Shown: one piece after another, positions 1 to 64,000 of the stretch | Numbering within the stretch: position 1 is the stretch's first letter | Layout of the letters: each line of letters begins with the position of its first letter | From: Pelagibius marinus | Lineage (GTDB): Bacteria; Pseudomonadota; Alphaproteobacteria; Kiloniellales; Kiloniellaceae | Direction of reading: 5' to 3' | Assembly: GCF_014925385.1 (NCBI RefSeq) | Contig: NZ_JACSDK010000015.1 | Coordinates: forward strand, 1-64,000 | DNA length: 64,000 nt | Translations under genes and position numbers: made by a program | Notes under the pieces: generated by a model | What the model was told of the DNA's origin: nothing | Database searches by the model: none | Seen by the model: the letters and a program-made list of their open reading frames with translations, nothing else

Positions 1-45
1 CTCGACGAACTGCTGCCCTGGCGCTACGCTGCAACCGCAGCGTAG
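1..45 (+). pseudogene. C-terminal end of an IS66-type transposase (TnpC)
   Basis: The first 14 codons read LDELLPWRYAATAA and then stop. An 'ID/LDELLPW' tail is characteristic of the C-terminus of IS66-family TnpC transposases. Only the tail is in the window, so whether the gene upstream is intact cannot be seen. It abuts an IS3 remnant on the other strand, suggesting one insertion element landed in or next to another. Confidence 0.6.
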
Positions 46-59
46 CTGGCTGTCGCACT

Positions 60-382
60 GAAACGCCAGAGGGCCTTTGCCGGACGCTCTCGGTTCGCCG
101 TCATGAACTTGAAGACCGAGACGACATCGCGTCGCTCTGAGCGAACCAAGCCGCGGCCTTTGCCAGGATATCTCTCTCCTGGCGAAGTTGGCGGTTCTTA
201 CGGCGCAGACGGCGAAGCTCGTCGTGTTCCTCGCTGGTCAGGCCATCGACCCGACGGCCACCGTCGCGATCAGCCTGCTTGATTCAGCCATGGATTGTCG
301 CTGCGCACGGCTCAAACTCCCGGGCCGGCGCCACGATCTGTTCCCTGAATTCCGCAGGGTACGGGTTCCTCGTTCTCGGCAT
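60..382 (-). pseudogene. Broken IS3-family transposase (OrfA, start of OrfB)
   Basis: On the minus strand an ATG at 382 opens an IS3-type OrfA: it begins MPRTRNPYPAEFREQIV and later has the leucine-rich RRLRRKNRQLRQERDILAK segment, followed by the usual AAAWFA end. Two lesions are visible. A stretch of roughly ten codons usually found between 'QIVA' and 'REFEP' is missing, and an in-frame TGA follows 'ATIHG' where the family normally has Trp. The OrfA frame stops at 101; an overlapping OrfB start (VFKFMTANRE) is then lost within about 40 bases, at the IS66 end. Dead remnant of a mobile element. Confidence 0.75.
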
Positions 383-516
383 TAGGACACTCTCCTCTAT
401 AGGTCAAAGTGTGTCCATCAAACCGGGGAAACTCCAGTAGTGCCGGAGGCGATGAGCTTAATTCTTGTGCTCAAGTTACCCGAACTGGTAACTCGCCAAG
501 CACACATCAGAGCCGG

Positions 517-753
517 TCACTTCTTCAATCCATATTTTCTCTTCCACTTAACATACTGAACAACAACACTTCCAATACCAGCCAAACTCATTGCAGTGCA
601 AAAAAAGATGACAACGGGAATCCAGTCTGAGTAGCTAGGTCTATTGCCAGCCAACCAAAGAGCCAAGTAGATGCCATGAGAGACTATCAAGCCACCTAAC
701 ACACCCAAAAACGTGTATGCCACAGCCAAAAGAAGCGCCTGACGACCTACCAA
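517..753 (-). CDS. Small two-helix membrane protein, unknown
   Basis: A 78-residue protein with two hydrophobic segments (about residues 5–33 and 44–66) separated by a short polar loop, and a basic C-terminus (KWKRKYGLKK). The start is a TTG preceded by AAAGGA at a workable spacing. It lies downstream of the 897–1295 gene on the same strand. Between them, about 780–902 encodes a further open stretch in another frame (ending SQLPNVSQKARQPF) that may be the tail of a broken gene. A small membrane protein after such a tail would fit an immunity protein, but this is a guess; I do not recognise the family. Confidence 0.4.
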   Translation of the reverse strand: MVGRQALLLAVAYTFLGVLGGLIVSHGIYLALWLAGNRPSYSDWIPVVIFFCTAMSLAGIGSVVVQYVKWKRKYGLKK

Positions 754-896
754 AATCAGAGGTCCTTTCTAATTAGAATGGTTGGCGGGCCTTCTGAGAA
801 ACGTTGGGCAACTGAGAGTAGTCAATAGCTCCAAGTGCAGCCGCACCACCATTCGATATTGCGCGAATTTTACTTTCGTAGGGTCCAACAGTCGCT

Positions 897-1295
897 TTAG
901 CTAAATTCGTAGCATTCGAAGTCGCAAACGTTCATCCAGCCTATTGCGTCCACGTACTTTCTTATTTTGGGCGCCCCCATCTGAGCGCACTTGCTCAAAA
1001 GTGCTGCCTCCTGCACACGAAACAATTGTTCGCTTCCTAATGTATAGAGTGGATAAAAGTAGCAGCCATAGCAGAGCACGCCTTGTGCGACTTCAAACAA
1101 GTTGCGGATGTCTTCTGGGACCTTTTGGGAAAGCTCATATCCCAGAAACCGAGATGCCCAATCGTCCTCGTTCAAGCCCTCCGACGTACCGTCACTTTTG
1201 ACGCGAACAATATGGCTGCCAGTACAGTCAAGTTTACGCCAATTATCCGGTGATAGGTTCTTGAAAAGACGGTTGTTTAGATGGTGGTCCGTCAT
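897..1295 (-). CDS. Hypothetical protein, possibly C-terminally truncated
   Basis: A 132-residue soluble protein, ATG at 1295 preceded by a purine-rich GAAAG. The central part (RNLFEVAQG, CYGCYFYPLYTLGSEQLFRVQEAAL) resembles a recurring uncharacterised bacterial family with an aromatic 'YPL(Y/F)TLG.EQL.RV..AA' motif; those proteins usually continue well past this point. Here the frame ends abruptly after the motif, and another frame stays open for about 50 codons downstream, so this copy is probably frameshifted or truncated. Function unknown. Confidence 0.45.
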   Translation of the reverse strand: MTDHHLNNRLFKNLSPDNWRKLDCTGSHIVRVKSDGTSEGLNEDDWASRFLGYELSQKVPEDIRNLFEVAQGVLCYGCYFYPLYTLGSEQLFRVQEAALLSKCAQMGAPKIRKYVDAIGWMNVCDFECYEFS

Positions 1296-1434
1296 TTTAT
1301 TACTTTCACTGTATTTGAAAATTCGGACGGGACGCTAAGCTAACATTCGCAACATCGCTTAGACTAGATAATCAACTCTTGCGAGCAACGTCTAAGATGA
1401 CCAAAATAGCCCAACTGGCTCGCAAGGAAACGCC

Positions 1435-1813
1435 ATGAAGAGGATGTCAGCCAAGGAAGCCAAGAACGGCTTTGGTTTGTTGCTTGACACTGCACGGGCT
1501 GAACCCCGTGGTGATCGAGGAACCAGGAAGGACCTTTGTTGTGGTCCTCTCAACAGCGGAATACGACCGGCTTCACGGCCTCGCACGCCGAAAGGACAAC
1601 CTGGCGGTCCAGGCCGAAGGCGGTGGCAGCTACCGAACCCTCTGGATCGAGTCATCGCGTAAGGCCATTTCGGGCGCGTCCGACGTGCCCCGACCGGACG
1701 TTCGTGAACCAAACCCCGCCTCCAGCATGTTTCGGCCATCCGCATTTCATCCCTCGCGTGCGGGGGCGCTGAAGTACCGATTCTCGCATGAGCCGATCAG
1801 CTGCTTTTTCTGA
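1435..1813 (+). pseudogene. Frameshifted Phd/YefM-type antitoxin, no toxin partner
   Basis: The first frame encodes MKRMSAKEAKNGFGLLLDTARAEP, the start of a Phd/YefM antitoxin. The sequence then continues in the +1 frame as VVIEEPGRTFVVVLSTAEYDRL, which is the expected following part. The frames meet at a run of four C (1504–1507), so one extra C accounts for the break. Phd/YefM proteins bind DNA through this N-terminal fold and neutralise Doc/YoeB-like toxins through the C-terminus. No toxin gene follows. Either a degenerate orphan antitoxin or a one-base sequencing error. Confidence 0.7.
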
Positions 1814-1820
1814 GTAAGAG

Positions 1821-2972
1821 GTGCGATTGGCAAAATGTATCAAGGATATTCCTGCCGCAAATTTGGAAATGCCACCGGTGTCTAATTTAATCTCGCTTTT
1901 GAAGAAGTGCGAAATTAAGGCGATAGATGAATTTACCGATGCTGCAAGAGGGCGGCACCCGGCATGGACGGCGCTACATGCACATGAACCTCACGTAGAC
2001 TACGAGCGCTCCCCGAAAGACTACCTCGTCAACGAGGCTGTGGCGCTGATTTGGGGCAAAGATGGAGGCCATCACTGGCTCCAGGCCGCTAAGAAAAGGA
2101 TCGCTCAAACCGCAAATTTCGAGGAATGCGCTTCAGCACTGGCCGAAATTCGTTGCTACGGCGCCATGCTAGAGGCCGGATTCAGCATCCATCCTATACC
2201 AGCGAAAAGCACGCCGACCCCTGATTTTCAGTACGACATTCACGGATACACCGGTGCGGTCGAAGTCGCGACAAAGTTGGAGCACACAGACCAGGTTGAT
2301 AGGGCGAGGAAGATCGCGGCTGGCGCTACCCCCGATGGCGTTGAGCGATCGACATTCTTAGCGCCCTCTGGGAAGATCGAGTTGACCGTTAACGAGATGC
2401 ACCCGTTCGGTGCGCCCGACCCGAACAAAGCAGGCGATACAGCCCAAACCAATGCGATCAGCCGGATATGCGCGATCAAGGGTAAAGAAACTCAAACCGT
2501 CGAAGGCCAACCCAGCATCCTATGGATTGACTGCCGCGATCTCGGAAAGTGGCCGGGATTTCTCACTGTTGAGCACACATCTCCGATTATCAGCGGCCAT
2601 GCTGGTGCACTTACCTCAGGGCTGTTCTGGTATGGCTTCTACGGCTGGAAAGACGCTCCGGTTCTCGAAGGGCACAGTTCGGATTTCAATTCAATTACGC
2701 CGATGGGGCACGATGGGCGGTTTCATTCGGACGCACAAACGAGTAGCCGGTATTCCGCGGCCGTCATTTGTCTTCAGAAGGCAACAGTACTGTATGAGAA
2801 TCCGGCGGCACCAGAACGCTTGCCGAATGCGATGCGACGAGCTTTTACGCGGCTTCCGTCGTTTGACATTTCTCACAGCGTTGCCGACTGGAAGAGCGGC
2901 GATGTGCAGCGGAGTATCGAACTCGCACGGTCAATGATTGAAGCCCTGTCGACCAGTCCTGCGGACGACTGA
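1821..2972 (+). CDS. Hypothetical nuclease-like protein (possible PD-(D/E)XK fold)
   Basis: A 383-residue soluble protein. Residues about 100–152 hold a pattern resembling restriction-endonuclease-like folds: a helix with Glu109 (ALAEIRCYGAMLEAGF), then TPDF with Asp135, then a strand ending VEVATK with Glu148 and Lys152. In a canonical site the Lys sits two residues after the acidic residue; here it is four after, so catalysis is uncertain. The GTG start at 1821 directly follows AAGAGG; a TTG at 1827 has better spacing. It precedes the large STAND NTPase by 437 bp on the same strand and may belong to the same defence cluster. Family not recognised with certainty. Confidence 0.55.
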   Translation: MRLAKCIKDIPAANLEMPPVSNLISLLKKCEIKAIDEFTDAARGRHPAWTALHAHEPHVDYERSPKDYLVNEAVALIWGKDGGHHWLQAAKKRIAQTANFEECASALAEIRCYGAMLEAGFSIHPIPAKSTPTPDFQYDIHGYTGAVEVATKLEHTDQVDRARKIAAGATPDGVERSTFLAPSGKIELTVNEMHPFGAPDPNKAGDTAQTNAISRICAIKGKETQTVEGQPSILWIDCRDLGKWPGFLTVEHTSPIISGHAGALTSGLFWYGFYGWKDAPVLEGHSSDFNSITPMGHDGRFHSDAQTSSRYSAAVICLQKATVLYENPAAPERLPNAMRRAFTRLPSFDISHSVADWKSGDVQRSIELARSMIEALSTSPADD

Positions 2973-3409
2973 TACCTTGCAGCTTATTCGCACGACTCAC
3001 ATGGCGCGTCCGACGTCGCCGGCCCAGGACTCCAGACATACTAAGGTATTCCGCCGGAAGGGAGAGTTGCTCAAACCCGATACGCTATCGAAGGCTGCAT
3101 TAAGCCTGCTCAGTCCCAACAATGCTTTTGATCTCGAGGCCAAGTTCAGCAGGAGTAGTTGATCGGGACGTAGTCTGTCGGACATGCCAACTGTCTAGTT
3201 TCGTAGGTGAGCGCCTATTCTAAACAATGCATTAGGTCGTGTTCTCTCATAAACCTGACGCATGGGAATATGTACATTTTCTGACCGAACTACAGCCAGT
3301 AGATCGCTGGCCCTTCCCTCACCAGCACCCGTGCTACCGCAACTATGGGTGAAAATTAAAGCGCGTGCTGGTATCGAATTGCTGCTGTTTCCAGTATTGT
3401 CGATTCGCT
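2973..3409. other. Intergenic stretch upstream of the STAND NTPase
   Basis: 437 bp with no convincing gene. A 53-codon open frame on the plus strand (3001–3162, starting MARPTSPAQD) has no recognisable similarity and no clear ribosome binding site. The downstream part is AT-richer and probably contains the promoter of the 3410–8014 gene. I could not place a −35/−10 pair with confidence. Confidence 0.35.
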
Positions 3410-6400
3410 ATGTCCTCCTCGACAACAACTCATCTGGCGGCTCTGCGGAAAGCCCTTCTTGCACTCCGACCTACAGGAGATGCGGGATTTGAAGGGATGC
3501 TCGCTTTAGTCTTGTCTGAAGTCTGCGGCCAGCCATTCCGCCTTGCCTCTGGTGGATCGCAACGAGGTCGTGATGGCGATTCTGCATTCGACGATGGTGC
3601 AACTCTTTTTGAGGGAAAGCGCTACGAGAAGTCTGTGCCGAAACGGGAAATCGCTGACAAGCTAATGGATCTAAAGGTCGACAACCAAGGCCAAGTCGAT
3701 CTTTGGGTGATGGGCGCTACGGCCCCAGTTCCAGCTCTAGACGCCAAGGATTTCCGGTCTCTAGCAGAAAATGAAGGCATTGGAATTGTCCTTCTGGACT
3801 GGGCCGATGCGACAACGCTGCCGCCTCTCGCGCTAGCAGTAGCGATGGCGGGGCAGGCGGCAAAGCAATTTCTGCATGATAACCTAGCTAGCTTGGTAAA
3901 TGAGTCCGACTTACAAGCGGCCCTCGACGCGATCGACCTCATAGCAGCACTTCCGAACTTTGGAACGTTCGCAGAAAATCTGCAGGCTGAACTTAGGAAA
4001 CCGTCCACTGGCTTGGGGCTCGCCAAAGCGGCGAGTCACGACTGGCTATGGTCGGTATTTTCGAACCAAAGACTCGCGCGGCAGCATTTTGGTCAGCCTC
4101 TTGCCCCCAGAGATCCAGGTGGCATATGCGATTATCCAAGAGGAAGCTTGATCAAAGAGCTTCAGCCTGCATTCACTGGTTCACCCTCTACCAGTATCTT
4201 TGCGGTCATTGGCACCGAAGGTGCTGGCAAATCATGGTTGGTCGCTGACACGTGGCTTAGCACGACTCCTGCCTCACTTCTGGTTCTAGCGACAGCGGGC
4301 GAGCTTCAAGATCCGGAGGATATACTCGAGCCAGAGAAATTTCTCATTCGAAAGCTAATTCATCAGACGAGTAGCATCTTTGATGAAGCAAGCGAAAAAC
4401 GGTGGCGCCGCCGCTTTGCGGCATGGTGCGCCAATCCCAATCCTGAAAACATCCGCATCACTTTGTGCGTCGATGGCCTCAATCAGTCTCCTAAGTTTCC
4501 ATGGCCGCGCTTTATTGATGCGGCCTCGCTTCTACTGGATAAGCTTGGAGGGCAGCTCGTAGTCACTACGCGCATCACACACTTCCCGACGATACGAAGG
4601 GCAACTGCGCCCGCAATAAAACGTGTGACCGTTCCGGAGTGGACGAAGGCAGAGTTGGAAGAGATCCTTCGAAAGCGCGGCGTCGATCCCGATGTGCTGA
4701 GCGAAGACGTCTTCAGCACGCTAAAGAATCCGCGAATTCTCGGAATCGCTGTCAAATTGCTCGATGCTCGCGAGATCGAAAGGATGGAGGATCTCAGTGT
4801 GGGGCGGCTTCTGTTCGAACATTTAAGGCAGTCCAACGTCACAGGGGCTTCAGTAATTTCTCCGGAGGAGTTCGCGAAAGCCTTGCAGGAAATGGCTGCG
4901 GAGCTTGTGGAGCGTTTAAAATCGCATGACAAAGATGATCTCAGGCTCTTTGATGCGAGGCTCCATGAAAGGCTTTCAGACGTTGCCTCTAGTCTCTTCT
5001 TTAAGCCTGTCGGCGACGACCCTGATCGAAATGAGATTGTAGAAGAAGGGCTGCAAATCGCACTGGGTCTTTGGCTTGTCGAGGCTCTCGAGAAGGAAGA
5101 GCGAAATAATCGCGATCCGTCGGCCCAGCTCGAAGCGATTCTAGAACCCGTTACCCCACTCGATATGACTGCTGAAGTGGTGGCATCCGCAGCCGAGATA
5201 GCGTGTTTGCGCGATCCTTGTCCAGTGTTGGTCGCCGCTAGTCTTATAGGCCACTACGCCAACATGCAAAATGCATCGGAGGTGAGCCTTGCGTCAATTG
5301 GCGCATTGGTGAAAAAAAAGCCGGAGGCTTTCATTCGAGCCGTTAAGGATGCCTCTCTTGCCCAAGAGCATGTTGATCGCTTGGAGTGGCTCACTAGTGT
5401 TATTCTTGCTGCGCGAGATGATGCAAGCGTGCAAGGTGTTCTTTCCCGTGAGTTAGCTGAGTGGCTTTCGTACTACTCTCTTGCACCAGAGCGGATGTTG
5501 GGGGGTGTTCCAGTGAGCGGTTCGGCAGAGCAAATTGAGGCCGAGCGCCAGAAGGCGACAAAGCGGCTCGAAAAAAAAATGGAAAATCTGACTAAGGGGG
5601 AACGCAGCTATATTGAGAAGCACCTAATCCGTCATGACGATGGGGATCTGGATCACCTCCATAGGCAAGCGCTCTTTCTGCTTGCCGGGATGCCCCTGGC
5701 GCCGTTCGCTCCATCTCTGTTCGCGTGGGCCTTCGCAGATGCACTAAATACATCACTTTATGCGCCAAATCAGGAGTTCGGTTGGCTCATTCAGTCTAAT
5801 AATCTTGACTGGGAGGCGACCCGGACAGCCTTGCTTGAAGTCGTGGAGACATTTTCAGTGTCCAGGTCGGAGGTGGGCGATTGGGCAGTAGTAGCCATAC
5901 TCCATGGCACTGGAAATGAAGTCGATGCGGCCAGAGGCCACGAATTGTTCGAGCATCTTACGAGGGACCGAGAGAAGATAGGTTCTTGGCGTTTAGTCGA
6001 AACATACTGTGCGACAGATCCATGCGATCCAGCTGCCGTGCGACCAGAGAATATCGATCAGACTGCAAAGAGATTTCGAGAGATTGACGTGGATAAGTTG
6101 TGTCTCTCGCTGGGGGCATCGACCGAGGATCACTTCTTTCAAGCGGCCATGCCTGGAATGGCCCGCTTTGCGCCAGAGGTTGGGGCAAACACAATACGGC
6201 GTTTTGCAGCACAGACGTTGCAAAGGGAGGGATTACAGCGGAGGCAGGCAGTGTTGAGCCTTCTGCGGCATAGCATTCTTCTGGATAGAGCTACGATAGA
6301 TGCCTTTGTCTTGGCAGCAATATCCTTTAAGGCTGGCGCCTCGGGAGAAAAGAATGAGATCGCGCGCGATGATTGGATTGTATCGCAGTACTCGCTGCTA

Positions 6401-8014
6401 TTTGCACTTCCCCATCTTTCCGGCGATGAGCAGTTTCGCGCGCTGGCCGACAAGAGAACAGGCAATACTCTTCTAAAAATCGTAGCTTCGCTTAAACCGG
6501 CCGATGGCGCGTTGGTCGAATCGCTTTTAGAGCAGGCGGTAGCTGAAGGCAATGATGAAAAGATTGCCCGTATCCTGGCAGCTGTCGAATACACGAATTG
6601 CCTTCTGACACAGCGTGCAAGAGAAATTGTTGTCGAGCTTTTGTGTTCAGAGACTGGCAGCGTTCGGGCGCCGGCACTCGGAATTGCAGCGAGCACTGAG
6701 GACCCAACATTATTGCGGGCTGTTGTTGATAGTGGCTGGGACGCTGGTCGTCTGGTGCCGGAGAGTGATCACTTCGAGGTCTGGTATGGGTCAGCGGCGC
6801 TGGTTGCTGCGGTCGACGTCGGACTAATAGAACTTCCCGACGCACTGGATCGAATGGCATTGAGTCACTATGGGTTTACTGCTGCACGACTTGGCGTTGG
6901 CAGGGCGAACCTGGTAGCAGATAGGATTGAGTTGGCTCTTGCGAAGGTCATGAGGCTGCCAGAGCTTTCCGATTTGCCGGGAATGGAGCGCGATGCTCCG
7001 TCCGGTCCTACTTCGTCGCCACCTCTAGTCGGCGTGCGGGACGAAGCAATGCCGACAGACCCACAAGCAGTTTTTGAAAGAATGGCGGAGTCCGACGAGC
7101 AATTCGAGGAGCGACAGCAGCGCCTTCGTCAAGCGTATAGTCGCTTCAGTAAGGATCTTACCAATGCCGACGCTCGTCTTGTTCTGGAAGATCTGACATT
7201 TGATGGGCTTGAGGTAGTCGTAGCTTCCAGACCAGATGTTGTTGAGCGGTGGTGTTCCTGGCTCTTGTGCGCGGATGACTCAAAGAAGAGAGGCCTCTGC
7301 CGGTTCGCGGTACAGTTTGCAAGCGCTATCGCGAAGGACAATACTAAAGAAGCTATTGAGCTATTTCGTGCCTACGCCAAGGTCGATCCACTCGTGCGGC
7401 ACGTAACCGGGCTAGCAAAGATTCCAGCGGAAATAGAGGCGTTATGGCGCCATGCGGATATTCCTGAAATCGCCGCCGAATGTGTAAATCGGCTTGATCA
7501 AGCCAGTACCGATCGCGAATTGGCCCTCGAGGTCGTGGCTGCATTCCGTGCGGGTCAGGCTGCAATTGTTGAAAGCCATATAAAGAATCTCATTGCTACG
7601 GGGAGGCCAGCATCGATTGCCCGCGGAATTGCAGTCGCGGGCTTCTGCGATCAGTCCGAGTTTGCCGACCAGATATTACTTAGATATAGGACATCTAGCG
7701 GATTCATTGGTGCAGCCCATCGCGCTGCCAGGCGTGCATATGATCGAAATGTGTGGTCACGCCACTGGTGGGAGAAGATGGGGGCCGCAACCGATCGGCT
7801 CGATTTCTGGCGCTACTCAGTTCTTCTAACGAAGATAGTCGATGTGCGATTTGAACTATGGGCAGGTGAGGTGGCGGACGATACGCTACTCAGCACCTTT
7901 TACGTGACCATAGAGGACGGGATAAAGAAACGCATCAAGAGATGGAGCGACAAGCGTCGCGACCAGCTATTTGGCAGAAAGGCACCTCCAAGCATTTTTG
8001 TGTCACGGAGTTGA
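3410..8014 (+). CDS. Avs-like STAND NTPase with N-terminal nuclease domain
   Basis: A 1,534-residue protein. I chose the ATG at 3410 because homology-like sequence begins there; the frame is open 45 bp further upstream. Residues about 20–75 look like an Mrr-type nuclease: GDAGFEGML, then RDGD (Asp55/Asp57), then FEGKRY (Glu68, Lys70), a D…E-x-K site. The NTPase follows: Walker A GTEGAGKS near residue 268 and Walker B ITLCVDG with Asp355, then a helical winged region. The remaining ~1,000 residues are helical and repetitive with no catalytic motif, as expected for a sensor. Nuclease–STAND–helical-repeat order and length match antiviral Avs proteins, where a phage protein bound by the C-terminus triggers oligomerisation and nuclease attack on DNA. 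Target and subtype cannot be read from sequence; closest by architecture to Mrr-type Avs4. Confidence 0.75.
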   Translation: MSSSTTTHLAALRKALLALRPTGDAGFEGMLALVLSEVCGQPFRLASGGSQRGRDGDSAFDDGATLFEGKRYEKSVPKREIADKLMDLKVDNQGQVDLWVMGATAPVPALDAKDFRSLAENEGIGIVLLDWADATTLPPLALAVAMAGQAAKQFLHDNLASLVNESDLQAALDAIDLIAALPNFGTFAENLQAELRKPSTGLGLAKAASHDWLWSVFSNQRLARQHFGQPLAPRDPGGICDYPRGSLIKELQPAFTGSPSTSIFAVIGTEGAGKSWLVADTWLSTTPASLLVLATAGELQDPEDILEPEKFLIRKLIHQTSSIFDEASEKRWRRRFAAWCANPNPENIRITLCVDGLNQSPKFPWPRFIDAASLLLDKLGGQLVVTTRITHFPTIRRATAPAIKRVTVPEWTKAELEEILRKRGVDPDVLSEDVFSTLKNPRILGIAVKLLDAREIERMEDLSVGRLLFEHLRQSNVTGASVISPEEFAKALQEMAAELVERLKSHDKDDLRLFDARLHERLSDVASSLFFKPVGDDPDRNEIVEEGLQIALGLWLVEALEKEERNNRDPSAQLEAILEPVTPLDMTAEVVASAAEIACLRDPCPVLVAASLIGHYANMQNASEVSLASIGALVKKKPEAFIRAVKDASLAQEHVDRLEWLTSVILAARDDASVQGVLSRELAEWLSYYSLAPERMLGGVPVSGSAEQIEAERQKATKRLEKKMENLTKGERSYIEKHLIRHDDGDLDHLHRQALFLLAGMPLAPFAPSLFAWAFADALNTSLYAPNQEFGWLIQSNNLDWEATRTALLEVVETFSVSRSEVGDWAVVAILHGTGNEVDAARGHELFEHLTRDREKIGSWRLVETYCATDPCDPAAVRPENIDQTAKRFREIDVDKLCLSLGASTEDHFFQAAMPGMARFAPEVGANTIRRFAAQTLQREGLQRRQAVLSLLRHSILLDRATIDAFVLAAISFKAGASGEKNEIARDDWIVSQYSLLFALPHLSGDEQFRALADKRTGNTLLKIVASLKPADGALVESLLEQAVAEGNDEKIARILAAVEYTNCLLTQRAREIVVELLCSETGSVRAPALGIAASTEDPTLLRAVVDSGWDAGRLVPESDHFEVWYGSAALVAAVDVGLIELPDALDRMALSHYGFTAARLGVGRANLVADRIELALAKVMRLPELSDLPGMERDAPSGPTSSPPLVGVRDEAMPTDPQAVFERMAESDEQFEERQQRLRQAYSRFSKDLTNADARLVLEDLTFDGLEVVVASRPDVVERWCSWLLCADDSKKRGLCRFAVQFASAIAKDNTKEAIELFRAYAKVDPLVRHVTGLAKIPAEIEALWRHADIPEIAAECVNRLDQASTDRELALEVVAAFRAGQAAIVESHIKNLIATGRPASIARGIAVAGFCDQSEFADQILLRYRTSSGFIGAAHRAARRAYDRNVWSRHWWEKMGAATDRLDFWRYSVLLTKIVDVRFELWAGEVADDTLLSTFYVTIEDGIKKRIKRWSDKRRDQLFGRKAPPSIFVSRS

Positions 8015-8035
8015 TGTAGGTCCTATTCGACCGAT

Positions 8036-8287
8036 GTGGCTCGTGCCCGGGGAGGTCCAATAGCACAAATCCTTGCGTGGACCGGGTTTCTTGTGCTGCT
8101 TACTTCAAGTTGCCGCCTCTTTCAGGCCGATTGTGTTGAGAACGTGACCGCAGTAGGTGCAGGGATCGGCGCGCCTCGTCTCTCTCAAGGCTTAGTACGG
8201 CGCATTCAGGATGTCATTGCGGATGCCCGGGTGATTTTGGCGGAGGTGAAGCAATTGCAGCAACCGTCTCGGTGGGCCTCGAATTGA
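8036..8287 (+). CDS. Doubtful small membrane protein
   Basis: An 83-codon frame starting at GTG (8036), with one hydrophobic segment (IAQILAWTGFLVLLTSS) followed by a polar helical tail rich in Q, R and V. It sits 21 bp after the STAND NTPase gene. There is no clear ribosome binding site and no family recognised. The gap 8015–8435 holds nothing else I can support. Confidence 0.2.
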   Translation: MARARGGPIAQILAWTGFLVLLTSSCRLFQADCVENVTAVGAGIGAPRLSQGLVRRIQDVIADARVILAEVKQLQQPSRWASN

Positions 8288-8435
8288 ACCGCGAGGTCCG
8301 AAGGATGGAAGCCCATCCAGAGCCTCCAAGGCGCTCGCGGCAGCGCCAGCGGATCAGGTGACTCCCCTACATTCCGTGGTTTGAGCACTGCGCCGAACGA
8401 GAGTATGGTGGCAGAGAAGTTAAACCAGGAAGGGA

Positions 8436-8729
8436 GTGGCAGTGCCAGACCTACAGGTCATCTGCGTGAACAAGTCCGACCGAATGAACCCGTACGAGCG
8501 AATTCTCCGGATCGGCGACGGGCAGACAATATTGGGATCGTGGCGCAAGACACAGGAAGAAGTAATTCGGGAAATTGAGGCAGGGGTGAACAGGTTCTAC
8601 GTACAGGTGAACAGACAATCCGTTTGGGTCGAAATTGCCGTCAGCCAGCATGGCAATAGGTACCTAAAGACAGAGCCTGGTGGGGAGCAGCCGAATAACC
8701 TGTTGAGCCTTCCGGAGTGCCGGGCCTGA
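8436..8729 (+). CDS. DUF3892 domain protein
   Basis: A 97-residue protein from a GTG start, with AGGAAGGGAG just upstream. It has the DUF3892 pattern: an initial ICVNKSDR.NPYERI strand, a GxW/WRKTQEEVIREIE helix, a FYVQVNRQSVWVEIAVS strand pair, and the terminal motif YLKTE..GEQPNNLLSLPEC. The family is small, widespread, found often on mobile elements, and of unknown function. The C-terminal motif is complete, so the gene seems intact. The next features are a tRNA on the opposite strand and a rightward terminator at 8976, which would end this transcript. Confidence 0.8.
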   Translation: MAVPDLQVICVNKSDRMNPYERILRIGDGQTILGSWRKTQEEVIREIEAGVNRFYVQVNRQSVWVEIAVSQHGNRYLKTEPGGEQPNNLLSLPECRA

Positions 8730-8883
8730 TTGTTTGGGCCAACTATTCTGTCCGCCAGGTAAAGCACGCAGCGGTTGATTTTGAGTTCCCCAGCAAAGTA
8801 GGCTCACTATTGGCGTAGGACACGTTCTTGGGTTAGAGTTCCTGATTAGCCGCAACATGGTTGAATTTGGACCTGGGCGGTAG

Positions 8884-8959
8884 TGGTCCCCCGGACGGGT
8901 TTCGAACCCGCTTCTCCCGATTACAAGTCGGGCGTCCTTAGCCGATAGACGACCGGGGG
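8884..8959 (-). tRNA. tRNA-Thr (anticodon TGT), unusual
   Basis: On the minus strand the 76 bases fold as a full cloverleaf: acceptor CCCCCGG/CCGGGGG with discriminator A and encoded CCA, D-arm beginning GTCT, anticodon stem CCCGA/TCGGG with loop CTTGTAA (anticodon TGT, reads ACA), and T-arm GCGGG-TTCGAAA-CCCGT. It starts with C1:G72 and has a Glu/Gln-like 'TCGTCTA' D-arm, unlike the chromosomal tRNA-Thr(GGT) at 37,959. Carriage inside a mobile island suggests it is a cargo tRNA rather than a core gene. Whether it is charged with threonine is not provable from sequence. Confidence 0.85.
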
Positions 8960-8975
8960 TACCGCTTCTGAAAGG

Positions 8976-9010
8976 GCCCGCTGCTGACGCCTCAGCAGCG
9001 GGCTTTTTTG
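8976..9010 (+). terminator. Strong rho-independent terminator
   Basis: Perfect 12-bp stem (GCCCGCTGCTGA / TCAGCAGCGGGC) with a CGCC loop, followed by six T on the plus strand. It would stop rightward transcription coming from the DUF3892 gene before the toxin–antitoxin cassette. It lies just 5' of the minus-strand tRNA. Confidence 0.9.
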
Positions 9011-9053
9011 CCAGATTTTAAGATTATAGCAATTTTGCGATGGTAGATCAACC

Positions 9054-9464
9054 TTGACCGATAGCAATAATGCTATACCTTCTTGGACATTCCGCACCTA
9101 TGCGTCTCGAAGCGGGCGCTGCGAAGTTGAAGAGTGGTACGATTCGCTCACGCCAAAGGCGCAGGCTAAGGTCTTGGTTCGCCTGGAGTATCTGGCACAA
9201 CAGCCGCGGAGCGGTTGGCAACGCCCCCATTTTGCGCCGCTGCATGGAGAATGCAGTGGCCTCTACGAGGTGCGGTGCAAAGTCGAGAAGGTCGAGGTCA
9301 GATTGATCGGCAATTTCGGACCGAACAGACAGGACTTTACGTTGCTGCTCGTTGCTGAAGAACGCGGCGGCAAGTTTCGGCCGCCAAGCAGTTGTTCAAC
9401 AGCACAGGATCGTTGGAAGGAATTGAAAATAGAACCGGAGCGAGCCCATGAGTGGAAACCTTAG
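9054..9464 (+). CDS. RelE/HigB-like toxin (phage Gp49-like)
   Basis: A 136-residue protein of the RelE/HigB superfamily, mRNA interferases that cleave transcripts at the ribosome. Seen: RSGRCEVEEWYDSLTPKAQAKVLVRLEYL (helical hairpin), HFAPLHGECSGLYEVRCK and a VRLIGNF strand, the usual 'gLyElR…RLi' pattern. The start is uncertain: the TTG at 9054 overlaps a possible promoter, and the family core begins near WTFRTY (9081). The 3' end overlaps the antitoxin ATG by 17 bp, a typical coupled arrangement in the toxin-first HigBA order. A TATAGCAA/ATGCTATA repeat around 9026–9078 could be the autoregulatory operator. Confidence 0.75.
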   Translation: MTDSNNAIPSWTFRTYASRSGRCEVEEWYDSLTPKAQAKVLVRLEYLAQQPRSGWQRPHFAPLHGECSGLYEVRCKVEKVEVRLIGNFGPNRQDFTLLLVAEERGGKFRPPSSCSTAQDRWKELKIEPERAHEWKP

Positions 9465-10095
9465 GCAGTCGCTGGTTGAGAAACTGCGCGACAAAGCGTT
9501 TCGGCATGAATACATGGCCGAACACATCAGAACTGGCATCGCCTACCAAATACGCGCGCTACGGGACAAGCGTGGATGGTCGCAGCAGGAGATGGGGCGG
9601 CATCTGAAGAAGCCACAGAGTGTGGTTTCACGTTTGGAAGACCCAGACTATGGGCGCGTTAGTCTTCAGACGCTCATTGAAGTAGCCGACGTATTTGACG
9701 TGGGAGTCTTGGTGCGCTTTGTCGGTTACAGGGAGTTGTTGGAGAGAACCAGTGACCTTTCACCGGCCGCGTTGCTCGCACCAAGCTTTGATGAAGAAGA
9801 AAGTGCGCCTGTTACGTACAAAGCTGTTCAGGGTACTTCGGCGGCATCGGAAGGGGCACGGTCTGGAACAGAGCAATCGACATGGTCCCGCAATACTCTG
9901 TATTCACTGACTCTCGATGACCCAGAACGGCGCAGGCAAGGTCAGGCAACAATTACTCAATCGGAGCGAGAGCGAAACGCTTTGAGTCTGCAGAGAGGCT
10001 CATCCGCAATTCAAACAGATTCCATTGTTGGTTCCGCTAATCGCTTCCCTACGCTCACCCGTGCAGGATACCTTTTGGACCATGCGACTCATTAA
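9448..10095 (+). CDS. XRE-family antitoxin with long C-terminal extension
   Basis: A 215-residue protein. Residues about 30–95 form a helix-turn-helix of the Cro/C1 (XRE) type (ALRDKRGWSQQEMGRHL … SVVSRLED … LQTLIEVADVFDVGVLVRFV), the fold of HigA-like antitoxins. These bind the toxin and repress their own promoter. From about residue 115 there is an unusual ~100-residue polar, low-complexity extension that such antitoxins normally lack. It overlaps the toxin gene upstream by 17 bp and the third gene downstream by 14 bp, so all three are probably translated together. The extension may contact the third protein. Confidence 0.75.
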   Translation: MSGNLRQSLVEKLRDKAFRHEYMAEHIRTGIAYQIRALRDKRGWSQQEMGRHLKKPQSVVSRLEDPDYGRVSLQTLIEVADVFDVGVLVRFVGYRELLERTSDLSPAALLAPSFDEEESAPVTYKAVQGTSAASEGARSGTEQSTWSRNTLYSLTLDDPERRRQGQATITQSERERNALSLQRGSSAIQTDSIVGSANRFPTLTRAGYLLDHATH

Positions 10096-10771
10096 TGCTG
10101 AGAATGGACGCGTCTTGTCGTTGTTCTCGCAGGACGACATCCAGCCACAGATGGGCTACCATCTGCCGGATATCGTTGAAGGAATTGTGGCTCGATATCT
10201 CTTTGCTTCATTCCCCGAGGACAAGAGACTATCTGGGGACTCCCAGGAAGGACCACTCAGGTTCAAAACCGGAAGATTTGTCCATAGCAATACTCCGATA
10301 TATATCCATCTGATGGATGTCTATCGAGATGGTGTTGTTGTCGAGGCCACTTCCACCGACTACGCAGAGATTGTTGCTGACGATCTTTTGTCCTGGGCGG
10401 AGGAGCAATTCGGATTCAGGTTTTCTGAAGCGTCAATGCGAAGAGTGTATACGAGCTCGGTAGTTGTTGAGTTCGATCTTGATGTCAACTATTCCCTTGC
10501 AGCATTTGAACAGGTCAGTGCCGCTTATACGGCTGCTATGCGACGGTTCCGCGCAATAGACGAAACCGTGAACGTGACGAAAATTCAGCTGGGCGTTGAC
10601 CCCACTCGTCTGACATCGCGACAGTTGGGTGCTGATTTTATCATCGAACGGCGGGTCAATTGTCCACACGATAGCAATAGGTTCTTCTGCGACGCACCGC
10701 TTCCAACCCTAGACCATGTTGAGCTTTTGAAGACATTCGAGGCACTCTTGAAGACCGGACGCGGGTCGTAG
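10082..10771 (+). CDS. Third gene of the toxin–antitoxin cassette, unknown
   Basis: A 229-residue protein. I placed the start at ATG 10082 (MRLINAENGRVLSLFSQDD), which overlaps the antitoxin stop by 14 bp. It has no signal peptide, membrane segment or catalytic motif I recognise. It looks like a mixed α/β protein: DVYRDGVVVEATSTDYAEIVADDLLSWAEEQFGF is a clear strand–helix unit, followed by VVVEFDLDVNYS and a second long helix. It is not obviously the SecB-like chaperone of known three-part TAC systems. Tight overlap implies a function tied to the toxin or antitoxin, such as a chaperone, a sensor or a phage-triggered partner. No name can be given. Confidence 0.6.
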   Translation: MRLINAENGRVLSLFSQDDIQPQMGYHLPDIVEGIVARYLFASFPEDKRLSGDSQEGPLRFKTGRFVHSNTPIYIHLMDVYRDGVVVEATSTDYAEIVADDLLSWAEEQFGFRFSEASMRRVYTSSVVVEFDLDVNYSLAAFEQVSAAYTAAMRRFRAIDETVNVTKIQLGVDPTRLTSRQLGADFIIERRVNCPHDSNRFFCDAPLPTLDHVELLKTFEALLKTGRGS

Positions 10772-10962
10772 AACGGAAGATCTCAAAGCTATGAATTCGA
10801 CGGGATGAGATCGCGTGTATGGAAGTTCGTGGCGTCAGTCCATCTCGTGACCGCTATCGCTTCTTGTTCTTGGTTCCGGATTGCCGAGGCCGTGCTGTAG
10901 CTCCGGCCGACCTTCATCGCTGTCGGTGGGTTTGTTGCGTTTCAGCATGCTGGGTCATGAGG

Positions 10963-11481
10963 TCAATAGCTTGCTTTGCCTATAATCTTGTTCTCCCGCC
11001 TCCGTGCCTGCCGCCATCCGTCTCGCAGTTTTGCAGCCAGCACTTCCTTGTCGCCGAAGGCTTCCTCATTCGTGATTCTGATGAGCGTGATGTCAAAACG
11101 CGCGCAGTCCTCGTCCTTCTGGCGGTCGCGCACCATCTGTTCGGGTTTCCGGTGAATAGATCCGTCAATTTCGACGGCCAGCCTGATCTTCGGGAAAAAG
11201 AAGTCCAGTATCCACTTTCCGGATGCCACGTGTTGGGACTTGAACTCCCCTTTCAGGACACCGCCGCCCAACTCTAGGAGAAACTGTTCGAATGCCGCTT
11301 CCGCGGGCGTGGGATTGGCACGTTGATGCCTCGCATGCGCAATGATGTAGCTTTCGGAGTACTCATGCTCGTCGACAGCCGCCACCTGGCCCACCGGACT
11401 AGGAGTGACGCCATCACGTCCCTTGCGCTGTCGCCGCCGACCGGTGCGCCTTCTGGAAGTTCCACGTCTTGGATTACGCAT
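10963..11481 (-). CDS. DUF559 family endonuclease-like protein
   Basis: A 172-residue protein from ATG 11481 (a TTG at 11502 would add seven residues). After a basic N-terminus rich in Arg, the DUF559 core is visible: ARHQRANPTPAEAAFE, then WILDFFFPKIRLAVEIDGSIH, RDRQKDE and a final TLIRITNEEAF. DUF559 proteins share the Vsr-like PD-(D/E)XK fold; the Asp of 'LDFFFP' and the acidic residues of 'VEIDGSIH' match the usual metal site. Members are common as solitary genes on mobile elements and may nick or cleave DNA. The basic leader is longer than usual and could bind DNA. It faces the toxin–antitoxin cassette convergently. Confidence 0.8.
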   Translation of the reverse strand: MRNPRRGTSRRRTGRRRQRKGRDGVTPSPVGQVAAVDEHEYSESYIIAHARHQRANPTPAEAAFEQFLLELGGGVLKGEFKSQHVASGKWILDFFFPKIRLAVEIDGSIHRKPEQMVRDRQKDEDCARFDITLIRITNEEAFGDKEVLAAKLRDGWRQARRRENKIIGKASY

Positions 11482-11502
11482 AGTCAGTACAGTTTGAATC
11501 AA

Positions 11503-12090
11503 ATTTCAGCGGGTCGAGTACGCGAGATTCCATCAAACATGGCTGACGTTGCCCCTACGTTAACGCTGTGAATGCAATCGTAATCCCTGATCGTAGGCGG
11601 GCGCGTCCTCCTTCGTTGCAGGCTACGCATGACTGGGCTCTCGTAAACCGGATCTCTGCATGGCCTTTGGCGATGCAGAGGTCCGGCCGTCCGGCTTCGA
11701 TCCCTCGCGCGTAGATTCTGGCAAGGCCCAATATTGACGGCTGCGCGAGGGCGTCCTCGGTCCCGCTGCGCTCGTTCCTCGCTACGCTCCTGCGGGGCCG
11801 CCAGGAACCTCGCTCCTCCGATCGCCGCTTCCCGCCGCTCAGAGCGCGGCTCCTGGCAGGCTTCTCAGTTTTTTTGGTATGACGGCTTGGCCGCGCTCCT
11901 CGGGCCGAGCCAGGGCCTTTGCAAGGCGAACCACCTTGCGGCGGTAGATGTCGGCAATTTCTGGGTTGAAGTCGGGGGAGTGGGTGGAGCAGGCGAAGCG
12001 GTTCTGGCCGCGAATGGTGTAGATTGTGAAAATTTGGGAAGCTATCCTCCTTCTGTCGTCGGCGACAGCACTCCCTCGAGGTACAGTCTC
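11503..12090. other. Decayed stretch before the SIR2–KAP gene
   Basis: 588 bp without an intact gene. It contains the recombinase remnant described at 11839–12020 and a GC-rich, low-information stretch (about 11,735–11,870). The immediate promoter of the SIR2–KAP gene is probably within 12,020–12,080; a GAGG ribosome binding site lies nine bases before its ATG. No clear −35/−10 was found. Confidence 0.4.
11839..12020 (-). pseudogene. C-terminal fragment of a large serine recombinase
   Basis: The minus-strand frame reads QNRFACSTHSPDFNPEI then ADIYRRKVVRLAKAL and PEERGQA. The 'NPEIADIYRRKV.RL..AL..PE' pattern is typical of the C-terminal helical region of large serine recombinases (resolvase/integrase family). 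The expected end (…RGLI.RIVL) is lost after it, so the fragment is decayed. Together with 15650–15916 on the same strand and in the right order, it looks like one recombinase gene cut by the SIR2–KAP gene. Confidence 0.55.
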
Positions 12091-15000
12091 ATGGCAAGCG
12101 AGCACAGCGATCTCAGAAGCCTAGTCGGACGGACCCACGAAGGCCGCCTCATCCCCGTTCTGGGGTCGGGTGTCGGTGTGGTGGCGGGACTTCCTAGTTC
12201 TCGTGAAATCACACAATTACTTGCCGAGGAGATAGGGATCGCCGACGAAGACCGCGCCATCGATCTTTCGACAGTTTCCGAGATGTTTGTGGCGAGGACC
12301 AGCAAGCAAGCGCTGGAGCGCAGGCTGGCAGAAATATTCTCCGGGCCTCGACGACCCACACCGATTCACCAGCACCTAGCCCGGCTATCGGGCGTTCAGA
12401 TATTCATCTCGACTGGGTACGACGATCTTCTTGAAAGGGCGCTGGACGCGGAAGGCAGACAGTACGAAACCATTAGCTTCCAAGAGAGTGAAGAACTCGA
12501 GGCCGTTTATGTTTCCGTAAAAGGGGAGCGTCATGTCCTGCGCAGGAATGACCCGGAGCTAAGTAAGCTTGAGCCGTTCACGCCTTTGGTGATCAGATTG
12601 TTCGGGGGAGGGGTATCACGATCGTACGAGCCACGCTTCGTCGTGACTGAAAGCGAACTAGTTCATCTGGCGAAGTCGCTGCCCGAGATCATCCCAAGCC
12701 ATGTTCTCGCTCGCATCAGGACATCATCCCTTCTGTTCCTCGGCTTATCGGCGACCGGAATGGCTACTCAGATGACTCTGAGCTCACTGCTCAGAGATCG
12801 CGCGACCTCAAGCCCAACGAGTTGGGCTGTCCTTCCGCTTAGTGATGTGGCGAGCAACGAGGTCTTCACGCGATTCGGGGTGACAGTTATCGAGGGCGAA
12901 TTGTCTAATGTAGTCGACTCTCTATCGCAGCAGGTAGAGTTCTCGAGGGCCTCTGCAGAAAGCCGCCGGCGGGACAGGCAAGCAACAAGTAACAGTGATT
13001 CCACAGAGGAAGAGCCGGAAACACAGTCTGACGTGGACCGCGCACGCCCGATATCAGTTGCGGATGTCGTGGCTGCAGCAGCAGGAATTGACGCGGATAT
13101 TACGACAGATGGCGAAGGCCTACTGGCGGCGGCAGTCGCACTTCTTCCACAGAAGAGGGCGGAGAACGATGTCCTGTCCACTTCCACCCTGTTCCTCGCG
13201 GCAGTCGAATGGGGGCTGGGTCGGGCTGGTGTCCGAGAGCCGCCTAAGCCCCTAGCTAGTCTGGCTCACGCGCTCGTCTCGTCGAGGGAAGGACCTTACG
13301 ACGAACTCCGCACCGAATTCTTTCAGACAAATCCCCCGACTATAAAGCTTGAGATTGGAGGAGAGGAAATTCCATCCTTTGATCTTTCAAGCAACTTCAA
13401 ACAAGCGTATCGAGACGCTGCTGCTGAAGGATCCGTCACCGCGACCGCACTGGTGCGGTCCTTGCTCCGCCACGCTGCGTCTCCTGCTTACACCGGTACC
13501 TGGTTTCGAGATCGGCTTGAGAAACTCGAAGTATCACCGTCCCTACTGGAGATGACTCTTCTTCCCGGCGCCTCCACCCATGCAGCTAGCGATCTGTGGA
13601 CCGTCGATGACAAGCTCGGCTATGCTGAATACGCAAGAGCTATCTTCCATTTCTTGAGGGATCCGCGGACGCATCCACCGCTAACTATCTCAATTCAAGC
13701 GCCATGGGGCGGCGGCAAGACCTCGCTGATGCGGATGATTCAGCGCGAGTTGGATCCTGTAGGCTATGCGCGTGCCCAACCCAGCTCGCTACCAGCGAGC
13801 GCGCCTGCAAAAGGCGCCTCAGCGGAGACGCTCCTTGATGAGCTCCGGGAAATGGCGAATGGTAGGGCCAGTGAGATACGGATGAACTTGGGCGAGGGAG
13901 GCACATTTCCGACTATCTGGTTTAACGCGTGGACCTACCAGAGCGGCAACCAGTTCTGGGCTGGTCTTGGGGAGGCGATCGTTCGTGGGCTGACCATGCG
14001 GCTTGATCCTGTCCAGCGTGAGAAGTTCCTCTTGCGACTGCACCTCGCTCGCGTTGATCCGCATGCCATTCGTCGAAAGGTCTACGCGGCAGCAGCTCAG
14101 CACTTCCTCAATTTCCTGCGTAGTGGCCTCAAGTGGGTGTTAGCCATCGTCGTACTTCTTACGGCGGCTATAATTGCCGGTATTGGTTTAGCATACGATC
14201 TTAGTCAGGAGCTCCTCGGCTGGACCGTCTCGGGTTCGGCACTCGCTGGTTTGGGAACCGCTCTTGTGGGGTATGCCAGAGCACTGTTCAAGGCCAAAGC
14301 CGAGCCGGCGCAGTTCAGCCTTTCCGACTTCCTTGACATTCCCAACTATTCGGGTGAGCAAGGCTTTGTACATCAAGTGAACGATGACCTACGCCGAATC
14401 TTAGACATCCTACCCTTTGTCGAGGGGGCCGATGGTGAGCCTCTCCGCGTCCCCATCGTGCTGTTCATCGATGACCTGGATCGATGCTCACCAGTTAAAG
14501 TCGCCGAGGTTTTTGAGGCGATAAATCTCTTCATCGCAGGCGAGTTCCCGAATTGCTACGTTGTTCTAGGCATGGACTCAGAGATTGTGGCCGCAGCTTT
14601 GGAGGAGGCCCACAAGGAGGTTGTTGCTCGCCTGCCGGCCTATAGTCGGCAGACGGCGGTAGGCTGGCGTTATATGGACAAATTCGTCCAATTGCCGTTT
14701 GTTATTCCTCCGATCGATCCGGAAGCCGTCAAACTCTATGCGGTCCACCTGGCCGCCCGAGAGAACTTGGCAGCGAACCAGGCCCAAGTCCGAGCAGCGG
14801 CACTCGATCGTCGAAGTCTTGAGGACTCGATTGCCGAAATTCAGCACGAGGTCGAGGAGGATGAGCAAGTCGCACAGCGACTCGCAGAGAAGCATGGGCT
14901 CGAGGGCCAAGTTGGCGAGGCCCTGGCTCGAGAGATCATGGAACGGGACCAGCGGCTGGAGTTCATCGACGCGCGTGCGGAACTTTTGAGCCAGGACAGC

Positions 15001-15510
15001 AGTGAGATTGAGGCATTGCTGCAACAGGCCCATGCTGAGTTCTCCAATAACCCGAGAGAGCTCAAACGCTTAGTAAACGTGTATCGGTTCTACATGAATC
15101 TACGCTTGGCGCGCGAGTCGCGTGGCCAATCAATCCCGACCATTGAGCAGACTCGAAATTGGGTAATGATGATGCTGGCTTGGCCGGAGTTCTATCGATG
15201 GATTCGGCGCAGCCATACGGAATGGGAAGCTGAAGCAAGTGACTTGGAGGCTGCAGAGACCGGGCGACTTCTTAAAGAGTTGGAAGATCTGGCCATCAAG
15301 CCAATCGAAAAGTTGAACGGGACGAACGAGAAGTCAGAGATGGTTGAGCCAACTTTGGAGGACTGGACGAGCGGGCTAGAAAGCCGAAGCGGTCTTTCCA
15401 AGGAGACCCCTTGGTTATCGGACGAACGCCTCTTCCGCTTCTTTCAGCGTGTCGCGAATGCGGGACACGAGGCCTCGTTGGCGGCAGGAGCAGGAAAGGG
15501 CTTCTGGTAG
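12091..15510 (+). CDS. SIR2-like–KAP P-loop NTPase fusion, candidate defence protein
   Basis: A 1,139-residue protein (ATG at 12091, GAGG ribosome site). Residues about 18–290 are SIR2-like: LIPVLGSGVG..AGLPS (25–36), FISTGYDDLLERAL (~105–118) and VIRLFGGGV…VVTESEL (~168–190). Active SIR2 NADases have Asn in 'TNYD' and His in 'LHG'; here they are Gly109 and Phe171, so NAD hydrolysis is doubtful. A helical Clp-N-like region (~330–500) follows. Then a KAP NTPase: Walker A APWGGGKTS (537–545), two membrane helices (~680–735) inside the domain, Walker B VLFIDDLDRC (Asp794), then a coiled coil (~910–960). KAP NTPases are membrane-bound and include the phage-exclusion protein PifA. I infer a single-gene antiphage system with membrane action; no described system with exactly this architecture comes to mind. 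Confidence 0.8.
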   Translation: MASEHSDLRSLVGRTHEGRLIPVLGSGVGVVAGLPSSREITQLLAEEIGIADEDRAIDLSTVSEMFVARTSKQALERRLAEIFSGPRRPTPIHQHLARLSGVQIFISTGYDDLLERALDAEGRQYETISFQESEELEAVYVSVKGERHVLRRNDPELSKLEPFTPLVIRLFGGGVSRSYEPRFVVTESELVHLAKSLPEIIPSHVLARIRTSSLLFLGLSATGMATQMTLSSLLRDRATSSPTSWAVLPLSDVASNEVFTRFGVTVIEGELSNVVDSLSQQVEFSRASAESRRRDRQATSNSDSTEEEPETQSDVDRARPISVADVVAAAAGIDADITTDGEGLLAAAVALLPQKRAENDVLSTSTLFLAAVEWGLGRAGVREPPKPLASLAHALVSSREGPYDELRTEFFQTNPPTIKLEIGGEEIPSFDLSSNFKQAYRDAAAEGSVTATALVRSLLRHAASPAYTGTWFRDRLEKLEVSPSLLEMTLLPGASTHAASDLWTVDDKLGYAEYARAIFHFLRDPRTHPPLTISIQAPWGGGKTSLMRMIQRELDPVGYARAQPSSLPASAPAKGASAETLLDELREMANGRASEIRMNLGEGGTFPTIWFNAWTYQSGNQFWAGLGEAIVRGLTMRLDPVQREKFLLRLHLARVDPHAIRRKVYAAAAQHFLNFLRSGLKWVLAIVVLLTAAIIAGIGLAYDLSQELLGWTVSGSALAGLGTALVGYARALFKAKAEPAQFSLSDFLDIPNYSGEQGFVHQVNDDLRRILDILPFVEGADGEPLRVPIVLFIDDLDRCSPVKVAEVFEAINLFIAGEFPNCYVVLGMDSEIVAAALEEAHKEVVARLPAYSRQTAVGWRYMDKFVQLPFVIPPIDPEAVKLYAVHLAARENLAANQAQVRAAALDRRSLEDSIAEIQHEVEEDEQVAQRLAEKHGLEGQVGEALAREIMERDQRLEFIDARAELLSQDSSEIEALLQQAHAEFSNNPRELKRLVNVYRFYMNLRLARESRGQSIPTIEQTRNWVMMMLAWPEFYRWIRRSHTEWEAEASDLEAAETGRLLKELEDLAIKPIEKLNGTNEKSEMVEPTLEDWTSGLESRSGLSKETPWLSDERLFRFFQRVANAGHEASLAAGAGKGFW

Positions 15511-15649
15511 CAGCCAGGGCGTTGAGCACTTTGACTTTGCCCTTGCTCGCATCCTTCTTGGCTAAGCTGTACCACGACCCGCACAGGGCCGACCGAATAA
15601 TCGTATTTGACGACCCGTTTAGGCGCTCCCGCAGCAGCCGCAGAAGACC

Positions 15650-15916
15650 AGACCCGAGAGAGCGGAGTGACCGGCCGACGCAGCTTGAGCATGGTCCTAG
15701 CGTGGCCGGCGCGGGTGGCGATGATGGTCTTGGCAAAGGTCTCGGTAAGCTGCTCCTGGCGGGGCTTGACGGCCTGCCAGAGGGCATCCTTGACGATGTG
15801 TAGCTCGGGACCCTCGACGGTGATCCGCGTTGACCTGGTCGCGGCTGATGCGATCCGGGCCCTCCGCGAGGAGGACGTCGAACTCTTGACGCCGCGCATC
15901 CTGGAGGAGGGCCCGG
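15650..15916 (-). pseudogene. N-terminal and central fragments of a large serine recombinase
   Basis: On the minus strand, 15916–15833 reads RALLQDARRQEFDVLLAE, GPDRISRDQ. This is the resolvase-domain signature '..LL.DAR…FDVVLAE.LDR(I/L)SRDQ'. It is followed, after loss of a large middle part, by GPELHIVKDALWQAVKPRQ and RAGHARTMLKLRRPVTPLS, which match the 'recombinase' domain ('ELRIVDDALWQ.VKARQ…RRP…LLSGL'). The catalytic Ser region is absent. The gene is therefore dead, and its C-terminal part is found at 11839–12020. Confidence 0.7.
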
Positions 15917-15927
15917 ATCGCATCAGC
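15844..15927. repeat. 22-bp perfect inverted repeat
   Basis: Arms 15844–15865 and 15906–15927 are perfect reverse complements (left arm begins GCTGATGCGATCC, ends GGGCCCTCC), separated by 40 bases. The arms fall on codons for the recombinase 'DAIRALL' and 'EGPDRISR' sections. It may be a rearrangement scar or an inverted duplication rather than a functional site. Confidence 0.75.
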
Positions 15928-16200
15928 TGAGCGACGGCGTGCACCGCGGCGTCGATTTTGACCTCGGCGGCCGCGACCGTCTTGGCGGAGCTTCCTGCGG
16001 GCGGTCCTTGCTGTCGGTCATGACAATTCCTTTTCCGGAAGACTTCAAAAGGAGGGGAAACAATCCGGCAAGGAGGCCGAACGATCGTTGACCGGGTGGT
16101 CGCCTCCGGAGGCGGGCGGAGGCCCCTTGAGACGGCCCGGCGCAGCCCGACAGGGCGGCCTGCAAGCGCCAGGAACTGCGTTGAGAGTAAACTCGCTATC

Positions 16201-17523
16201 TCAAGGCTTTGCATCAAGGTCGAATCCGACGGCTTGTTCCCATTTGTCAGAGGCCGCCCGCGGCCGGCGGCGACCGAAATCACTCCAAAGTTTTTCGAAG
16301 AAAGGTTCGAGGACGCGATAGATGCGTATCTCGTAGTGATCGATAAGGTAGTCCTCAATGCACTCATGACCGAAGTTTGTGCCAAATGTGCCGTCACCGA
16401 AGTCAAAGGAATAGTCTCTGATCTCCCGAAGTCCTGCAACACATCTCAATGGGAGGGGGAGCATTAGAACGTCGCGCGCGAACCTCAGGTACTGGGACAA
16501 GGTGACCACTAAGCCTTCCTCGAGCATGTGGGGGGCGATAGTCGGACGAGAGTTTTCCTCTCTCCCCCTAGTTCTTTCGGGATCAAGAAGCCAGGTGTCG
16601 ACACCCCAAAGCTCTCCATTCGTGAACGCCTGCGTCGCACCAAAGGCGTAAGCATCCTTCCTATTCTCAGCTGTCTTGCTCAGATCGATTGTGAAAGCCG
16701 CCGCACCCTCTTGATTTCTCGCATAATAGAACGCGCCTTTTGTCTGATGGCCCATAAGGTCCCGGACGTTTCCCGACGGTAGCCATGCGCGGAGGTCAAG
16801 CGGGTCAAAGCTTCCAGTTTGCTCTGCCGGGATCAGTCGCAGAAACATTTGCGGACCAGGACAAAGCCAGACCTTCGTGTCACCCTCCTGCAACGGATGT
16901 TGCGGGTCGATCCGACCTAACAGCGACACTGGAAAGACGTTGTCATCTTGACGGCTAAAGACTGTTCCGAAGTCAGAGGTCGGCGGTTTGTCTTGTTCGC
17001 TTTCGAGAAGGCCAGCCGAGATAATCTCGCCGAACGCCCGTTCAAGGCTTTTGACCAGCGCCTTTCTGGCTTTGTCTCGTTGATCTTGATCGGGATTCTC
17101 AGGGAGGTGGTAGGTAAGCGGTCTATTCTTATGCCGCATGTCGAATGGCCGGTCGGTCTCCCAATTGCCGTACGCGGTGTTGAAGACGGGCAGGATCCTG
17201 CTGTCTCCTACGGTCGCGGTCGCACGCCCGTATTCAATCATCACATTCGGATTAGGCATCGGCCGTTTGGCGCCGGCCTGAGTGACAATCGAGATGTCGG
17301 GAACGAAGATTCCGCATCCGTCGATACGCTCGAAGATAGTCCGTGCAACATCGACGTTCCCGGGCGCCCCCCGAACACCATCCTCCGCCCTCAGTGCGTT
17401 TTCGCGACCGAGTTCTGCGTGAAGGCTCTTGATTGCACGGTCAATACAGTCGCCAATGAAGCCGCGGTTTGTGCTGTTCGGCAGATCACTTTGCCAGGAA
17501 TAGAAGACCGTCTGTGTCATCAT
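16201..17523 (-). CDS. TIR-like domain protein
   Basis: A 440-residue protein. Residues 1–150 look TIR-like: the opening strand VFYSWQSDLPNSTN, a helix DCIDRAIKSLHAEL, then GAPGNVDVARTIFERIDGCGIFVPDIS, and NPNVMIEYG with Glu97 in the position of the catalytic TIR glutamate. Such 'FYSWQSD' proteins are related to bacterial TIR NADases that deplete NAD on infection. The remaining ~290 residues are an unrecognised sensor-like region with WLCPGPQMFLRLIP and a large acidic/aromatic tail. It is followed upstream on the same strand by the MNT–HEPN gene (19 bp apart), so the two are probably co-transcribed. NADase activity is an inference from fold only. Confidence 0.65.
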   Translation of the reverse strand: MMTQTVFYSWQSDLPNSTNRGFIGDCIDRAIKSLHAELGRENALRAEDGVRGAPGNVDVARTIFERIDGCGIFVPDISIVTQAGAKRPMPNPNVMIEYGRATATVGDSRILPVFNTAYGNWETDRPFDMRHKNRPLTYHLPENPDQDQRDKARKALVKSLERAFGEIISAGLLESEQDKPPTSDFGTVFSRQDDNVFPVSLLGRIDPQHPLQEGDTKVWLCPGPQMFLRLIPAEQTGSFDPLDLRAWLPSGNVRDLMGHQTKGAFYYARNQEGAAAFTIDLSKTAENRKDAYAFGATQAFTNGELWGVDTWLLDPERTRGREENSRPTIAPHMLEEGLVVTLSQYLRFARDVLMLPLPLRCVAGLREIRDYSFDFGDGTFGTNFGHECIEDYLIDHYEIRIYRVLEPFFEKLWSDFGRRRPRAASDKWEQAVGFDLDAKP

Positions 17524-17542
17524 GGCATCCGATGCGGACGGC

Positions 17543-18493
17543 CTAGCGTTTGCCGGCGTTGCGGGCGAGCTTGGCGAGATGCTTCTTGCAAGCGGCTTCG
17601 ACCAGCTTGTGAAGTCGCTGCGTGCACTCTCCGAGCCAAAGCAAGGCCTCCCGCTCGATCTTGTAGTGCTTTGAGTAGCGCGCTTTCACGTAGGCCTCGA
17701 CGAGCAGATTGAACCAGGCGCGGTGAGCGGCCAGCTCGCGCGGCCAGGCCTCCACAAGGCTTCGGTCTTGGTCTTCGGCGAGCGATCGCAGGAACTTGAT
17801 GTTGTGCGCTGGCGGCGTGTAGTTGGTTAGCGTCAGAAGCAGCCCCGTATAGGCATTCTCAACCGCCTGATGCAACAAGAAGGCAGGTTGCTTTGTCCGG
17901 CCTTTGTCTAGCAAATAGCGTGCGGTATCGAGGAAATCCTCTGCTGTTGGGATCCGATCCTCGAAGTGCTCCTTGGCGGTCTCATACGCCTCCCTAGGCG
18001 AGCACGGCTGGGGATCGGTGAGCGGCTCGTCATCCAGCTCGTAGAGGACGACGCCCTCCTTGCGGATGTCGGTGAAGAAATACTGCCCTTTGCGGATGGC
18101 CTCGTTCACCTCCCGCCGGCTGTGCACGATGAAGCTGACCGGGGTCTTGATAGCGCGGTCGTGCATGAAGCGGTCGCTGGCCTTGTGCCAGTAGGGCTCG
18201 AACTCGGCCAGCTTCTTGTTGTTGACGATGATCAGCAGATCGAAGTCGGAGCGGTAGCCCTTGGTGGTGTGGGGCTCGTCTACCCAGGAGCCCCGGGCAT
18301 AGGACCCGAAGAGGATGACCTTGAGGATGCGCCCGCGCTTCTTCCAGTCGGCGCTGGAGCCCTTGAGGGCGTCCTCGAACTCCTCGTGCAGGATCTCCAG
18401 CGCCCGCTCCAGTTCGCGCTGCTTCTTCGGCGGCAGGTGATCCAGGCTGAACTTCATCTTCGGGAGGGGGGCCGGGTTATCGGGAGGAGCCAA
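17543..18493 (-). CDS. MNT-type nucleotidyltransferase fused to HEPN domain
   Basis: A 316-residue fusion. Residues about 20–150 are a minimal nucleotidyltransferase: VILFGSYARGS (Gly63–Ser64) and SDFDLLIIV with Asp83 and Asp85. Residues about 165–300 form a HEPN helical bundle (AKEHFEDRIPTAEDFLDTARYLLD, AAFLLHQAVENAYTGLLL-like, YVKARYSKHYKI). In two-gene MNT/HEPN toxin–antitoxins, the MNT adenylylates and silences the HEPN RNase; here both are in one chain, and the 'RY..(H/Y)' end resembles the sacsin-type HEPN rather than the classic R-x4-6-H RNase motif. Start is a TTG at 18493 with AAGG upstream; MKFSLDH at 18457 is an alternative. It lies upstream of the TIR-like gene. Confidence 0.8.
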   Translation of the reverse strand: MAPPDNPAPLPKMKFSLDHLPPKKQRELERALEILHEEFEDALKGSSADWKKRGRILKVILFGSYARGSWVDEPHTTKGYRSDFDLLIIVNNKKLAEFEPYWHKASDRFMHDRAIKTPVSFIVHSRREVNEAIRKGQYFFTDIRKEGVVLYELDDEPLTDPQPCSPREAYETAKEHFEDRIPTAEDFLDTARYLLDKGRTKQPAFLLHQAVENAYTGLLLTLTNYTPPAHNIKFLRSLAEDQDRSLVEAWPRELAAHRAWFNLLVEAYVKARYSKHYKIEREALLWLGECTQRLHKLVEAACKKHLAKLARNAGKR

Positions 18494-18791
18494 TTTCGAC
18501 CTTCGATTGTATACAGCAGACGGAGATGGGGGAAGAGGTCAAAGACAGCCAGCGAGCCGAACCGTCAGGACGGGCCGGAGACTCGGAGCATGCAAAGGTA
18601 TTCTACGGAAAAGGCGCGCCCATCACATCCTGTGTGTCGGACGTGCCTTCGCCTTGTCTGACATTCGATCTTCTTGCCGACCGGCCCTTCAAGACGGGCC
18701 GCCGAAAGGCAGTCCGCGAGGGACAAGGTGCGCCCGAAGGGCGTCCGCTTTCCATTTTTTCTGACTTGGGCGCCGGCCTCCCCTCTTGGAC
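18494..18791. other. Gap before the plasmid relic
   Basis: 298 bp with no supported gene. A minus-strand frame (18565–18840) overlaps the iterons and shows no recognisable family. The stretch probably holds the promoter of the minus-strand MNT–HEPN gene near 18,500–18,540. Confidence 0.3.
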
Positions 18792-18931
18792 GTGCCATCG
18801 GGTTTCCGAGCGGTGCCATCAGGTAAATCCGGAGTGCCATCGGATTTTCAGGAGGGTGCCATCGGGTTTCGCAGGGGGTGCCATCGAATTTCGGGGCACG
18901 ACGAAGCCAGTGCCATCGAGTTTTCCGAGAT
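18792..18931 (+). repeat. Six iteron-like direct repeats (plasmid replication origin relic)
   Basis: The octamer GTGCCATC starts at 18792, 18813, 18834, 18856, 18878 and 18910; the first five are 21–22 bp apart, two helical turns, and each is followed by a related G/A-rich, T-run tail (for example GGGTTTCC, GGATTTTC, GAGTTTTCC). This is the layout of iterons that bind a plasmid Rep initiator. No rep gene is nearby, so this is a remnant of an integrated plasmid, next to mobC. Confidence 0.75.
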
Positions 18932-18992
18932 GGCCCTCGTTAAGTCCTTGTTATTCCATGGCCAACAACAATCAACATGTGGGGCAGGATAC

Positions 18993-19014
18993 GCATTTTG
19001 TACGTACAAAATGC
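18993..19014. promoter_or_regulatory. 22-bp perfect palindrome, likely operator
   Basis: Two perfect half-sites (GCATTTTGTAC and its reverse complement) with no spacer. It lies between the iterons and mobC, 128 bp upstream of the mobC ATG. Palindromes of this kind in mobilizable plasmids are bound by ribbon-helix-helix or HTH repressors; which one binds here is unknown. An autoregulatory site for MobC is possible. Confidence 0.6.
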
Positions 19015-19025
19015 CAGGTCGGCTG

Positions 19026-19107
19026 CCCCGCAGGGGCTGCCGGCCAGACCCGCCAAGATCGCCGCAGGCAGCGGCGCCAGGCGGGTAGCTTACCGCCCCC
19101 TGCGGGG
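19026..19107. other. Possible oriT region with inverted repeats
   Basis: The 11-mers CCCCGCAGGGG (19026–19036) and CCCCTGCGGGG (19097–19107) are reverse complements, separated by 60 bp of GC-rich sequence with further short repeats (CCCGCC/GGCGGG). An inverted-repeat region directly before mobC is where oriT usually lies in MOBP-type plasmids. I could not identify a nic site with confidence. Confidence 0.35.
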
Positions 19108-19141
19108 CCGGTGCTGAGGCGAACCAGGTACGGGAGTGCGC

Positions 19142-19489
19142 ATGCAAACGTCCAGATTTGAAGTCCGGTTGACGCCTGCACAGAAGGACGAGCTGAAGGC
19201 CGCCGCCGCGGCCGAGCGGCTCACCATGTCGGGCTATGTGCTGGCGCTGATCAAATCCGCGGTGAACCGCCAGCCCTTCCTGACCCGAGAGGAGATCAAC
19301 GCGCTCGATCTCAACCGCGAACAGCTCCGCCGCGCCGGCATCAACCTCAATACCCTCCTGCGCGAGCTGCAGGCCTACAACCGGGGCTCCAGCCGCCGGG
19401 CGCCGACCGAGGAGCATTTCGCGGAGGTCAAAGCCGACCTCGACGCCGCGCTGGGCCAGATCCGCGCCTGGCTCCAGACGAAGGTTTAG
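19142..19489 (+). CDS. mobC: MobC-like mobilization protein
   Basis: A 115-residue relaxosome accessory protein. The N-terminus (MQTSRFEVRLTPAQKDELKAAA) is a ribbon-helix-helix DNA-binding unit; the C-terminal half has the MobC pattern LNREQLRRAGINLNTLLREL. MobC binds oriT and helps the relaxase nick plasmid DNA for transfer. I chose ATG 19142 because GGGAG lies five bases upstream. The relaxase gene that should follow is missing apart from a 24-codon frame, so the mobilization region is no longer functional by itself. Its GC content is higher than that of the neighbouring defence genes. Confidence 0.8.
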   Translation: MQTSRFEVRLTPAQKDELKAAAAAERLTMSGYVLALIKSAVNRQPFLTREEINALDLNREQLRRAGINLNTLLRELQAYNRGSSRRAPTEEHFAEVKADLDAALGQIRAWLQTKV

Positions 19490-19493
19490 ACAA

Positions 19494-19568
19494 ATGCTGC
19501 CCTTCTCCGAGCACGACGAAGACTTCGAGTTCGAGAAGCGTGCCCGGGACGGCAACATGGAGCGGTGA
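19494..19568 (+). pseudogene. Remnant of the gene after mobC
   Basis: A 24-codon frame (MLPFSEHDEDFEFEKRARD…) begins four bases after the mobC stop and ends at 19568. Its position is where a relaxase or second mobilization gene normally starts. It is probably the stump left by the deletion that removed the rest of the plasmid backbone. Confidence 0.35.
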
Positions 19569-20034
19569 CCCTGTTCCGGGCCTAGCAGGTTTCATGCCCG
19601 CTGCTCAAAGGCTAAAGACCTTCAGATAGCGATCCACCGTCGTCCGCGATGTGCCAAAAGGCGACGACCCTAGTAAGCAGCGTTGCCTCCGTTTCTTAGC
19701 GCTCTGGTTCGTGCTCAACCGCGCCCACGAAATCGGGACTAGCGGGTGCCACCGCTTGCGCAAGATGGCCCGAATGCGATGGCCCGGTAAGAAAATCCAT
19801 ATCGGGCGGATCCCAAACATGCGGGCAGCTGCACGGATAGGTCGACTACTCGGACTCACTCTGCCACTATGTGGTTTGGGTCCCGGCGCTCCATATCGCA
19901 GTATGTGGAGCTAAACGTTGTGCATTTGGGGAATTCTTGCCCGCAGCCGTTTTGGAGTCAGTGGCTCCTGGCCGCGTAGGAAACACAGATGATGGGCATT
20001 ATTGCTTCCTTTCTCCTGACGGCATAGATGGGTC
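19569..20034. other. Gap between the plasmid relic and Gabija
   Basis: 466 bp without a supported gene. A minus-strand frame (19605–19859) ends in SRTTVDRYLKVF, which faintly resembles the winged-helix part of DUF4143-type ATPases and may be a fragment of one. The gajA promoter should lie near the right end; no clear box was found. Confidence 0.3.
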
Positions 20035-21789
20035 ATGCGCATCCGACACATCGAAATCAAAAATTTTCGCGGCATCCAATCCCTCTGCTGGGCTCCAGGG
20101 CAGAGTATGAATTGTTTGATTGGACCGGGCGACTCAACGAAAACGACGGTGCTTGATGCTATCGAGCTCGCCTTAAATCCGCGCAGTTACTTCCTTGGCG
20201 ATGACGCCGACTTCCACAATCTCGATGTGGAACAGCCCGTCAAAATCACGCTTACAATGGGTGATCTTCCGGTCGAATTCCTCGCGGAAAACAAATACGG
20301 GCTTCACCTGCGCGGCTGGGATGCGGCTGCGGAACAATTGCACGACGAACCGGACGGCACGCTTGAAGAAGTGCTCTCGCTCAGGGTCACGATCGATAAA
20401 TCACTCGAGGCCCGGTGGTCGCTTTTCAATGAGCGCATCGCGCAGGCCGAAGGCGATCCACCGATGATCCGCTACAAGGACATGCAGACGCTTGCCACAT
20501 CGCGGCTCGGCCCCTATGCAAAACGCCATCTGGGCTGGGGTCGCCAATCCGTCTTAAGCCAGATCGAAGAGTCCGGTGAAAGCGTCAATCTCAGGCTGGC
20601 GGAGGCCGGCCGCGCGGCGCGCTCGGCATTCAAGGAGAGCGGCACGGACGTATTCAGCGCGACGGTCGAAAAGGTGCAAAAGCTCAGCGCTGATTTTTCC
20701 GTTCCGGTGAGAGACAAGTACAAGGCTGAACTCGACGTACAATCCGTCAGCGTCAGTACTGGCGGCATCGCGTTGCACGACGGCGCGCTGCCGCTGCGCC
20801 GGCTGGGAACCGGCTCCTCACGGCTCCTGGTGTCTGCCCTCCAGCACGAAGCCGCGAGCAGCTCCCACGTTGCGCTGATCGACGAAGTTGAACACGGGCT
20901 CGAGCCTCACCGCATCGCAAGGCTTCTCAAATTTCTGAAGGGCAAGAAGACGACGCCCTCCGGCGACGTGCGCTCACAGATATTCCTGACCACCCATTCC
21001 CCGGTGGTCGTTCGTGAACTTGATGCTGGCGATATTTTCACCGTCCGCGAGACGGGCGGCGATGTAGGCGTGCGCTCCGCCGCTTCGACCCCGGAGAACG
21101 CAAAGAAAATCCAGGCCCATCTGCGCGTCTCTCCTGAAGCCTTTCTCGCAAGACGCGTGCTTGTCGGCGAAGGGCGGACAGAAGCAGGTTTGCTCCGCGG
21201 GCTTGATAGCTGGTGGACTGATAACGGCAAGCCGTCATGCGCTTATCAGGGCGCGGTTATCATTCACGGCGACGGCAAAGATTCGGGTCCCGATATCGCT
21301 GAGTCTCTGCTTGACCTCGGCTATCAAGCCGCCTTGCTGCTCGATTCGGACGAAGCCCCAAATCCGCAAACTCTTGACCGTGTGCGCTCCAAAGGCGGCA
21401 AGATCGTCCAATGGGAAGGAGACGTTTCCACCGAGGGCCGGTTGTTTGCCGATCTCAAATGGGAAGCCGTGCGCGAGGTCATGGACTACCTCACCAGCGA
21501 ACTCGGTGAAGACGCGATCCGCGCCCACATCAACAACGTTCTGGCCGAATCGCAATCTCCACCTCTTGGCGATCTCACCTTTCCGGCAGCACTGGACACC
21601 AAGGCTTTCCGGCAAACGCTCGCGGCAGCCGCTGTCGCCAAGAAAGGACAAAAGCGCGCCTCGTGGATTAAAGACTTGGGACGCGCCGAAGCCATCGGGT
21701 ACATGATTGGCGCCGACCTCGGCGCGACCGCCGGCACACCATTTGCCGCCGGCATAACCAAGCTCCGGCAGTGGATCGATGGCGGATGA
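20035..21789 (+). CDS. gajA: Gabija GajA, OLD-family ATP-dependent endonuclease
   Basis: A 584-residue protein, close to the ~578 residues of the Bacillus GajA. The N-terminal ABC/SMC-type ATPase is clear: MRIRHIEIKNFRGIQ, a P-loop variant GPGDSTKTT (~residues 30–38, Thr where the second Gly is usual), signature-like RRLGTGSSRLL, Walker B VALIDEVEHGL and TTHSPVV. The Toprim nuclease follows: LVGEGRTEAGLL with the catalytic Glu near 380, and LLLDSDEAPN as the DxD. GajA nicks/cleaves DNA when nucleotide pools fall during phage infection. The gene overlaps gajB by 11 bp, the standard Gabija layout. Confidence 0.92.
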   Translation: MRIRHIEIKNFRGIQSLCWAPGQSMNCLIGPGDSTKTTVLDAIELALNPRSYFLGDDADFHNLDVEQPVKITLTMGDLPVEFLAENKYGLHLRGWDAAAEQLHDEPDGTLEEVLSLRVTIDKSLEARWSLFNERIAQAEGDPPMIRYKDMQTLATSRLGPYAKRHLGWGRQSVLSQIEESGESVNLRLAEAGRAARSAFKESGTDVFSATVEKVQKLSADFSVPVRDKYKAELDVQSVSVSTGGIALHDGALPLRRLGTGSSRLLVSALQHEAASSSHVALIDEVEHGLEPHRIARLLKFLKGKKTTPSGDVRSQIFLTTHSPVVVRELDAGDIFTVRETGGDVGVRSAASTPENAKKIQAHLRVSPEAFLARRVLVGEGRTEAGLLRGLDSWWTDNGKPSCAYQGAVIIHGDGKDSGPDIAESLLDLGYQAALLLDSDEAPNPQTLDRVRSKGGKIVQWEGDVSTEGRLFADLKWEAVREVMDYLTSELGEDAIRAHINNVLAESQSPPLGDLTFPAALDTKAFRQTLAAAAVAKKGQKRASWIKDLGRAEAIGYMIGADLGATAGTPFAAGITKLRQWIDGG

Positions 21790-23254
21790 CATAGATGAAG
21801 AGGCCGCCAAGATTGCCGCGAGCATCGAACGCGGCAGTATCGTCGCTGCCGCCGGCTGCGGCAAAACCGAGCAGATCGCCCGAGCGACGCAGGCATCGAC
21901 AGGCTGTCGCCTTATCCTGACCCATACCCACGCTGGCGTCGATGCGCTCAGAGCTCGACTGAAGAAGCGAAAGGTGCCGGAGGCCAAATATCGGATCGAT
22001 ACGATTGCCGGATGGGCGCTCCGGTTCGCCGCTTCCTATCCGCAGCGCTCTGCCATTCCGGTTGCCGAGCCGTCGGGCAAAGAATGGAACGGTATTTACC
22101 AGAGCGCGGCGGCACTCGTGCGCAGCGGCGCCGTTTCGCGCGTGCTCAAAGCCTCATATGACGGGCTCTTTGTTGATGAATACCAGGACTGCACGGCGGA
22201 CCAGCACGAGATCATTTGCGCGCTCGCGTCTCATTTCCCGACCTGCGTCTTTGGCGATCATTTACAGGCGATCTTCGATTTCAAAGGCCAGAAGCCTGTC
22301 GAGTGGGACAAGGACGTTTTCCCGGCTTTTCCAAAATGCCATGAACTCACCACGCCCTGGCGCTGGAAGAACGCGGGAAACGAGGGTATGGCCGGCTGGC
22401 TGAAAGGCGTCCGTACTGTTCTGGACAACGGCGCCAACTTGGATTTTTCCAACACAACCCCTTGCGTGCACTGGTTCCAGATACCGCCTCCTTCCAAATC
22501 CAATCCGATTCAGGCGCAGCGCCGGCAGATCATCACCGAGGCGTTCCGCGGCATCGAATTGGACAGCGATGAAAATCTCGTGATTATGGCCGACAGCGCG
22601 AATCCGAAATCACGCGCATCACTTGCAAAGCATTTTTCCAAGTGGGGCTGTTCCAATATCGAGGCGATCGACTGTCCGGACCTTTTTAAGGCTGCCGCTG
22701 GCCTTGAGGGTTGCGCCGGCATGGCACGGCTCGAAGCCGTGCTCGAATTTGCGGCGACCTGCATGACAGGCGTGGAGAAGGCGCCGCTTCTCAGTTCGGT
22801 CAACTCGCACCTAGCAGGCGGAAAAGCCGGGGCAAAGAAGTTTGCCGATCTCATTCCACTATGTGTTGAAATCACGCGGGCGGGCGGCTACCACCTTGTT
22901 CTCGCCTTGCTCACCGCGTTGCACGGACGGGCGCAGACCCGCGCATACCGCCGTGAGATGTTCTATTCCATGTGCACCGCGCTCAGGCTCATGGGCACAG
23001 GGCAACTTGCGAGCCTGACGGATGCGGTATGGCAGGCCCAGAATCGGACCAGGCATCGCGGCCGAGTTCTTGGCACGCGAAATGTCGGCAGCACACTTCT
23101 TGTGAAGGGTCTTGAATTTGACCACGCCCTGGTTATTGACGCGCAAGGCCTTGACCGAAAGCACCTGTACGTCGCACTGACCCGGCCAGTTCGTTCGCTC
23201 ACGATTCTCTCTTCTTCGCCGCAGTTTGCACCCAAGCGTTCTAAGAGTTCTTGA
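21779..23254 (+). CDS. gajB: Gabija GajB, UvrD-like helicase
   Basis: A 491-residue superfamily-1 helicase, matching the ~494 residues of the reference GajB. Motif I is AAAGCGKTEQI (~residues 20–30), motif II GLFVDEYQDC (~125–134), motif III-like CVFGDHLQAIF, motif IV/VI region near the end with LVKGLEFDHALVIDAQG and YVALTRPVRSLTIL. In Gabija, GajB associates with a GajA tetramer and senses DNA ends or unwound DNA, adding to nucleotide depletion and DNA damage. ATG at 21779 lies within gajA. No third gene is required for this system. Confidence 0.92.
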   Translation: MADDIDEEAAKIAASIERGSIVAAAGCGKTEQIARATQASTGCRLILTHTHAGVDALRARLKKRKVPEAKYRIDTIAGWALRFAASYPQRSAIPVAEPSGKEWNGIYQSAAALVRSGAVSRVLKASYDGLFVDEYQDCTADQHEIICALASHFPTCVFGDHLQAIFDFKGQKPVEWDKDVFPAFPKCHELTTPWRWKNAGNEGMAGWLKGVRTVLDNGANLDFSNTTPCVHWFQIPPPSKSNPIQAQRRQIITEAFRGIELDSDENLVIMADSANPKSRASLAKHFSKWGCSNIEAIDCPDLFKAAAGLEGCAGMARLEAVLEFAATCMTGVEKAPLLSSVNSHLAGGKAGAKKFADLIPLCVEITRAGGYHLVLALLTALHGRAQTRAYRREMFYSMCTALRLMGTGQLASLTDAVWQAQNRTRHRGRVLGTRNVGSTLLVKGLEFDHALVIDAQGLDRKHLYVALTRPVRSLTILSSSPQFAPKRSKSS

Positions 23255-23652
23255 TGCGTGGAGAGTCCAGACCCTCGCCCGCAAAATCTTGAGATATCTT
23301 CTCGGAAGAATAGAAAAACTCATAAACGCACTTTTCCGAGATTCACTGAGAGGCAAGTGCCCCAGCACTTAGTTTATCCGGCACCTCCTACCATCCAGAA
23401 CAATCTTAGAAGGTAAGTCTCGTATGACCCAAGAGTCTGCAAACGGGACAGAAGCGGCATTTGCTGAGTAGCCCGGCACACGACAGCTTTGGTGCCAGAA
23501 GCGGAAAATCCAAGCGTTGAAGCGATTGAGCGCTTTGAGCCCAGAGCCAACGTGCTGCCTAGCTAGGTGGTCTGGTGCCTCTGGCCCATATCTACCATTG
23601 TCGACGCGCGCCATCTCTGCTTGCAGCGCATTAAAAGCAGAATCGGAGATAT
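23255..23652. other. Gap between gajB and the DUF4238 gene
   Basis: 398 bp between convergent genes. A minus-strand frame (23369–23656) has no recognisable family. Repeats near 23,300 (AAAATCTTGAGATATCTTCTC) are AT-rich but do not form a convincing terminator. No gene supported. Confidence 0.3.
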
Positions 23653-24741
23653 TCAACTTGGCTGAATGCCACCATAGCGTCTTAGTCCAGCTCCCGACAT
23701 AGTGTCTATAAACCTGGGCCTTTGCCTTATCCGAAGTTTCGGAAGATGCCGCGGAACAATCGGGGGGACACTTTCGACGTGGATCAGGCCACCCTTCGTC
23801 GAAGCGGCAAACTCTTCATCTGTAGCGACTGAAAACCTTTTGCTTCCTTCGAATTTTTGTTCTTCGTCCTCAACTGCAATATTTACTCGCAGGGTGCTCT
23901 CAGGCTTTGAGTTTTCCACTTCCTTTAGCGCTTCGACGGTTTGCGTTGTATCTCCATAAGGCGATAGAACGACTACGTCGTTGCTGAACAGATAAACAAG
24001 TTGGTTCAAAGCGATGGCGTCTTTTTCCTTAAGCTTGCATGTCATACCTTCTCGACCATTCAACTCATAGACATGGCGATCGAACGCGAAAAAGCCTAGC
24101 TTGGGCGTCAATGGCAGATAAACATACAAGCCTGCACCACCAAGCCCCCAGTTTCGGTACTTCATGTACCTTTTCAACACTAGTTTGTTTGATGAAACAG
24201 CTGGGTTATCAGACATCACAAAGCCAGTCTTGGATTTGTTGACTAGCAGAACACACCGAAGGTCTGAAATGGTGTCAAAGAAAACCCTTGCACTGTCTAA
24301 GACCATTTCCATTGCTTCCGGACCCTCCATAGGCGGGCCGAGGAAGTCTTCGAGTTCGTCATTTTCTTTTTGCCCTAAAGCAACCTTCTCACGCATAGAG
24401 GACATCATCAGCAACCGGTCCTTTATCGCCTTTTCGGCTCGCAGATGCTGTAAAAGCCAGAGAAACAACAGTTTATCGAGATCTTCTTTCGCCGGTGTTT
24501 GAGACTCAGTCAGCTTATTGACAACATCTCCGAACATCCCCTCAGGGGTATTGAAGAATTCCTCGATTCTTAAATCCTTGCCGTACAAATAGCTCTTTGA
24601 GCACTGATCTCTGATCGAAGCGCCAAAAACCAACTTATCAAGCTTTGGAATCCAGATGTTGACTTGCCGTTTTTGACTATCCGTAGAAAAATTTTTTAGA
24701 TGAACTTTCGGAACAAAATGTTGGTTTTTCTTTTCGGCCAT
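23653..24741 (-). CDS. DUF4238 domain protein
   Basis: A 362-residue protein with the DUF4238 opening motif NQHFVPKVHLKNFS at residues 6–19, a predicted strand IWIPKLDKLVFG, then CSKSYLYGKD, and a middle helical part (LDKLLFLWLLQHLRAEKAI). The segment FVMSDNPAVSSNK followed by YLPLTPKLGFFAFD is typical of the family. Function is unknown; DUF4238 genes are often found near restriction and other defence genes and on prophages. The basic C-terminus (KLRIRQRPRF) is longer than usual. It has lower GC than Gabija and so may have a separate origin. Convergent with gajB. Confidence 0.8.
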   Translation of the reverse strand: MAEKKNQHFVPKVHLKNFSTDSQKRQVNIWIPKLDKLVFGASIRDQCSKSYLYGKDLRIEEFFNTPEGMFGDVVNKLTESQTPAKEDLDKLLFLWLLQHLRAEKAIKDRLLMMSSMREKVALGQKENDELEDFLGPPMEGPEAMEMVLDSARVFFDTISDLRCVLLVNKSKTGFVMSDNPAVSSNKLVLKRYMKYRNWGLGGAGLYVYLPLTPKLGFFAFDRHVYELNGREGMTCKLKEKDAIALNQLVYLFSNDVVVLSPYGDTTQTVEALKEVENSKPESTLRVNIAVEDEEQKFEGSKRFSVATDEEFAASTKGGLIHVESVPPIVPRHLPKLRIRQRPRFIDTMSGAGLRRYGGIQPS

Positions 24742-25250
24742 CGAAGATATTTCCTAACGCGAGGCTCTTAGGGGAGCTCCAAATAGGGCATTCCGCTAGT
24801 TTCGATGATGTAGGACTCACTAACCAGTGCAACACTAAGTGGATATTCCTGATCTACACCGCAGCGAACCATCGCGTCCTGACTTTGAATGTCAGATTTT
24901 TTGTGGAATCCAAGTCTTTGCTTCGCGAAAACCGCCAACGTCCTCATCCGGCCACAGGCTACGGATAGTGCTGGTTGGCGCGAAAGCCGCTTTTACCGCA
25001 TTGCTGACGTAGAGCGGCATCCGTCGTACTTACGCCTTGGGTCAACTTGAGACACCGCCCGATCGGAGCCTGGGTTTCAAATGTCTGGAATGTCCTAGAA
25101 GCTGACATTTTCAGGCCCCGCGCCAGAAAGCCCTCGGGGCGCTCTACGCCACTCAGCCGTTCGCCCAGCATTTCCATGTGGGTCGTCATGCATGCTTCCT
25201 TTCAACGAAGCATGGGCAAGATCAACTATGCAAAAAGACGGACATTTCCG
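24742..25250. other. Gap upstream of DUF4238; palindrome at 25,191–25,214
   Basis: 509 bp. A minus-strand frame (24959–25189, MTTHMEMLGERLSGVERPEGF…) has a ribosome-site-like AAGGAAG upstream and could be a truncated gene, but I do not recognise it. Just before it is an inverted repeat CATGCTTC…GAAGCATG (25191–25198 / 25207–25214), a possible operator. No intact gene is supported. Confidence 0.35.
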
Positions 25251-26357
25251 TCACGCGACATCCACCAGCGAATAGCTGGTGCTACGTCCCCCTCCCTCGT
25301 CTCTGGTGAGAATTCCGCGGTTCAACAGATCGGTGATGTCACGCAACGCCGTATCGGGCGAACACTTCTCGATCTTTGCCCACTTGGACGATGTGAGCTT
25401 GCCGTCGAATCCATCGAGTAGCCGGTTCAACATGTTGCGCTGCCGCTCGTTCAGTGGGTTGGCGGCATTCCTTTCCCAGAAGCGCGCTTTCTTCAGTACG
25501 CCAGCCAGGACGTGCTCCGCGCCCTCAAATGCCCGTGACAGACACGCCAGAAACCAAGTCAGCCATTCGGTTATGTCGAGATCGCCCTTCTGCGTCATTT
25601 CGAGGATCTCGTAGTATGCTTTTCGCTCCTGCTGGATTTGCGCGGACATGCTGTAGAAGCGTTGGGCGCTTTGCTCAGAGCGGGCAAGCTGCATGTCGGC
25701 GATGGCGCGAGCGATCCGTCCGTTGCCGTCTTCGAACGGGTGAATGGTCACAAACCAAAGATGGGCAACGCCCGCCTTGAGCACGGGATCAATGCCGCCC
25801 TCGTTGTTGAACCAGTCAAGGAAAGCTTTCATGGCGCCGGCAACGCGTGCCGCCTGCGGCGCTTCGTAGTGAACGCGCTCACGCCCGACCGGCCCGGAGA
25901 TCACCTGCATCGGTCCCGAGTTATCGTCGCGCCAGGCGCCGACCGTGATCCGCTGCATCCCGCTGCGCCCGGTCGGGAACAACGCCGCGTGCCAGCCGAA
26001 CAGCCTCTCGTCGGTCAATTTCTGGCCATAGTTCTGGGTCGCGTCGAGCATCATCTCGACAACGCCCTCCACATCACGATCCGTTGGGACAAGGCCGCCG
26101 ATGTCCATGCCGAGGCTCCGGGCAATGGATGAGCGCACTTGGTCGCGATCGAGGATTTCTCCCTCGATTTCGCTGGTCTTCATGACGTCCTCGGTCATGG
26201 TCCGGAGCATCGCCTCACCGCGCAGGTCAAAGCCGAGCCCCTCCATACGGCCGATCAGCCGCCCCTGCCGGTGACGGACGGTGGCAAGCGGTTCCACCAG
26301 AACCTCGTGGTCCCAGCGTAAATCCGGCCAGTTCGGTAATTCATGGATATAGGGCAT
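25251..26357 (-). CDS. Fic family protein (DUF4172 N-terminus, winged-helix C-terminus)
   Basis: A 368-residue protein. I take ATG 26357 (MPYIHELPNWPDLRWD) as start, since DUF4172/Fic proteins begin so; the frame is open 45 bp upstream. The N-terminal DUF4172 carries the inhibitory helix motif TSEIEGE, placing it with N-terminally autoinhibited (class II) Fic proteins. The catalytic loop is HPFEDGNGRIAR (around residues 210–221), complete with His, Asn and Arg, so AMPylation of a target protein is likely. The last ~70 residues (NERQRNMLNRLLDGF … DTALRDITDLLNRGI) form a winged helix. Together with the palindromes over its promoter, this suggests the protein regulates its own gene. Confidence 0.85.
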   Translation of the reverse strand: MPYIHELPNWPDLRWDHEVLVEPLATVRHRQGRLIGRMEGLGFDLRGEAMLRTMTEDVMKTSEIEGEILDRDQVRSSIARSLGMDIGGLVPTDRDVEGVVEMMLDATQNYGQKLTDERLFGWHAALFPTGRSGMQRITVGAWRDDNSGPMQVISGPVGRERVHYEAPQAARVAGAMKAFLDWFNNEGGIDPVLKAGVAHLWFVTIHPFEDGNGRIARAIADMQLARSEQSAQRFYSMSAQIQQERKAYYEILEMTQKGDLDITEWLTWFLACLSRAFEGAEHVLAGVLKKARFWERNAANPLNERQRNMLNRLLDGFDGKLTSSKWAKIEKCSPDTALRDITDLLNRGILTRDEGGGRSTSYSLVDVA

Positions 26358-26458
26358 ATTCTCCGCACTCCTTGCGGAGAATATGCCCTCCTTTCTCCGC
26401 ATCGGTCAAGGCTATTCTCCGCATGATATGCGGAGAAAACCAGGGTCAATCTCCGCAT
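26352..26458 (-). promoter_or_regulatory. Palindromic operators over the Fic promoter and start codon
   Basis: Five copies of TCTCCGCA (or its complement). One is a perfect 16-bp stem, GGGCATATTCTCCGCA at 26352–26367 with its complement at 26373–26388 and a 5-base loop; it includes the Fic start codon (26355–26357). Another is TTCTCCGCAT / ATGCGGAGAA at 26415–26424 and 26428–26437. Single half-sites lie at about 26,392 and 26,449. Likely binding sites for the winged-helix domain of the Fic protein, giving negative autoregulation. Confidence 0.75.
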
Positions 26459-26673
26459 TCAGCGGCGCCGCGGTCGCCGACCGAGCCAGAAACACAACAT
26501 ATGGGGCTAAGAGCGCCGAACTACCCACTACATATGGTTGCTATCAACCTGCTGTTAAGAACTGGGCGGCATCCTTATTCCAAGCCGCATAGGCTGGCGG
26601 CGACTCGACTCTAGGTAGCCCAGCCCATCCTTAGAACATCCTTCGTCCAGGGACCATGCGTTCAAACCGGTAG
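26459..26673. other. Divergent promoter region, Fic and AlpA
   Basis: 215 bp between the Fic operators and the AlpA-like gene. It contains two ACATATGG boxes near 26,498 and 26,532. No gene supported. Confidence 0.3.
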
Positions 26674-26919
26674 ATGCCAATGTCCATCGCAAGACGAAAC
26701 AGCGACCTGCCGCCGTCGCTTGCGCCGCGAGGTCTGTCAAAAACTCAAGCGGCGGCCTACGTAGGCGTATCGGCTAGCAAGTTCGATCAGATGGTGTCTG
26801 ACGGGCGGATGCCAAGGCCACTGCGCTACATCGGCCATCCGCGATGGGACCTCAGGATGATTGACGAAGCCTTCGATCGACTGTCGGATAGGATGAGTAG
26901 AAACCCTCATGACGACTGA
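26674..26919 (+). CDS. AlpA-like excisionase/regulator
   Basis: An 81-residue protein (ATG at 26674; a second ATG at 26680). Residues about 17–65 form a MerR/AlpA-type winged helix (RGLSKTQAAAYVGVSASKFDQMVSDGRMPRPLRY). Proteins of this type act as recombination directionality factors or as activators of a neighbouring integrase. It overlaps the integrase start by 11 bp, so the two are translated together and are probably the excision/integration module of this island. Confidence 0.8.
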   Translation: MPMSIARRNSDLPPSLAPRGLSKTQAAAYVGVSASKFDQMVSDGRMPRPLRYIGHPRWDLRMIDEAFDRLSDRMSRNPHDD

Positions 26920-28051
26920 GCCGATGAAGCTTCCCCCTTATGTGACCCGCACGCGCTCGCGCCACGGCAAGCTGTGCCTTTATGTTCGTCGACGAACCGG
27001 AAGGTGGATTCGGCTTAAGGCTTCGCCGGGAACCCCGGAGTTCATAAGCGAGTATTTGGCGGCTCTGAAGGAGTTGGGCTTGCCGCCTGACGGCGAGCCC
27101 CGAGAAGTCGACACGCCCCTTTCGGGCACGCTTCGTGACCTCTGCCAGGAATACTACCGAAGCCCGGAATTCAAGCGGCTCTCCAAGTCGACCCGCCACG
27201 TCCGCCAGCTCATCCTGGAACGGCTGTGCAAGCGCACGGACCAGAAGGGCATTGAAACAGGCGACAAAGGCGCCGGCTACATCGAGCGCCGACACGTGCG
27301 GATGTGGCGCGACGAGATGTCAGACCGCCCGGAAGCCGCCAACGGCATGGTCAAAGCGCTGCGCCAGGTATTCAAGTGGGCCGTCGACACCGAGCGGACC
27401 GAAGACAACCCCGCTCGCGATGTCCCCTACCTCTCCAGCAACAACCCCGATGGTTTTCACACCTGGTCGGTCGAGGAAATTCAGCAGTTCCAGGAGCGCC
27501 ACCCCGTGGGAACCAAAGCCCGCTTGGCGCTGGATCTGTTCCTCTACACCGGCGTGCGCCGCTCCGACGCTGTGAGGCTGGGCCCACAGATGGAGCGGGG
27601 CAACGAGCTGCACTTCACCGAGGCAAAGGGCCGCAGCCTCAAGGTCAAGGCCCGTGTCGTGCCGATCCTCCCGCCACTGCGCCAATCGATCGAGGCCACC
27701 CCCTCCGGGCACCTGTCTTATCTGGTCACGGAGTTTGGCAAGCCCTTCACGTCCAACGGTCTGGGAAACTGGTTTCGCAAACGCTGCAATGAAGCCGGTC
27801 TGCCCCACTGCTCCGCCCACGGGCTCCGCAAAGCAGGGGCCACCATCGCAGCGGAGAATGGCGCCACCGAGCATCAGCTAATGGCCATTTACGGCTGGGA
27901 AAGCCCGAAGCAGGCGGCCCTGTACACGCGTAAAGCAGACCGAAAGCGGCTGGCCGGCGCATCAATGCATTTGCTGATGACAGACCAGAATGAGAACAGT
28001 TGTGTTGCACCTCACATCCAAGGTGCAACACGCGCCGAGAAAAAGAAATAA
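26909..28051 (+). CDS. Tyrosine-type site-specific integrase
   Basis: A 380-residue phage-type tyrosine recombinase. The N-terminal part is an Arm-binding domain (RTRSRHGKLCLYVRRRTGRW), the middle a SAM-like core-binding region, and the C-terminal catalytic domain has all the expected residues: LYTGVRRSDAVRL (first Arg), Lys in TEAKGRSLKVK, HGLRKAGA (His-x-x-Arg), GWESPKQAALYTRK (His/Trp position and the nucleophile Tyr). It ends 22 bp before the 3' end of tRNA-Phe, pointing toward it, which identifies that tRNA as the likely attachment site. It seems intact. Confidence 0.92.
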   Translation: MTTEPMKLPPYVTRTRSRHGKLCLYVRRRTGRWIRLKASPGTPEFISEYLAALKELGLPPDGEPREVDTPLSGTLRDLCQEYYRSPEFKRLSKSTRHVRQLILERLCKRTDQKGIETGDKGAGYIERRHVRMWRDEMSDRPEAANGMVKALRQVFKWAVDTERTEDNPARDVPYLSSNNPDGFHTWSVEEIQQFQERHPVGTKARLALDLFLYTGVRRSDAVRLGPQMERGNELHFTEAKGRSLKVKARVVPILPPLRQSIEATPSGHLSYLVTEFGKPFTSNGLGNWFRKRCNEAGLPHCSAHGLRKAGATIAAENGATEHQLMAIYGWESPKQAALYTRKADRKRLAGASMHLLMTDQNENSCVAPHIQGATRAEKKK

Positions 28052-28073
28052 TTTCAATATTTTAAGAGATAGG

Positions 28074-28149
28074 TGGTGCCCAGGGGCGGAATCGAACCAC
28101 CGACACCATGATTTTCAGTCATGTGCTCTACCAACTGAGCTACCTGGGC
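28074..28149 (-). tRNA. tRNA-Phe (anticodon GAA), island attachment site
   Basis: On the minus strand, acceptor GCCCAGG/CCTGGGC with encoded CCA, standard D-arm GCTC…GAGC, anticodon stem CATGA/TCATG with loop CTGAAAA (anticodon GAA), and T-arm GGTGGTTCGATTCCGCC. The 3' end faces the integrase, and the island lies on that side. The 3' half normally serves as attB for such integrases and is preserved on integration. I did not see a second copy in the window, so the left junction lies to the left of position 1. Confidence 0.95.
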
Positions 28150-28364
28150 ACACTGGGCGGGGCTGTTGGTATTCTGCGGCCGGGCGGCCGCTCCGGGAAG
28201 GTCCCGGGCCCCTTGTCGCGCCGCGTTGAGCGGCGACGCAGGCTTATAGGCCCTGCGCCCGGCTCTGTCCAGCCCCCCGGGCATATTTCTTGGCGGATTT
28301 TTCCCGGAAAATCTTAAGTTTTCCGGGATTTCCCGGGTTCCGCGGCCCGCGACCGGCACCCCTG

Positions 28365-29321
28365 CTAGGGCGCCAGGACGAGGTCCAGTTCCAGGGTCCG
28401 GCCGTCCCGGGCGAGGTTCAGGCGGACGGCCTCGCCGGGGCGCTTCATCTGCAGGGCGGCGATGGCCTCGGCCACCTTGGTGACGCGGCGGCCCTCCACG
28501 GCGGTCAGCAGGTCGCCGGCGCGGATTCCGGCCGCCTCCGCCGCGCCGCCGGGCAGCACGCCGTGCACCCTGAGGCCCACCTCGCTCGCCCGCTCCTCCG
28601 GATCCAGCTCCTCCAGGCCCAGGCCGGCCTTGGCCCGGCGCACCCGGCCGTAAGTCTTCAAATCCACCATGACCCGGCGCAGCAGTTCGGCCGAGGCGGC
28701 GAAGTTCACGCCGATGTTGGCGTCGCTCTCCATGGTGAAGATGGCCGAGAGCAGGCCGACCAGCCGCCCCTCGGCGTCCACCAGGGCGCCGCCGGAGGCG
28801 CCGGGGTTCACCACCGCGTCGGTCTGCACGAAGTCCTCGATGGGGTTGAAGCCGGTGCCCGCCCGGTGCAGGGCCGAGACCACGCCGCAGGTGACCGAGA
28901 TGTCGAGCCCGAACTGGTTGCCGACGGCACAGACCGGCGCGCCCAGGGCCGGCTCCGGCGCGTAGGGCAAGGGCGGCAGGTCGGCCTCGATCCCCAAGAG
29001 CGCCAGGTCGCTGGCCGGGTCCCTGCCCAGCACCTCCGCCGGGACCAGGCGGCCGTCGGGCAGGCGCACCGTCACCTCCAGCGCCTGGTCGACCACGTGC
29101 AGGGCCGTCGCCAGGTAGCCGCCGGGGGCGATGGCCACCGCCGTGCCCTCCGGCGCCACGCCGGGCGGCAGGTCCGGCTGGCCGCCCTGGGGCTGGCCCG
29201 GCCACAGCGGCAGCACCGAGACCACGGAGTCCAGCACGCGAGCATCGAAGGCGCGGGCGGCCGGCGGCGCGGCCGTCACCAGCAGCAGGGCCGTCAGCGC
29301 CGCAACGGCGGAGCGGCGCAT
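28365..29321 (-). CDS. Trypsin-like serine protease with PDZ domain (HtrA-like)
   Basis: A 318-residue secreted protease. I set the start at ATG 29321 because a classic signal peptide (MRRSAVAALTALLLVTAAPPAARA) begins there. The S1C domain has the triad: ATALHVVD (His), SDLALLGI (Asp), and VNPGASGGAL (Ser). One PDZ domain follows (GVLPGGAAEAAGIRAGDLLTAVEGR). It is shorter than DegP, with a single PDZ as in DegS. It should act in the periplasm on misfolded proteins. It lies three bases from yacG and is probably the last gene of a minus-strand operon with yacG, rng and maf. Confidence 0.88.
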   Translation of the reverse strand: MRRSAVAALTALLLVTAAPPAARAFDARVLDSVVSVLPLWPGQPQGGQPDLPPGVAPEGTAVAIAPGGYLATALHVVDQALEVTVRLPDGRLVPAEVLGRDPASDLALLGIEADLPPLPYAPEPALGAPVCAVGNQFGLDISVTCGVVSALHRAGTGFNPIEDFVQTDAVVNPGASGGALVDAEGRLVGLLSAIFTMESDANIGVNFAASAELLRRVMVDLKTYGRVRRAKAGLGLEELDPEERASEVGLRVHGVLPGGAAEAAGIRAGDLLTAVEGRRVTKVAEAIAALQMKRPGEAVRLNLARDGRTLELDLVLAP

Positions 29322-29323
29322 GT

Positions 29324-29557
29324 TCAATAGTCCTCCTCGGAGGGGTCCACCGGAGCCTCGGCGTCGGGCCCTTCCTCGGTCGGGATGGCGTAGTTGCCCT
29401 TCACCCAGCGGCCGAGGTCGATATCGGCGCAGCGCTGCGAACAGAAGGGGCGGTAGCGGTGCACCGCCGGCGCCTTGCAGATGGGACACTTGCGCCGCCC
29501 GCCGTCCTTGCGCGGCAGCGGCACCACTTTGTCCAGATCGTCGGTTTCGTCACTCAT
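29324..29557 (-). CDS. yacG: DNA gyrase inhibitor YacG
   Basis: A 77-residue zinc protein. Cysteines in CPICKAP and FCSQRCADIDLGRWVKGNYAIP are the YacG hallmark (Cys-x2-Cys and Cys-x3-Cys). YacG binds GyrB and blocks DNA binding by gyrase. The acidic C-terminus is usual. It lies between rng and the protease, as in many alphaproteobacteria. Confidence 0.92.
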   Translation of the reverse strand: MSDETDDLDKVVPLPRKDGGRRKCPICKAPAVHRYRPFCSQRCADIDLGRWVKGNYAIPTEEGPDAEAPVDPSEEDY

Positions 29558-29561
29558 CGGT

Positions 29562-30755
29562 TCAGCCTAGCACGAGCTCGTAAGTCTCGACCAAGGGGTC
29601 GGCGGCGACGTGAACGGGGCGGCCCAGGCGGCGCTCCACCGCGGCCAGGGCGCCGGCCTGCCCCGCCTTCAGCGCCGCGGCCACCGGCGGGGCGGCGCGC
29701 AGGGTGATCTTGCTCACCGCCTGGCCCAGGGCACCGGCCACGGTGGCGCGCAGCGCCTCGTAGGCCAGGGTCTCCGGCGTCTTCTCGCGCCCGCTCCCGG
29801 CAAACCCGCAGGGCCGGCAGAGGATCTCGTGCAGCGGCAGGCGGCCGCGCCGCCGGGTCATCTCCAAGAGGCCCGAGGGCGAGACGCCGAAGACCTGGCA
29901 GGGCTCCGGATCGTCGGCCACCGCCTGGCGCAGCGCCGCCGCCACCGCCTTGCGGTCCAGCGGGTTCTTCATGGCCAGGAAGTCGACGACGATAAGGCCG
30001 GAAAGCCCGCGCAGGCGAAGTTGCCGCGCAATGACCGGCACCGCCGCCAGGTTCACCGCCTTGGCCTGGGCTTCGGCCCCGCCGCGCCCGTCGCTGGCTC
30101 CTGCGTTGACGTCGATGGCGGTCAGCGTCCGGCCCGGCTCGACGAGCAGGAAGCCGCCGCTCGGCAACTCGGCGCGCGGGCTCAACAGGCCCTCGATCTC
30201 CGCCTCCAGGCCTTCGGCCTCGAACAGCGGGGTTCCGCTGCTGTGCAGGTCGAAGTCGCAGTCCCCCTCGACAAGGTCCTTCAGCTGCTTTAGCAGGGCC
30301 GCGTCGTCGCAGACCACCCGCTGCGGCGCCGCCCGCGCGACCAGGGTCGCCAGCGGCCCCTGGACTGCCACAAGAGCACCGCCGCCCAGACGCGCCGGGG
30401 CCTTCAGGTCCTTGATCGCCAAGGCGCTGATCCCCTTGGCGCTGACCCGCGCGCCTTTGTCCTCGGCCGGCGCGCGCAGCACCTTCACCGCCAGGGCAGT
30501 GCCTTCCGGCGGCACGCCGCCTCCCGGGCCCTCCGGCATCTCGCGGCGCGGCAGCAGGCCGGGCCGCTCCAGGCCCAGGTCGACGAAGGCGCCGTCCAGA
30601 CCCTTGTCGAAACGCTGCACCCGGGCGAGGAAGAGGTCGCCCGCCTGGGGCGGTGCGTCATCGCGCAGGATCAGCAGCTCGTCGAGAAGATCGTCCCGCA
30701 GCAGCGCGCCGCGGGTCTCGCCGGGCAGGACGGAGACGAAGAGTTCAGCCGTCAC
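29562..30755 (-). CDS. rng: Ribonuclease G/E family ribonuclease
   Basis: A 397-residue protein, GTG start at 30755. It has an S1-like RNA-binding segment at the N-terminus (GDLFLARVQRFDKGLDGAFVDLGLERPGLL), the DNase-I-like catalytic motif LTAIDVNAGASDGRGG and LIVVDFLAMK (acidic metal ligands), and a Zn-link pair CRPCG. It is shorter than RNase E and has no degradosome scaffold tail, hence RNase G-like, with roles in rRNA maturation and mRNA decay. The spacing to maf is 8 bp, so they are co-transcribed. Confidence 0.88.
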   Translation of the reverse strand: MTAELFVSVLPGETRGALLRDDLLDELLILRDDAPPQAGDLFLARVQRFDKGLDGAFVDLGLERPGLLPRREMPEGPGGGVPPEGTALAVKVLRAPAEDKGARVSAKGISALAIKDLKAPARLGGGALVAVQGPLATLVARAAPQRVVCDDAALLKQLKDLVEGDCDFDLHSSGTPLFEAEGLEAEIEGLLSPRAELPSGGFLLVEPGRTLTAIDVNAGASDGRGGAEAQAKAVNLAAVPVIARQLRLRGLSGLIVVDFLAMKNPLDRKAVAAALRQAVADDPEPCQVFGVSPSGLLEMTRRRGRLPLHEILCRPCGFAGSGREKTPETLAYEALRATVAGALGQAVSKITLRAAPPVAAALKAGQAGALAAVERRLGRPVHVAADPLVETYELVLG

Positions 30756-30763
30756 GGCCGGCC

Positions 30764-31384
30764 TCAGATGCGGTAGCCCAGCCCGGTCAGGAGATTGCAG
30801 GTCTCCACCAGGGGCAGGCCGACCACGTTGGGATAGGAGCCGATGATCTTGGGGATGAAGGCCGCCGCCGCGCCCTGGATGGCGTAGCCGCCGGCCTTGC
30901 CGCGCCACTCGCCGCCGGCCAGGTAGCGGCGCAGCTCCTCTTCCGAGAGGCGCTTGAAGACGACGGCGGTGGTGACCAGGGTATCGACGCGCCGTCCGTC
31001 CGGAGCCTGCACGGCGACGCCGCCCAGCACCCGGTGCCGCCGCCCGGAGAGCAGCTCCAGACAGGCCCGCGCCTCTGCCTCGTCCTCCGGCTTCGGCAGG
31101 ATGCGCCGCCCGACGGCCACCACGGTATCGGCGGCCAGCAGGAAGCTGTCCGGATGGCGCGCGGCCACGGCGCCCAGCTTGTCGAGGGCGACACGGCGCG
31201 CGTAGTGGTGCGGCAGTTCGCGGCGGCGCGGCGTCTCGTCGATGTCGGCGGGATCGACGTCGCTGGGCAGGATGCCGACCTGGTGCAGCAGCTGCAGCCG
31301 CCGCGGCGAAGCCGAGGCGAGCACAAGCGGCGGCGCCGGCTGCATTTCGGCCAGCGGAGGTTGCCCGGCAGGAACTACGGCCAT
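30764..31384 (-). CDS. maf: Maf-family nucleotide pyrophosphatase
   Basis: A 206-residue protein with the Maf signature LASASPRRLQLL, then RVALDKLGAV, ADTVV and IQGAAAAFIPKIIGSYPNVVGLPL. Maf/YhdE enzymes hydrolyse dTTP, UTP or modified nucleotides and help control septation and pool sanitation. An alternative start at 31345 (MQPAPPLVLAS) would remove a 13-residue leader and may be the true one. It lies 16 bp after infA on the same strand. Confidence 0.9.
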   Translation of the reverse strand: MAVVPAGQPPLAEMQPAPPLVLASASPRRLQLLHQVGILPSDVDPADIDETPRRRELPHHYARRVALDKLGAVAARHPDSFLLAADTVVAVGRRILPKPEDEAEARACLELLSGRRHRVLGGVAVQAPDGRRVDTLVTTAVVFKRLSEEELRRYLAGGEWRGKAGGYAIQGAAAAFIPKIIGSYPNVVGLPLVETCNLLTGLGYRI

Positions 31385-31400
31385 GACCTGGCCCGTCGGT

Positions 31401-31619
31401 TTACTTGTAGCGGAAGGTGATGCGGCCCTTGGTCAGGTCGTAGGGCGTCATCTCGACGTTCACGCGGTCGCCCGCCAGAACGCGAATACGGTGCTTGCGC
31501 ATCTTGCCGGCGGTATGCGCCAGCACTTCGTGGTCGTTGTCCAGCTTCACGCGAAACATCGCGTTGGGCAGCAGCTCAACGACGGTACCTTGGAATTCCA
31601 GTAGATCTTCCTTGGCCAT
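31401..31619 (-). CDS. infA: Translation initiation factor IF-1
   Basis: A 72-residue S1-fold protein, identical in length to most IF-1s: [48 protein letters not shown], and the conserved end [11 protein letters not shown]. It occupies the ribosomal A site during initiation. It is preceded by AAGGACAG and followed by maf. The 216 bp between infA and the next gene (31,620–31,835) hold its promoter and no other gene. Confidence 0.97.
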
Positions 31620-31835
31620 CTGTCCTTCTTATCTCGGTGCAGCGGCCGTCGCGTTTTATCGCGCCGGCCGGGTTAAACTCCTTATCTCCCGCCCTTGTCT
31701 CCTGGGGTTCCCCGGACGGCGAGAGAGCGCGCGGATCATACAGAAAAGCGCAGAAGAGGACAAACACCCGCGTCAGGGGGTGGGAAGCCCCCGAAAAATC
31801 GCGGATTTCCGCGGTTTAGGGCCGGAACGGCTCCC

Positions 31836-32279
31836 TCAGTGCGGCGGTTTCAGGTCCAGGGTGAAGCGTTCCTCGATGCGCTTCTTCAGCTGGTCGCGCA
31901 CATCCCGGTAGGCCTGGAGGCGGGTTTCCCGGCTGCCCTCGATCAGGGTGGGGTCGAAGGTGTTCCAGAATTCCACGTCGCAGGCCATGGTCCGGGTCAG
32001 GTCCACAGCCTTGTGCTGAGCCTCCGGCGACAGCGAGATGATGAGGTCGAAGGAGGTGTCCTCCAGGTCGTCGAACGACTTGGCGCGGTGCTTGGAGACG
32101 TCGATGCCGAGCTCGTCCATCACCTCGATGACGAAGGGATCGATCGCCCCGGAGCGCACGCCGACGGAGTCCACGTAGATGCGGTGGCCCAGCAGGTGCT
32201 TCAGCAAGGCCTCGCCCATGGGCGAGCGCACCGAGTTCTGCGTGCAGGCAAAGAGGACCGCGTCGGGAAGATCGCTCAC
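31836..32279 (-). CDS. Low-molecular-weight phosphotyrosine phosphatase family protein
   Basis: A 147-residue protein. The P-loop CTQNSVRS (Cys12, Arg18) at the N-terminus, PMGEALLKHL, and the later WNTFDP segment with the acidic Asp match the LMW-PTP/ArsC superfamily. It could dephosphorylate tyrosine or act like an arsenate reductase; context gives no hint of arsenic genes, so phosphatase is preferred. It lies six bases after the UPF0262 gene and just before infA, a gene order known from Rhodospirillales. Confidence 0.88.
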   Translation of the reverse strand: MSDLPDAVLFACTQNSVRSPMGEALLKHLLGHRIYVDSVGVRSGAIDPFVIEVMDELGIDVSKHRAKSFDDLEDTSFDLIISLSPEAQHKAVDLTRTMACDVEFWNTFDPTLIEGSRETRLQAYRDVRDQLKKRIEERFTLDLKPPH

Positions 32280-32285
32280 CTGCGG

Positions 32286-32783
32286 CTAGCCCCGGATATG
32301 CAGAACGCAGATCAGCGTGAAGAGGCGGCGCGCGGTGTCGAAGTCGATCTCGACCTTGCCCTCCAGACGCTCCTGCAGCAGCTCCGAACCCTCGTTGTGC
32401 AGGCCGCGCCGGCCCATGTCGATGGCTTCGATTCTTGCCGGGCTGGCGGTCTTGATCGCCTCGTAGTAGCTCTCGCAGACGCCGAAGTAGTCGCGGATGA
32501 CCCGGCGGAAGGGCAGCAGCGGCAGGGTGACGGTGCCGAGGCTCTCCTCCTCCTCGCTGCGGATGTCGAGCAGCAGGCGGTTCTCGGTAATCGAGAGGTG
32601 CAGGTGATAGGGCCCGCCGTAGTCGCCCACCGGACGGAAGGTGTTGTCCTCCAGCAGGTCGTAGATGGCCACCGCGCGCTCGTGCTCGACCTCCGGGCTA
32701 CGCCGGATCACGGCGCTGTCGTCCAGCGTGACGTTGGTCAGCCGCTCCCTCGGCGGAGCTTCCTTATGGCTGTCGTCGTTCAT
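32286..32783 (-). CDS. UPF0262 family protein
   Basis: A 165-residue protein conserved only in alphaproteobacteria. The diagnostic parts are [48 protein letters not shown] and [18 protein letters not shown]. Function unknown. Its constant location between hisD and the LMW phosphatase supports the identification. The gap of 42 bp to hisD suggests the same operon. Confidence 0.93.
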
Positions 32784-32825
32784 GCCCGCGGGACCGCTCC
32801 CCCCCTCAATAAGGTCGCGCCGGAG

Positions 32826-34133
32826 TCAGGATGGCTCCGGGTTGGCCGCCAGGCGCAGGGCGACCGACTTGGCGTGCGCGTCCAGACCCTCGGCCTCGGC
32901 CAGGCGCACGGCGGCCGGGCCGATCTTGGCCAGCGACTCGGCATCGCAGGAGATCAGCGAGGAGCGCTTCATGAAGTCCAGCACCGAAAGACCCGACGAG
33001 AACCGCGCGGAACGCGCGGTGGGCAGCACGTGGTTGGGTCCGGCCAGATAGTCGCCGATGGCCTCCGGCGTATAGCGGCCCAGGAAGATGGCTCCGGCGT
33101 TGCGCACCTGCACGGCCAGGGCATCGGGATCGGCGACCGCCAGTTCCAGGTGCTCCGGCGCGATGCGGTCGATCAGCGGCAGGGCGGCTTCCAGCCCGGC
33201 GACGGTGATGACCGCGCCGTGGGCCCGCCAGCTCTCCCGCGCGATGGCGCTGCGCGGCAGCGCCTCCAGCTGCTTGGCCACCTCGGCCTCCACCGCGTCG
33301 GCGAAGCCGGCGTCGTCGGTGATGAGGATCGACTGGGCGGCGGTGTCGTGCTCGGCCTGGGACAGCAGGTCGGCGGCGATGAAGTCCGGCCGGTTGCCGG
33401 CGTCGGCCACCACCAGGATCTCCGAGGGGCCGGCGATCATGTCGATGCCCACGGTGCCGAAGACCTGGCGCTTGGCCGCGGCCACAAAGGCGTTGCCGGG
33501 GCCGACGATCTTGTCGACCTTGGCGATGGTCTCGGTGCCGAAGGCCAGGGCCGCCACCGCCTGGGCGCCGCCGACGCGGTAGACCTCGGTGACGCCGGCC
33601 AGCTTCGCGGCGGCCAGCACCAGGGGCACCACCACGCCGTCGGGCGTCGGCACCACCATGACCAGGCGCTCCACCCCGGCGACCTTGGCCGGCAGGGCGT
33701 TCATCAGCACCGAGGAAGGATAGGCCGCGGTGCCGCCGGGGACATAGAGGCCGGCGGCCTCCACCGCCGTCCAGCGGTGTCCCAAGCGCACGCCGGCCGC
33801 ATCGCGGTAGTCCAGGTCTTCGGGTTTCTGGCGGCGGTGGTAGTCGGTGATACGTTCGGCCGCCAGCTCCAGCGCCGCGATGGTTTCGGGCTCGCAGTCC
33901 TCGACCGCGGCGTCGAGCTGGCTTTGCGGAATGCGTAGCTGCTCGGCCGCCAAGTGCAGCCGGTCGAAGCGCTGGGTGTAGTCCAGCAGGGCCGCGTCGC
34001 CGCGCCGGCGCACATCGGCGATGATCTCGGCCACCGTGGCGTCGACGTCGGCGGCGGCCTCGCGCTTGCTGTTCAGAAGGGCGGTGAAGTCTTCCTCGAA
34101 GCCGGCGGCGGCGGCATCCAACCTAAGCGGCAT
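32826..34133 (-). CDS. hisD: Histidinol dehydrogenase
   Basis: A 435-residue enzyme that oxidises L-histidinol to L-histidine in two NAD-dependent steps. Family motifs are present: [67 protein letters not shown] and [22 protein letters not shown]; the Gln-His-Asp-His zinc ligands lie within the last ones. Length is normal. The start overlaps hisG by 11 bp, so both are made from one transcript. Confidence 0.95.
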
Positions 34134-34821
34134 CTGCGGCCTCGCGGAAGCTCTCGACCCAACCGGTCAGCTCCTCGGAGCGGGTCTTCAGGGCGGCGCG
34201 GTTGACGATCAGGCGCGAGGTGACCTCGGCGATGGTCTCCACCTCCACCAGGTCGTTGGCCTTCAGTGTCGAGCCGGTGGAGACCAGGTCGACGATGCGC
34301 CGGCACAGCCCCAGGCCCGGGGCCAACTCCATGGCGCCGTTCAGCTTGATGCACTCGGCCTGCACGCCGCGCGCGGCGAAGTGGCGCCGGGTGATGCCCG
34401 GATACTTGGTGGCCACGCGGATGTGGCTCCAGCGGCTGGGGTCGTCGCTCTCGGCCAGACGGCGCGGCGCGGCCACGGAGAGGCGGCAGCCGCCGATCTT
34501 CAGGTCGACCGGGGCATAGAGCTCCGGGTAGTCGAACTCCATCAGCACATCGTTGCCGGCCACGCCCAGATGGGCGGCGCCGAAAGCCACGAAGGTCGCC
34601 ACGTCGAAGCTGCGCACCCGGATGATGTCCAGGCCCGGATGGTTGGTGGAAAAGCGCAGCTGTCGGGCGTCGTCATCGTTGAAGGCCGCCTCCGGCTCGA
34701 TACCGACGTGCGCCAGCAAAGGACTTAATTCCTTCAAGATGCGGCCTTTGGGGACCGCCAGGATCAAGGGCTCGTTGGACGTCACGGGGGAAGTCACCGG
34801 TTTGGCTCCGCAGCTACACAC
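34123..34821 (-). CDS. hisG: ATP phosphoribosyltransferase, short form
   Basis: A 232-residue enzyme for the first step of histidine synthesis (ATP + PRPP). It has [14 protein letters not shown], the PRPP-loop [36 protein letters not shown]. It lacks the C-terminal regulatory domain, so it is the short HisG that needs HisZ as a partner; hisZ is not in this window. The start is uncertain: ATG 34821, or GTG at 34797/34785 with a better match to the family. Overlaps hisD. Confidence 0.92.
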
Positions 34822-34948
34822 AAAATCTCGACGGCCCGGCAGCCGGGGGCTGCGGGTTCAGGTCTCGGTCTCGGGCCTTGGTATGGCGATTTTTCCCCGG
34901 AATTGCCACCGCCTTTTTTGACTCACCGCGGCAGCGGCACGGGAGCTT

Positions 34949-35488
34949 CTAGGGCTGCTCGCCGCCGCCTTCCGAGCCGGGGCCCTCGTCGTGATGGGGG
35001 CGCCAGCGGGTCGGCCAGGGCCGGCCCAGGTCCTCCATATGGCAGCGGATGGCCTCCACCTCCAGGCGCACGGCCGCCTCCCCGGCGAAGATCAGGGTCA
35101 CCGAGCCGGGATCGGAGGTGATGGTGAGGAGGCTGAGGATCTCGTCGTCGCCGCCGGGCTTGAGGCCCCGGTAGCGCACCCGCGCCACCTTGTCGAAGCA
35201 GAGGCCGCTGTTGACCCGCTCGAAGGGCGGCTGGCCCTCGTCGTCGAAGGCGACGTCCGCGCCTTCCGGCAGGGCTTCGGGCGCCGCGGGACGCTCGTCC
35301 TCGGCCGGGTCGCCGTGCCAGCGGAAGCGGTTGGCCACCAGGACGAAGCGCTTTTCCTCGGGCAGGTATTTCATGTCCCCCAGGGGTACCAGCGCGTCCT
35401 GCAGCAGCGCCGCCAGCACGTCCATGTCCTGCGGGTCGTGGGCGCGCAGCTTCAGCGGCTTGTCGTCCGATGCCTCTTGCTCGACCAT
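34949..35488 (-). CDS. DUF2948 family protein
   Basis: A 179-residue protein typical of alphaproteobacteria: PLKLRAHDPQDMDVLAALLQDALVPLGDM, ANRFRW, FERVNSGLCFDKV, and LIFAGEAAVRLEVEAIRCHMEDLG. The end 'DLG.PWPT.W.P' is conserved. Function unknown. It lies between hisG and murA, on the same strand, as in related genomes. Confidence 0.92.
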   Translation of the reverse strand: MVEQEASDDKPLKLRAHDPQDMDVLAALLQDALVPLGDMKYLPEEKRFVLVANRFRWHGDPAEDERPAAPEALPEGADVAFDDEGQPPFERVNSGLCFDKVARVRYRGLKPGGDDEILSLLTITSDPGSVTLIFAGEAAVRLEVEAIRCHMEDLGRPWPTRWRPHHDEGPGSEGGGEQP

Positions 35489-35525
35489 GCCTCTCTTTCC
35501 TCGTCCCCTCTTCCCTCGGCCAGGC

Positions 35526-36815
35526 TTACTGCGGCGCCCGGCGCCGGGTAATGGCGGCGCCGCAGGCGGCCAGCTTCTGCTCCAGCTGCTCGTAGCCGCG
35601 GTCCAAGTGGTAGACGCGGTTCAGCACCGTCTCACCCTGGGCGGCCAGGCCCGCCAGCACCAGCGAGACCGAGGCGCGCAGGTCGGTGGCCATGACCTCG
35701 GCGCCGGTCAGCTGCGGCTGGCCGCGGACCATGGCGGAGGCGCCGTGAACGTTCACGTTGGCGCCCATGCGCGCCAGTTCCGGCACGTGCATGAAGCGGT
35801 TCTCGAAGATCGACTCGGTGATCATGGCGGCGCCTTCCGCCGTGGACATAAGCGCCATGGTCTGGGCCTGCAAGTCCGTGGGGAAGCCGGGATAGGGCTC
35901 GGTCATCACGTCGACCCCGCGCACCGGCCCGTTGGTGCGTTTCACGTGCAGGCCGCGGTTGGTCTCCTCGACGGTGACCCCGGCCTCCTCCAGCACCTTG
36001 ATGACGGCGTCCAGGTGGTCGGCGCGCGCGCCGATGAGGTCCAGCTCGCCGTCGGTGATGGCCGCGGCCATGGCGTAGGTGCCGGTCTCGATGCGGTCGG
36101 CCACCACGGCGTGCTCGGCGCCATGCAGCTTCTCCACGCCGCGGATGGTGATCTTGTCGCTGCCCAGGCCCTCGATCTCGGCGCCCATCTTGATGAGGCA
36201 CTCGCCCAGGTCGGTGACCTCCGGCTCGCGCGCGGCGTTGATCAGCTGGGTCTCGCCCCTGGCCAGGCAGGCGGCCATCAGCAGGTTCTCCGTCGCCCCC
36301 ACCGAGACCTTGGGAAAGACGACCGCGGCGCCGGTCAGGCCCTTGGGTGCGGAGGCGTGGATATAGCCCTCTTCCAGGACGATCTCGGCGCCCAGCAGTT
36401 CCAGGCCGTGCAGGTGCAGGTCGACCGGCCGGGTGCCGATGGCGCAGCCGCCCGGCAGCGAGACCTTGGCCTCGCCGACCCGGGCCAGCAGCGGGCCCAG
36501 CACCAGGACCGAGGCGCGCATCTTGCGCACCAGGTCGTAGGGCGCGACCACGGAGGAGATGGTCCCGGCCTTGAGGTCCAGGACCCCTCCGTCAAAGCCG
36601 TTCTCGGCGCCGCCGTTCATGTGCACCTCGACGCCGTGCTGCGCCAGCAGGCGGGCCATTGTGGCGATGTCGGCCAGGTGCGGCACGTTGGACAGGCTGA
36701 GGGTGTCGGCGGTCAGCAGGCTCGCCGCCATCAGCGGCAGGGCCGCGTTCTTGGCGCCGCTGATGCGGATCTCGCCTTTCAGGCGCCGTCCGCCCTGGAT
36801 AACGATCTGGTCCAT
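35526..36815 (-). CDS. murA: UDP-N-acetylglucosamine 1-carboxyvinyltransferase
   Basis: A 429-residue enzyme that adds enolpyruvate to UDP-GlcNAc, the first step to peptidoglycan. Motifs: [52 protein letters not shown] with the catalytic Cys (the fosfomycin target), and the terminal [15 protein letters not shown]. Length and all landmarks are normal. The gene is 27 bp after dcd and 37 bp before DUF2948. Confidence 0.96.
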
Positions 36816-36842
36816 CCGGTCTCTTTGCTTGTTACCTGGCTG

Positions 36843-37397
36843 CTAGAGCCGCGGCAGGGTGACGCCGCGCTGGCCCATGTACTTGCCGGCCCGGTCCGCG
36901 TAGGACACCTCCGGCGGCGTGGCGCCCTTCAGGAAGAGGAACTGGCAGGCGCCCTCGTTGGCGTAGACCTTGGCCGGCAGCGGCGTGGTGTTGGAGAACT
37001 CCAGGGTCACGTGGCCCTCCCACTCCGGCTCCAGCGGCGTCACGTTGACGATAATGCCGCAGCGCGCGTAGGTCGACTTGCCCAGGCAGATCACCAGAAC
37101 GTCGCGCGGGATGCGGAAGTATTCCACCGTCCGGGCCAGCACGAAGGAATTCGGCGGGATGATGCAGACCTCAGTGTCGCGCTCGACGAAGCTCTGGTCC
37201 GAAAAGTTCTTGGGGTCGACGATGGCGTTGTCGACGTTGGTGAAGATCTTGAACTCGGTCGCCACGCGCGCGTCGTAGCCGTAGGAACTGACGCCGTAGG
37301 AGATCACGCCCTCGCGGCGCTGGGCCTCGACGAAGGGCTCGATCATGCCCTGGGTTTCGGCCATTTCGCGAATCCAGCTGTCCGGCATGATGGACAT
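36843..37397 (-). CDS. dcd: dCTP deaminase
   Basis: A 184-residue enzyme (start at ATG 37397, [13 protein letters not shown]; an ATG three codons further out is less likely). It deaminates dCTP to dUTP for thymidylate synthesis. Motifs: [44 protein letters not shown] and [10 protein letters not shown] with the catalytic Glu. Normal length. The gap of 27 bp to murA suggests co-transcription. Confidence 0.95.
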
Positions 37398-37560
37398 GGC
37401 CGTCACGCTCCCGTCTGTTTGAGGTTACCTGTGTCCCCGTCGGCGCCCGAAGAAGCTTCGGCGGAACGCGCGTTTCTACTGAAATGCGGGGGGATTCTCA
37501 AGCCGCCGGCGCCCCTGCCGCGCGCCTTGGCCCCGCCGGCGCCGCCGGTCCCCCGGCGGC

Positions 37561-37746
37561 TCAAGCGCCGCCCTCCTGGCGCTGGCGCTGCTGGGCCTTG
37601 CGCTTCCTCAGATTGTCGCGCAGGGCCCGGGCCAGGCGCTCCTGGCGGGAATCCGCCCCCTTGGCGCCGGAATCCGGTGCTCTGGCGGGCGATTCGGGGC
37701 CGGAATCAGGGCCGGAATTGGGAAGGGATTTGCGGTCGTTCGGCAT
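37561..37746 (-). CDS. Small conserved hypothetical protein
   Basis: A 61-residue protein from ATG 37746 (an ATG four codons upstream is also possible). The N-terminal half is Ser/Pro/Gly-rich and probably disordered; the C-terminal half has RQERLARALRDNLRKRKAQQRQRQ, a basic helix typical of small alphaproteobacterial proteins of this kind. Function unknown. Confidence 0.55.
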   Translation of the reverse strand: MPNDRKSLPNSGPDSGPESPARAPDSGAKGADSRQERLARALRDNLRKRKAQQRQRQEGGA

Positions 37747-37958
37747 GGCCCGCGACACTGCCGCCCGATTGTGGCGAGGTCAAGGCCGCTGGGGGGCGGT
37801 TTCGGGCGCCGCGCCCCGCATTAAGCGGCCATTAAGGCCCCCGCTCTAAGAACATCCCCCGGGGCCGAAAATTGCCGCCAAAACGCCCGGGATTAGCCTT
37901 GCCAAGCCCGGCCGCCGGTGGCATGTTCCGCCCCCATCAGGCCGTCAGGCTTGCGCGT

Positions 37959-38033
37959 GCCGCCGTAGCTCAGGGGTAGAGCACACCCTTGGTAAGGGTG
38001 GGGTCGGGTGTTCAATTCACCCCGGCGGCACCA
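37959..38033 (+). tRNA. tRNA-Thr (anticodon GGT)
   Basis: 75 bases: acceptor GCCGCCG/CGGCGGC with encoded CCA, D-arm GCTC…GAGC, anticodon stem CACCC/GGGTG with loop TTGGTAA (anticodon GGT), T-arm GGGTG-TTCAATT-CACCC. It is the normal chromosomal tRNA-Thr. An accessory patch starts right after it. Confidence 0.95.
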
Positions 38034-38138
38034 TTTCTTCCCAGAAATCCTCGAATCGCCCGCTACTGCTTCTGCTGCCAAATGGCAGAGGCCGGTAGCG
38101 CGTTGGGACAATGGCATCTACTCCCGCGTGCAAGTCAC

Positions 38139-38144
38139 TATAAT
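38139..38144 (+). promoter_or_regulatory. Consensus −10 box upstream of the C39-like gene
   Basis: A perfect TATAAT, unusual in this GC-rich region. No good −35 is at 16–18 bp. Transcription would start near 38,151, which supports ATG 38173 as the start of the C39-like gene. Confidence 0.4.
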
Positions 38145-38172
38145 CAATCAAAACCGAATCCGGGCACAGGTG

Positions 38173-38859
38173 ATGCTGTCTCTCCCATATGTGAACCAGG
38201 TAGGCGAAACGCATTGCGGCGCAGCCTGTCTCGAAATGATCTATTCCCACTTCGATGTGGCACGGACGCAAGGCCAAATCTGGGATGATCGAAAGAAGCC
38301 CAGAACCAACGGATACGACGAGCTCGTTATCCCAACGGTCTCCGTTGCGCTAGACGCACAAGAGCAAGGCTTGCAGGCTATTGCTTTTGGCGCCCGAGAC
38401 CTAATCGCCAGTTTGAAGCAATGTGACGAAGCAGCAATTCCGGCTGTGATACCGGGCAGCCTTAAGCCCTCCAAGAATTTTCGCAACCTTGGCCACTTTA
38501 GGCTCTTTCTTGGTTTCGAACCGCCGCGCTTCAACAAAGTTCGACTTCACGACCCGCTGCACGGCGAGAATAAACTGTTAACGATCGCCATGCTGCGCTC
38601 TCTCACATCCACGAAGGACGGCGGCGAGATTTTCGGCAACTGGTTGGTAGCAGTATCCAATACCGACAAAGCTCCGCACTCGTGCGCGACATGCGGTTCT
38701 CAGATAGCAGAGACAATAGCATGTGAAAATTGTGGCTACATCCTCACGCTCGACTTGCCTCAACTACTCGGTTGCATGAGCGCAGATTGTACTGGTCGAA
38801 TGTGGGTGGGTATAGGGTGCCCGAGTTGTTTCGGGCCAATGCCCGGCAGCCAAATCTGA
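38173..38859 (+). CDS. C39-peptidase-like protein with C-terminal zinc ribbons
   Basis: A 228-residue protein. Residues about 1–135 look like a papain/C39-like fold: LPYVNQVGETHCGAACLEMI (Cys about 13), GHFRLFLGFE (His) and VRLHDPLHG (Asp), a plausible Cys-His-Asp triad. The C-terminal part has paired cysteines (CATCG, CENCG, CTGRM…CPSCF) for zinc ribbons. It lacks the transporter part of bacteriocin exporters, so it acts in the cytoplasm on some protein target. The ATG at 38173 is chosen because a −10 box lies just upstream; GTG 38170 is equally open. It follows tRNA-Thr(GGT) and has lower GC, so it is probably acquired. Confidence 0.55.
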   Translation: MLSLPYVNQVGETHCGAACLEMIYSHFDVARTQGQIWDDRKKPRTNGYDELVIPTVSVALDAQEQGLQAIAFGARDLIASLKQCDEAAIPAVIPGSLKPSKNFRNLGHFRLFLGFEPPRFNKVRLHDPLHGENKLLTIAMLRSLTSTKDGGEIFGNWLVAVSNTDKAPHSCATCGSQIAETIACENCGYILTLDLPQLLGCMSADCTGRMWVGIGCPSCFGPMPGSQI

Positions 38860-39010
38860 GCGCACACCAACGGGATTCAAAGGCGGTTCGGATCATACCG
38901 CCTTATCCCGGCTAGTCCCGCTTCTTCTGGTTTTATGTGGGTTTTAGCGTGCCTGGGGTCGCTCTCGTACCGTCCCGTTTGATCCCCAATTCACGCGTCG
39001 AGGATCAACG

Positions 39011-39592
39011 TCAGGTGAAGTCGGTGTAGGTGATGCCGACCTCGATGTAGCGCAGCACGTCCAGGACCGTCCGCCACTTACGCCCGTTCTGGATGCCGTA
39101 CAGGTACATCGTCGGCAGGATGTGCGCGTGCGGCGGCTCGCCAACGACATCGAAGTGGTATTCGTTAGAATGAATGATCTTGCTGCACGCCTCGCGCAAC
39201 GTCAGCCCGATCACCCTGTCGTGGCCGAGGTCCGGCTGCAGCGTTCCGCACTCCTGATTCCGCAATAATGCGGCCCATGCGCGAACCTCATCGGTGCCCT
39301 GTCGATCAACCTCAGCCAGCACATAGTCGTCGCGGGCGCGTAGAAACGAGGCCGTCGACGCGAGGCGCACCGTTATCTCGTGCTCTTCGAACTCGTTCCA
39401 TAGGTCCTGTATTCGGTCTGCCTGCCGGCCCTCAGGGAGGGCGTTGACCCGCTGGTCGGCGAGGAAGATTGCGGCAAGGAAGAACAGGTCGAGGCGCACA
39501 ACGGAATTATCTAGCATCGCACCCGGGGATGCTTTCTTTCGCTTACCCGGCGGCACGTATTCCGGCATCCGTTCTCTCTGTTTCCAGGCCAA
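39011..39592 (-). CDS. Hypothetical protein
   Basis: A 193-residue soluble protein with no signal or membrane segment. It starts MAWKQRERMPEYVPPGKRKKASPGAML, then a helical region (LDLFFLAAIFLADQRVNALPE), EFEEHEITVRLASTASF, and a C-terminal HFDVVGEPPHAHILPTMYLYGIQNGRKW. I do not recognise a family. It lies in the accessory patch after tRNA-Thr. Confidence 0.55.
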   Translation of the reverse strand: MAWKQRERMPEYVPPGKRKKASPGAMLDNSVVRLDLFFLAAIFLADQRVNALPEGRQADRIQDLWNEFEEHEITVRLASTASFLRARDDYVLAEVDRQGTDEVRAWAALLRNQECGTLQPDLGHDRVIGLTLREACSKIIHSNEYHFDVVGEPPHAHILPTMYLYGIQNGRKWRTVLDVLRYIEVGITYTDFT

Positions 39593-39699
39593 CGACTGTC
39601 GAAGGCGGCTCGGGTTTTCCCGGCCTATCCCAGCGAAGCACGTTTTGAAATGAATTGCGCGGTATTCAACGTGCCGCGGCGGATCGGCAGATGTCGAGA

Positions 39700-39948
39700 T
39701 CAGCCACGCTCAAGCGGGAAACTTTGTACAGGTAAGCTGAGGGCCGAGGTCGATGACGCGGAGGCCATCTCTGTAGCCTCGATAGGCCCGTAATGACCTC
39801 CGTCGCCGGTCTCAACAAGGTGCTGCGCCGGGCCCAAAGGGGCATCGATGTAATGCACGGTCGGCCAATTGGTCGCCACGCCGAGAACTATCACTGTTCC
39901 GCGGATGATCGTTAGGCCGTCCGGTAGAATGAAATCGTCTTTTTTCAT
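39700..39948 (-). CDS. Small hypothetical protein
   Basis: An 82-residue protein: the first ~45 residues look like a β-rich unit (MKKDDFILPDGLTIIRGTVIVLGVATNWPTVHYI), the rest is Ser-rich and probably disordered. ATG at 39948. No family recognised. Confidence 0.4.
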   Translation of the reverse strand: MKKDDFILPDGLTIIRGTVIVLGVATNWPTVHYIDAPLGPAQHLVETGDGGHYGPIEATEMASASSTSALSLPVQSFPLERG

Positions 39949-39966
39949 GGTCGCACTATAGCATAT

Positions 39967-40188
39967 TTACCCAAATCGTGCACGCCCCGCAGCCGCCCCC
40001 AATGCGTCGGGATAGCCAAAGACGATCCGGCTGCCACCATCGCCGATCAACAAGATGTCCCGCCGCGGTCGAACGTCTCCGAATAAAGCGTCAAAGTTCC
40101 CGCCGGTCAGCAGCAGGCTGGCCAGGTCCAGCACGAAAAAAGCCATCATCCTGCCGAAGCGTGCCGCCGTATAGGTCAAGAATCGCAT
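39967..40188 (-). CDS. Doubtful small hypothetical protein
   Basis: A 73-residue frame (MRFLTYTAARFGRMM…) with one hydrophobic stretch (MAFFVLDLASLLLTGG) and an Ala/Gly-rich tail. It has no clear ribosome binding site. The region 39,949–40,284 otherwise holds only the promoter of the operon starting at 40285. Confidence 0.25.
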   Translation of the reverse strand: MRFLTYTAARFGRMMAFFVLDLASLLLTGGNFDALFGDVRPRRDILLIGDGGSRIVFGYPDALGAAAGRARFG

Positions 40189-40284
40189 ATCTGTAGCAAA
40201 GATTGTCGGTCCCTCGAGCATTTTGGACGTGCTAGGCTTGCGCGCGAGCCGCGCAAAGCGGCCCTTCTTAGGGGGAGGCGAAGG

Positions 40285-40491
40285 GTGAAGTGGAGCCTTG
40301 ACCTGGCGATTGCCGTGGCGCTGACCGTCGTGGTGTGGACCGGCTTTTATTTCACTTTCCCCAGCGAGCCCTTCAGCGCCATGGAGACGGTCTTCGTCCT
40401 GGTGGTGCTCTACGGCCTCACCAAGCTCGGCCACTGGGCCTGGAGCCGCTGGGGCGCGGCGCTGATCTCCGGAAAGTCGGCCCCGAAATGA
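40285..40491 (+). CDS. Small two-helix membrane protein
   Basis: A 68-residue protein from GTG 40285, preceded by GGGGGAGGCGAAGG. Two hydrophobic helices (LAIAVALTVVVWTGFYFTF and METVFVLVVLYGLTKLG) and a basic tail. Its stop overlaps the next start (ATGA), so it is translationally coupled to the 40488 gene. Function unknown; it probably anchors or assists the two envelope proteins that follow. Confidence 0.6.
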   Translation: MKWSLDLAIAVALTVVVWTGFYFTFPSEPFSAMETVFVLVVLYGLTKLGHWAWSRWGAALISGKSAPK

Positions 40492-41567
40492 GCGCCTTCC
40501 CGCGCAGCCTCGGTCCTTTCCTGCTCTGCGCCATATTCCTGCTGGGCGGCGTCTCTCACGCACGCGGCCAGCCGGCCGAGATCCCGGTGCCGCGCCCGGC
40601 GCCCGGCGAGACGCTGGAGATCGAGGTGCCGGCGGAAGCACGGCTGATCTTCGCCTTCCTGCCCCTCGAGCCGACCCCCGAAGAGTCCTACCCGGATCTG
40701 GTGTTGCGCTTTGACGACGGCGCCAGGGTGATCCTGCGCAACCTGCTGCTGGACGACCGTCCCTACGTGGTGGAGGTCGTCTTCGAGGGCATTGCGAGGC
40801 CGGCGATCGTACTCTTCGCCAATGAGGCGACCATTGGTGGAGATCCGGCAGCCGGCAACGGCGGCCACAATGGCGATCCGGGCCCGCCGGAGCTCGCCGG
40901 CCTGCGGCATACCGGGCGCAGCCTGCTGTTCCCCGGCGAGGAAGAGCGCCCCGGCCATCCCCTCTACAGCTATCTCCTCTATTCCGGCGCCCGCGAGGGC
41001 GAGCGGGAGGAGCGCCTGCGCTTCCGCGCCGCGATCGAGGCCTTCGTCGGCCAGGTGCGCAGCGCCGAAGACCTGGAAGAAGCCGGCGCCGCGCGCGAAG
41101 AGATCAATATCTTCTATGCACCGATGCGCGCCTATTTCACCGACACCACGCCGGACAACCTGCGTGTCGACTTCGCCCAGCGCAGCCCCGAGGAACAGGT
41201 CGACCTGCTGTTGCAGCACTACGACCAGGCCCGCGCAGACGTGCTGAAGGGGCGCCTGCAGCTGAGCGGCAACGGGCCCTTCATCGTTTCGGTGCTGCGC
41301 CCGCTGACCCGGGAAGCGGTGCGCCAGGACGAAGCCTTCCTGGTGCAGGACCTCTCCGGCGTGCCGCCCGAGCTGGTCGCGCTCTGGGTCGACGAGTTCA
41401 AGCGCCAGGTCGTACAGGAGGCCACGGAGACGCCGGAGCATCTGCGCCGTCTCGCCCTCAACCTGCGCACGCGCATCGCCGTGCTCGCCGAAGCCTTCGC
41501 CATCACCAAGTCGGCGGTCGCGGAGATGTTCGAAGAACCCCAGGACGCGTCGGAAGACGGCAACTGA
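40488..41567 (+). CDS. Secreted hypothetical protein
   Basis: A 359-residue protein starting at ATG 40488, with a signal peptide (RSLGPFLLCAIFLLGGVSHARG). The mature part is acidic and largely helical after a β-rich beginning (EIPVPRPAPGETLEIEVPAEARLIFAF). The segment LVLRFDDGARVILRNLLLDDRPYVVEVV looks β-sandwich-like. No family recognised. It is coupled to both neighbours (ATGA and TGATG overlaps), so a shared periplasmic role with the next gene is likely. Confidence 0.6.
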   Translation: MSAFPRSLGPFLLCAIFLLGGVSHARGQPAEIPVPRPAPGETLEIEVPAEARLIFAFLPLEPTPEESYPDLVLRFDDGARVILRNLLLDDRPYVVEVVFEGIARPAIVLFANEATIGGDPAAGNGGHNGDPGPPELAGLRHTGRSLLFPGEEERPGHPLYSYLLYSGAREGEREERLRFRAAIEAFVGQVRSAEDLEEAGAAREEINIFYAPMRAYFTDTTPDNLRVDFAQRSPEEQVDLLLQHYDQARADVLKGRLQLSGNGPFIVSVLRPLTREAVRQDEAFLVQDLSGVPPELVALWVDEFKRQVVQEATETPEHLRRLALNLRTRIAVLAEAFAITKSAVAEMFEEPQDASEDGN

Positions 41568-42427
41568 TGCGCCCCGGCAGCCCCAGAGGAGCTTCAGCGG
41601 TACCCATCTCCCGCTTCGGCAGGGGCCTGCTGATCGCCCTGGCGGCCTGTCTCGGCGCCCCGGCCGCCGAAGCGGCGGACCTGAAACAGGTTCTGAGCAA
41701 GCTGGAGCGCAATCCCGGACACCGCGAAGTCTGCCTTGCCTCGCTGGGTCCTGTCGCCGTGCCGGACCGACGGCCGCTCGGGCGCTGTGCGGCCAACCTG
41801 GTGGGTGTCCTCTACCTCGACCTGCTGCGCGACCGCGCGCGGCTCGACAACATTCGTGGCGCCATCGCGCGCCAGCGCGACCTGCTCTCGGCGGTACAAC
41901 AAGGCGTCAACAGCGGCGTCTTGAGCACCGGCGACTCCCTGCTGGCGGAGATCGAGCTGAAATACTGGCAACGCCAGGAGACCGCGCTGATCGCGTCGCT
42001 GCTGCATGCCGAGCTGTTCTTCAGGGCGGTGATGGAGAGCGAGCCCTCGGAGTTCGTCAAGCCGCGCCTAGCGCCTTCGGCCTGGCCGCGCGACGAAGCG
42101 GTCGCCCTGGCGGCCCTGGCCCAGCAGGAAGATATCCCCGAAAAACAGCTGCCCGAAGTGCAGATCGCGCTGCAGCGCGCCTGGATCGACTACGAAGCCG
42201 CGCGCCGGGACTACGACCTGCTGCAGCCGATGGAGTCCTTCGCCCGCACCCTGGCTGGTGCGACGCGTCAGCAGTACGACATCGGCCAGGTCAGCACGGC
42301 CACGCTGCAGGACCGCTGGCGCGACGCCACCCGGCTGCGTGACGCCCTGCTGACGGCCGAGTACCGCCTGCTTGCAATCCAGTTCGACATCATGGAACGG
42401 CTCGGCCGCCGCGCCGCCCTGGAATAG
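41567..42427 (+). CDS. TolC-like outer-membrane/periplasmic protein
   Basis: A 286-residue protein with a signal peptide (GRGLLIALAACLGAPAAEAA). The mature part is helical and resembles the outer-membrane efflux (TolC) fold: DRARLDNIRGAIARQRDLLSAVQQGVNSGVLSTGDSLLAEIELKYW, then ARTLAGATRQQYDIGQVSTATLQDRWRDATRLRDALLTAEYRLL. At under 300 residues it is too short for a full TolC and contains only one helical hairpin pair. It may form a partial channel or an adaptor for the preceding gene product. Function inferred only. Confidence 0.55.
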   Translation: MRPGSPRGASAVPISRFGRGLLIALAACLGAPAAEAADLKQVLSKLERNPGHREVCLASLGPVAVPDRRPLGRCAANLVGVLYLDLLRDRARLDNIRGAIARQRDLLSAVQQGVNSGVLSTGDSLLAEIELKYWQRQETALIASLLHAELFFRAVMESEPSEFVKPRLAPSAWPRDEAVALAALAQQEDIPEKQLPEVQIALQRAWIDYEAARRDYDLLQPMESFARTLAGATRQQYDIGQVSTATLQDRWRDATRLRDALLTAEYRLLAIQFDIMERLGRRAALE

Positions 42428-42465
42428 GGCGAACGCGGCGGCGCAGGCCGCTACGGCAAAGACGC

Positions 42466-43326
42466 CTAGCGCTGGAACTCGATCTCCACGCGCCGGTTGC
42501 GCTGTTCAGGGGCCTCGGTCATGACGACCGGGTTGGCTTCACCCAGGCCGCGACCGACAATCCTGGCGGCGTCGACGCCGCTGCCGACGAGCAACTCGAT
42601 GACCGAGTTGGCCCGCCGTTCGGAGAGGACCTGGTTGTAGGCCTCGGCGCCCGAGAGGTCGGTATAGCCGGTGATGTTGATCGCTCCCTCACCGGTCTTC
42701 CCCGCCGCCTCGACCACGTCGGCGAGTTCCGTCTGAGCCTGCGGCGTCAGGGCGGCACTGTCGAAGTCGAAGTAGACGACGAAGGGACCGGGCAACGCCA
42801 TCGGCGCGGGCGCCGGGGGCGGCGGCGGCGGCGCCGGGGCGGCCATCGGCTTCGGCTCCAGCCGCTCCATCGCCGCGATGAAGCGGTTCTGGCAGGCCGC
42901 GATGTCATCCAGCTGGAAGTTTTCCTCCTGCTCCTGCATCCAGCAATCGAAGCTCACCTGGGCTTCCGCCGCGTCGGCGGGCTGCCTGCCTGCCGCGCCA
43001 CCGGACAGCGCGGTGACCAGGCGCTCGCGCGCGCCGGTCAGGGTGCCGACCTTGTTGGACGGTAGTTCGCGTGCGGCAATCTCCTCCGGCTGGACGCTCT
43101 CGCCCCGGGCCGCCGCCATCGAGCGCTCCGCGAAGCGGTCGGAGTCGATATAGTCCGCCTCGTCGAACTCTTTCTGGGAGAGGTCCAGATAGCCGCTGGA
43201 GAGGGCGCGGTCGAAGGCGTTCCCCTGCTGTGGAACCATCTGCGCTTCCTGCAGGCCGAAGCCGGCACAGCCGGACAGCAGGGCGAGCCCGGCCGCGGCC
43301 AGGAAAATACGTATCGTACGATTCAT
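42466..43326 (-). CDS. OmpA-family lipoprotein (copy 1)
   Basis: A 286-residue protein. Signal peptide with lipobox LALLSGCAG. The middle has CWMQEQEENFQLDDIAACQ with two Cys. The C-terminal OmpA/MotB domain (VYFDFDSAALTPQAQTELADVV, ITGYTDLSGAEAYNQVLSERRANSVIELL, GRGLGEANP) binds peptidoglycan. It shares this layout with the next gene, from which it arose by duplication or vice versa. It probably links the outer membrane and the wall. Confidence 0.88.
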   Translation of the reverse strand: MNRTIRIFLAAAGLALLSGCAGFGLQEAQMVPQQGNAFDRALSSGYLDLSQKEFDEADYIDSDRFAERSMAAARGESVQPEEIAARELPSNKVGTLTGARERLVTALSGGAAGRQPADAAEAQVSFDCWMQEQEENFQLDDIAACQNRFIAAMERLEPKPMAAPAPPPPPPAPAPMALPGPFVVYFDFDSAALTPQAQTELADVVEAAGKTGEGAINITGYTDLSGAEAYNQVLSERRANSVIELLVGSGVDAARIVGRGLGEANPVVMTEAPEQRNRRVEIEFQR

Positions 43327-43450
43327 TATTGACGCTCCCGTTTCTTGTTTTTAGAGCACCGGCTGCCGTTGGGACGCCGGCACCGTTCCAACTTCCCCGC
43401 CCGCGCGGCGTTCTCCCATCACGCCGCGTGGCGGGATCAGTATCTGTCGA

Positions 43451-44308
43451 TCAGGGCTCCAGCTTGATTTCGACGCGCCGGTTGGCCATCTCCGGCGCCT
43501 GTACGTCGACGACAGGATCTGCCTTGCCAAGGCCGCGGCCCACGATCTTGCCGGCCTCGATACCGCTTTCGACCAGGAAGTTGATCACCGCGTTGGCGCG
43601 CTGCTCGGAGAGCACCTGATTATAGGTATCCGCACCCACCAGATCGGTGTAGCCGCTGATGTCGATGACCCCGTAGTCGTCCTTCTTCGCCGCCGAGACC
43701 ACGTCGGCCAGCGCGGTCCGCGCGTCCGGCGTCAGGCCGGAGTCATCGAACTCGAAGTGCACGGTGAAGGCCTGGGGCTTCGCCATCATCGGCGCGGGCG
43801 CCGGGGGCGGCGGTGCGACGGCGACCTTCGGCTGCTCCTCCAGCTTCGCCATCGCCATCATGAAGTTGTTCTTACAGGCGGCGATGTCGTCCGCCTGGAA
43901 ATTCTCCTCCTGCTCCTGCATCCAGCAGTCGAAGGCGATCTGCGCATCGGCGGCTTCCATGGGCTTGGCCTCCGCCGCGCCGGCGGACTTCGCCGTCATC
44001 AGGCGCAGGCGCGCCGCCGTCAGTTCGTCGACCTTGTCGTCCGGCAGGCTGCGCGAGGCGATCATGTCCGGCTGCACCGCCTTGCCGCTGCCCGCTTCCA
44101 TCGCCTTCATTGCGAAGTTGTCGGAATCGCTATAGTCGCCTTCCTTGTACTCACCTTCCGAAAGCGCCAAGTAACCATCGTAGAGACTGCGGTCGTAACT
44201 CGAACCCTGGGGCGACATGGTTTCGGCCTTCTGCAGCTCGGTACCGCTGCAACCGGCCAGCAATGCAACCCCAGCCGCGGCCAGGGCCATGCGAAATGCT
44301 CCATTCAT
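43451..44308 (-). CDS. OmpA-family lipoprotein (copy 2)
   Basis: A 285-residue paralogue of the 42466–43326 gene. Lipobox VALLAGCSG, the same CWMQEQEENFQADDIAACK middle, and an OmpA domain (VHFEFDDSGLTPDARTALADVV, ISGYTDLVGADTYNQVLSEQRANAVINFLVESG, GRGLGKADP). The two copies are aligned head to tail 124 bp apart. Both keep the peptidoglycan-binding Asp and Arg. The upstream region is unusually AT-rich and probably holds their promoter. Confidence 0.88.
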   Translation of the reverse strand: MNGAFRMALAAAGVALLAGCSGTELQKAETMSPQGSSYDRSLYDGYLALSEGEYKEGDYSDSDNFAMKAMEAGSGKAVQPDMIASRSLPDDKVDELTAARLRLMTAKSAGAAEAKPMEAADAQIAFDCWMQEQEENFQADDIAACKNNFMMAMAKLEEQPKVAVAPPPPAPAPMMAKPQAFTVHFEFDDSGLTPDARTALADVVSAAKKDDYGVIDISGYTDLVGADTYNQVLSEQRANAVINFLVESGIEAGKIVGRGLGKADPVVDVQAPEMANRRVEIKLEP

Positions 44309-44981
44309 TGTCTGATGCTCCCGTTGTTATCTCGTTCTCTGGCAGGGCCATCGGCGCTACAGCCTCGCGGCCGCCTGCCCCCTCTCTGTGTTGATACCCA
44401 TGACACCGGGGCGCTTTGCCTTCTCGGTTACAACCTGACGTTTTAGCCGAACCTTCCTGGCCGTTGTCCGCTTGAACGCCCCGGCCCCTGAGGCCGCCGC
44501 ATGACCAGCACGGTGCCCCCAGACTTCAGCTAATCCATCATACTGAGCATAGTAGTCTATTCGACTATTTCTTCACCTGTGCAGGTGAAAAATGCCTGTC
44601 CTACTTGGCCGCTTATCCAGGCCTCTCCCATTCAACCCTGGCACAGCTAAATCTCTGGAGAACAAGGGAGCAAGGGACAAAAATGGACATCGCCGGGCCG
44701 CCAGAAGAAGAATTGTTTCCTTTCTTCGTCCGATCGGGTCGAATTCGATCACAACTAAAGGACGAGTTTTGCGCCCGCCACCGGACCGGGCGCCGTCGCC
44801 CTCCGGGCGATATCCGTCACGCAGGCGCCCCGACCCCGCGGCCCCCAGCCCTGCATGCATAGGGTGACAGGCCCGAGCAATGGGCATCCCTCCCATTGTC
44901 GGATGGTGCTATGTGGGATGACTCCTGCCGGTCCCCTCAGCGGGTCCTTCGAGAGCCGCCTAGAGATTCCGCGAGTATCCC
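44309..44981. other. Promoter region; inverted repeat at 44,572
   Basis: 673 bp between divergent genes. It contains a symmetric element TTCACCTG–TG–CAGGTGAA at 44572–44589 and a weaker AGTAGTC…GACTATT at about 44,552. These may be regulatory sites for the OmpA genes or the MFS gene. The frames here (44,592–44,896) show no recognisable protein. Confidence 0.4.
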
Positions 44982-46217
44982 ATGGGGACCCTCCTCTCCT
45001 TCACCGCCCTCTTCGTGTCGATCTACCTGGTGCAGTTGGGCTCCGGCTCGCTGGGGCCGTTGGACGCCCTCTCCGGCGCGGTCATCGGCTTCAGCACCGA
45101 ACAGATCGGCCTGCTGGGCTCGGCGCACTTCTTCGGCTTCTTCCTGGGCTGCTACGTGACGCCGCGCCTGATCGGCAACATCGGGCATTCACGCGCCTTC
45201 GCGGCCGCCGCCGCCATCGGCGCCATCGGCGCGCTGCTGCACCCGGTCCTGCAGGGGCCCTACGTCTGGGCGCTGCTGCGCGTCTTCACCGGCCTGGCGA
45301 TCGCCGCCGCCTACACGGTGGTGGAGAGCTGGCTGCACGCCAAGACCGGCAATGACAACCGCGGCCGGGTCTACGGCGTCTTCCGCGTGGTCGACCTGGC
45401 CGGCGCGCTCTGCGCCCAGGGCCTCATCGCCTTCCTGGAGCCGGCGAGCTATGCCGCCTACAACCTCATCGCCATGTTCTGCTGCCTCTGCCTGCTGCCC
45501 CTGGCGCTGTCGCAGCGCGTGGCGCCCGACACGCCCAAGGCGCCGCGCCTGCGCCCGATCAAAGCGCTGCTGCTGTCGCCGGCCGCGGCCCTGGGCATCA
45601 TCGTCGCCGGGGTGACCGGCGCCGGCTTCCGCATGGTGGGGCCGATCTACGGTGTCGAGAACGACCTGAGCCAGGGCCAGATCGCCGTCTTCCTGGCCTC
45701 GGCCATCCTCGGCGGGGTGGCGGCGCAGTATCCCGTCGGCTGGGTCGCCGACAAGACCGACCGGCGCCACGTGCTGCTCGGCCTCTCGGTGCTGGCCGCG
45801 GGCAGCTGCCTGGGCATCGCCACCCTGGTGCCGCCCGGCGACGCCGGGAGCCTCTACCTCGGCGCCTTCATCTTCGGGGTCACGGCCTACCCGATCTACT
45901 CGGTCTCCGCCGCCTACGCCAACGACCTGGCGGAGGCTGACTTCATGGTGGAACTGAACGCCGCCCTGATCTTCTTCTATTCCCTGGGCGCCATCGTCAG
46001 CCCGACGATCTCCGCCTGGCTGATCGCCCTGGCAGGCCCCTCGGCCATGTTCGTCTTCATGGCCTCGGTCCACGTGGCGCTGGTCGTCTTCACGCTCTAC
46101 CGCATGACCCGGCGCGCCGGCACCGAGCCGCGCACGCCCTACCGCTACGTCCCGCGCACCTCCATGCTGCTGGGCCGCATGTTCAAAGGTGCGAACGGCA
46201 GGAACGGCAAGGGCTGA
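44982..46217 (+). CDS. MFS transporter
   Basis: A 411-residue protein with about twelve hydrophobic segments. MFS landmarks: YLVQLGSGSLGPLDAL, GLLGSAHFFGFFLGCYVTPRLIG, motif A-like DKTDRRH in the central loop, and GRVYGVFRVVDLAGALCAQGLIAF. It resembles the YcaD/COG0477 group of drug/metabolite exporters. The substrate cannot be inferred. The ATG at 44982 is preceded by a weak site; a few residues upstream are in frame. Confidence 0.85.
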   Translation: MGTLLSFTALFVSIYLVQLGSGSLGPLDALSGAVIGFSTEQIGLLGSAHFFGFFLGCYVTPRLIGNIGHSRAFAAAAAIGAIGALLHPVLQGPYVWALLRVFTGLAIAAAYTVVESWLHAKTGNDNRGRVYGVFRVVDLAGALCAQGLIAFLEPASYAAYNLIAMFCCLCLLPLALSQRVAPDTPKAPRLRPIKALLLSPAAALGIIVAGVTGAGFRMVGPIYGVENDLSQGQIAVFLASAILGGVAAQYPVGWVADKTDRRHVLLGLSVLAAGSCLGIATLVPPGDAGSLYLGAFIFGVTAYPIYSVSAAYANDLAEADFMVELNAALIFFYSLGAIVSPTISAWLIALAGPSAMFVFMASVHVALVVFTLYRMTRRAGTEPRTPYRYVPRTSMLLGRMFKGANGRNGKG

Positions 46218-46224
46218 ACTGTCG

Positions 46225-46434
46225 TCAGTTCTCGTAGCGGAAGCCGAGCTTCACCCCGACCTGGTAGTGGCCGACGTCGCCATCGACGATGTGGCCGCGG
46301 ATCTCAGAGACCTCGAACCACTCCAGGTTCCGGAGGCTCTTGGAGGCCGTCTTGATGGCATTACGGATGGCGGCATCGAGGGACTTCGGCGACGAGCCGT
46401 AGACCTCGGTGACGGAATAGACGTGATCGGACAT
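46225..46434 (-). CDS. Dodecin
   Basis: A 69-residue protein from ATG 46434: VYSVTEVYGSSPKSLDAAIRNAI, KTASKSLRNLEWFEVSEIRGHI and DVGHYQVGVKLGFR. Dodecins form 12-mers that bind flavins (here with the Trp and Gln typical of riboflavin/FMN dodecins) and store or buffer them. The stop is eight bases from the end of the MFS gene on the other strand. Confidence 0.92.
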   Translation of the reverse strand: MSDHVYSVTEVYGSSPKSLDAAIRNAIKTASKSLRNLEWFEVSEIRGHIVDGDVGHYQVGVKLGFRYEN

Positions 46435-46523
46435 GGCCGGGCTCCGCTTTCTGCTGGTTGATATCACCGCCAGTCTAGCGAAAGCGGCGCCAGCCGTCGC
46501 GGGCGGCGAGTCGTTCAGCCAGC

Positions 46524-48170
46524 TCAGGAGCGGCGGGCCTGATTTATCAGACGCGCGTAAAGCTCTGGCTCCTTCAGAAGGGCCATGCCCAGCTCGTAAG
46601 CCAAGTCACCGGAGTCCGGGGCAGGCGGGCAGAGCGCGCGCTGCTCGGCGATTGCTACTGTATCGTCAGGCTCCATGACACGTGTAAGCTGGGCATCCGG
46701 AATCAATCCCTCTCCCCGGCGCAGAGTGTTCAGCAATCCTTGCAGCGTTCCCCCTGGCAATGACGTGCAGATCTGTGGCGTCACGCCGCGTCCCTCGATC
46801 CCGTAGCCCGAAGGCGCGTGAGCAAAAGCCCAAGGAAGATTGACAATACCCAGATTGTTAAGCGAGACATTCCGCCGGATGGTGCCGGAACCTGCGGTGC
46901 CGGCGCCTATGACAAGAGCGCGCCCGGAATCCTGAAGCGCAGCGGCAGCAATCTCAGCACCGCCAATGGTGAAAGAGTCAACGACCACTACCAAGGGCAA
47001 TTGATCCGACGGATCGATCCCACCGGCTTCGATCACAGTGTCGGCTCCACTCTGTCTGCCGCGCTGCAGGACCACAACGCCATCGCTCATGAAGGCGGTA
47101 ACAAGACCGCGGGCGGCCTCCGGGGACCCTCCCGGCCCTGCCATGAAACCGGCATGGATGTAGCTACCAAGACTGGACCAGTCGCGTCGATTCGGCCCTA
47201 GAGCGACGGAAGGAGTACGCACCACGTTCGATGCCACCGGAGGCTCACCGCGCAAATCAAGCAGAATGCCATGTGGCAGCTGGCTCCGCGCGTCTGTTCT
47301 TTTGGTTTCTACTGCCAGGCTCTTTGCGAGCGCAAAGGCAGCAAACTCGTTAAGAACCGGCAGGTCGTAGACCGCAACGCCGCGCGTACGCCTGAAGGTG
47401 AAGTTGCGTGGCTCGACCAACCACCGCTGCACCACGATTGTGGATGGCAGCGCCTTGCCATCGCGCAGAACATTGAAAACAATCTTCGTGTCCACCGGGC
47501 CTCGTAGAAGAGAATATACCTCGAAACGCGAACGGCCTGCTGTTGCCTTGCCGTCGATGTGGGTGATGACATCGTTCGTCTTCAGGCCAACCGCATCCAA
47601 ATGGCTGTCGCGGTCTAGCGATACCAACCGCAGTCCCTCCGCGACCGGCATATAAGTCAGGTCGACGAGTCCATCTATGGAAGCATAGAGGTAAGCGTAG
47701 AACTCCTCCGAGGGGAAGTACTGCGAATCGCCGCCCAGGGCGCTCGTCAACCCGTTCATGTAGCTGTCGTAGAGGCGCCGGGGTTCGATCTGCCGGAGCC
47801 GCTCAGAGCGTCCATGCACGGCAATCAGCGCCGCGCTGACGGCTTCGGCCCACTCATGAGCGCTCTCACCAGCGGGCTTGTCGAACCGATAGACCGATTC
47901 TGTGCCGAGAGACATCGTAACAGTGTCGCCGGATTGCTCGAGAGCGAGACTAGGTTCGACAGACGCAAGATTGGCAAGGCCGGCCAACGCCATTTCGGAG
48001 ACCGCCACTTCCCCGTTGTAAGCTTGGCCAACCTCCTCATAAGCATCGGCGAGCACCTCTTCGACTCGATCGGCGTTTTCTGCCTGCAACTCAGGCGGAA
48101 ACGGCGCGACACATCCCCCTAGGGATGCCATAGCCATCAACAACGCCAATGTGCGCAGCACAACCATCAT
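46524..48170 (-). CDS. S41-peptidase-like lipoprotein, probably inactive
   Basis: A 548-residue protein (start at one of two ATGs, 48170/48167; ATG 48185 also open). Signal peptide with lipobox SLGGC. It has the C-terminal processing protease layout: N-terminal helices, a PDZ unit (LKTNDVITHIDGKAT…VDTKIVFNVLRDGK) and the S41 core (GILLDLRGE, VVVVDSFTIGGAEIAAAALQDSGRALVIGAGTAGSGTI). Active enzymes read 'SASASE' and 'FGKG'; here 'TIGGAE' and 'AGSG' stand instead, so the Ser–Lys dyad appears lost. GC is lower than in flanking genes, suggesting transfer. Confidence 0.7.
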   Translation of the reverse strand: MMVVLRTLALLMAMASLGGCVAPFPPELQAENADRVEEVLADAYEEVGQAYNGEVAVSEMALAGLANLASVEPSLALEQSGDTVTMSLGTESVYRFDKPAGESAHEWAEAVSAALIAVHGRSERLRQIEPRRLYDSYMNGLTSALGGDSQYFPSEEFYAYLYASIDGLVDLTYMPVAEGLRLVSLDRDSHLDAVGLKTNDVITHIDGKATAGRSRFEVYSLLRGPVDTKIVFNVLRDGKALPSTIVVQRWLVEPRNFTFRRTRGVAVYDLPVLNEFAAFALAKSLAVETKRTDARSQLPHGILLDLRGEPPVASNVVRTPSVALGPNRRDWSSLGSYIHAGFMAGPGGSPEAARGLVTAFMSDGVVVLQRGRQSGADTVIEAGGIDPSDQLPLVVVVDSFTIGGAEIAAAALQDSGRALVIGAGTAGSGTIRRNVSLNNLGIVNLPWAFAHAPSGYGIEGRGVTPQICTSLPGGTLQGLLNTLRRGEGLIPDAQLTRVMEPDDTVAIAEQRALCPPAPDSGDLAYELGMALLKEPELYARLINQARRS

Positions 48171-48280
48171 GTAATCTTGCCTCATTCCTATAAAACCTGA
48201 AGCATAGCTTAGGTGCAGGCGTAAGGCGACCACATTTGGGTCAATGCAACCTGTCAATTCTATGAACGGGAATGTGGACT

Positions 48281-49180
48281 TTAGAACCCGTAGAGCCGCG
48301 CCGGGTTGTCGACGAAGATCTGCTGCCGCACCGCCGCGTCGGGCGCCCAGTCGAGCAGGAGGTCGAGCAGCTGGCCGTCGTCGGGCTGCTTGTCGATCGG
48401 GGCGGAGACGTGCGGCCAGTTGGTGGCGAAGAGCATGCGCTCGGGCGCGTGGGCGATCAGCGCCTTGCAGAGCGCGCCGACGTCGTCGTAGCCCGGCGGG
48501 CCGGACTTGGAGGTCTCGTAGCAGGCCGAGATCTTCACATAGCAGTTGCCGCGGTCGATGAGCTTCAGGAGCGCCTTGAACGCGGGCGCGTCGACGCCGA
48601 CCGGCTCCAGGAACTTGCCGGCATGGTCGATGATGTAGTCGCCCCGGAGGGCCTCCAGCACGGGCGTGCGTTCGATCATGTCGCGGCCGTCGAACTGCAC
48701 GATCATGTGCCAGCCGAAGGGCCGCACCCGGGCGTTGATGGCCAGCAGGTCGTCGAAGCCGACGGCGCCGCCGGGCAGGTGCATGTGGCGCGCGCCGCGC
48801 ACGCCGCGCCGGGTCATGTCCTCCAGCATCGCCTCTTCCGCCCTGGGGCCGACCACGGCGATGGCGCGGGCCTCGCCGCCCTCGGCCGAGAAGCGCTCCA
48901 GCGCGTCCAGCAGGCAGGCATTGTCGAACTGGTAGGCGGCGCCCTGCACGAAAACCGTGCGCTCCAGCCCCAGCCACTGCTGCAGTTGCCGGTAGTCGTC
49001 CAGCGTCGCCGGCAGCGGCGGCTTCGGCGGCCCGCCGTCGCGGCCCGGGAAGCGGTCGTCGTAGATATGCATGTGGGTGTCGGTCGCCTTGGGCGGCAGC
49101 TTCAGGCGCGGCGGCGCGCCGCTCAGCTTCCGGGCCAGCTTCCGGGTCGGCTCGCGGCCCTGCGAGTCATCGACCGTCAT
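48281..49180 (-). CDS. gli: D-galactarolactone isomerase (amidohydrolase family)
   Basis: A 299-residue amidohydrolase: DTHMHIYDDRFPG at the metal site, YRQLQQWLGLERTVFVQG, FDGRDMIERTPVLEALRGDYIIDHAGKF, APERMLFATNWPH and DNPARLYGF. It closely follows the pattern of D-galactarolactone isomerase of Agrobacterium, which converts galactaro-1,5-lactone to the 1,4-lactone. A lactonase role is the alternative. It overlaps the cycloisomerase gene (ATGA), confirming the pathway. Confidence 0.8.
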   Translation of the reverse strand: MTVDDSQGREPTRKLARKLSGAPPRLKLPPKATDTHMHIYDDRFPGRDGGPPKPPLPATLDDYRQLQQWLGLERTVFVQGAAYQFDNACLLDALERFSAEGGEARAIAVVGPRAEEAMLEDMTRRGVRGARHMHLPGGAVGFDDLLAINARVRPFGWHMIVQFDGRDMIERTPVLEALRGDYIIDHAGKFLEPVGVDAPAFKALLKLIDRGNCYVKISACYETSKSGPPGYDDVGALCKALIAHAPERMLFATNWPHVSAPIDKQPDDGQLLDLLLDWAPDAAVRQQIFVDNPARLYGF

Positions 49181-50304
49181 ACGCTGTATTTCTCGACCAT
49201 GTCCCGATTGATCTCGATGCCCAGGCCCGGGCCCTCGGGCACCGCCACCATGCCCTTCTCGTGCTCGATGGGCCGGGTGACGATGGCCTGGCGGTAGGGA
49301 TTGGGGGTGCGGTCGAACTCCAGTTGCGGCTGGTAGCGTTCGTGGCGCGGCGGGCTGGGCGGCAGGATGGCGTGGACCTGCAGCGAGGCGGCGATCTGCA
49401 CCGCCGTGCCCCAGACGTGCGGCACCAGGCGCAAGCCCGCCACCTCGGCCAGGGAGATGATCTTCTTCATCTCCGTCAGGCCGCCGCAGCCGCAGACGTC
49501 GGGCTGCAGGATGTCGACGGCGCGGCGCTGAATCGCCTCGGCGAAGGCCCAGCGCCCGTGCCAGGTCTCGCCCGCCGCCACCGGCAGGGGCTGGCCCGCC
49601 CTGACCTCGCAGTAGGCGTCCAGCAGCTCGGGCGTCACCGGCTCCTCGAACCAATCGATGTCCAGGTCGGCGACCCGGTTGCCGAGCGCCACCGCCTCGA
49701 TGGCGTCATAGCCGTGGTTGGCATCGATCATCAGGCGCGCGTCCGGCCCGATGGCCGCGCGCACCGCGGCGATGACCTCGGCATCCTCCTCGACGCCGAA
49801 GCCGATCTTGATCTTGGTGGCGGTGAAACCCTCGGCCATGTAGCCGGCGGTCTCCTCCTCCAGGGCGGCGCGGCGGTCACGCCCCACCGGGCGGAAGCCG
49901 CCGGTGGCGTAGGCCGGGATCTCTTTGCGGAAAGCGCCGCCCAGCAGCACATGGACCGGCACCCCGAAGTGCTTGCCGGCGATGTCCCACAGCGCGATGT
50001 CGATGCCGCTCAGCGCCGTAAGGGTGAGCCCGCGCTGGCCCTGGTCGCGGAACTGGTTGTAGAGCTCCAGCCAGATCGGCTCGATCTCCAGCGGGTCGCG
50101 GCCGACGACCAGGGAGGCCATGGCCTCCACCACCGCCGCGTTGGCGGTGGAGGGGCCGAGGCACTCGCCCCAGCCGACGGTGCCGTCGTCGCACTGGATC
50201 TCCACCAGGCAGGCCCAGCGGTCGATGAAGGTGGAAAAGGCCGACTGGAAGTGGTCTTCCAGCTCGTAGCGCAGGACGTGGGGGCGGACAGCTGTGATTT
50301 TCAT
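49177..50304 (-). CDS. gci: D-galactarolactone cycloisomerase
   Basis: A 375-residue mandelate racemase/enolase-superfamily enzyme. Acid/base and metal residues lie in ATKIKIGFGVEED, RLMIDANHGYDAIEA, DIDWFEEPV, AAGETWHGRW and DILQPDVCGCGG; VPHVWGTAVQIAAS is near the end. The sequence matches the known Agrobacterium Gci type, which opens galactaro-1,4-lactone to 3-deoxy-2-keto-hexarate. It sits between the isomerase and KDG dehydratase genes. Confidence 0.85.
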   Translation of the reverse strand: MKITAVRPHVLRYELEDHFQSAFSTFIDRWACLVEIQCDDGTVGWGECLGPSTANAAVVEAMASLVVGRDPLEIEPIWLELYNQFRDQGQRGLTLTALSGIDIALWDIAGKHFGVPVHVLLGGAFRKEIPAYATGGFRPVGRDRRAALEEETAGYMAEGFTATKIKIGFGVEEDAEVIAAVRAAIGPDARLMIDANHGYDAIEAVALGNRVADLDIDWFEEPVTPELLDAYCEVRAGQPLPVAAGETWHGRWAFAEAIQRRAVDILQPDVCGCGGLTEMKKIISLAEVAGLRLVPHVWGTAVQIAASLQVHAILPPSPPRHERYQPQLEFDRTPNPYRQAIVTRPIEHEKGMVAVPEGPGLGIEINRDMVEKYSV

Positions 50305-50329
50305 GGCAACGACTGTACGGGAAAATGCG

Positions 50330-51342
<1,013 letters not shown>

Positions 51343-51362
51343 TTGAGGCAGGGACGGTCCGG

Positions 51363-52097
51363 TCAGGAGGTCACGGCCGGGCGCATGAGGGCGCGGTAGC
51401 GCTCCATGGAGCCGGAGAGATGGCGGCGCATGGCGTCGCGGGCGGCCTCCGGGTCGCGGGCGAGAATCGCCTCGAAGATGGCGCAGTGCTCCTGGTAGAG
51501 CTCCGCGTCGCTGGCCGGCGCCCCGAGGGAATCGCCCACCGCCCGGCGCAGCTGGGAGCGCGGGATGGTGCGCCGCCCCAGGAAGGCCAGGAATTCCTTG
51601 AACTGCTGATTGTTGGCCGCCTCGGCCACGGCGACGTGGAAGGCGAAATCCTCCGCCTCGGTCGACTCGCCGGCCTTGACCCTGGCCTCGAAGTCCTTGA
51701 GGCGGCTGTGAATCTCCGCTTCCTGGGCGGGCGAGCAGCGCACCGCGGCCAGACCGGCGGCCTCCACCTCGACCGCCGTGCGCAGCTCCAGCGACTCGAT
51801 GATGTCGGAGATCTTGCGGGTCGGCAGGGTGAGCAGCGGCAGCTCGCGGTTGGCCGCCGGCGGCTCCAGCACGAAAACCCCCACCCCCTGGCGCGGCTCC
51901 ACCAGGCCGTCGGCGCGCAGGCCCGCGATGGCCTCGCGGATCACCGTGCGGCTGACCCCGAACGCCTTGATGAGCGCCTGCTCGGTGGGCAGCTTGTCGC
52001 CGGGTTTCAGCGCCCCGCCCTCGATCTGCTGGCGCAGGGCGGCGGTGACCTTGTGGGTCAAGCCCTGACGCGGCCGGCGTTCCTCGATCTGCTCCAT
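51363..52097 (-). CDS. GntR/FadR-family transcriptional regulator
   Basis: A 244-residue protein. N-terminal winged helix (LTHKVTAALRQQIEGGALKPGDKLPTEQALIKAFGVSRTVIREAIAGLRADGLVEPRQGVGVFV) and a C-terminal FCD helical domain (ELRTAVEVEAAGLAAVR, DFAFHVAVAEAANN, EHCAIFEAILARDPEAARDAMRRHL) with the His/Asp metal site. FCD regulators of uronate/aldarate operons bind an intermediate of the pathway and release DNA. It stands between the catabolic operon and the transporter genes, consistent with repressing both. Confidence 0.9.
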   Translation of the reverse strand: MEQIEERRPRQGLTHKVTAALRQQIEGGALKPGDKLPTEQALIKAFGVSRTVIREAIAGLRADGLVEPRQGVGVFVLEPPAANRELPLLTLPTRKISDIIESLELRTAVEVEAAGLAAVRCSPAQEAEIHSRLKDFEARVKAGESTEAEDFAFHVAVAEAANNQQFKEFLAFLGRRTIPRSQLRRAVGDSLGAPASDAELYQEHCAIFEAILARDPEAARDAMRRHLSGSMERYRALMRPAVTS

Positions 52098-52208
52098 CAG
52101 TCTGGCAACCCCAAAGCTATCAACGGCTTCCCCCTCCCTCTATCGGCCGGGAGGCGGCCACTGTCCAGGCGATTCCGCGGCGCGGCGCACAAAGCCATTG
52201 ACCAGTCA

Positions 52209-52260
52209 TCATATGAATTATATGACAATAGCCGCCATTACAACCTGGGACATCATATCA
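52209..52260. promoter_or_regulatory. Operator-like sites upstream of dctP
   Basis: TCATATGA at 52209–52216, a near match TTATATGA at 52218–52225 and TCATATCA at 52253–52260. The last is about 32 bp before the dctP ATG. The same motif precedes kdgD, so one regulator probably controls both operons, and the GntR gene itself (its start is at 52097). Confidence 0.6.
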
Positions 52261-52291
52261 ATCGTCCCGGTCCTTGGGAGGAACCATCACC

Positions 52292-53296
52292 ATGACAAGC
52301 CCGATCCAGTTCCGGAAATTCGCCGCAGCGGCGGCCACCGCGGCCCTGCTCACCGCCGGCCTCACCGCCCTGCCCGGCAGCGCGCAGGCCGAATGGCGCG
52401 GCTGGAACATCCACGTGCCCGACTACCCCGTGTCCCTGGGCATGGACCAGTTCACCGCCGAGATCGCCGAGAAGAGCGGCGGTAAGCTGACCGGCAAGAC
52501 CTATCACTCCGGCGTGCTGGGCAGCCAGCCCGACGCCATCGAGCAGATGCGCCTCGGCTCCATCGACTACGCCGTCTTCAACCTCGGCCCCATGGGCCAG
52601 GTCATCCCGGCGACCAACGTGGTCTCCCTGCCCTTCATCTTCAAAAGCATGGACCACATGCACCGCGTGCTCGACGGCCCGGTCGGCGAGCAGCTGAGCG
52701 ACGCCATGGCGGAAAAGGGTATCGTCGCCCTGGCCTGGTACGACTCCGGCGCGCGCTCCTTCTACAATTCCAAGAAGCCGATCACCACGCCCGACGACGT
52801 GAAGGGCATGAAGGTTCGCGTGATGAACAACGACCTCTTCGTCAACATGGTCGCCTCCATGGGCGGCAACGCCACGCCCATGGCCTTCTCGGAGGTCTAC
52901 TCCTCGATCAAGACCGGCGTGGTCGACGGCGCGGAGAACAACTGGCCGTCCTACGAGTCGACCGGCCACTACGAGGTCGCCGGCTACTACTCCAGCACCG
53001 AGCACCTGATCATTCCGGAGTGCTTCTGCGTCAGCAAGGCGCTGTGGGACGGCCTCTCGGACGACGACAAGGAGACCGTCAAGTCCGCCGCGCGGCGCAG
53101 CGCCGAGACCCAGCGCGAGCTCTGGGCCAAGCGTTCCAGCGCCAGCCGCGAAAAGGTCATTTCCGCCGGTGTGAAGTTCAACGAGATCGCCGACAAGGCC
53201 CCCTTCCAGGCGGCCATGAAGCCGGTCTACGACAAGTTCATTGCTGAGAACCCCGACCTCGAAGGCCTGGTCAAGGCCATCCAGGCCGTGGACTGA
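52292..53296 (+). CDS. dctP: TRAP transporter substrate-binding protein DctP
   Basis: A 334-residue protein (ATG 52292, GGGAGG upstream). Signal peptide (FAAAAATAALLTAGLTALPGSAQA), then the DctP fold: QFTAEIAEKSGGKLTGKTYHSGVLGSQPDAIEQMRLGSIDYAVFNLGPM, MKVRVMNNDLFVNMVASMGGNATPMAFSEVYSSIKTGVVDGAENN. It captures an organic acid or sugar acid in the periplasm and delivers it to DctQM. Given the neighbours, a hexuronate is the likely ligand. Followed by a terminator-like hairpin. Confidence 0.92.
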   Translation: MTSPIQFRKFAAAAATAALLTAGLTALPGSAQAEWRGWNIHVPDYPVSLGMDQFTAEIAEKSGGKLTGKTYHSGVLGSQPDAIEQMRLGSIDYAVFNLGPMGQVIPATNVVSLPFIFKSMDHMHRVLDGPVGEQLSDAMAEKGIVALAWYDSGARSFYNSKKPITTPDDVKGMKVRVMNNDLFVNMVASMGGNATPMAFSEVYSSIKTGVVDGAENNWPSYESTGHYEVAGYYSSTEHLIIPECFCVSKALWDGLSDDDKETVKSAARRSAETQRELWAKRSSASREKVISAGVKFNEIADKAPFQAAMKPVYDKFIAENPDLEGLVKAIQAVD

Positions 53297-53309
53297 CCCG
53301 GGACCTGCA

Positions 53310-53347
53310 CGCCGGCCCGACCTCCCTGGCCGGGCCGGCGTCTTTTT
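53310..53347 (+). terminator. Intra-operon terminator/attenuator after dctP
   Basis: CGCCGGCCCG (53310–53319) pairs with CGGGCCGGCG (53331–53340) around an ACCTCCCTGGC loop, followed by TCTTTTT. It lies between dctP and dctQ. Partial termination here would give more binding protein than permease, the usual stoichiometry of such systems. Confidence 0.8.
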
Positions 53348-53376
53348 CCGCTTTCCTTTTCCCGCGGGCTCCTGCC

Positions 53377-53928
53377 ATGTCCCTCTTCCCCGCCGCCATC
53401 CGCAAACTCGACAGCGCGCTGGGGCTGGTCTCCCGCGCGGCGACCTTTCTCTCCGGCGCCAGCCTGGTGTTCCTGGTCGCTTCCTTCGGCTGGCTGGTCT
53501 TCGGACGCTACGTGCTGAACGCCACCCCGACCTGGGTCGAGCAGGTGGCGCTGCTGCTCATCGTCGTCATCACCTTCTTCTCCACCGCGTCCAACGTGCG
53601 CGCGGGCGCCAACCTCAGCGTCGACATCCTGCCGCTGATGCTGCCCTGGCGCTGGAGGCGCTGGCTGCTGGCGCTGATCGACGCGATCCTCGGCGGTTTC
53701 GGCCTGCTGATGGCGTTGAAGGGCTACGACCTCGCCCTCTTCGCCTGGACCACCAAGGTGCCGATGATCAACCTGCCGGAAGGCCTGCGTTCCCTGCCGC
53801 TGGTGGTCTGCGGGACCCTGCTGGTGCTGTTCTGCGCCACCAACGCCGCCAAGCGCTTCACCGAGGGCGAGCCGGCGCCGCCAGCCGATACAGACACCCC
53901 CGCGACACCCGCCCGGGGGGTCGAGTAA
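53377..53928 (+). CDS. dctQ: TRAP transporter small permease DctQ
   Basis: A 183-residue membrane protein with four hydrophobic helices (FLSGASLVFLVASFGWLVFG, VEQVALLLIVVITFFSTA, LPLMLPWRW…LIDAILGGFGLLMALKG, LPLVVCGTLLVLFCATNA). The RAGANLSVDIL motif after helix 2 is typical of DctQ. It bridges the large permease and is required for transport. Ends six bases before dctM. Confidence 0.88.
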   Translation: MSLFPAAIRKLDSALGLVSRAATFLSGASLVFLVASFGWLVFGRYVLNATPTWVEQVALLLIVVITFFSTASNVRAGANLSVDILPLMLPWRWRRWLLALIDAILGGFGLLMALKGYDLALFAWTTKVPMINLPEGLRSLPLVVCGTLLVLFCATNAAKRFTEGEPAPPADTDTPATPARGVE

Positions 53929-53934
53929 GTCTCC

Positions 53935-55215
53935 ATGGGTCTACTGCTGCTTCTCGGGATCTTCGCCCTCTGTGTCGTCATCGGCGTGCCGGTGGCCTTC
54001 GCCCTGGCCGTCGCCGCCATCGCCACCTTCGCCTATGAAGGCCTGCCGCTGCTGATCGGCTTCAAGCGCATCGTCTCCGGCATCTCGGTCTTCTCGCTGC
54101 TGGCCATTCCCTTCTTCATCTTCGCCGGGGAGCTCATGCTGCGTGGCGGCATCGCCACGCGCCTCATCAACCTGGCCGCCGCCGCCGTCGGCTGGATGCG
54201 CGGCGGCCTGGGCATGGTCAACGTCTTCTCCTCCATGCTGTTCGGCGGCATCTCCGGCTCGGCCGTGGCCGACGTCTCGGCGCTGGGCTCCCTGCTCATC
54301 CCGGTGATGAAGAAAAAGGGCTTCGGCGCCGACTACGCGGTGAACGTCACCGTCACCTCCTCCATCGCCGGCATCATGATCCCCCCCAGCCACAACATGA
54401 TCCTCTACGTGGTGGCCGCCGGCGGCGGCATCTCGGTGGCCAAGATGTTCATCGCCGGCGTCATCCCCGGCATCATCATGTGCCTCTGCCTGGCCGTCGC
54501 GGCCTACTGGGTGGCGCTGCGCAAGAACTATCCCGCGGAAGCCTTTCCCGGCCTGACGGCGTTGCTCGCCGCTGCCGTCGCCGCGGTGCCCGGCCTTTTC
54601 ACCGCCGTCATCATCGTCGGCGGCGCGCTTTCCGGCGTCTTCACCGTCACCGAGTCCGGCGCCATCGGTGTGATCTACGCCTTCGTCATCACCGCCCTCG
54701 CCTACCGCAGCCTTTCCTTCCCCGACTTCTGTGCCGCGGTCGCCCAGTCGGTGCGCACCACCGCCATGGTGATGATCCTGGTCGGCAGCGCCACCGCCTT
54801 CGCCTACCTGCTGGCCCTCTACCGTGTGCCCGAACAGTTGACGGCCCTGCTGACCGCCATCTCCGACAACCCGATCGTCATCCTGCTGATCCTCAACCTC
54901 ATGCTGCTGGTGCTGGGGATGATCATGGACATGGCGGCCCTCATCCTGATCTGCACGCCGATCTTCCTGCCCGTGGTCACCGCCCTCGGCATGGATCCGG
55001 TGCAGTTCGGCGTCCTCCTGATGATGAACCTGGGCCTCGGCCTCTGCACGCCGCCGGTGGGTGCCTGCCTCTTCGTCGGCTGCGCCATCGGCAGCGTACC
55101 CATCGACCGGGCGGTCCGCACCATCTGGCCCTTCTACCTGGCGATTCTGCTGGCGCTGATGATCGTCACCTTCGTGCCGTCGGCCTCGCTGCTGCTGCCC
55201 AGCCTGATAAAGTAG
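53935..55215 (+). CDS. dctM: TRAP transporter large permease DctM
   Basis: A 426-residue permease with about twelve membrane helices: GVPVAFALAVAAIATFAYEGLPLL, FKRIVSGISVFSLLAIPFFIFAGELML, FGGISGSAVADVSALGSLLIP, TSSIAGIMIPPSHNMILY, and near the C-terminus NLGLGLCTPPVGACLFVGCAIG, the DctM signature. It couples sodium flow to import of the bound ligand. Followed by udh. Confidence 0.92.
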   Translation: MGLLLLLGIFALCVVIGVPVAFALAVAAIATFAYEGLPLLIGFKRIVSGISVFSLLAIPFFIFAGELMLRGGIATRLINLAAAAVGWMRGGLGMVNVFSSMLFGGISGSAVADVSALGSLLIPVMKKKGFGADYAVNVTVTSSIAGIMIPPSHNMILYVVAAGGGISVAKMFIAGVIPGIIMCLCLAVAAYWVALRKNYPAEAFPGLTALLAAAVAAVPGLFTAVIIVGGALSGVFTVTESGAIGVIYAFVITALAYRSLSFPDFCAAVAQSVRTTAMVMILVGSATAFAYLLALYRVPEQLTALLTAISDNPIVILLILNLMLLVLGMIMDMAALILICTPIFLPVVTALGMDPVQFGVLLMMNLGLGLCTPPVGACLFVGCAIGSVPIDRAVRTIWPFYLAILLALMIVTFVPSASLLLPSLIK

Positions 55216-55299
55216 GACCTGATAAACCCGTCCGGCTGGAGACGGCAGGCAGCCGCCCGGCTAGAGTCTCAAGACCGCGTAGCAGTTGGAGTATCCCCC

Positions 55300-56100
55300 T
55301 TGGCTTATCCTTTGAAGCGACTTCTCATCACCGGCGCGGCCGGCGGCCTGGGCTCGATCGCGCGCCGCCGCCTGACGGGCCTCGCCGAGATCCTGCGCCT
55401 TTCCGACATCGCCGAGTTGGGTGCCGCCGGCCCGCGCGAGGAGGTCACGCCCTGCGACCTCTCCGACTTCGCGGCGGTGCGCGCGCTGGTCGACGGCTGC
55501 GACGGCATCATCCACTATGGCGGCATCTCGGTAGAGCAGCCCTGGGAGGAGATCCTGCCGGCCAACATCCAGGGCACCTACAACATCTACGAGGCCGCGC
55601 GCCAGGCCGGGGTGCCGCGCATCTTCTATCCCAGTTCCAACCACGCCACCGGCTTCTACCCGCGCGAGACCCGCATCGACGTGACCGCACCGGTTCGCCC
55701 CGACAGCCTCTACGGCGTCTCCAAGTGCTTCGGCGAGGCGCTGGCGCGCTACTACTACGACAAGTACGGCATCGAGACGGCGGCGGTGCGCATCGGTTCC
55801 TGCTTTCCCGAGCCCAAGGACCACCGCATGATGGTGACCTGGCTTTCCGAGGACGACCTCGTGGCCTTGATGGAGCGCGTCTTCCTGGCCCAGCGCGTCG
55901 GCTACACCACCCTCTACGGCGTCTCCGACAACCTGGAGAAATGGTGGGACAACAGCCACGCCGGCTTCCTCGGCTGGCAGCCCAGGGACAGCTCCGAGCA
56001 GTTCCGCGATCTGATCGATCAGCGCCACGAGAAGCCCGGCCCCGACGACGTCGAAAGCCGCTTCCAGGGCGGCTTCTGGTGCGGCCTGCGCGTCGACTAG
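55300..56100 (+). CDS. udh: Uronate dehydrogenase
   Basis: A 266-residue short-chain dehydrogenase of the NAD-dependent epimerase group: KRLLITGAAGGLGSIARRRL (Rossmann), CDGIIHYGGISVEQPWEEILPANI, PSSNHATGFYP, and the catalytic Tyr-Lys in LYGVSKCFGE. It follows the Agrobacterium Udh pattern and oxidises galacturonate/glucuronate to the aldaro-lactone. The start is a TTG at 55300 with GGAG upstream. It is the last gene of the transporter operon and supplies the substrate for Gli and Gci. Confidence 0.9.
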   Translation: MAYPLKRLLITGAAGGLGSIARRRLTGLAEILRLSDIAELGAAGPREEVTPCDLSDFAAVRALVDGCDGIIHYGGISVEQPWEEILPANIQGTYNIYEAARQAGVPRIFYPSSNHATGFYPRETRIDVTAPVRPDSLYGVSKCFGEALARYYYDKYGIETAAVRIGSCFPEPKDHRMMVTWLSEDDLVALMERVFLAQRVGYTTLYGVSDNLEKWWDNSHAGFLGWQPRDSSEQFRDLIDQRHEKPGPDDVESRFQGGFWCGLRVD

Positions 56101-56197
56101 CGGGCGTGCCCTGAAGCCCGCCCGCAAGCGGGCAATTGCAATGGCAGTGCCGTTCGTTGTACCCATGCCGACCGCTTGATTTCAGAGGAGGCGCAGC

Positions 56198-56590
56198 ATG
56201 GACCGCTTCACCGGCGGTTGCCTGTGCGGCAACGTCCGAATCGTGGCGTCGGGTCCCCCCTACCGGGTCGGCCTTTGTCACTGTATCGACTGCCGCAAGC
56301 ATCATGGGGCTCTATTCCACGCTTCCGCGGTCTTCCCGCAGGATGCGGTGACGATCGAGGGCGAAACACGCGACTACGCCGGGCGGTTCTTCTGTCCGCG
56401 CTGCGGCTCCACCGTTTTCGGACGCAGCGCAGACGAAATCGAAGTGAACCTGGGGTCCCTGGATGCCCCCGACCAACTGCGGCCAACCTATGAACTCTGG
56501 ACCATCCGTCGCGAGTCCTGGTTGCCGCCGTTTCCGCTCAAGAGACGATACGACCGCAATCGTGAGGCGGCGGGCCGCTCCGAGGCGTAG
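56198..56590 (+). CDS. GFA family protein (CENP-V/GFA domain)
   Basis: A 130-residue zinc protein: GGCLCGNVRI, CHCIDCRKHHGALFHASAVFPQDAVTI, and FFCPRCGSTVFG carry the Cys ligands of the glutathione-dependent formaldehyde-activating fold. Members differ in function, and no formaldehyde pathway is nearby, so the family name alone is safe. Preceded by AGAGGAGG. Confidence 0.9.
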   Translation: MDRFTGGCLCGNVRIVASGPPYRVGLCHCIDCRKHHGALFHASAVFPQDAVTIEGETRDYAGRFFCPRCGSTVFGRSADEIEVNLGSLDAPDQLRPTYELWTIRRESWLPPFPLKRRYDRNREAAGRSEA

Positions 56591-56744
56591 GTCGCGCGAG
56601 GGGCGCTAAGGCGCCGTTGCCAGACAACGAGAGGGGCTATTCCGCTGGCTTCCGGGCGCGGCAGCGTGGCATGCTGTCCGGCCGTCCGCCACGGCGGCGC
56701 CCGACTTCCTTCCAACATCCTTCCTTCCCCCGGATTCATCTTCC

Positions 56745-57677
56745 ATGCAGCCCGACGCCAGCCCCTTCAAGGCCATCGCCTGGATGATCGCCTCGCTGCT
56801 GTCCTTTGCGGCCATGGCAGTGTCGGTGCGCGAGCTTACGGGAGAGATGCACGCCTTTCAGATGCTGTTCATCCGCAGCACTCTGGGCGTCCTGATCCTG
56901 CTGCCGGTCCTCAGCCAGCCAAGCAAGAGATACGGCGGCACGCGCTGGCGCCAGATCCGCTTCACCTACCTGGCCGGGCACGGGCTGCGCAACGTCATCC
57001 ACTTCACCGGTCAGGTCCTGTGGATTTTCGGCATCGGCCTCTTGCCGCTGGCCACGGTCTCGGCCATCGAGTTCACCTCGCCGCTGTGGGGTGGCTTCCT
57101 GGCGCTGCTGTTCCTGGGCGAACGCATGAACCGCGGCCGCCTCGCCGCCTTTGCCCTGGGCTTCGCCGGTATCCTGGTCATCGTGCGCCCCGGACTCACG
57201 GAGGTCAGCGACGGCATTCTCATCATGCTGCTCTGCGCCTTCTTCTTCGGCGCCACCGGGGCGGTCACCAAGTGGCTGACCCGGCGCGAGACGGCGCTGT
57301 CGATCACCTTCTACATGGTGCTGATGCAGGCGGTCTTCGGCGCTGTCGCCTCGACTTTCGTCTGGCAGCCGGTCTTTGCCGAACATCTGCCCTGGCTGCT
57401 GCTCATGGCGGTGACCGGGCTCTCGGCGCACTACTGCCTGACCTCCGCCCTGGCGGCGGCCGACGCCACCTTCATCATGCCTCTGGATTTCCTGCGCCTG
57501 CCCGTGGTCGCGGTGGCCGGCTTCCTGCTCTACGCCGAGCCCTTCGAGCTGTTCACGCTGCTGGGCGCCCTGATCATTTTCTCCGGCAATTACATCAGCC
57601 TGCGCTATGAGACCCGCCGCGGGCGTCCGCCGGCGCCGCCCGCCGCGCCGCCTTCCGCCGGCGGCCCCATTCCCTGA
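56745..57677 (+). CDS. EamA/DMT family transporter
   Basis: A 310-residue membrane protein with about ten helices and two EamA repeats: SPFKAIAWMIASLLSFAAMAVSVRELTGEMHAFQMLFIRSTLGVLILLPV in the first and LLCAFFFGATGAVTKWLTRRETALSITFYMVL in the second. The C-terminal tail is Pro/Gly-rich. Substrate unknown; this group often exports metabolites or takes up carboxylates. No operon partner. Confidence 0.9.
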   Translation: MQPDASPFKAIAWMIASLLSFAAMAVSVRELTGEMHAFQMLFIRSTLGVLILLPVLSQPSKRYGGTRWRQIRFTYLAGHGLRNVIHFTGQVLWIFGIGLLPLATVSAIEFTSPLWGGFLALLFLGERMNRGRLAAFALGFAGILVIVRPGLTEVSDGILIMLLCAFFFGATGAVTKWLTRRETALSITFYMVLMQAVFGAVASTFVWQPVFAEHLPWLLLMAVTGLSAHYCLTSALAAADATFIMPLDFLRLPVVAVAGFLLYAEPFELFTLLGALIIFSGNYISLRYETRRGRPPAPPAAPPSAGGPIP

Positions 57678-57981
57678 CCGCTGGCACGGCGGCCGGGGGA
57701 ACACGGCTACGGCAACTTTGCCGAGAGTATTTCGGGTTGATTTCAACAGTCTTCACTTCGCCTTGACGCGCCCAGCGACGCAAGGCTGAGATCAAACCTG
57801 GAAGTGCAACCGTCGAGCGGCATAGGTCCCTTCTCTGCCTCCAATGCCGTGAAGTTGACACGGTTTGAATCAACTTTTCACCGGCGATTAATGCCAAAAT
57901 GGGAAGCTTTCGCCGTGAGAAGCGTCGGCTTCAGGTATGGGTCTCCGCAGGCAGCGGAGACGACAAGAAAGGGAGATGCGT
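57678..57981. promoter_or_regulatory. Promoter and leader of the Gly-rich protein gene; hairpin
   Basis: 304 bp without a gene. A TTGACA at 57855–57860 could be a −35 box. Just before the ribosome site is a perfect hairpin, GTCTCCGC (57941–57948) and GCGGAGAC (57954–57961), loop AGGCA. It could sequester or stabilise the leader, so expression may be controlled post-transcriptionally. Confidence 0.5.
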
Positions 57982-58686
57982 ATGACCCGATACAGTATGC
58001 GCAGTAGCGCAACGAAGCTTGCTCTGGCGGCCCTGTTTGCCGCCGGTATGACGGCGATGCCACTTTCCGTATCCGACGACCTTGGCCTCGATTCCGCGGC
58101 CGCCTTCGCTAAGGGCGGCAACGGGGGCGGCAATGGCGGCGGTAACGGCGGCGGTAACGGCGGCGGCAACGGCAACGACAAAGGCGGCAAGGGTGACAAG
58201 TCGGCCAATGCCGGCAAGTCCAACTCTTCGCTGGATGCCACCGACGAGGAGACGGAAGTCGAGGATACCGAGACCGCCAAGTCAAAAGGCTGGGGTAGTC
58301 TGAGCGCCAGCAACGCCTCTCAGCGCGCGCGCGAGATGGCGGCAGAGGGCTCCCAGGTCAACAACATTGCCGACTACGAGGCGGCGATGGCGGCGGGGGA
58401 CCCGGACGCCGCGGCCGCGGCCCTGGCCGCAGCCTCCAACAAGGAGATCACGCCCGAAAGGCTCGGGATGGTGAACAACAACCTGGGCATCGAGCTCTCG
58501 CCGGAAGAAGAGGCCGACTTGGCAGCCCAGGCGGAAGCGATCCGCTCCGGAGCGGTCGAGGCCGAAGGCGAGCCCGAGGAAGGCGAGGAGTTGGCGGAGG
58601 GTGAAGGCGAAGAGGGCGATCCGGAGGAAGAGCCGGATGAGATCGCCCAGGCCGCCGAAGAACTGCTCGGCGACGAGGCGCAGTAA
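57982..58686 (+). CDS. Secreted Gly-rich and acidic protein, unknown
   Basis: A 234-residue protein (ATG 57982 after GGGAG; an ATG at 57976 is possible). Signal-like N-terminus (MRSSATKLALAALFAAGMTAMPLSVS), then a repeat GGNGGGNGGGNGGGNGNDKGG of four Gly-Gly-Asn units, then a charged part, a helical region (YEAAMAAGDPDAAAAALAAASN), and a very acidic C-terminus (EEGEELAEGEGEEGDPEEE). The Gly-rich and acidic runs suggest extracellular or calcium binding, but no domain is recognised. It ends at a strong terminator. Confidence 0.6.
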   Translation: MTRYSMRSSATKLALAALFAAGMTAMPLSVSDDLGLDSAAAFAKGGNGGGNGGGNGGGNGGGNGNDKGGKGDKSANAGKSNSSLDATDEETEVEDTETAKSKGWGSLSASNASQRAREMAAEGSQVNNIADYEAAMAAGDPDAAAAALAAASNKEITPERLGMVNNNLGIELSPEEEADLAAQAEAIRSGAVEAEGEPEEGEELAEGEGEEGDPEEEPDEIAQAAEELLGDEAQ

Positions 58687-58721
58687 GCGTTTTCTCCGAT
58701 CTTCCATCCGAGGAAGAATTG

Positions 58722-58757
58722 AAATGGCGGGGCCCCCGGGCTCCGCCATTTTTTTTG
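58722..58757 (+). terminator. Rho-independent terminator after the Gly-rich protein gene
   Basis: AATGGCGGGGCCC pairs with GGGCTCCGCCATT (one G·U pair), followed by eight T. Clear plus-strand terminator. Confidence 0.88.
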
Positions 58758-58847
58758 ACCCGCCCGCCTTCCGTTTCGTTCCGCTATCGCGCGGCCGGTC
58801 TTCGCGGTAGAAGAGGCCACGGACGAAAATACAGCGGGAACGGCCTG

Positions 58848-59639
58848 ATGACCTACAGCACCCTCGACTACGACGTTCGCGACGCCGTCGCCTGGATCAC
58901 CTTCAAGCGTCCGGACCGCTTCAACGCCCTGGATCAGGTCATGGCGCGCGAGTTCTGCGACGTGGCCAACCGCTGCAGCAGCGACCGGGGCGTGCGCGCG
59001 GCGGTGCTGACCGGGAGCGGCGAACAGGCCTTTTGCGCCGGCGGCGACGTCAGCGTCTTCGGCGAGCACCTGGAGGCGCTCGACCTGCTGGTCAAGGAGA
59101 TCACCACCTATCTGCACGCCGCGGTCTCGCGCTTCGCCCGCATGCGCGCACCCCTGATCGGCGCGGTGAACGGCGTCGCCGCCGGGGCGGGCCTGGGCCT
59201 CGTCGCCTGCTGCGACCTGGTCGTCGCCGCCGAGAGCGCAACCTTCACCAGCGCCTATACCCGCATCGGCCTGGCCCCCGACGGCAGCTCGACCTACTTC
59301 CTCAACCGCCTGCTCGGGCCGCGCCGGGCCATGGAGTTGTTCCTCACCAACCGCGTGCTCTCCTCGGCCGAGGCCCTCGACTGGGGCCTGGTGAACCGGG
59401 TGGTGCCCGCCGAGAGGCTGGCCGAGGAGGCCGGCGCCCTGGCCCGGCAGCTGGCCGAGGGGCCCACAGAAGCCCACGGCAGCGTCAAACGGCTGCTGGA
59501 GAGCGCCGCCGGCGCCGGCCTGGAGACCCAAATGGAGCAGGAATCCCTGGCCATTGCCGCCGCCGGCGCCAGCGCCGACGGGCAGGAGGGCATCCGGGCC
59601 TTCCTGGAGAAGCGTCCGCCCCGCTTCACCGGCGCCTGA
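58848..59639 (+). CDS. Enoyl-CoA hydratase/isomerase family protein
   Basis: A 263-residue crotonase-fold protein from ATG 58848 (the frame is open upstream through the terminator, so an internal start is certain). It has the CoA-binding strand/oxyanion motif EQAFCAGGDVSVFGE, then GAVNGVAAGAGLGLVACCDLVVA and FTSAYTRIGLAPDGSSTYFLNRLLG. One Glu/Asp of the canonical Glu pair is replaced (…GLAPDGSS), so it may be an isomerase or hydrolase rather than a hydratase. Substrate unknown. Confidence 0.85.
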   Translation: MTYSTLDYDVRDAVAWITFKRPDRFNALDQVMAREFCDVANRCSSDRGVRAAVLTGSGEQAFCAGGDVSVFGEHLEALDLLVKEITTYLHAAVSRFARMRAPLIGAVNGVAAGAGLGLVACCDLVVAAESATFTSAYTRIGLAPDGSSTYFLNRLLGPRRAMELFLTNRVLSSAEALDWGLVNRVVPAERLAEEAGALARQLAEGPTEAHGSVKRLLESAAGAGLETQMEQESLAIAAAGASADGQEGIRAFLEKRPPRFTGA

Positions 59640-59730
59640 GCGCGGGCGCCGCCGGCCCCCACGGCCGTCCCCACAGCCGCCATCGCCACCGCCCGGCCAC
59701 CCCCCAATCGGTCCTTGACGTTACTGTAAC

Positions 59731-59751
59731 TGCGAGTCATTCTCATTCGCA
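59731..59751. promoter_or_regulatory. Fur-like palindromic box
   Basis: Symmetric outer arms TGCGA…TCGCA with an AT-rich centre containing TCATTCTCATT. The arrangement resembles Fur/iron boxes of alphaproteobacteria. It overlaps the promoter (TTGACG at 59715) of the 59763 gene, so that gene may be iron-regulated. No transport gene is nearby to confirm it. Confidence 0.5.
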
Positions 59752-59762
59752 TCACTTCGTCG

Positions 59763-60878
59763 ATGGATGCCGAGATGTCAGCTATTTCCGACCTGCCCGA
59801 CGGCCTTGCCGGGCCGCAAGCCCCCCGCGCCAAGGGTGTGGCCCCGCGCCATGTCGCCAACCTGGCCTTCCCCGAGGTTCTGGTGATCTGGGCGCTGCGC
59901 CGCTACACCAACTGCCGCCAGCCGCGGGAGGCGCGCAGCGCCGTCATCGCGCCGGAGTTCTCCCGCGCGCTCGGCTTGGCGCACCTGGAAGAGACCCTCG
60001 CCGCCTTCTCGGCGGTGGCCGACGGCCTGATGGCCGCGGCCCGCCTGCCGCAGGCGCTCTCGGTCATCGACGACGACCGCATCAACGCCACCGAGGAGGC
60101 CCTGCTCTCCGTGCTTGCCGCCTTCCAGCAAGGCGAAACGGCGCAGGCCCGCGCGCTCAGTGAATGGTGCCTGCTGCCGGTCGGACGCCGGCGCTTCGTC
60201 GAGGGCGCCGAACGCCTGGCGCGGAGCCTGCGCGCGGCCGCGCAGCTGATTCCCTACCAGGCGCCGCGCCGCCGCGAACTGGTTCTGGGCGACAAAGGAG
60301 AGGACGCCGAGCTGCTGGCTTCGGCGCCCGATCTCGCAGCCCTTGAGGAGCAGGAACGCGGGGTGGTGACGGCCGTCCGCCTCTGGGTTTCCGCCTACCG
60401 CCAGAACGAGGACGCCCTGGCCGCGGCGCGGCGGCATTTCGGGTGCCAGTTCAACGCCGCCGGCGCGCTGTGGGGCGACCCGCGCAGCGGCGAGGATGCC
60501 GGGCTCAGCCTGCACGCCATCCTGCGCAACACCACCCTGGCGGCACACCGCCCGGTCGACGTGCGCTGCCCGACTTGCCCCGGACTTTCGCCGGACGAGG
60601 CCCGGCTGCTGGAGGCGCTCGCCTGGCTGCAGCGCGATCTCGGCGAACCCGCCGCCACGGCGCTGGGCGACTGGCTGCCGCCGGCCGCTCTGCGCCTCTC
60701 GCTGGCCCCGGCGCGCGGTCTCGCCCAGAGCCTGCTGGCGGCCGAACAGCTGCTGCCTCTGCGCGCCTGGGACCTGGCGGCGCTGGAAGCCGCTGCGACC
60801 GAGCCGCGGCGGCCGACGGAGACCACCGCCGCGACCCAACAGGCCGGCGCGCCGGCCCGTACCCCGACCCTGCACTGA
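59763..60878 (+). CDS. Conserved hypothetical protein
   Basis: A 371-residue soluble, helix-rich protein (ATG 59763, or ATG 59775). Conserved-looking segments are HVANLAFPEVLVIWALRRYTNCRQ at the start, RHFGCQFNAAGALWGDPRSG, VDVRCPTCPGLSPDEARLLEAL with a Cys-x2-Cys, and an Ala/Leu-rich C-terminus. I do not recognise the family. The Fur-like box upstream and the coupled peroxiredoxin (TGATG overlap) suggest a role in iron or oxidative-stress physiology, as an inference. Confidence 0.6.
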   Translation: MDAEMSAISDLPDGLAGPQAPRAKGVAPRHVANLAFPEVLVIWALRRYTNCRQPREARSAVIAPEFSRALGLAHLEETLAAFSAVADGLMAAARLPQALSVIDDDRINATEEALLSVLAAFQQGETAQARALSEWCLLPVGRRRFVEGAERLARSLRAAAQLIPYQAPRRRELVLGDKGEDAELLASAPDLAALEEQERGVVTAVRLWVSAYRQNEDALAAARRHFGCQFNAAGALWGDPRSGEDAGLSLHAILRNTTLAAHRPVDVRCPTCPGLSPDEARLLEALAWLQRDLGEPAATALGDWLPPAALRLSLAPARGLAQSLLAAEQLLPLRAWDLAALEAAATEPRRPTETTAATQQAGAPARTPTLH

Positions 60879-60910
60879 TGCCCAGGCAGCCAAGCCAAGG
60901 AACGAAGAAC

Positions 60911-61444
60911 ATGCGCCTGGCCGGCGACCGCCTTCCCCAGGTCTCCTTCAGGCTGCGCCGGGACGGCGCCTGGCTGGAGCAGACCGGCGACAGCCTCTTT
61001 CGCGGCCGCCGTGTGGTGCTTTTCGCCCTGCCGGCGGCCTTCTCCACCACCTGCGCCGCGCGCCACCTGGCGGGCTACGTCGCCCTGGCGCGCAACATCC
61101 GGGCCATGGGCGTCGACGAGGTGTTCGGCCTTTCCGTCAACGACGCCTTCGTCATGAACGCCTGGGCGCGCGACCAGGGTATTGCCGACGAGGTCACCCT
61201 GCTGCCCGACGGCAACGGCGTCTTCACGCGCGAGATGGGCATGATGGTCGACTGCAGCGCCCAGGGCTTCGGCCTGCGCTCCTGGCGCTACTCCCTGCTG
61301 GCCGAGGATGGCGTCATCGAGCAGATCTTCGTGGAAGGCCGGAACGGCGGCATCGACTCGCTGGACGTCAGCGACGCCGTCACCATGCTGGACCACCTGG
61401 AAGCCCGGCGGCTGGACGGCCGGGCCCGCCTCGCCGCCGAATAG
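60911..61444 (+). CDS. Peroxiredoxin (Prx5-type)
   Basis: A 177-residue thioredoxin-fold protein. I prefer ATG 60911 (AAGGAA upstream); ATG 60878 overlaps the previous stop and is also possible. The active-site pattern is LPAAFSTTCAARHLAGYVA with the peroxidatic Cys, corresponding to PGAFTPTCS.KHLP in glutaredoxin-dependent Prx5 enzymes; Thr just before the Cys and a downstream Arg are kept. It reduces peroxides using glutathione/glutaredoxin. A resolving Cys position (MVDCSAQGFG) is present. Confidence 0.85.
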   Translation: MRLAGDRLPQVSFRLRRDGAWLEQTGDSLFRGRRVVLFALPAAFSTTCAARHLAGYVALARNIRAMGVDEVFGLSVNDAFVMNAWARDQGIADEVTLLPDGNGVFTREMGMMVDCSAQGFGLRSWRYSLLAEDGVIEQIFVEGRNGGIDSLDVSDAVTMLDHLEARRLDGRARLAAE

Positions 61445-61553
61445 TCCCCTCCCGCCGCAGGCCTTGACGCACATCGCTTGAGGCATCTCAATGCCTTGGC
61501 GGCGGCCGCTGCTAGGCTGCCTGCGGGCAGGACGACAAGCGCGGAGAGGGCCC

Positions 61554-63128
61554 TTGCCGAGCAACACGGCGCCGAAAGCGGCAAACCACGTGACCGGCGA
61601 CCAGAGCGCGGTCCTGAGCCTGCTCGCCGATCCGGCGACCTACGGCCCGGAGGTGGAGACCGTCGAACGTATCGACACCCACGGCGCCGTGGTCTTCCTG
61701 GCCGGGACGCGCGCCTACAAGATCAAGCGCGCCGTCGCCTACCCTTACATGGATTTTTCGACCCTGGAGAAGCGCCACCGCTTCTGCCTGCGCGAGCGCG
61801 AGATCAACGGACGCAGTGCGCCGGACCTCTACCTCGACGTGGTGCCGGTCACCGAAAGCGACGGCACCTTGCGCCTGGGCGGAGACGGAACGCCGGTCGA
61901 GTGGGTCCTGGTCATGCGCCGCTTCGCGCAGGACCGCCTGCTGAGCTCCCTGGCGGAAGCAGGGCGGCTGACGCCGGAGATCATGACCGCCCTGGCCGAC
62001 GCCATCGCCGCCTTTCATGACAAGGCGGAGCAGCGCCGCGACCGCGCCGCCGGGACCGAGGCCATGAGCTGGGTGGTGCGCGAGAACGGCGAGGAGTTCC
62101 TCGAGCGCCAGGACCTCTTCAATCGCGGCGACGCGGAACGGCTCACCGAGGCGGCCCTGGCACAGCTCGACCGCCTGGGGCCGCTGCTGGACGACCGTGC
62201 CGAAGCCGGCCGCGTGCGGCTCTGCCACGGCGACCTGCACCTGCGCAACGTGGTGCTGCTGGATGGCGGGCCGGCCCTTTTCGACGCCATCGAGTTCAAC
62301 GACGCCATCGCCTGCATCGACGTCCTCTACGACCTCGCCTTCCTGCTGATGGATCTGGACCACCGCGGTCTCAGGCCCTTCGCCAACCTGGTGCTGAACC
62401 GCTACCTGCAGCAGGCGGACACAGCGGAGGCCTTGGCCCTGCTGCCCCTCTTCCTCTCCACCCGCGCGGCGGTGCGGGCCAAGGTGGCGGCCAGTCTGGA
62501 AGCGGTCGCCGGGACGGAGCCGGTGAAGCTACAGCGCCGCGCCGAGGCCGCCGCCTACCTCCGGCGCGCCCGCGACTACCTGGCGCCGGGCAAGGCGTGC
62601 CTGGTTGCCGTCGGCGGGCTCTCGGGAACCGGCAAAACGACCCTCGCCCGCGCCCTGGCCCCGGCGCTGGGCCGCGCCCCCGGTGCCCTGCACCTGCGCA
62701 GCGACGTGCTGCGCAAGCAACTGGCCGGGGTGTCGGAGCTGGAGCGGCTCCCCGCCGAAGCCTATACCCAGGAAGCCAGCGACCGGGTCTATGCCGAGCT
62801 GCGCGACCGGGCCGCCGCCGCCCTGCAGAGCGGCCAGTCGGTCGTCGTCGACGCGGTCTTCGCCAAGCCCGCCGAGCGGGCCGCCCTGGCGCAGATCGCC
62901 GCCCGGGCGGGGGTCGCCTTTACCGGCCTCTGGCTGGACGCAACGCCCGAGACCCTGGCCGCCCGGGTGACGCAGCGCCGCGGCGACGCCTCCGACGCCG
63001 ACGCCGCCGTGGTGGAACAGCAGCTCACCTACGACCTGGGGAACATCGACTGGCCGCGGCTGGACGCCGGCCGCCCGCTCGCCGAGCTGCAGGACGCCGC
63101 GGCGCGGCTGTTGTCCTCTACCTCCTGA
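61554..63128 (+). CDS. Fused phosphotransferase-like/AAA-type kinase protein
   Basis: A 524-residue protein. I chose the TTG at 61554 because GGAGAGGG lies just upstream; an ATG at 61491 and GTG at 61590 are alternatives. The N-terminal ~330 residues are an aminoglycoside-phosphotransferase-like kinase (YKIKRAVAYPYMDFS, and VRLCHGDLHLRNVVLLDG … FDAIEFNDAIACIDVLYDLAFLLMDL with HGD catalytic motif). The C-terminal ~190 residues are a P-loop kinase (VAVGGLSGTGKTTLARALAP). This two-domain family is widespread (COG0645-type with COG2187). Substrate unknown. Confidence 0.88.
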   Translation: MPSNTAPKAANHVTGDQSAVLSLLADPATYGPEVETVERIDTHGAVVFLAGTRAYKIKRAVAYPYMDFSTLEKRHRFCLREREINGRSAPDLYLDVVPVTESDGTLRLGGDGTPVEWVLVMRRFAQDRLLSSLAEAGRLTPEIMTALADAIAAFHDKAEQRRDRAAGTEAMSWVVRENGEEFLERQDLFNRGDAERLTEAALAQLDRLGPLLDDRAEAGRVRLCHGDLHLRNVVLLDGGPALFDAIEFNDAIACIDVLYDLAFLLMDLDHRGLRPFANLVLNRYLQQADTAEALALLPLFLSTRAAVRAKVAASLEAVAGTEPVKLQRRAEAAAYLRRARDYLAPGKACLVAVGGLSGTGKTTLARALAPALGRAPGALHLRSDVLRKQLAGVSELERLPAEAYTQEASDRVYAELRDRAAAALQSGQSVVVDAVFAKPAERAALAQIAARAGVAFTGLWLDATPETLAARVTQRRGDASDADAAVVEQQLTYDLGNIDWPRLDAGRPLAELQDAAARLLSSTS

Positions 63129-63365
63129 TTTCCACCGTTCATTTGCCGCTTGTTAACTTCACCGTGCGACGGTCGGAGTCAGCGCCGCACCGCCCGCCTT
63201 CCCATGCGGAAATTGCAGAGGCGGGTCGCGCAAAGGGAGCTTGCCGCCGCTGCCGCCATTCCGTAGGGAACGGCCCCGCCGGTGGAGGACCGTCTCCCGG
63301 GAACAAAGTTCGCCGTCCGCCGTCGGTTCAAGGACAGCAACGGCAGTATCAGGAGCAACGTCAGG

Positions 63366-63575
63366 ATGACTTCCATAGCGGCAGGTAGCGATTACGCCAG
63401 CCAGGACCCCGAGGAAGCAGAGCAAGAAGAGCGGCCCCGCCCCGGCGACCTCGCCGCCCTGGCCCGCGATCTCGTGGACAAGGTCGGCATCGACGGCGCC
63501 GTCCGCTATTGCCGCAGTCTCGGTTGGCGCGGTGTCCTTGACCAGGTCGAGCTGCTGAAGCCGCCGAAGTCCTGA
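63366..63575 (+). CDS. Small conserved-looking hypothetical protein
   Basis: A 69-residue acidic protein (ATG 63366, GTCAGG before it). The N-terminal half is Glu-rich and disordered; the C-terminal half (DLAALARDLVDKVGIDGAVRYCRSLGWRGVLDQVEL) forms a helical unit with a single Cys. No family known to me. The gap from 63,129 to 63,365 shows nothing else. Confidence 0.5.
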   Translation: MTSIAAGSDYASQDPEEAEQEERPRPGDLAALARDLVDKVGIDGAVRYCRSLGWRGVLDQVELLKPPKS

Positions 63576-64000
63576 ACCTCACGATCTGCGAAGGGCCCGA
63601 CATACGAAACGCCGGCCCGCTTCGCCTGGACCACCGTAGGCAGCCCCCCGCCACAGCCGGCCGTCACCGGCACTGAGACCCTGGTCCTCGGTCTCCCCCT
63701 GAAATAAGGCAAGAACCGCTGTTGCGCACGGCCGCCCTGGCTGCAGCCAGAGGGCGCCTTGCCGTTTGCGCTTACAATTTTACCGGGAGAGAAAACAGAT
63801 TTTCCCGAAAGAATAAAAAACTCACCAATAGATAAAACTCATCAACCAATACAGTACAAATTTCGTTCGTCTGTCGTTTAACTGTTCGACCGACAATTAT
63901 AGCTTGATTCTCAAAAGAAAAAATAAGTAAAACGTTTACATCTTCTACTCGAATGTCCTATCAGTAAAACCACCTGCCTTACACCCTCAGGTTTCCGGCT
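63576..64000. other. Gene-free, AT-rich right end
   Basis: 425 bp with no coding frame I can support. From about 63,770 the sequence becomes strongly AT-rich (TTTTACC, AAAAAATAAGT, TTTAACTG). At 63,733–63,756 a hairpin of CGCCCT/AGGGCG type has no T-run. The AT-rich stretch could be a promoter of a gene beyond the window or the edge of another acquired segment. Confidence 0.4.

Follow-up and report, generated by a model that had tools for sequence, protein, structure and literature searches.

We analysed a 64-kb stretch of Pelagibius marinus DNA (64,000 nucleotides, hereafter the window), which forms the start of a 368-kb contig. In the ORF listing of the window, the forward-strand frame 3365–8014 is open throughout. 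Homologs begin at the same Met, encoded at position 3410, and we hence assign the protein 1,534 residues from this start, the intact length that had been claimed from the sequence at first pass. The homologs are near-equal in length (1,512–1,554 residues) at identities of 21–43%, therefore the reading frame is real, far beyond what chance would give. The genome holds a single copy of the gene, and a search for a promoter-like site near it found none. The gene and its predicted parts are as follows.

3410..8014, + strand: whole gene for a nuclease–STAND NTPase–sensor protein of 1,534 residues (open frame, start Met shared with homologs, single copy)
3410..3829, + strand: N-terminal Mrr/PD-(D/E)XK-like nuclease head, residues 1–140 (Mrr_cat in relatives, fold order of the model, conserved motif columns)
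3560..3574, + strand: putative catalytic motif, part 1, Q51-x-G53-x-D55 (20/20 Mrr-headed rows, 18/18 rows of the head alignment)
3611..3619, + strand: putative catalytic motif, part 2, E68-x-K70 (E in 20/20 rows; K in 19/20, Arg in one)
3830..4006, + strand: variable helical linker, residues 141–199 (lowest conservation of five segments, helices in the model)
4007..5269, + strand: NACHT/STAND NTPase with helical and winged-helix-like arms, residues 200–620 (NLRC4 Z 17.4, NACHT in 6/16 members, Avs2 NTPase 98.4% by hhalign)
4211..4234, + strand: Walker A, G268TEGAGKS275 (G268, G273 and K274 in 22/22 rows)
4472..4483, + strand: Walker B, D355-G-L-N358 (D355, G356 and N358 in 22/22 rows)
4571..4573, + strand: R388, putative sensor-1-like arginine (22/22 rows, role inferred)
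5270..8011, + strand: C-terminal helical-solenoid sensor, residues 621–1534 (all-helical model, HEAT/karyopherin-like matches, a single family across distant members)

The first-pass annotation had proposed a nuclease head, a central NTPase and a helical sensor. Conserved motifs, Pfam matches within the family and structure models agree with this three-part layout. The window protein itself matched no Pfam family at E ≤ 0.1, and the scan of 16 family members returned 22 families in total at E ≤ 1.

Conservation of the head was counted on the 22-row family alignment minus one trypsin-headed row and one row without the N-terminus, i.e., on 20 Mrr-headed rows. E28, Q51, G53, D55 and E68 are kept in all 20 and K70 in 19, with Arg in the one remaining relative. 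These six columns are also invariant in a separate 18-row head alignment, where D57 varies. Because D55 is kept in every Mrr-headed row and D57 is variable, D55 is the predicted catalytic aspartate. Of the triad initially named, Glu68 and Lys70 are hence supported by conservation together with the head itself, but Asp57 was the wrong choice. Pfam Mrr_cat matched three of the 16 family members (E ≤ 1, best 3.5e-4), the window protein not among them. The predicted head shows the α–β order of the restriction-endonuclease fold, with the loop that bears D55 (residues 52–59) modelled at pLDDT below 50. When the head profile was compared with sequences of solved structures, the best matches, an ancestral caspase (E 0.17) and AspBHI (0.89), were at chance level and included no convincing nuclease. 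We assign the head to the Mrr-type PD-(D/E)XK nucleases on the basis of a D...E-x-K motif within a predicted restriction-endonuclease fold, whose catalytic loop is modelled at low confidence. Motif, Mrr_cat matches in relatives and fold order together argue against the absence of a nuclease fold from residues 1–120. The linker that follows has a mean pair identity of 0.28, the lowest among the five segments.

For the NTPase, the Walker A/B assignment made at first pass held: the motif residues are present in all 22 rows. Pfam NACHT matched six of the 16 family members (E ≤ 1, best 1.7e-6), again without the window protein among them. Residues 1–620 were modelled at pLDDT 85 and pTM 0.83, and residues 199–620 of this model superposed on NLRC4 with Z 17.4 and an rmsd of 5.6 over 357 aligned residues. 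In a Foldseek search with residues 1–620, Avs4 (8dgf_A) was the second-best PDB match (E 6.3e-7, 595 columns across head and NTPase). The VIA alignment with Avs4 (8dgf_B) covers residues 8–620 only loosely (Z 12.6, rmsd 15.7, 457 residues), and eukaryotic NACHT proteins outranked it. Profile comparison with hhalign against four Avs2 relatives gave 98.4% (E 6.9e-15), restricted to the NTPase; the corresponding value against an Avs4-like set was weaker (89.7%, E 1.9e-6). The module is thus classed, from its motifs and its model, as a STAND NTPase of the NACHT kind, with Walker A and B, a conserved arginine and a predicted NACHT fold with helical arms. By sequence profile it is detectably homologous to the NTPase of Avs2 and, more weakly, to those of Avs4-like proteins.

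The sensor was modelled as part of residues 380–1534, which form an all-helical solenoid (pLDDT 83.6, pTM 0.75). Its predicted helical nature agrees with the initial proposal, at a size of roughly 900 residues. The model resembles HEAT solenoids of the karyopherin, Pds5 and CAND type (Foldseek E 3.3e-5, best VIA Z 8.8), and these matches may reflect only a common shape. Pfam sequence scanning assigned no housekeeping family to the sensor, and the model gave only such generic HEAT-solenoid shapes. Avs4 was not among the matches listed by Foldseek and VIA for the sensor model, although an Avs4 likeness may exist; the structural comparison suggested at first pass yielded HEAT-like shapes. The full-length profile, compared with sequences of solved structures, returned only chance-level names.

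Sensor profiles were also compared directly. Against the sensors of four relatives found by the Avs2 profile the scores were 0.1% and 0.2%, and against the Avs4-like set 0.2%, this set comprising four proteins or fragments of which three are only distantly Avs4-like. The positive control compared close with distant sensors within the family, and these matched at 99.8% (E 2.7e-28, 822 columns) in spite of 20% identity. We conclude from this control that the sensor is one coherent family without detectable kinship to the Avs2 sensor. Against both sets the scores support the early impression of an unfamiliar sensor, less firmly so for Avs4 proper, because the Avs4 set is mostly distant.

The family is rare. 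It was found in one of 98 genomes (the Pelagibius genome only), in two of 385 genomes of the class and in four of 398 genomes of the phylum, the own genome counted each time. A plasmid search gave 13 records, six of them covering at least 80% of the query, and scanning genome contigs with a profile of four aligned members gave 14 loci. These lie in Stappia (43% identity), followed by Betaproteobacteria, Bradyrhizobium, Bacteroidales, Deltaproteobacteria and Desulfobacteraceae, with Erythrobacter, Brevundimonas, Manganitrophus, Methylobacter and others as further hosts. Among viral contigs, 84 pattern matches contained no relative, and phage records contained none. In the 22-row tree phyla are intermixed, and the window protein pairs with that of Stappia (support 100/100). 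Rare and sporadic spread together with mixed phyla is the pattern of a gene moving between lineages. Two loci hold altered copies: a transposase-like ORF (L021:12093-13451) breaks the Methylobacter relative into two, and a free-standing protein of 354 residues (L008:7761-8825) matches only the last ~267 sensor residues and is either a remnant or a sensor fragment that exists on its own.

The gene lies in a region of low GC content. Bases 1–28,000 have 53–62% GC, and the sequence beyond has mostly 62–72%, except for a 57% block at 38–40 kb. The following features were found in this region and at its edge.

9054–10095: Gp49-like toxin gene (just below the Pfam cut-off), then a gene for an HTH protein
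11734–15510: SIR2-like domain joined to a KAP P-loop NTPase, 1,258 residues (PADLOC QatA/PifA- and ThsA-like matches)
17543–18493: HEPN plus nucleotidyltransferase (HEPN-MNT) protein (Pfam)
20035–23254: GajA/GajB, a Gabija pair (PADLOC 5.6e-201 and 5.7e-163)
25251–26402: Fic protein, towards the integrase side of the island (PADLOC SoFic 1.7e-43)
26909..28051, + strand: phage-type integrase, right-hand boundary of the low-GC island (Pfam Phage_integrase 4.6e-13, GC step at 28 kb)
28074..28149, − strand: tRNA-Phe, candidate integration site (tRNA call, GC step)

Genes for DUF559 and DUF4238 proteins also lie within the island. The tRNA-Phe gene is the probable integration site. No direct repeats of it were found in the window, which would have marked a second, left attachment site, and the genome holds only one copy; the left site may lie off the contig. 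The SIR2–KAP protein is possibly a further defence fusion of the same island, and the Gp49-like and HTH genes are likely a toxin–antitoxin pair. A tRNA-Thr gene (anticodon TGT, 8884–8959) lies in the low-GC island just past the main gene. The 383-residue ORF upstream of the main gene (1821–2972) had no convincing family match in PADLOC or Pfam. From these gene assignments, the neighbourhood of the gene is classed as a defence island.

An obligatory partner gene was considered and rejected: when 15 neighbour ORFs of the window were compared with the homolog loci, only the HEPN-MNT gene was closely matched, by a 50% identical copy at L017:1889-2860 near the Erythrobacter relative, besides a weak match of the GajB helicase in L006. 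We therefore treat the gene as stand-alone. The neighbours of relatives include SAVED and XamI restriction–modification genes, Hachiman HamA and RloB and, by PADLOC, CBASS, a type III methylase and MkoA. For PADLOC, nine proteins from seven loci had been chosen by eye from among many ORFs, and eight of the nine matched, which is not to be read as a rate. A second giant STAND protein adjoins three relatives in no fixed orientation (L007:2475-7682, L010:14877-20225 and L022:1796-7024); all three matched PDC-M54A, and those of L007 and L010 also Avs4.

One relative carries a different head. The protein of locus L020 has the NTPase and sensor of the family at 25% identity, and its first ~200 residues differ. 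Two further loci, one on a chromosome of E. coli and the other on a plasmid of Vibrio, encode proteins with which this head shares 37% and 29% identity. In both of these loci, an MBL-type gene lies upstream and DEAD/DEAH helicase genes lie downstream of the protease-type protein. By analogy with Tuck et al. (PMC12799240) and from gene order, they may be read as a HamM/protease-HamA/HamB layout. H36, D81 and S155, the last within G-x-S-G-S, are invariant in the three heads. The L020 head was not recognised as a trypsin by Pfam, and its matches to HtrA proteases were at chance level (E 0.37); both results count against the protease reading. PADLOC gave no match for the E. coli protease-fusion protein. 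Directly upstream of the L020 gene lies an MBL nuclease gene (PADLOC LmuA 3.3e-61, Avs1a 1.4e-36), whose product is 48% identical to that of the E. coli locus. Tuck et al. show that, in both Hachiman and AVAST, such nucleases are proenzymes that become active DNases once a protease has opened them.

In the tree, L020 sits within a nine-row clade that is otherwise Mrr-headed (support 100/99). The simplest reading of the sequences is therefore that L020 exchanged its nuclease head for a trypsin-like protease paired with an MBL pro-nuclease, although its branch is long. A chassis that apparently bears two unrelated DNA-destroying heads is the strongest indirect argument that the head of the window protein is an effector. 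The nuclease–protease pair is confined to L020; at the window locus, no MBL gene occurs among the neighbours scanned. The L020 record is labelled Streptomyces cinereus, its GC content drops within the locus, from 45% to 29%, and with such values (29–45%) it is probably a contaminant or a mislabelled contig. An MBL protein (L018:120-1262, LmuA 1.3e-10) is also encoded divergently from the Brevundimonas relative, which keeps its nuclease head.

We propose, with a probability of about 0.77, that the window protein is a single-gene, Avs-like antiviral STAND sensor with an Mrr-type nuclease effector and an abortive outcome. At rest, the helical solenoid would keep the NACHT-type NTPase closed. On meeting a sign of infection, in the simplest case a phage protein, it would allow the NTPase to bind ATP and oligomerize. 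The oligomer would bring the Mrr-type nuclease heads together, DNA would be cut, host DNA included, and the cell would be killed or halted in growth before phage release. Ligand binding, oligomerization, DNA cleavage and abortive outcome are here inferred by analogy; trigger binding, NTP-driven oligomerization, nuclease activation and cell death are taken from STAND systems in print (PMC12931631 and PMC12169576).

We favour a sensor that detects a phage protein directly. The main rival, which we regard as unlikely, is that the solenoid responds to a change that infection brings about in the host, e.g., via a chaperone, and then frees the nuclease. This would resemble bNACHT25, which senses through DnaJ and shares with bNACHT32 a DNase–NACHT–helical layout (PMC12169576). 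The assignment of NACHT to family members by Pfam and NLRC4 as the best structural match would fit such indirect sensing, but the NTPase is clearly related to that of Avs2. Moreover, neither NCH1 nor another bNACHT C-terminal domain was among the 22 Pfam families of the 16 members, in a library that may be without such models.

It is quite improbable that the sensor is aimed at plasmids or other incoming DNA instead of lytic phages. Several relatives are plasmid-borne, none was found in viral contigs or phage records and a nuclease effector would fit either target, but defence genes are commonly carried on plasmids. The STAND systems described in PMC12931631 and PMC12799240 answer to phage proteins, which also speaks for a phage trigger. 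We give still less credence to a non-immune STAND protein, for example a regulator, in which the head would be structural or inactive. Transcription regulators do exist among STAND NTPases, but conservation of the nuclease motif in 20/20 Mrr-headed rows save one K-to-R exchange, the sporadic spread and the defence neighbours argue against such a role here, as does the relative whose head was apparently replaced by a protease paired with a pro-nuclease.

If the antiviral reading is right, the family would add a new detector to bacterial NLR-like immunity, with a trigger that is directly testable since one gene should suffice. The natural exchange of heads on a shared chassis would also offer a clean system to ask whether NTPase oligomerization alone fires unrelated effectors.

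How does the window protein relate to known systems? In PADLOC, where the search against Avs profiles was run, it matched no family at E ≤ 10; among the 16 family members only one touched Avs2, at 0.029, and none matched Avs4. With no Avs profile matching and the Avs2 sensor comparison failing, we do not assign it to a known Avs type. "Avs-like", as the first-pass annotation called it, hence holds for the proposed way of working and not for membership. Avs2, represented by the relatives L033, L034, L035 and L037 found by PADLOC PDLC02164, is also about 1,500 residues long, with a GFExL...GxDxG...(E/Q)xK-type head and a homologous STAND NTPase with a D-G/A-L-N-Q/E Walker B. Its head compares with that of the window family at 34% by profile, which is only suggestive, and its sensor is without detectable homology although distant sensors of the own family match. 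The portal-bound Avs4 structure (PDB 8dgf) is similar along head and NTPase, and the Avs4-like giant STANDs beside three relatives are similar in the NTPase and not detectably in the sensor; the sensor model of the window protein instead resembles HEAT/karyopherin solenoids. Likeness to the eukaryotic NACHT proteins NLRC4 and NLRP3 lies in the predicted fold of the NTPase module. These have a CARD or PYD head and a leucine-rich-repeat sensor, in contrast to the nuclease head and HEAT-like sensor predicted here.

The bacterial NLR-related proteins bNACHT25 and bNACHT32 (clade 6) likewise combine a PD-(D/E)XK DNase head, NACHT and a helical C-terminus (PMC12169576); judged by description, they may differ in the C-terminal domains named above. 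HamMAB of Hachiman, AVAST and Lamassu, as nuclease–protease pairs (PMC12799240), share the MBL gene and protease head with L020, whereas the window protein bears its own nuclease head. It also does not show the arrangement of Avs type 1, with an MBL nuclease upstream of a trypsin-like head. In the literature searched we saw no description of the family; the founding Avs and bNACHT papers could contain one. Our best reading is a new family of Avs-like sensors, each encoded by a single gene and acting by abortive infection. We see about an even chance that it is an undescribed Avs-like type. Its HEAT-like solenoid would then recognize something other than the triggers known so far (terminase, portal, Ksap1, JADA), and the chassis would take interchangeable killing heads: most members carry a fused Mrr nuclease, whereas one apparently carries a protease paired with a pro-nuclease that is encoded separately.

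Follow-up and report, generated by a model that had tools for sequence, protein, structure and literature searches.

A Gp49/HigB-XRE toxin-antitoxin cassette of Pelagibius marinus with a third protein predicted to form a TBP-like saddle

When a toxin-antitoxin pair is followed by a third gene of no recognised family, the question arises whether the third product serves the pair and, if so, which part of it. Such an arrangement is found in the window analysed here, the 64,000 nucleotides at positions 1-64,000 of Pelagibius marinus contig NZ_JACSDK010000015.1 (assembly GCF_014925385.1), where an ORF listing gives three same-strand reading frames at 9054-10771 (Table 1). The toxin and antitoxin genes overlap by 17 bp (9448-9464) and the antitoxin and third genes by 14 bp (10082-10095). 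A first-pass annotation had described these three frames, their sizes and both overlaps, and all were found as it gave them. The frame of the third gene is open further upstream, to a TTG at 10025. A chance chain of open reading frames is ruled out, because all three frames are conserved at the protein level in distant loci, where alignments gave identities of 25-34% for the third protein and 22-41% for the toxin.

Table 1. Features of the three-gene cassette and its upstream region (window coordinates)
Feature	Position	Strand	Remarks
Hairpin, terminator-like, upstream of the cassette	8971..9008	+	17-nt arms, then a T run
Operator-like palindrome 1, ATAGCAATTTTGCGAT	9026..9041	.	palindrome search and motif scan
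Operator-like palindrome 2, ATAGCAATAATGCTAT	9061..9076	.	overlaps the proposed TTG toxin start
Toxin gene, Gp49/HigB-like (RelE superfamily)	9054..9464	+	TTG start, 136 aa; start codon uncertain
XRE antitoxin gene	9448-10095	+	ATG start, 215 aa
Antitoxin conserved core, residues 1-114	9448..9789	+	XRE helix-turn-helix and next conserved segment; 13-row alignment
Antitoxin tail, residues 115-215, then stop	9790..10095	+	polar, unconserved; present in relatives with a third gene
Third gene	10082-10771	+	ATG start; acidic product of 229 aa with pI 5.1; TBP-like saddle of two lobes predicted
Best-conserved part of the third protein (residues 186-220)	10637..10741	+	FxIERR-N-NRFF-APLPT-H-LL-E motif

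The third protein was found in eight independent loci at about 25-34% identity. Besides the window these are L002 (the same as L012, a Rhodospirillales MAG; G006, of the same genus as the window), L003 on the Bradyrhizobium plasmid NZ_CP100605, L004 and L005 (two contig ends from one genome, counted as one gene), L006 (the same as L013; a Hyphomicrobiales MAG and a viral contig), L008 (the same as L011 and L027), L022 and L023. An XRE gene lies immediately upstream of the third gene in all eight and overlaps it in seven, by 14 bp in the window, by 4 bp in L002, L008, L005, L022 and L023 and by 1 bp in L006; in L003 the two genes abut without overlap. An extra small gene precedes the XRE gene in seven of the eight loci and is Gp49-like in five, by Pfam in the window, L002, L022 and L023 and weakly in L008 (E 0.021), while the small upstream genes of L005 and L006 have no Pfam family match. 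L003, with no toxin gene seen and a broken third gene, presents one case of joint decay. Frequent occurrence of the third gene without the pair, which the first-pass annotation had raised as an argument against a three-part system, was not observed: none of the eight loci is without an adjacent XRE gene, and one (L003) is without a toxin gene. The third gene might nevertheless be passenger cargo on a mobile toxin-antitoxin pair, with no role in it, since some related pairs have a different third gene and others have none. However, the XRE association in all 8 loci, which come from different lineages and share about 30% identity, the overlaps of 1-14 bp in 7/8 and the co-occurrence of antitoxin tail and third gene described below argue against such a passenger, which we consider very improbable.

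The third protein is rare. It was present in 2 of 98 relatives, 2 of 385 genomes of the class, 2 of 61 of the order, 1 of 297 of the family of G688 and 3 of 398 of the phylum (one of these three judged spurious), in samples that overlap and each include the window or an already known locus, so that the counts are not additive. Two loci were returned by a pattern-method scan of 84,980 species genomes, a method that misses divergent copies, and one record by a plasmid search with the third protein; the remaining loci came from viral-contig scans and plasmids. Phage records gave no match to the third proteins of the window and L006 or to the antitoxin of L022, and when viral contigs were scanned again, this time with HTH segments, only contigs already found came up. 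Two candidate members were set aside: L009 (in G559; E 1.9e-4), whose ORFs show no cassette and which was judged a chance match, and L020 (E 7e-7), which has stops inside the frame.

The first frame matches the Pfam family Gp49 (PF05973) with an E-value of 7.2e-5 and 23.2 bits, 0.7 bit short of the curated cut-off of 23.9. Aligned relatives lie above this cut-off (L002, 36.4 bits; L029, 30.2; L022, 25.5), and once aligned with them the toxin of the window is, to judge from its sequence, clearly assignable to the Gp49 family, in keeping with the RelE/HigB-like toxin named earlier. Besides M1, the residues W11, Y16, W55, E72, R83, P110 and R120 are invariant across this toxin and seven relatives. 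A sequence search of the PDB with the toxin family gave no useful match. The position of the toxin start is uncertain, since the TTG at 9054 lies within the promoter-operator region, overlapping the second palindrome, and the relatives start nearer the WTFRTY motif. The activity expected of such a toxin is mRNA cleavage at the ribosome. In toxin family, toxin-antitoxin order and palindromic operators the cassette resembles the two-gene Tad-Ata and Gp49-type HigBA systems (COG4679/DUF891 with XRE), as presented in the excerpted source (PMC2701414). In contrast, the antitoxins of the ordinary Gp49-XRE pairs examined are about 95-99 residues long (6/7) and are not followed by such a third gene, whereas the window has 215 residues and a third gene.

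Upstream of the toxin gene, the arms of the hairpin (8971-8987 and 8992-9008) are 88% complementary; the element looks like an intrinsic terminator insulating the cassette, and it is absent from the output of a consensus terminator scan. The two palindromes that follow are spaced 35 bp apart and are operator-like, which makes them putative autoregulatory operators of the operon. Their motif has five strand-wise matches in the window at no more than two mismatches, against 0.23 expected, and a count of five was reached in 0/100 shuffles. Nine related loci were scored with the two sites of the window alone. The best match of the entire locus fell in the toxin promoter in six of them (L002, L008, L021, L022, L023 and L029), and in the promoters of L008, L022 and L023 the match occurs twice, 43-45 bp apart; in L005, L006 and L017 the best match lay outside the toxin promoter (3/9 scored). 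Because the control pairs L052 and L060, which are without a third gene, also carry the motif, the operator is a feature of the toxin-antitoxin class and not of the three-gene form.

The second frame scored above the cut-off for HTH_37 (E 1.5e-7), HTH_3 and HTH_31 in Pfam. An XRE antitoxin with an extra tail of about 100 residues had been proposed for it, and the tail measures 101 residues past the conserved core. Among 11 antitoxins with a third gene, every pair of cores aligned at z of at least 27; among the tails of the same 11, no pair exceeded z 5 (0/55) and none were recognisably alike. The XRE proteins of L003, L005 and L006 are barely alignable with that of the window, yet the third protein is common to all.

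A viral-contig scan starting from window-like antitoxins gave 10 loci. Three have a third gene of the kind found in the window, which we call TBP-like, after the TATA-binding protein, from the fold predicted below (L022, L023 and L027), five have a short third gene (L021, L025, L028, L029 and L030) and two have neither (L024 and L026). The short gene of L021 is DUF3467 (PF11950; E 1.8e-8), and the short third proteins of L025, L028, L029 and L030 have no Pfam family match. Another short third gene was found on the Thiothrix plasmid pTunz2 (L017), where the overlap is 14 or 20 bp depending on the start used. The short third proteins follow a long-tailed XRE antitoxin like that of the window, and several of these loci have a Gp49-like toxin gene ahead of the antitoxin; the upstream stretch examined in L024, L028 and L030 showed no toxin gene. 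With 91-124 residues they show no detectable homology to the third protein of the window or to a TBP lobe. Nor can they be treated as a single family, as the DUF3467 protein of L021 is not detectably like the other five.

All 11 antitoxins with either kind of third gene (window, L002, L008, L022, L023, L017, L021, L025, L028, L029 and L030) have tails, of 54-124 residues past the core. The antitoxins of L024 and L026, without a third gene, extend 18 and 20 residues past the core; in seven chromosomal Gp49-HTH pairs without such a gene, no more than 26 residues follow the HTH match (at most 11 in six of the seven). An extension is therefore present in 11/11 antitoxins with a third gene versus 0/9 comparison pairs without one, in a small sample of related loci, and the Fisher p of 6e-6 for tail versus third gene is indicative, being uncorrected for relatedness and based on two slightly different tail measures. 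L005, L006 and L003, with about 70-139 residues past the HTH, were left uncounted because their XRE proteins are too divergent to align. The chromosomal controls stem from an HTH alignment search that returned the window alone at E 1e-15 and mostly generic XRE proteins at 1e-7. Twenty-nine loci were taken from the latter search (L052-L080), 28 of which have an HTH ORF; the seven that have a Gp49-like gene ahead of it were used as controls and the other 21 were not counted. In several of these 21 the protein is long at its C-terminal end although no such third gene follows; tail length by itself is therefore no predictor of a third gene. A downstream ORF of 206 aa in L052 was rejected as a third gene, being spurious-looking by composition. 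In L056 and L075 Fic-like genes lie behind the XRE gene, an arrangement that we take to be of the 'mobile mystery' type.

This distribution is as expected if tail and partner formed a swappable module and third genes were exchangeable between related pairs. It also bears on a reading that makes the third protein a further antitoxin, or a co-inhibitor, acting by direct contact with the toxin or with the toxin-antitoxin complex, the tail serving complex assembly. The tight coupling of the third gene to the pair (8/8 loci) and the conserved motif in the C-terminal lobe of its product would suit a co-inhibitor, as would its charge: the full-length third proteins, six in number, all have an acidic pI (4.9-5.7) and a net charge of -5 to -10, and the toxin is basic in 4/10 toxin genes examined, that of the window among them. 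But the tail tracks the third gene even where the latter is of an unrelated kind, which suggests that the contact is the tail and not the toxin, and we regard a co-inhibitor as unlikely.

A dependence of antitoxin on third protein through a tail is known from the toxin-antitoxin-chaperone (TAC) systems. M. tuberculosis HigB1-HigA1-SecB(TA), E. coli HigBAC and CmdTAC are, like the cassette of the window, three-gene operons with a dedicated third protein; in those of the HigBA type a toxin of the RelE superfamily precedes an XRE antitoxin, as here, and TAC antitoxins carry an unconserved C-terminal extension, as does that of the window. According to the portions of the literature used here, the C-terminal ChAD extension of the M. 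tuberculosis antitoxin creates dependence on the SecB-like protein (PMC6377645, PMC5105189), and ChAD tails are unlike between TAC systems while the tail-partner module can be grafted (PMC5105189, PMC6377645). The antitoxin tail of the window has 101 residues, whereas in M. tuberculosis HigA1 the ChAD region is lost with a deletion of 42 residues in the excerpted account (PMC6377645). The tails of antitoxins with a TBP-like third gene consist of 19-27% aromatic plus aliphatic residues and are not strongly hydrophobic, and for this reason the aggregation-prone behaviour of a ChAD is not evident.

The third protein is where the cassette departs from TAC systems, which have been described with SecB-like third proteins. 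It has no meaningful match in any of four family libraries (Pfam, NCBIfam, PADLOC and PHROGs), and so remains as unrecognised as the first-pass annotation had it. SecB homology was rejected: there was no SecB Pfam match at E 1 and no profile similarity, hhalign against 15 SecB proteins from the genome of the window and its relatives giving a probability of 0.06%. The SecB of the genome of the window is located on a different contig. SecB is not among the matches listed in the structure searches of the two models described below, which carries no weight against a SecB fold; their topology is that of two beta-alpha-beta3-alpha units. No detectable sequence link leads from the third protein to any chaperone. 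The earlier statement that it is no recognisable SecB-like chaperone thus holds, and the comparison with TAC chaperones and known structures that had been suggested with it gave TBP as the best structural match by VIA-align. Because SecB homology was looked for and not found, the cassette is not filed as TAC but as TAC-like with a new third protein.

Two AlphaFold2 models of the third protein were made. Model 1, with the window protein as query in five rows, has a pLDDT of 73.5 and a pTM of 0.74 and consists of the two units named above; model 2, with L023 as query in seven rows (pLDDT 73.4), has nearly the same element order but lacks one strand of the C-lobe, near residue 165, and gains two short helices. 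The region of about residues 160-184 is weak in both. VIA-align, for which a Z under 8 possibly reflects a mere common arrangement, placed TBP first for model 1 (Z 9.2, rmsd 4.6 A, 159 aligned; next unrelated at Z 7.0) and for model 2 (Z 8.1, rmsd 5.0, 156 aligned; next unrelated at Z 6.9), and the fold matches ranked after TBP include guanido-kinase sheets. Foldseek listed TBPs from rank 2 for model 1, at E about 1e-3 and behind an McsA/McsB chain, and from rank 3 for model 2, after aspartokinase regulatory domains at ranks 1-2 and with no match at E <0.001; the Foldseek TM for TBP is about 0.4-0.5, a moderate match of predicted models. On these models the third protein is likely to be a two-lobed TBP-like saddle of about 225 residues, a point that, like the other third genes of related pairs, the first-pass annotation did not have. 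At the sequence level no TBP Pfam match was obtained for the third proteins of the window, L022 and L023, and a PDB sequence search with a 7-row profile of the third protein gave no match at E 10. A tandem duplication is not visible in the sequence either, the two halves being unlike (hhalign probability 0.2%).

The predicted saddle gives some reason to view the third protein as a nucleic-acid-binding regulator or sensor that would sense a phage-derived duplex or tune the promoter. A DNA-binding TBP would need a non-acidic character, unlike the third proteins, of which all six full-length members are acidic. Together with the missing TBP Pfam match and with the DNA-binding function that the XRE antitoxin already provides, this makes a nucleic-acid binder distinctly unlikely, even though TBP-like lobes are known in bacteria, in RNase HIII and in the RnlA toxin family, which are nucleic-acid binders or RNases in the published extracts (PMC7221094, PMC3710099). 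The N-domain of RNase HIII and the RnlA toxin have the TBP-like lobe fold that is predicted for the third protein, and RnlA is linked to toxin-antitoxin systems and phage defence, as far as the same extracts go (PMC7221094, PMC3710099). The third protein differs from both in being a stand-alone predicted two-lobe saddle, acidic and without detectable sequence relation to them. In the part of PMC7221094 available, the bacterial TBP homologues, with RNase HIII and RnlA named, are without the two-lobe pseudo-symmetric form. If the model holds, such a saddle with two lobes in a bacterium would be a novelty and would bear on the origin of the TBP saddle, since bacteria have been reported, in that part of the source, with single-lobe relatives only (PMC7221094).

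Conservation of the third protein peaks in one lobe, the C-terminal one, polar residues included. Mean column identity is 0.61 in residues 183-225 versus 0.42-0.48 elsewhere, and F186, E189, F201, A205, P206, L216 and E220 are invariant in the 7 rows of the alignment. A peak of this kind would also be in line with enzymatic activity or with a site of toxin binding. The third gene could on this ground encode a second effector or enzyme curbed by the same antitoxin, in an operon with two toxic arms, and the cluster of conserved polar residues in the C-terminal lobe (E189, R191, N199, H212 and E220) as well as the guanido-kinase sheets among the next fold matches are compatible with it. Yet no enzyme family was matched, and only E189 and E220 of the cluster are invariant in the 7 rows. 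Moreover, the third gene is always last and translationally coupled, as for a protective part, and in L003 it is broken where the toxin gene is missing too, which fits a third protein with no job without a toxin (one case). A second toxic arm is therefore improbable.

The reading that we prefer, tentatively and at a little short of an even prospect, is a tripartite type II toxin-antitoxin operon, TAC-like, in which a non-SecB saddle protein governs the antitoxin through its tail. The XRE antitoxin would repress the operon at the two palindromic operators, and its folded core would neutralise the Gp49/HigB-type toxin. The disordered tail would make the antitoxin depend on the third protein, whose predicted acidic TBP-like saddle would bind the tail or shield the antitoxin in the manner of a chaperone. 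A competitor for the third protein, or its removal, with a phage product as the obvious candidate, would lead to loss of the antitoxin, upon which the toxin would stop growth. Counting against this reading are the small number of loci (eight), the moderate fold match, tails that are not strongly hydrophobic, and the sharing of one third protein by differing antitoxin classes. A wider proposal, somewhat unlikely as it stands, is that Gp49-XRE pairs have a gatekeeper that reads the antitoxin tail, both chaperone and phage sensor, in a stand-alone bacterial family with the two-lobed TBP fold, and that this family is interchangeable with other gatekeepers (DUF3467 proteins, another short family and SecB) on the same kind of tail. 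If a TBP-like saddle and DUF3467-type proteins do fill the place of SecB, gatekeeping through an antitoxin tail would be a general plug-in principle, and the range of phage-sensing third proteins would be wider than is currently searched for. The cassette was not found described in the open-access literature on toxin-antitoxin systems with TBP-like or DUF3467 proteins, on three-gene HigBA/Gp49 systems or on tripartite systems with SecB-like proteins, and it would be a variant of the three-part, phage-sensing toxin-antitoxin systems with a third protein of an undescribed family.

Triggering by phage is reported for two of the known systems. CmdTAC is triggered when a phage capsid protein takes the chaperone, as given in the consulted section of PMC11618068, and the same triggering has been reported for HigBAC with a lambda tail protein in a likewise partial source (PMC11980606). 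In the window an integrase adjoins tRNA-Phe, and an att-site search found no second copy in the genome of the tRNA-Phe end beside it. The window also carries Gabija (GajA, 5.6e-201; GajB, 5.7e-163) and genes for a SIR2-KAP NTPase and a Fic protein; the cassette sits in a defence island, and a role in phage conflict is plausible from this neighbourhood. A TAC-like phage-defence reading is likewise plausible, because long-tailed antitoxins and the third gene occur together, the cassette is part of a defence island, and in the relative L006 the gene just ahead of the cassette encodes a P22-like portal protein (E 4.6e-95).

Long-tailed XRE antitoxins of the same kind precede short third genes in six loci from other genomes, plasmids or viral contigs (L017, L021, L025, L028, L029, and L030). 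The short third proteins of all of these except L021 have no assigned family and are loosely alike. For DUF3467-like proteins, the third-gene place behind the long-tailed antitoxins suggests a possible function.

In the Hyphomicrobiales phage-like contig L006 (536-2545 and 2798-4705), a related cassette immediately follows a P22-like portal gene, and a phage itself therefore seems to carry this type of toxin-antitoxin system. In the Bradyrhizobium conjugative plasmid L003 (5337-6531), the antitoxin is retained, the third gene is broken, and no toxin gene was seen; transposase and recombinase remnants adjoin this stretch.

Features of the island and third genes of related loci
Feature	Location	Strand	Remark
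1549-residue protein	window 3365-8014	+	
DUF3892 protein	window 8436-8729	+	same island as cassette
DUF559 endonuclease-like protein	window 10963-11502	-	same island as cassette
Large protein, SIR2_2 and KAP NTPase domains	window 11734-15510	+	partial PADLOC matches: ThsA, QatA, PDC-S20
GajA	window 20035-21789	+	PADLOC E 5.6e-201
GajB	window 21779-23254	+	PADLOC E 5.7e-163
DUF4238 protein	window 23653-24741	-	same island as cassette
DUF4172-Fic (SoFic) protein	window 25251-26402	-	same island as cassette
Phage-type integrase	window 26909-28051	+	adjoins 3' end of tRNA-Phe
tRNA-Phe	window 28074-28149	-	3' end next to integrase
Short third gene	L017 1743-2030		
Short third gene	L021 3036-3311		DUF3467
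Short third gene	L025 825-1169		
Short third gene	L028 2986-3306		
Short third gene	L029 3024-3398		
Short third gene	L030 3034-3393		
Further third-gene kind, 80-residue protein	L026 2880-3122		ALGRKGGKKGGPARAA stretch; behind short-tailed antitoxin relative

A search of the genome found no second copy of the tRNA-Phe end, and the window begins at a contig end. The SIR2_2 and KAP protein resembles a defence NTPase that carries an NAD-acting domain. Pfam and PADLOC searches gave no meaningful match for the 1549-residue protein, in which a nuclease-like N-terminal part, followed by an NTPase-like core that has helical repeats, was judged by eye; it is possibly an unnamed defence protein. The window also contains a complete Gabija pair, GajA and GajB, whose genes overlap by 11 bp.

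Follow-up and report, generated by a model that had tools for sequence, protein, structure and literature searches.

A KAP NTPase fused to a SIR2-like domain with a degenerate active site in a defence island of Pelagibius marinus

The SIR2-KAP gene and its genomic island

The analysed stretch of Pelagibius marinus DNA (64,000 nucleotides, hereafter the window) carries on its forward strand, at positions 12091-15510, an intact open reading frame with an ATG start at 12091 that encodes a protein of 1,139 amino acids. The same frame is open upstream as far as a TTG codon at 11734, which is the less likely start. The original prediction had described the product as a single fusion of a SIR2-like domain, a Clp-N-like helical part and a KAP NTPase, and the open reading frame, the Pfam matches and the alignments agree on this layout. 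The SIR2-KAP protein is a real and unusual protein.

The gene lies in a defence island. The G+C content is mostly 51-61% from base 1 to about base 28,000, as compared with mostly 60-75% beyond, and a tyrosine integrase gene (26909-28051) adjoins a tRNA-Phe gene (28074-28149). No direct repeats of at least 25 nt marking the island ends were found within positions 1-29000. The island harbors a complete Gabija pair on the forward strand (20035-23254), whose genes overlap by 11 nt and match GajA (5.6e-201) and GajB (5.7e-163). It also encodes an MNT/HEPN-type protein on the reverse strand (17543-18493), in which a nucleotidyltransferase is joined to a HEPN domain and which is weakly similar to Hailong HalB (1.3e-5) and to MntA. 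Further genes of the island encode a Fic protein (25251-26402) and, at 9054-10095, a Gp49-like toxin together with its HTH antitoxin. A DUF4238 protein is encoded on the reverse strand (23653-24741) in a stretch of 0.46 G+C within the island. On the forward strand, positions 3365-8014 encode a 1,549-amino acid protein that contains the P-loop-like motif GTEGAGKSW and matched nothing significantly in Pfam, NCBIfam, PADLOC or PHROG; it may be a large, as yet unclassified NTPase belonging to the island.

The convergent neighbor of the SIR2-KAP gene encodes, on the reverse strand (16201..17523), a TIR-like protein of 440 amino acids related to CAP12/Pycsar-TIR proteins, with a Pfam TIR family signal of 0.15 in the window protein and of 0.003 and 4.7e-6 in plasmid homologues. 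This protein begins with YSWQSDLPN, and its relatives, mostly annotated as hypothetical, are located on rhizobial, sphingomonad and enterobacterial plasmids. The two genes converge and are separated by 690 nt; this arrangement rules out an operon and leaves the TIR-like protein as no more than a lead to a possible partner of the SIR2-KAP protein.

A SIR2 fold without its catalytic residues

The SIR2-like domain spans about residues 1-295 (12091..12990, forward strand), as indicated by Pfam, AlphaFold2 and Foldseek. The SIR2_2 profile (PF13289) matched residues 104-252 (E 2.4e-9; 37.8 bits versus a curated cut-off of 24.5), and the nearest solved SIR2 chains in a phmmer search of the PDB were ThsA (5.1e-7) and KomC (1.3e-4). 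A template-free AlphaFold2 prediction of residues 1-300 reached a pLDDT of 81 and a pTM of 0.83, and Foldseek placed KomC first, together with ThsA and DSR2, among the top PDB matches to this model (best E 3.6e-14, probability 1.00), such that the SIR2 fold expected from the original prediction was recovered. The alignment behind the model consisted of nine SIR2 relatives from viral contigs, one of them a near-copy of KomC, and the model is thus not independent of SIR2 sequences, whereas the Pfam and phmmer matches are.

Alignments placed Gly109 (codon 12415..12417, forward strand) at the position of the catalytic Asn, opposite the Asn of the TTNYD motif of ThsA (N112) and KomC, and Phe171 (codon 12601..12603, forward strand) at the position of the catalytic His (ThsA H152), opposite the His of the K.HG motif. 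The catalytic Asn and His of SIR2 NADase effectors are therefore replaced at both positions, in agreement with the loss that had been noticed from the sequence alone. The GxSxxD signature is gone as well, since the SIR2-KAP protein has GLSATG at this place and lacks the aspartate, a loss that adds to the earlier observation. The active site was compared with those of 39 SIR2_2 relatives, of which 30 came from Pseudomonadota and the other nine from viral contigs. The catalytic Asn is present in 36 of these 39 proteins and the His likewise in 36; only one, a free-standing protein from genome G770, lacks both and has Trp and Met instead, and in two more Trp replaces the Asn. The loss of the active site in the SIR2-KAP protein is thus real and uncommon. 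As a separate observation, the free-standing SIR2_2 proteins with Trp at the position of the catalytic Asn (loci L023, from G770, L042 and L049), which carry DSWYD or DTWYD, constitute a second kind of degenerate SIR2.

In ThsA, the N112A and H152A substitutions abolished NAD cleavage, and NAD binding was lost too (PMC7272460). Because neither mutant was able to bind NAD, plain NAD is disfavored as the ligand of the SIR2-KAP protein, and its pocket may accommodate a molecule other than NAD, a protein, or no ligand at all.

These observations bear on whether the SIR2 domain could be the effector after all. It would then be an NADase whose active site is unusual and which oligomerization of the KAP domain switches on, as in the SIR2-STAND protein Avs5. 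The order of the domains is that of Avs5, and KomC, ThsA and DSR2 have the same fold, but none of the three residues (the Asn, the His and the aspartate of GxSxxD) is retained, N112A and H152A each inactivate ThsA, and the homologues described below carry in place of SIR2 an EVE or a macro-like domain, neither of which is known as an NADase. We consider an effector role of the SIR2 domain improbable.

A shared KAP core with exchanged N-terminal domains

The SIR2-like domain is followed by a predicted Clp-N-like helical region (about residues 336-490; 13096..13560, forward strand), which was carried over by alignment from the Rhizobium homologue, the only protein in which Clp_N exceeded the Pfam cut-off (4e-4). 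The KAP P-loop NTPase domain occupies residues 511-1001 (13621..15093, forward strand) and matched KAP_NTPase (PF07693) with an E value of 1e-29 (104.2 bits versus a cut-off of 20), so that both profiles proposed for this protein scored above their curated cut-offs. Walker A (PWGGGKT, residues 538-544; 13702..13722, forward strand) and Walker B (VLFIDDLDR, residues 790-798; 14458..14484, forward strand) are intact. The hydropathy profile agrees with the two membrane helices that had been predicted within the P-loop domain: a strong one at residues 683-701 and a weaker one at residues 708-726 (together 14137..14268, forward strand), both located between Walker A and Walker B. A PDB search with the core gave no convincing sequence match, and a full-length AlphaFold model built from a three-sequence alignment had a pLDDT of 38. 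The protein ends in the tail GAGKGFW (15487..15507, forward strand).

The core formed by the Clp-N-like region, the KAP domain and the C-terminal part recurs in a few distant bacteria, with a completely different N-terminal domain. Homologues were found in an Erythrobacter metagenome-assembled genome (L001), in Janthinobacterium (L002), on a Rhizobium plasmid (L003), and in genomes G655 (L020) and G568 (L021). Their cores are 28-37% identical to that of the SIR2-KAP protein, except for the G568 fragment, which is 55% identical over 539 amino acids. Walker A and B are present in all complete homologues, the hydrophobic hairpin has an identical placement in every relative, and the C-terminal end is also conserved, the homologues finishing in G-[FYL]-[WY], with GAGxGFW in most of them.

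In the alignment with the Erythrobacter protein, homology begins at residue 337 of the SIR2-KAP protein, just ahead of the Clp-N-like region. The N terminus of the G655 homologue is an EVE domain (Pfam 2.1e-6, above the cut-off), and that of the Erythrobacter homologue, which matched EVE at 0.0039, below the Pfam cut-off, is related to the G655 EVE domain at a BLAST E value of 4e-14. The Rhizobium N terminus is weakly macro-like (Pfam 0.07; NCBIfam 0.02; sole PDB match 2dx6 at 0.3), and with a custom macro profile it scored above 200 shuffled sequences, but weakly, with an hhalign probability of 12%; these values are at best suggestive of a macro domain. The Janthinobacterium homologue has no N-terminal domain, and the G568 homologue, located close to a contig end, is cut off ahead of the P-loop, with stop codons upstream. 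The EVE-KAP proteins of G655 and Erythrobacter and the macro-like-KAP protein of Rhizobium thus share with the SIR2-KAP protein the core, the hairpin and the C-terminal tail, and differ from it in a swapped N-terminal domain.

EVE and macro domains belong to families that bind modified bases or ADP-ribose and are not known to act as NADases or to kill cells themselves. Ligand-binding domains of this kind occupy the N-terminal slot of the homologues, and this is our main argument that the SIR2 domain in the same slot may be a reader as well. The exchange of ligand-binding rather than toxic domains suggests that the N terminus serves to recognize something, the response being left to the membrane NTPase or to a partner lipase. 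The same comparison bears on a role of the SIR2 domain as a pseudoenzyme scaffold, a protein-interaction or assembly module that would recognize a phage protein or drive the formation of filaments without any nucleotide. We regard such a role as rather unlikely: filament formation is recurrent among immune SIR2 proteins (PMC12700824), and the pocket residues required for NAD binding by ThsA are gone (PMC7272460), but the EVE and macro-like domains that take its place in the homologues belong to families that bind ligands.

Candidate partner genes were found next to two of the homologues. The EVE-KAP gene of G655 is preceded, at a distance of 15 nt, by a gene for a patatin phospholipase that resembles CBASS phospholipase effectors (PADLOC 2.6e-23; NCBIfam CBASS_lipase 9.7e-15). 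The two genes form an apparent operon (L020, 2538-6965), and no description of this pairing was found. In Erythrobacter, a gene encoding a 718-amino acid membrane protein likewise ends 15 nt before the EVE-KAP gene; this protein is alpha/beta-hydrolase-like by eye only and had no Pfam, NCBIfam or meaningful PDB match. Upstream of the SIR2-KAP gene there is no such patatin- or hydrolase-like partner gene. The Rhizobium core gene is located among metabolic and catabolic genes, outside any defence island.

The core is rare. Among 385 genomes of the class it was detected at E 1e-60 in the Pelagibius genome and two others, and among 399 genomes of the phylum in the Pelagibius genome alone, besides one unrelated KAP protein. 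The candidate G325 was discarded as merely another KAP protein that does not have the shared core. Samples at class, order, phylum and family level (about 2,000 genome scans, in which many genomes recurred), plasmids, phages and viral contigs yielded no second SIR2-KAP protein. Viral contigs gave no relatives of the SIR2-KAP protein when its core or its SIR2 part was the query, the core was not found in the phage collection, and it was not met again in family samples of Erythrobacter, Janthinobacterium, G655 and G568. The SIR2 version of the core is so far known from one sequence.

The rarity of the family and the catabolic surroundings of the Rhizobium relative would fit a role outside defence, in which the protein would be a membrane KAP ATPase that serves some unrelated housekeeping or stress function and lies on the island by chance. 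The Gabija, TIR-like, MNT/HEPN and Fic genes nearby, the integrase adjoining tRNA-Phe, the patatin partner in G655, and the defence function of the KAP relatives QatA, PifA and Tmn argue against such a role, which we consider unlikely.

Relation to known systems and proposed function

The SIR2-KAP protein has the KAP P-loop domain in common with QatA, PifA and Tmn, none of which contains a SIR2 domain. It matched QatA (3e-18) and PifA (2.6e-15) in PADLOC over parts of the NTPase domain only, and its QatA equivalog score was 84.5 bits against a cut-off of 600. No qatBCD genes were recognized nearby, the neighboring genes searched having matched other families, and the PADLOC table contained no Tmn match to the SIR2-KAP protein. 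Tmn, which has been tested as a defence protein, is likewise a KAP NTPase and has two transmembrane domains, as the SIR2-KAP protein has two hydrophobic helices; the mode of action of such KAP NTPases has been called unexplored (PMC11846954).

The SIR2 fold is shared with KomBC, DSR2 and Avs5, all of them active NADases, and Avs5 too joins SIR2 to an NTPase. In Avs5, a SIR2 effector precedes a STAND NTPase, whereas the NTPase of the SIR2-KAP protein is of the KAP type and Pfam gave no STAND match. With Thoeris ThsA the protein shares the SIR2 fold, and a TIR-like gene adjoins its gene; unlike ThsA, it lacks SLOG and the NADase residues and contains an NTPase. Pfam recognized no SLOG or macro domain in it, and the TIR-like neighbor is convergent and weakly matched. 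In TM-macro ThsA, a domain for an NAD-derived ligand is joined to membrane helices (PMC11204291). The closest published idea that we found is that a KAP ATPase can stand in for STAND NTPases in conflict systems (PMC8195603). The original prediction named no described system with exactly this architecture, and we found no description of the same domain order, of EVE-KAP or of macro-KAP proteins in the open-access literature. The SIR2-KAP protein thus appears to be a variant of KAP-type defence NTPases not described before, whose function, ligand and mechanism we infer from its sequence.

We propose, as a reading whose chances we hold to be even, that the SIR2-KAP protein is a KAP-type membrane immune protein that acts alone or with a partner, with ligand recognition at the N terminus, a Clp-N relay and a response by the membrane ATPase. 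The SIR2 pseudoenzyme would recognize a ligand that is related to infection, for which a nucleotide or an NAD derivative is the most likely candidate and a phage protein a less likely one. The Clp-N-like region would pass the signal to the KAP ATPase, which the two-helix hairpin in its P-loop domain would anchor in the membrane. The ATPase would then change its assembly state and either disturb the membrane or activate a membrane-acting partner, so that phage production would stop. The role in phage defence, the direction in which the signal travels and the action at the membrane are likewise inferred. The original prediction had favored nucleotide sensing over NADase action, with the membrane-bound NTPase as the effector. 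The lost catalytic residues and the EVE and macro-like swaps fit sensing, the loss of NAD binding in ThsA N112A and H152A speaks against sensing of NAD itself, and the membrane NTPase remains the presumed effector. A more far-reaching version, which we regard as a long shot, places the protein in a rare class of membrane-bound KAP receptors of immunity whose N-terminal sensors (SIR2 pseudoenzyme, EVE or macro-like) are interchangeable. For the SIR2-KAP protein, the adjoining TIR-like gene would make an NAD-derived signal and the dead SIR2 pocket would read it; the pathway would resemble Thoeris, but with a membrane ATPase rather than an NADase at its end.

In the SIR2-NTPase immune proteins known to date, it is the N-terminal domain that acts as the weapon. 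In the SIR2-KAP protein, the N-terminal slot seems to hold a reader, and the weapon would be the membrane NTPase or a partner lipase, which would invert the usual layout. If this is true, SIR2 pseudoenzymes would have a role in immunity, and the SIR2-KAP protein offers a way into the mechanism of KAP NTPases such as Tmn.
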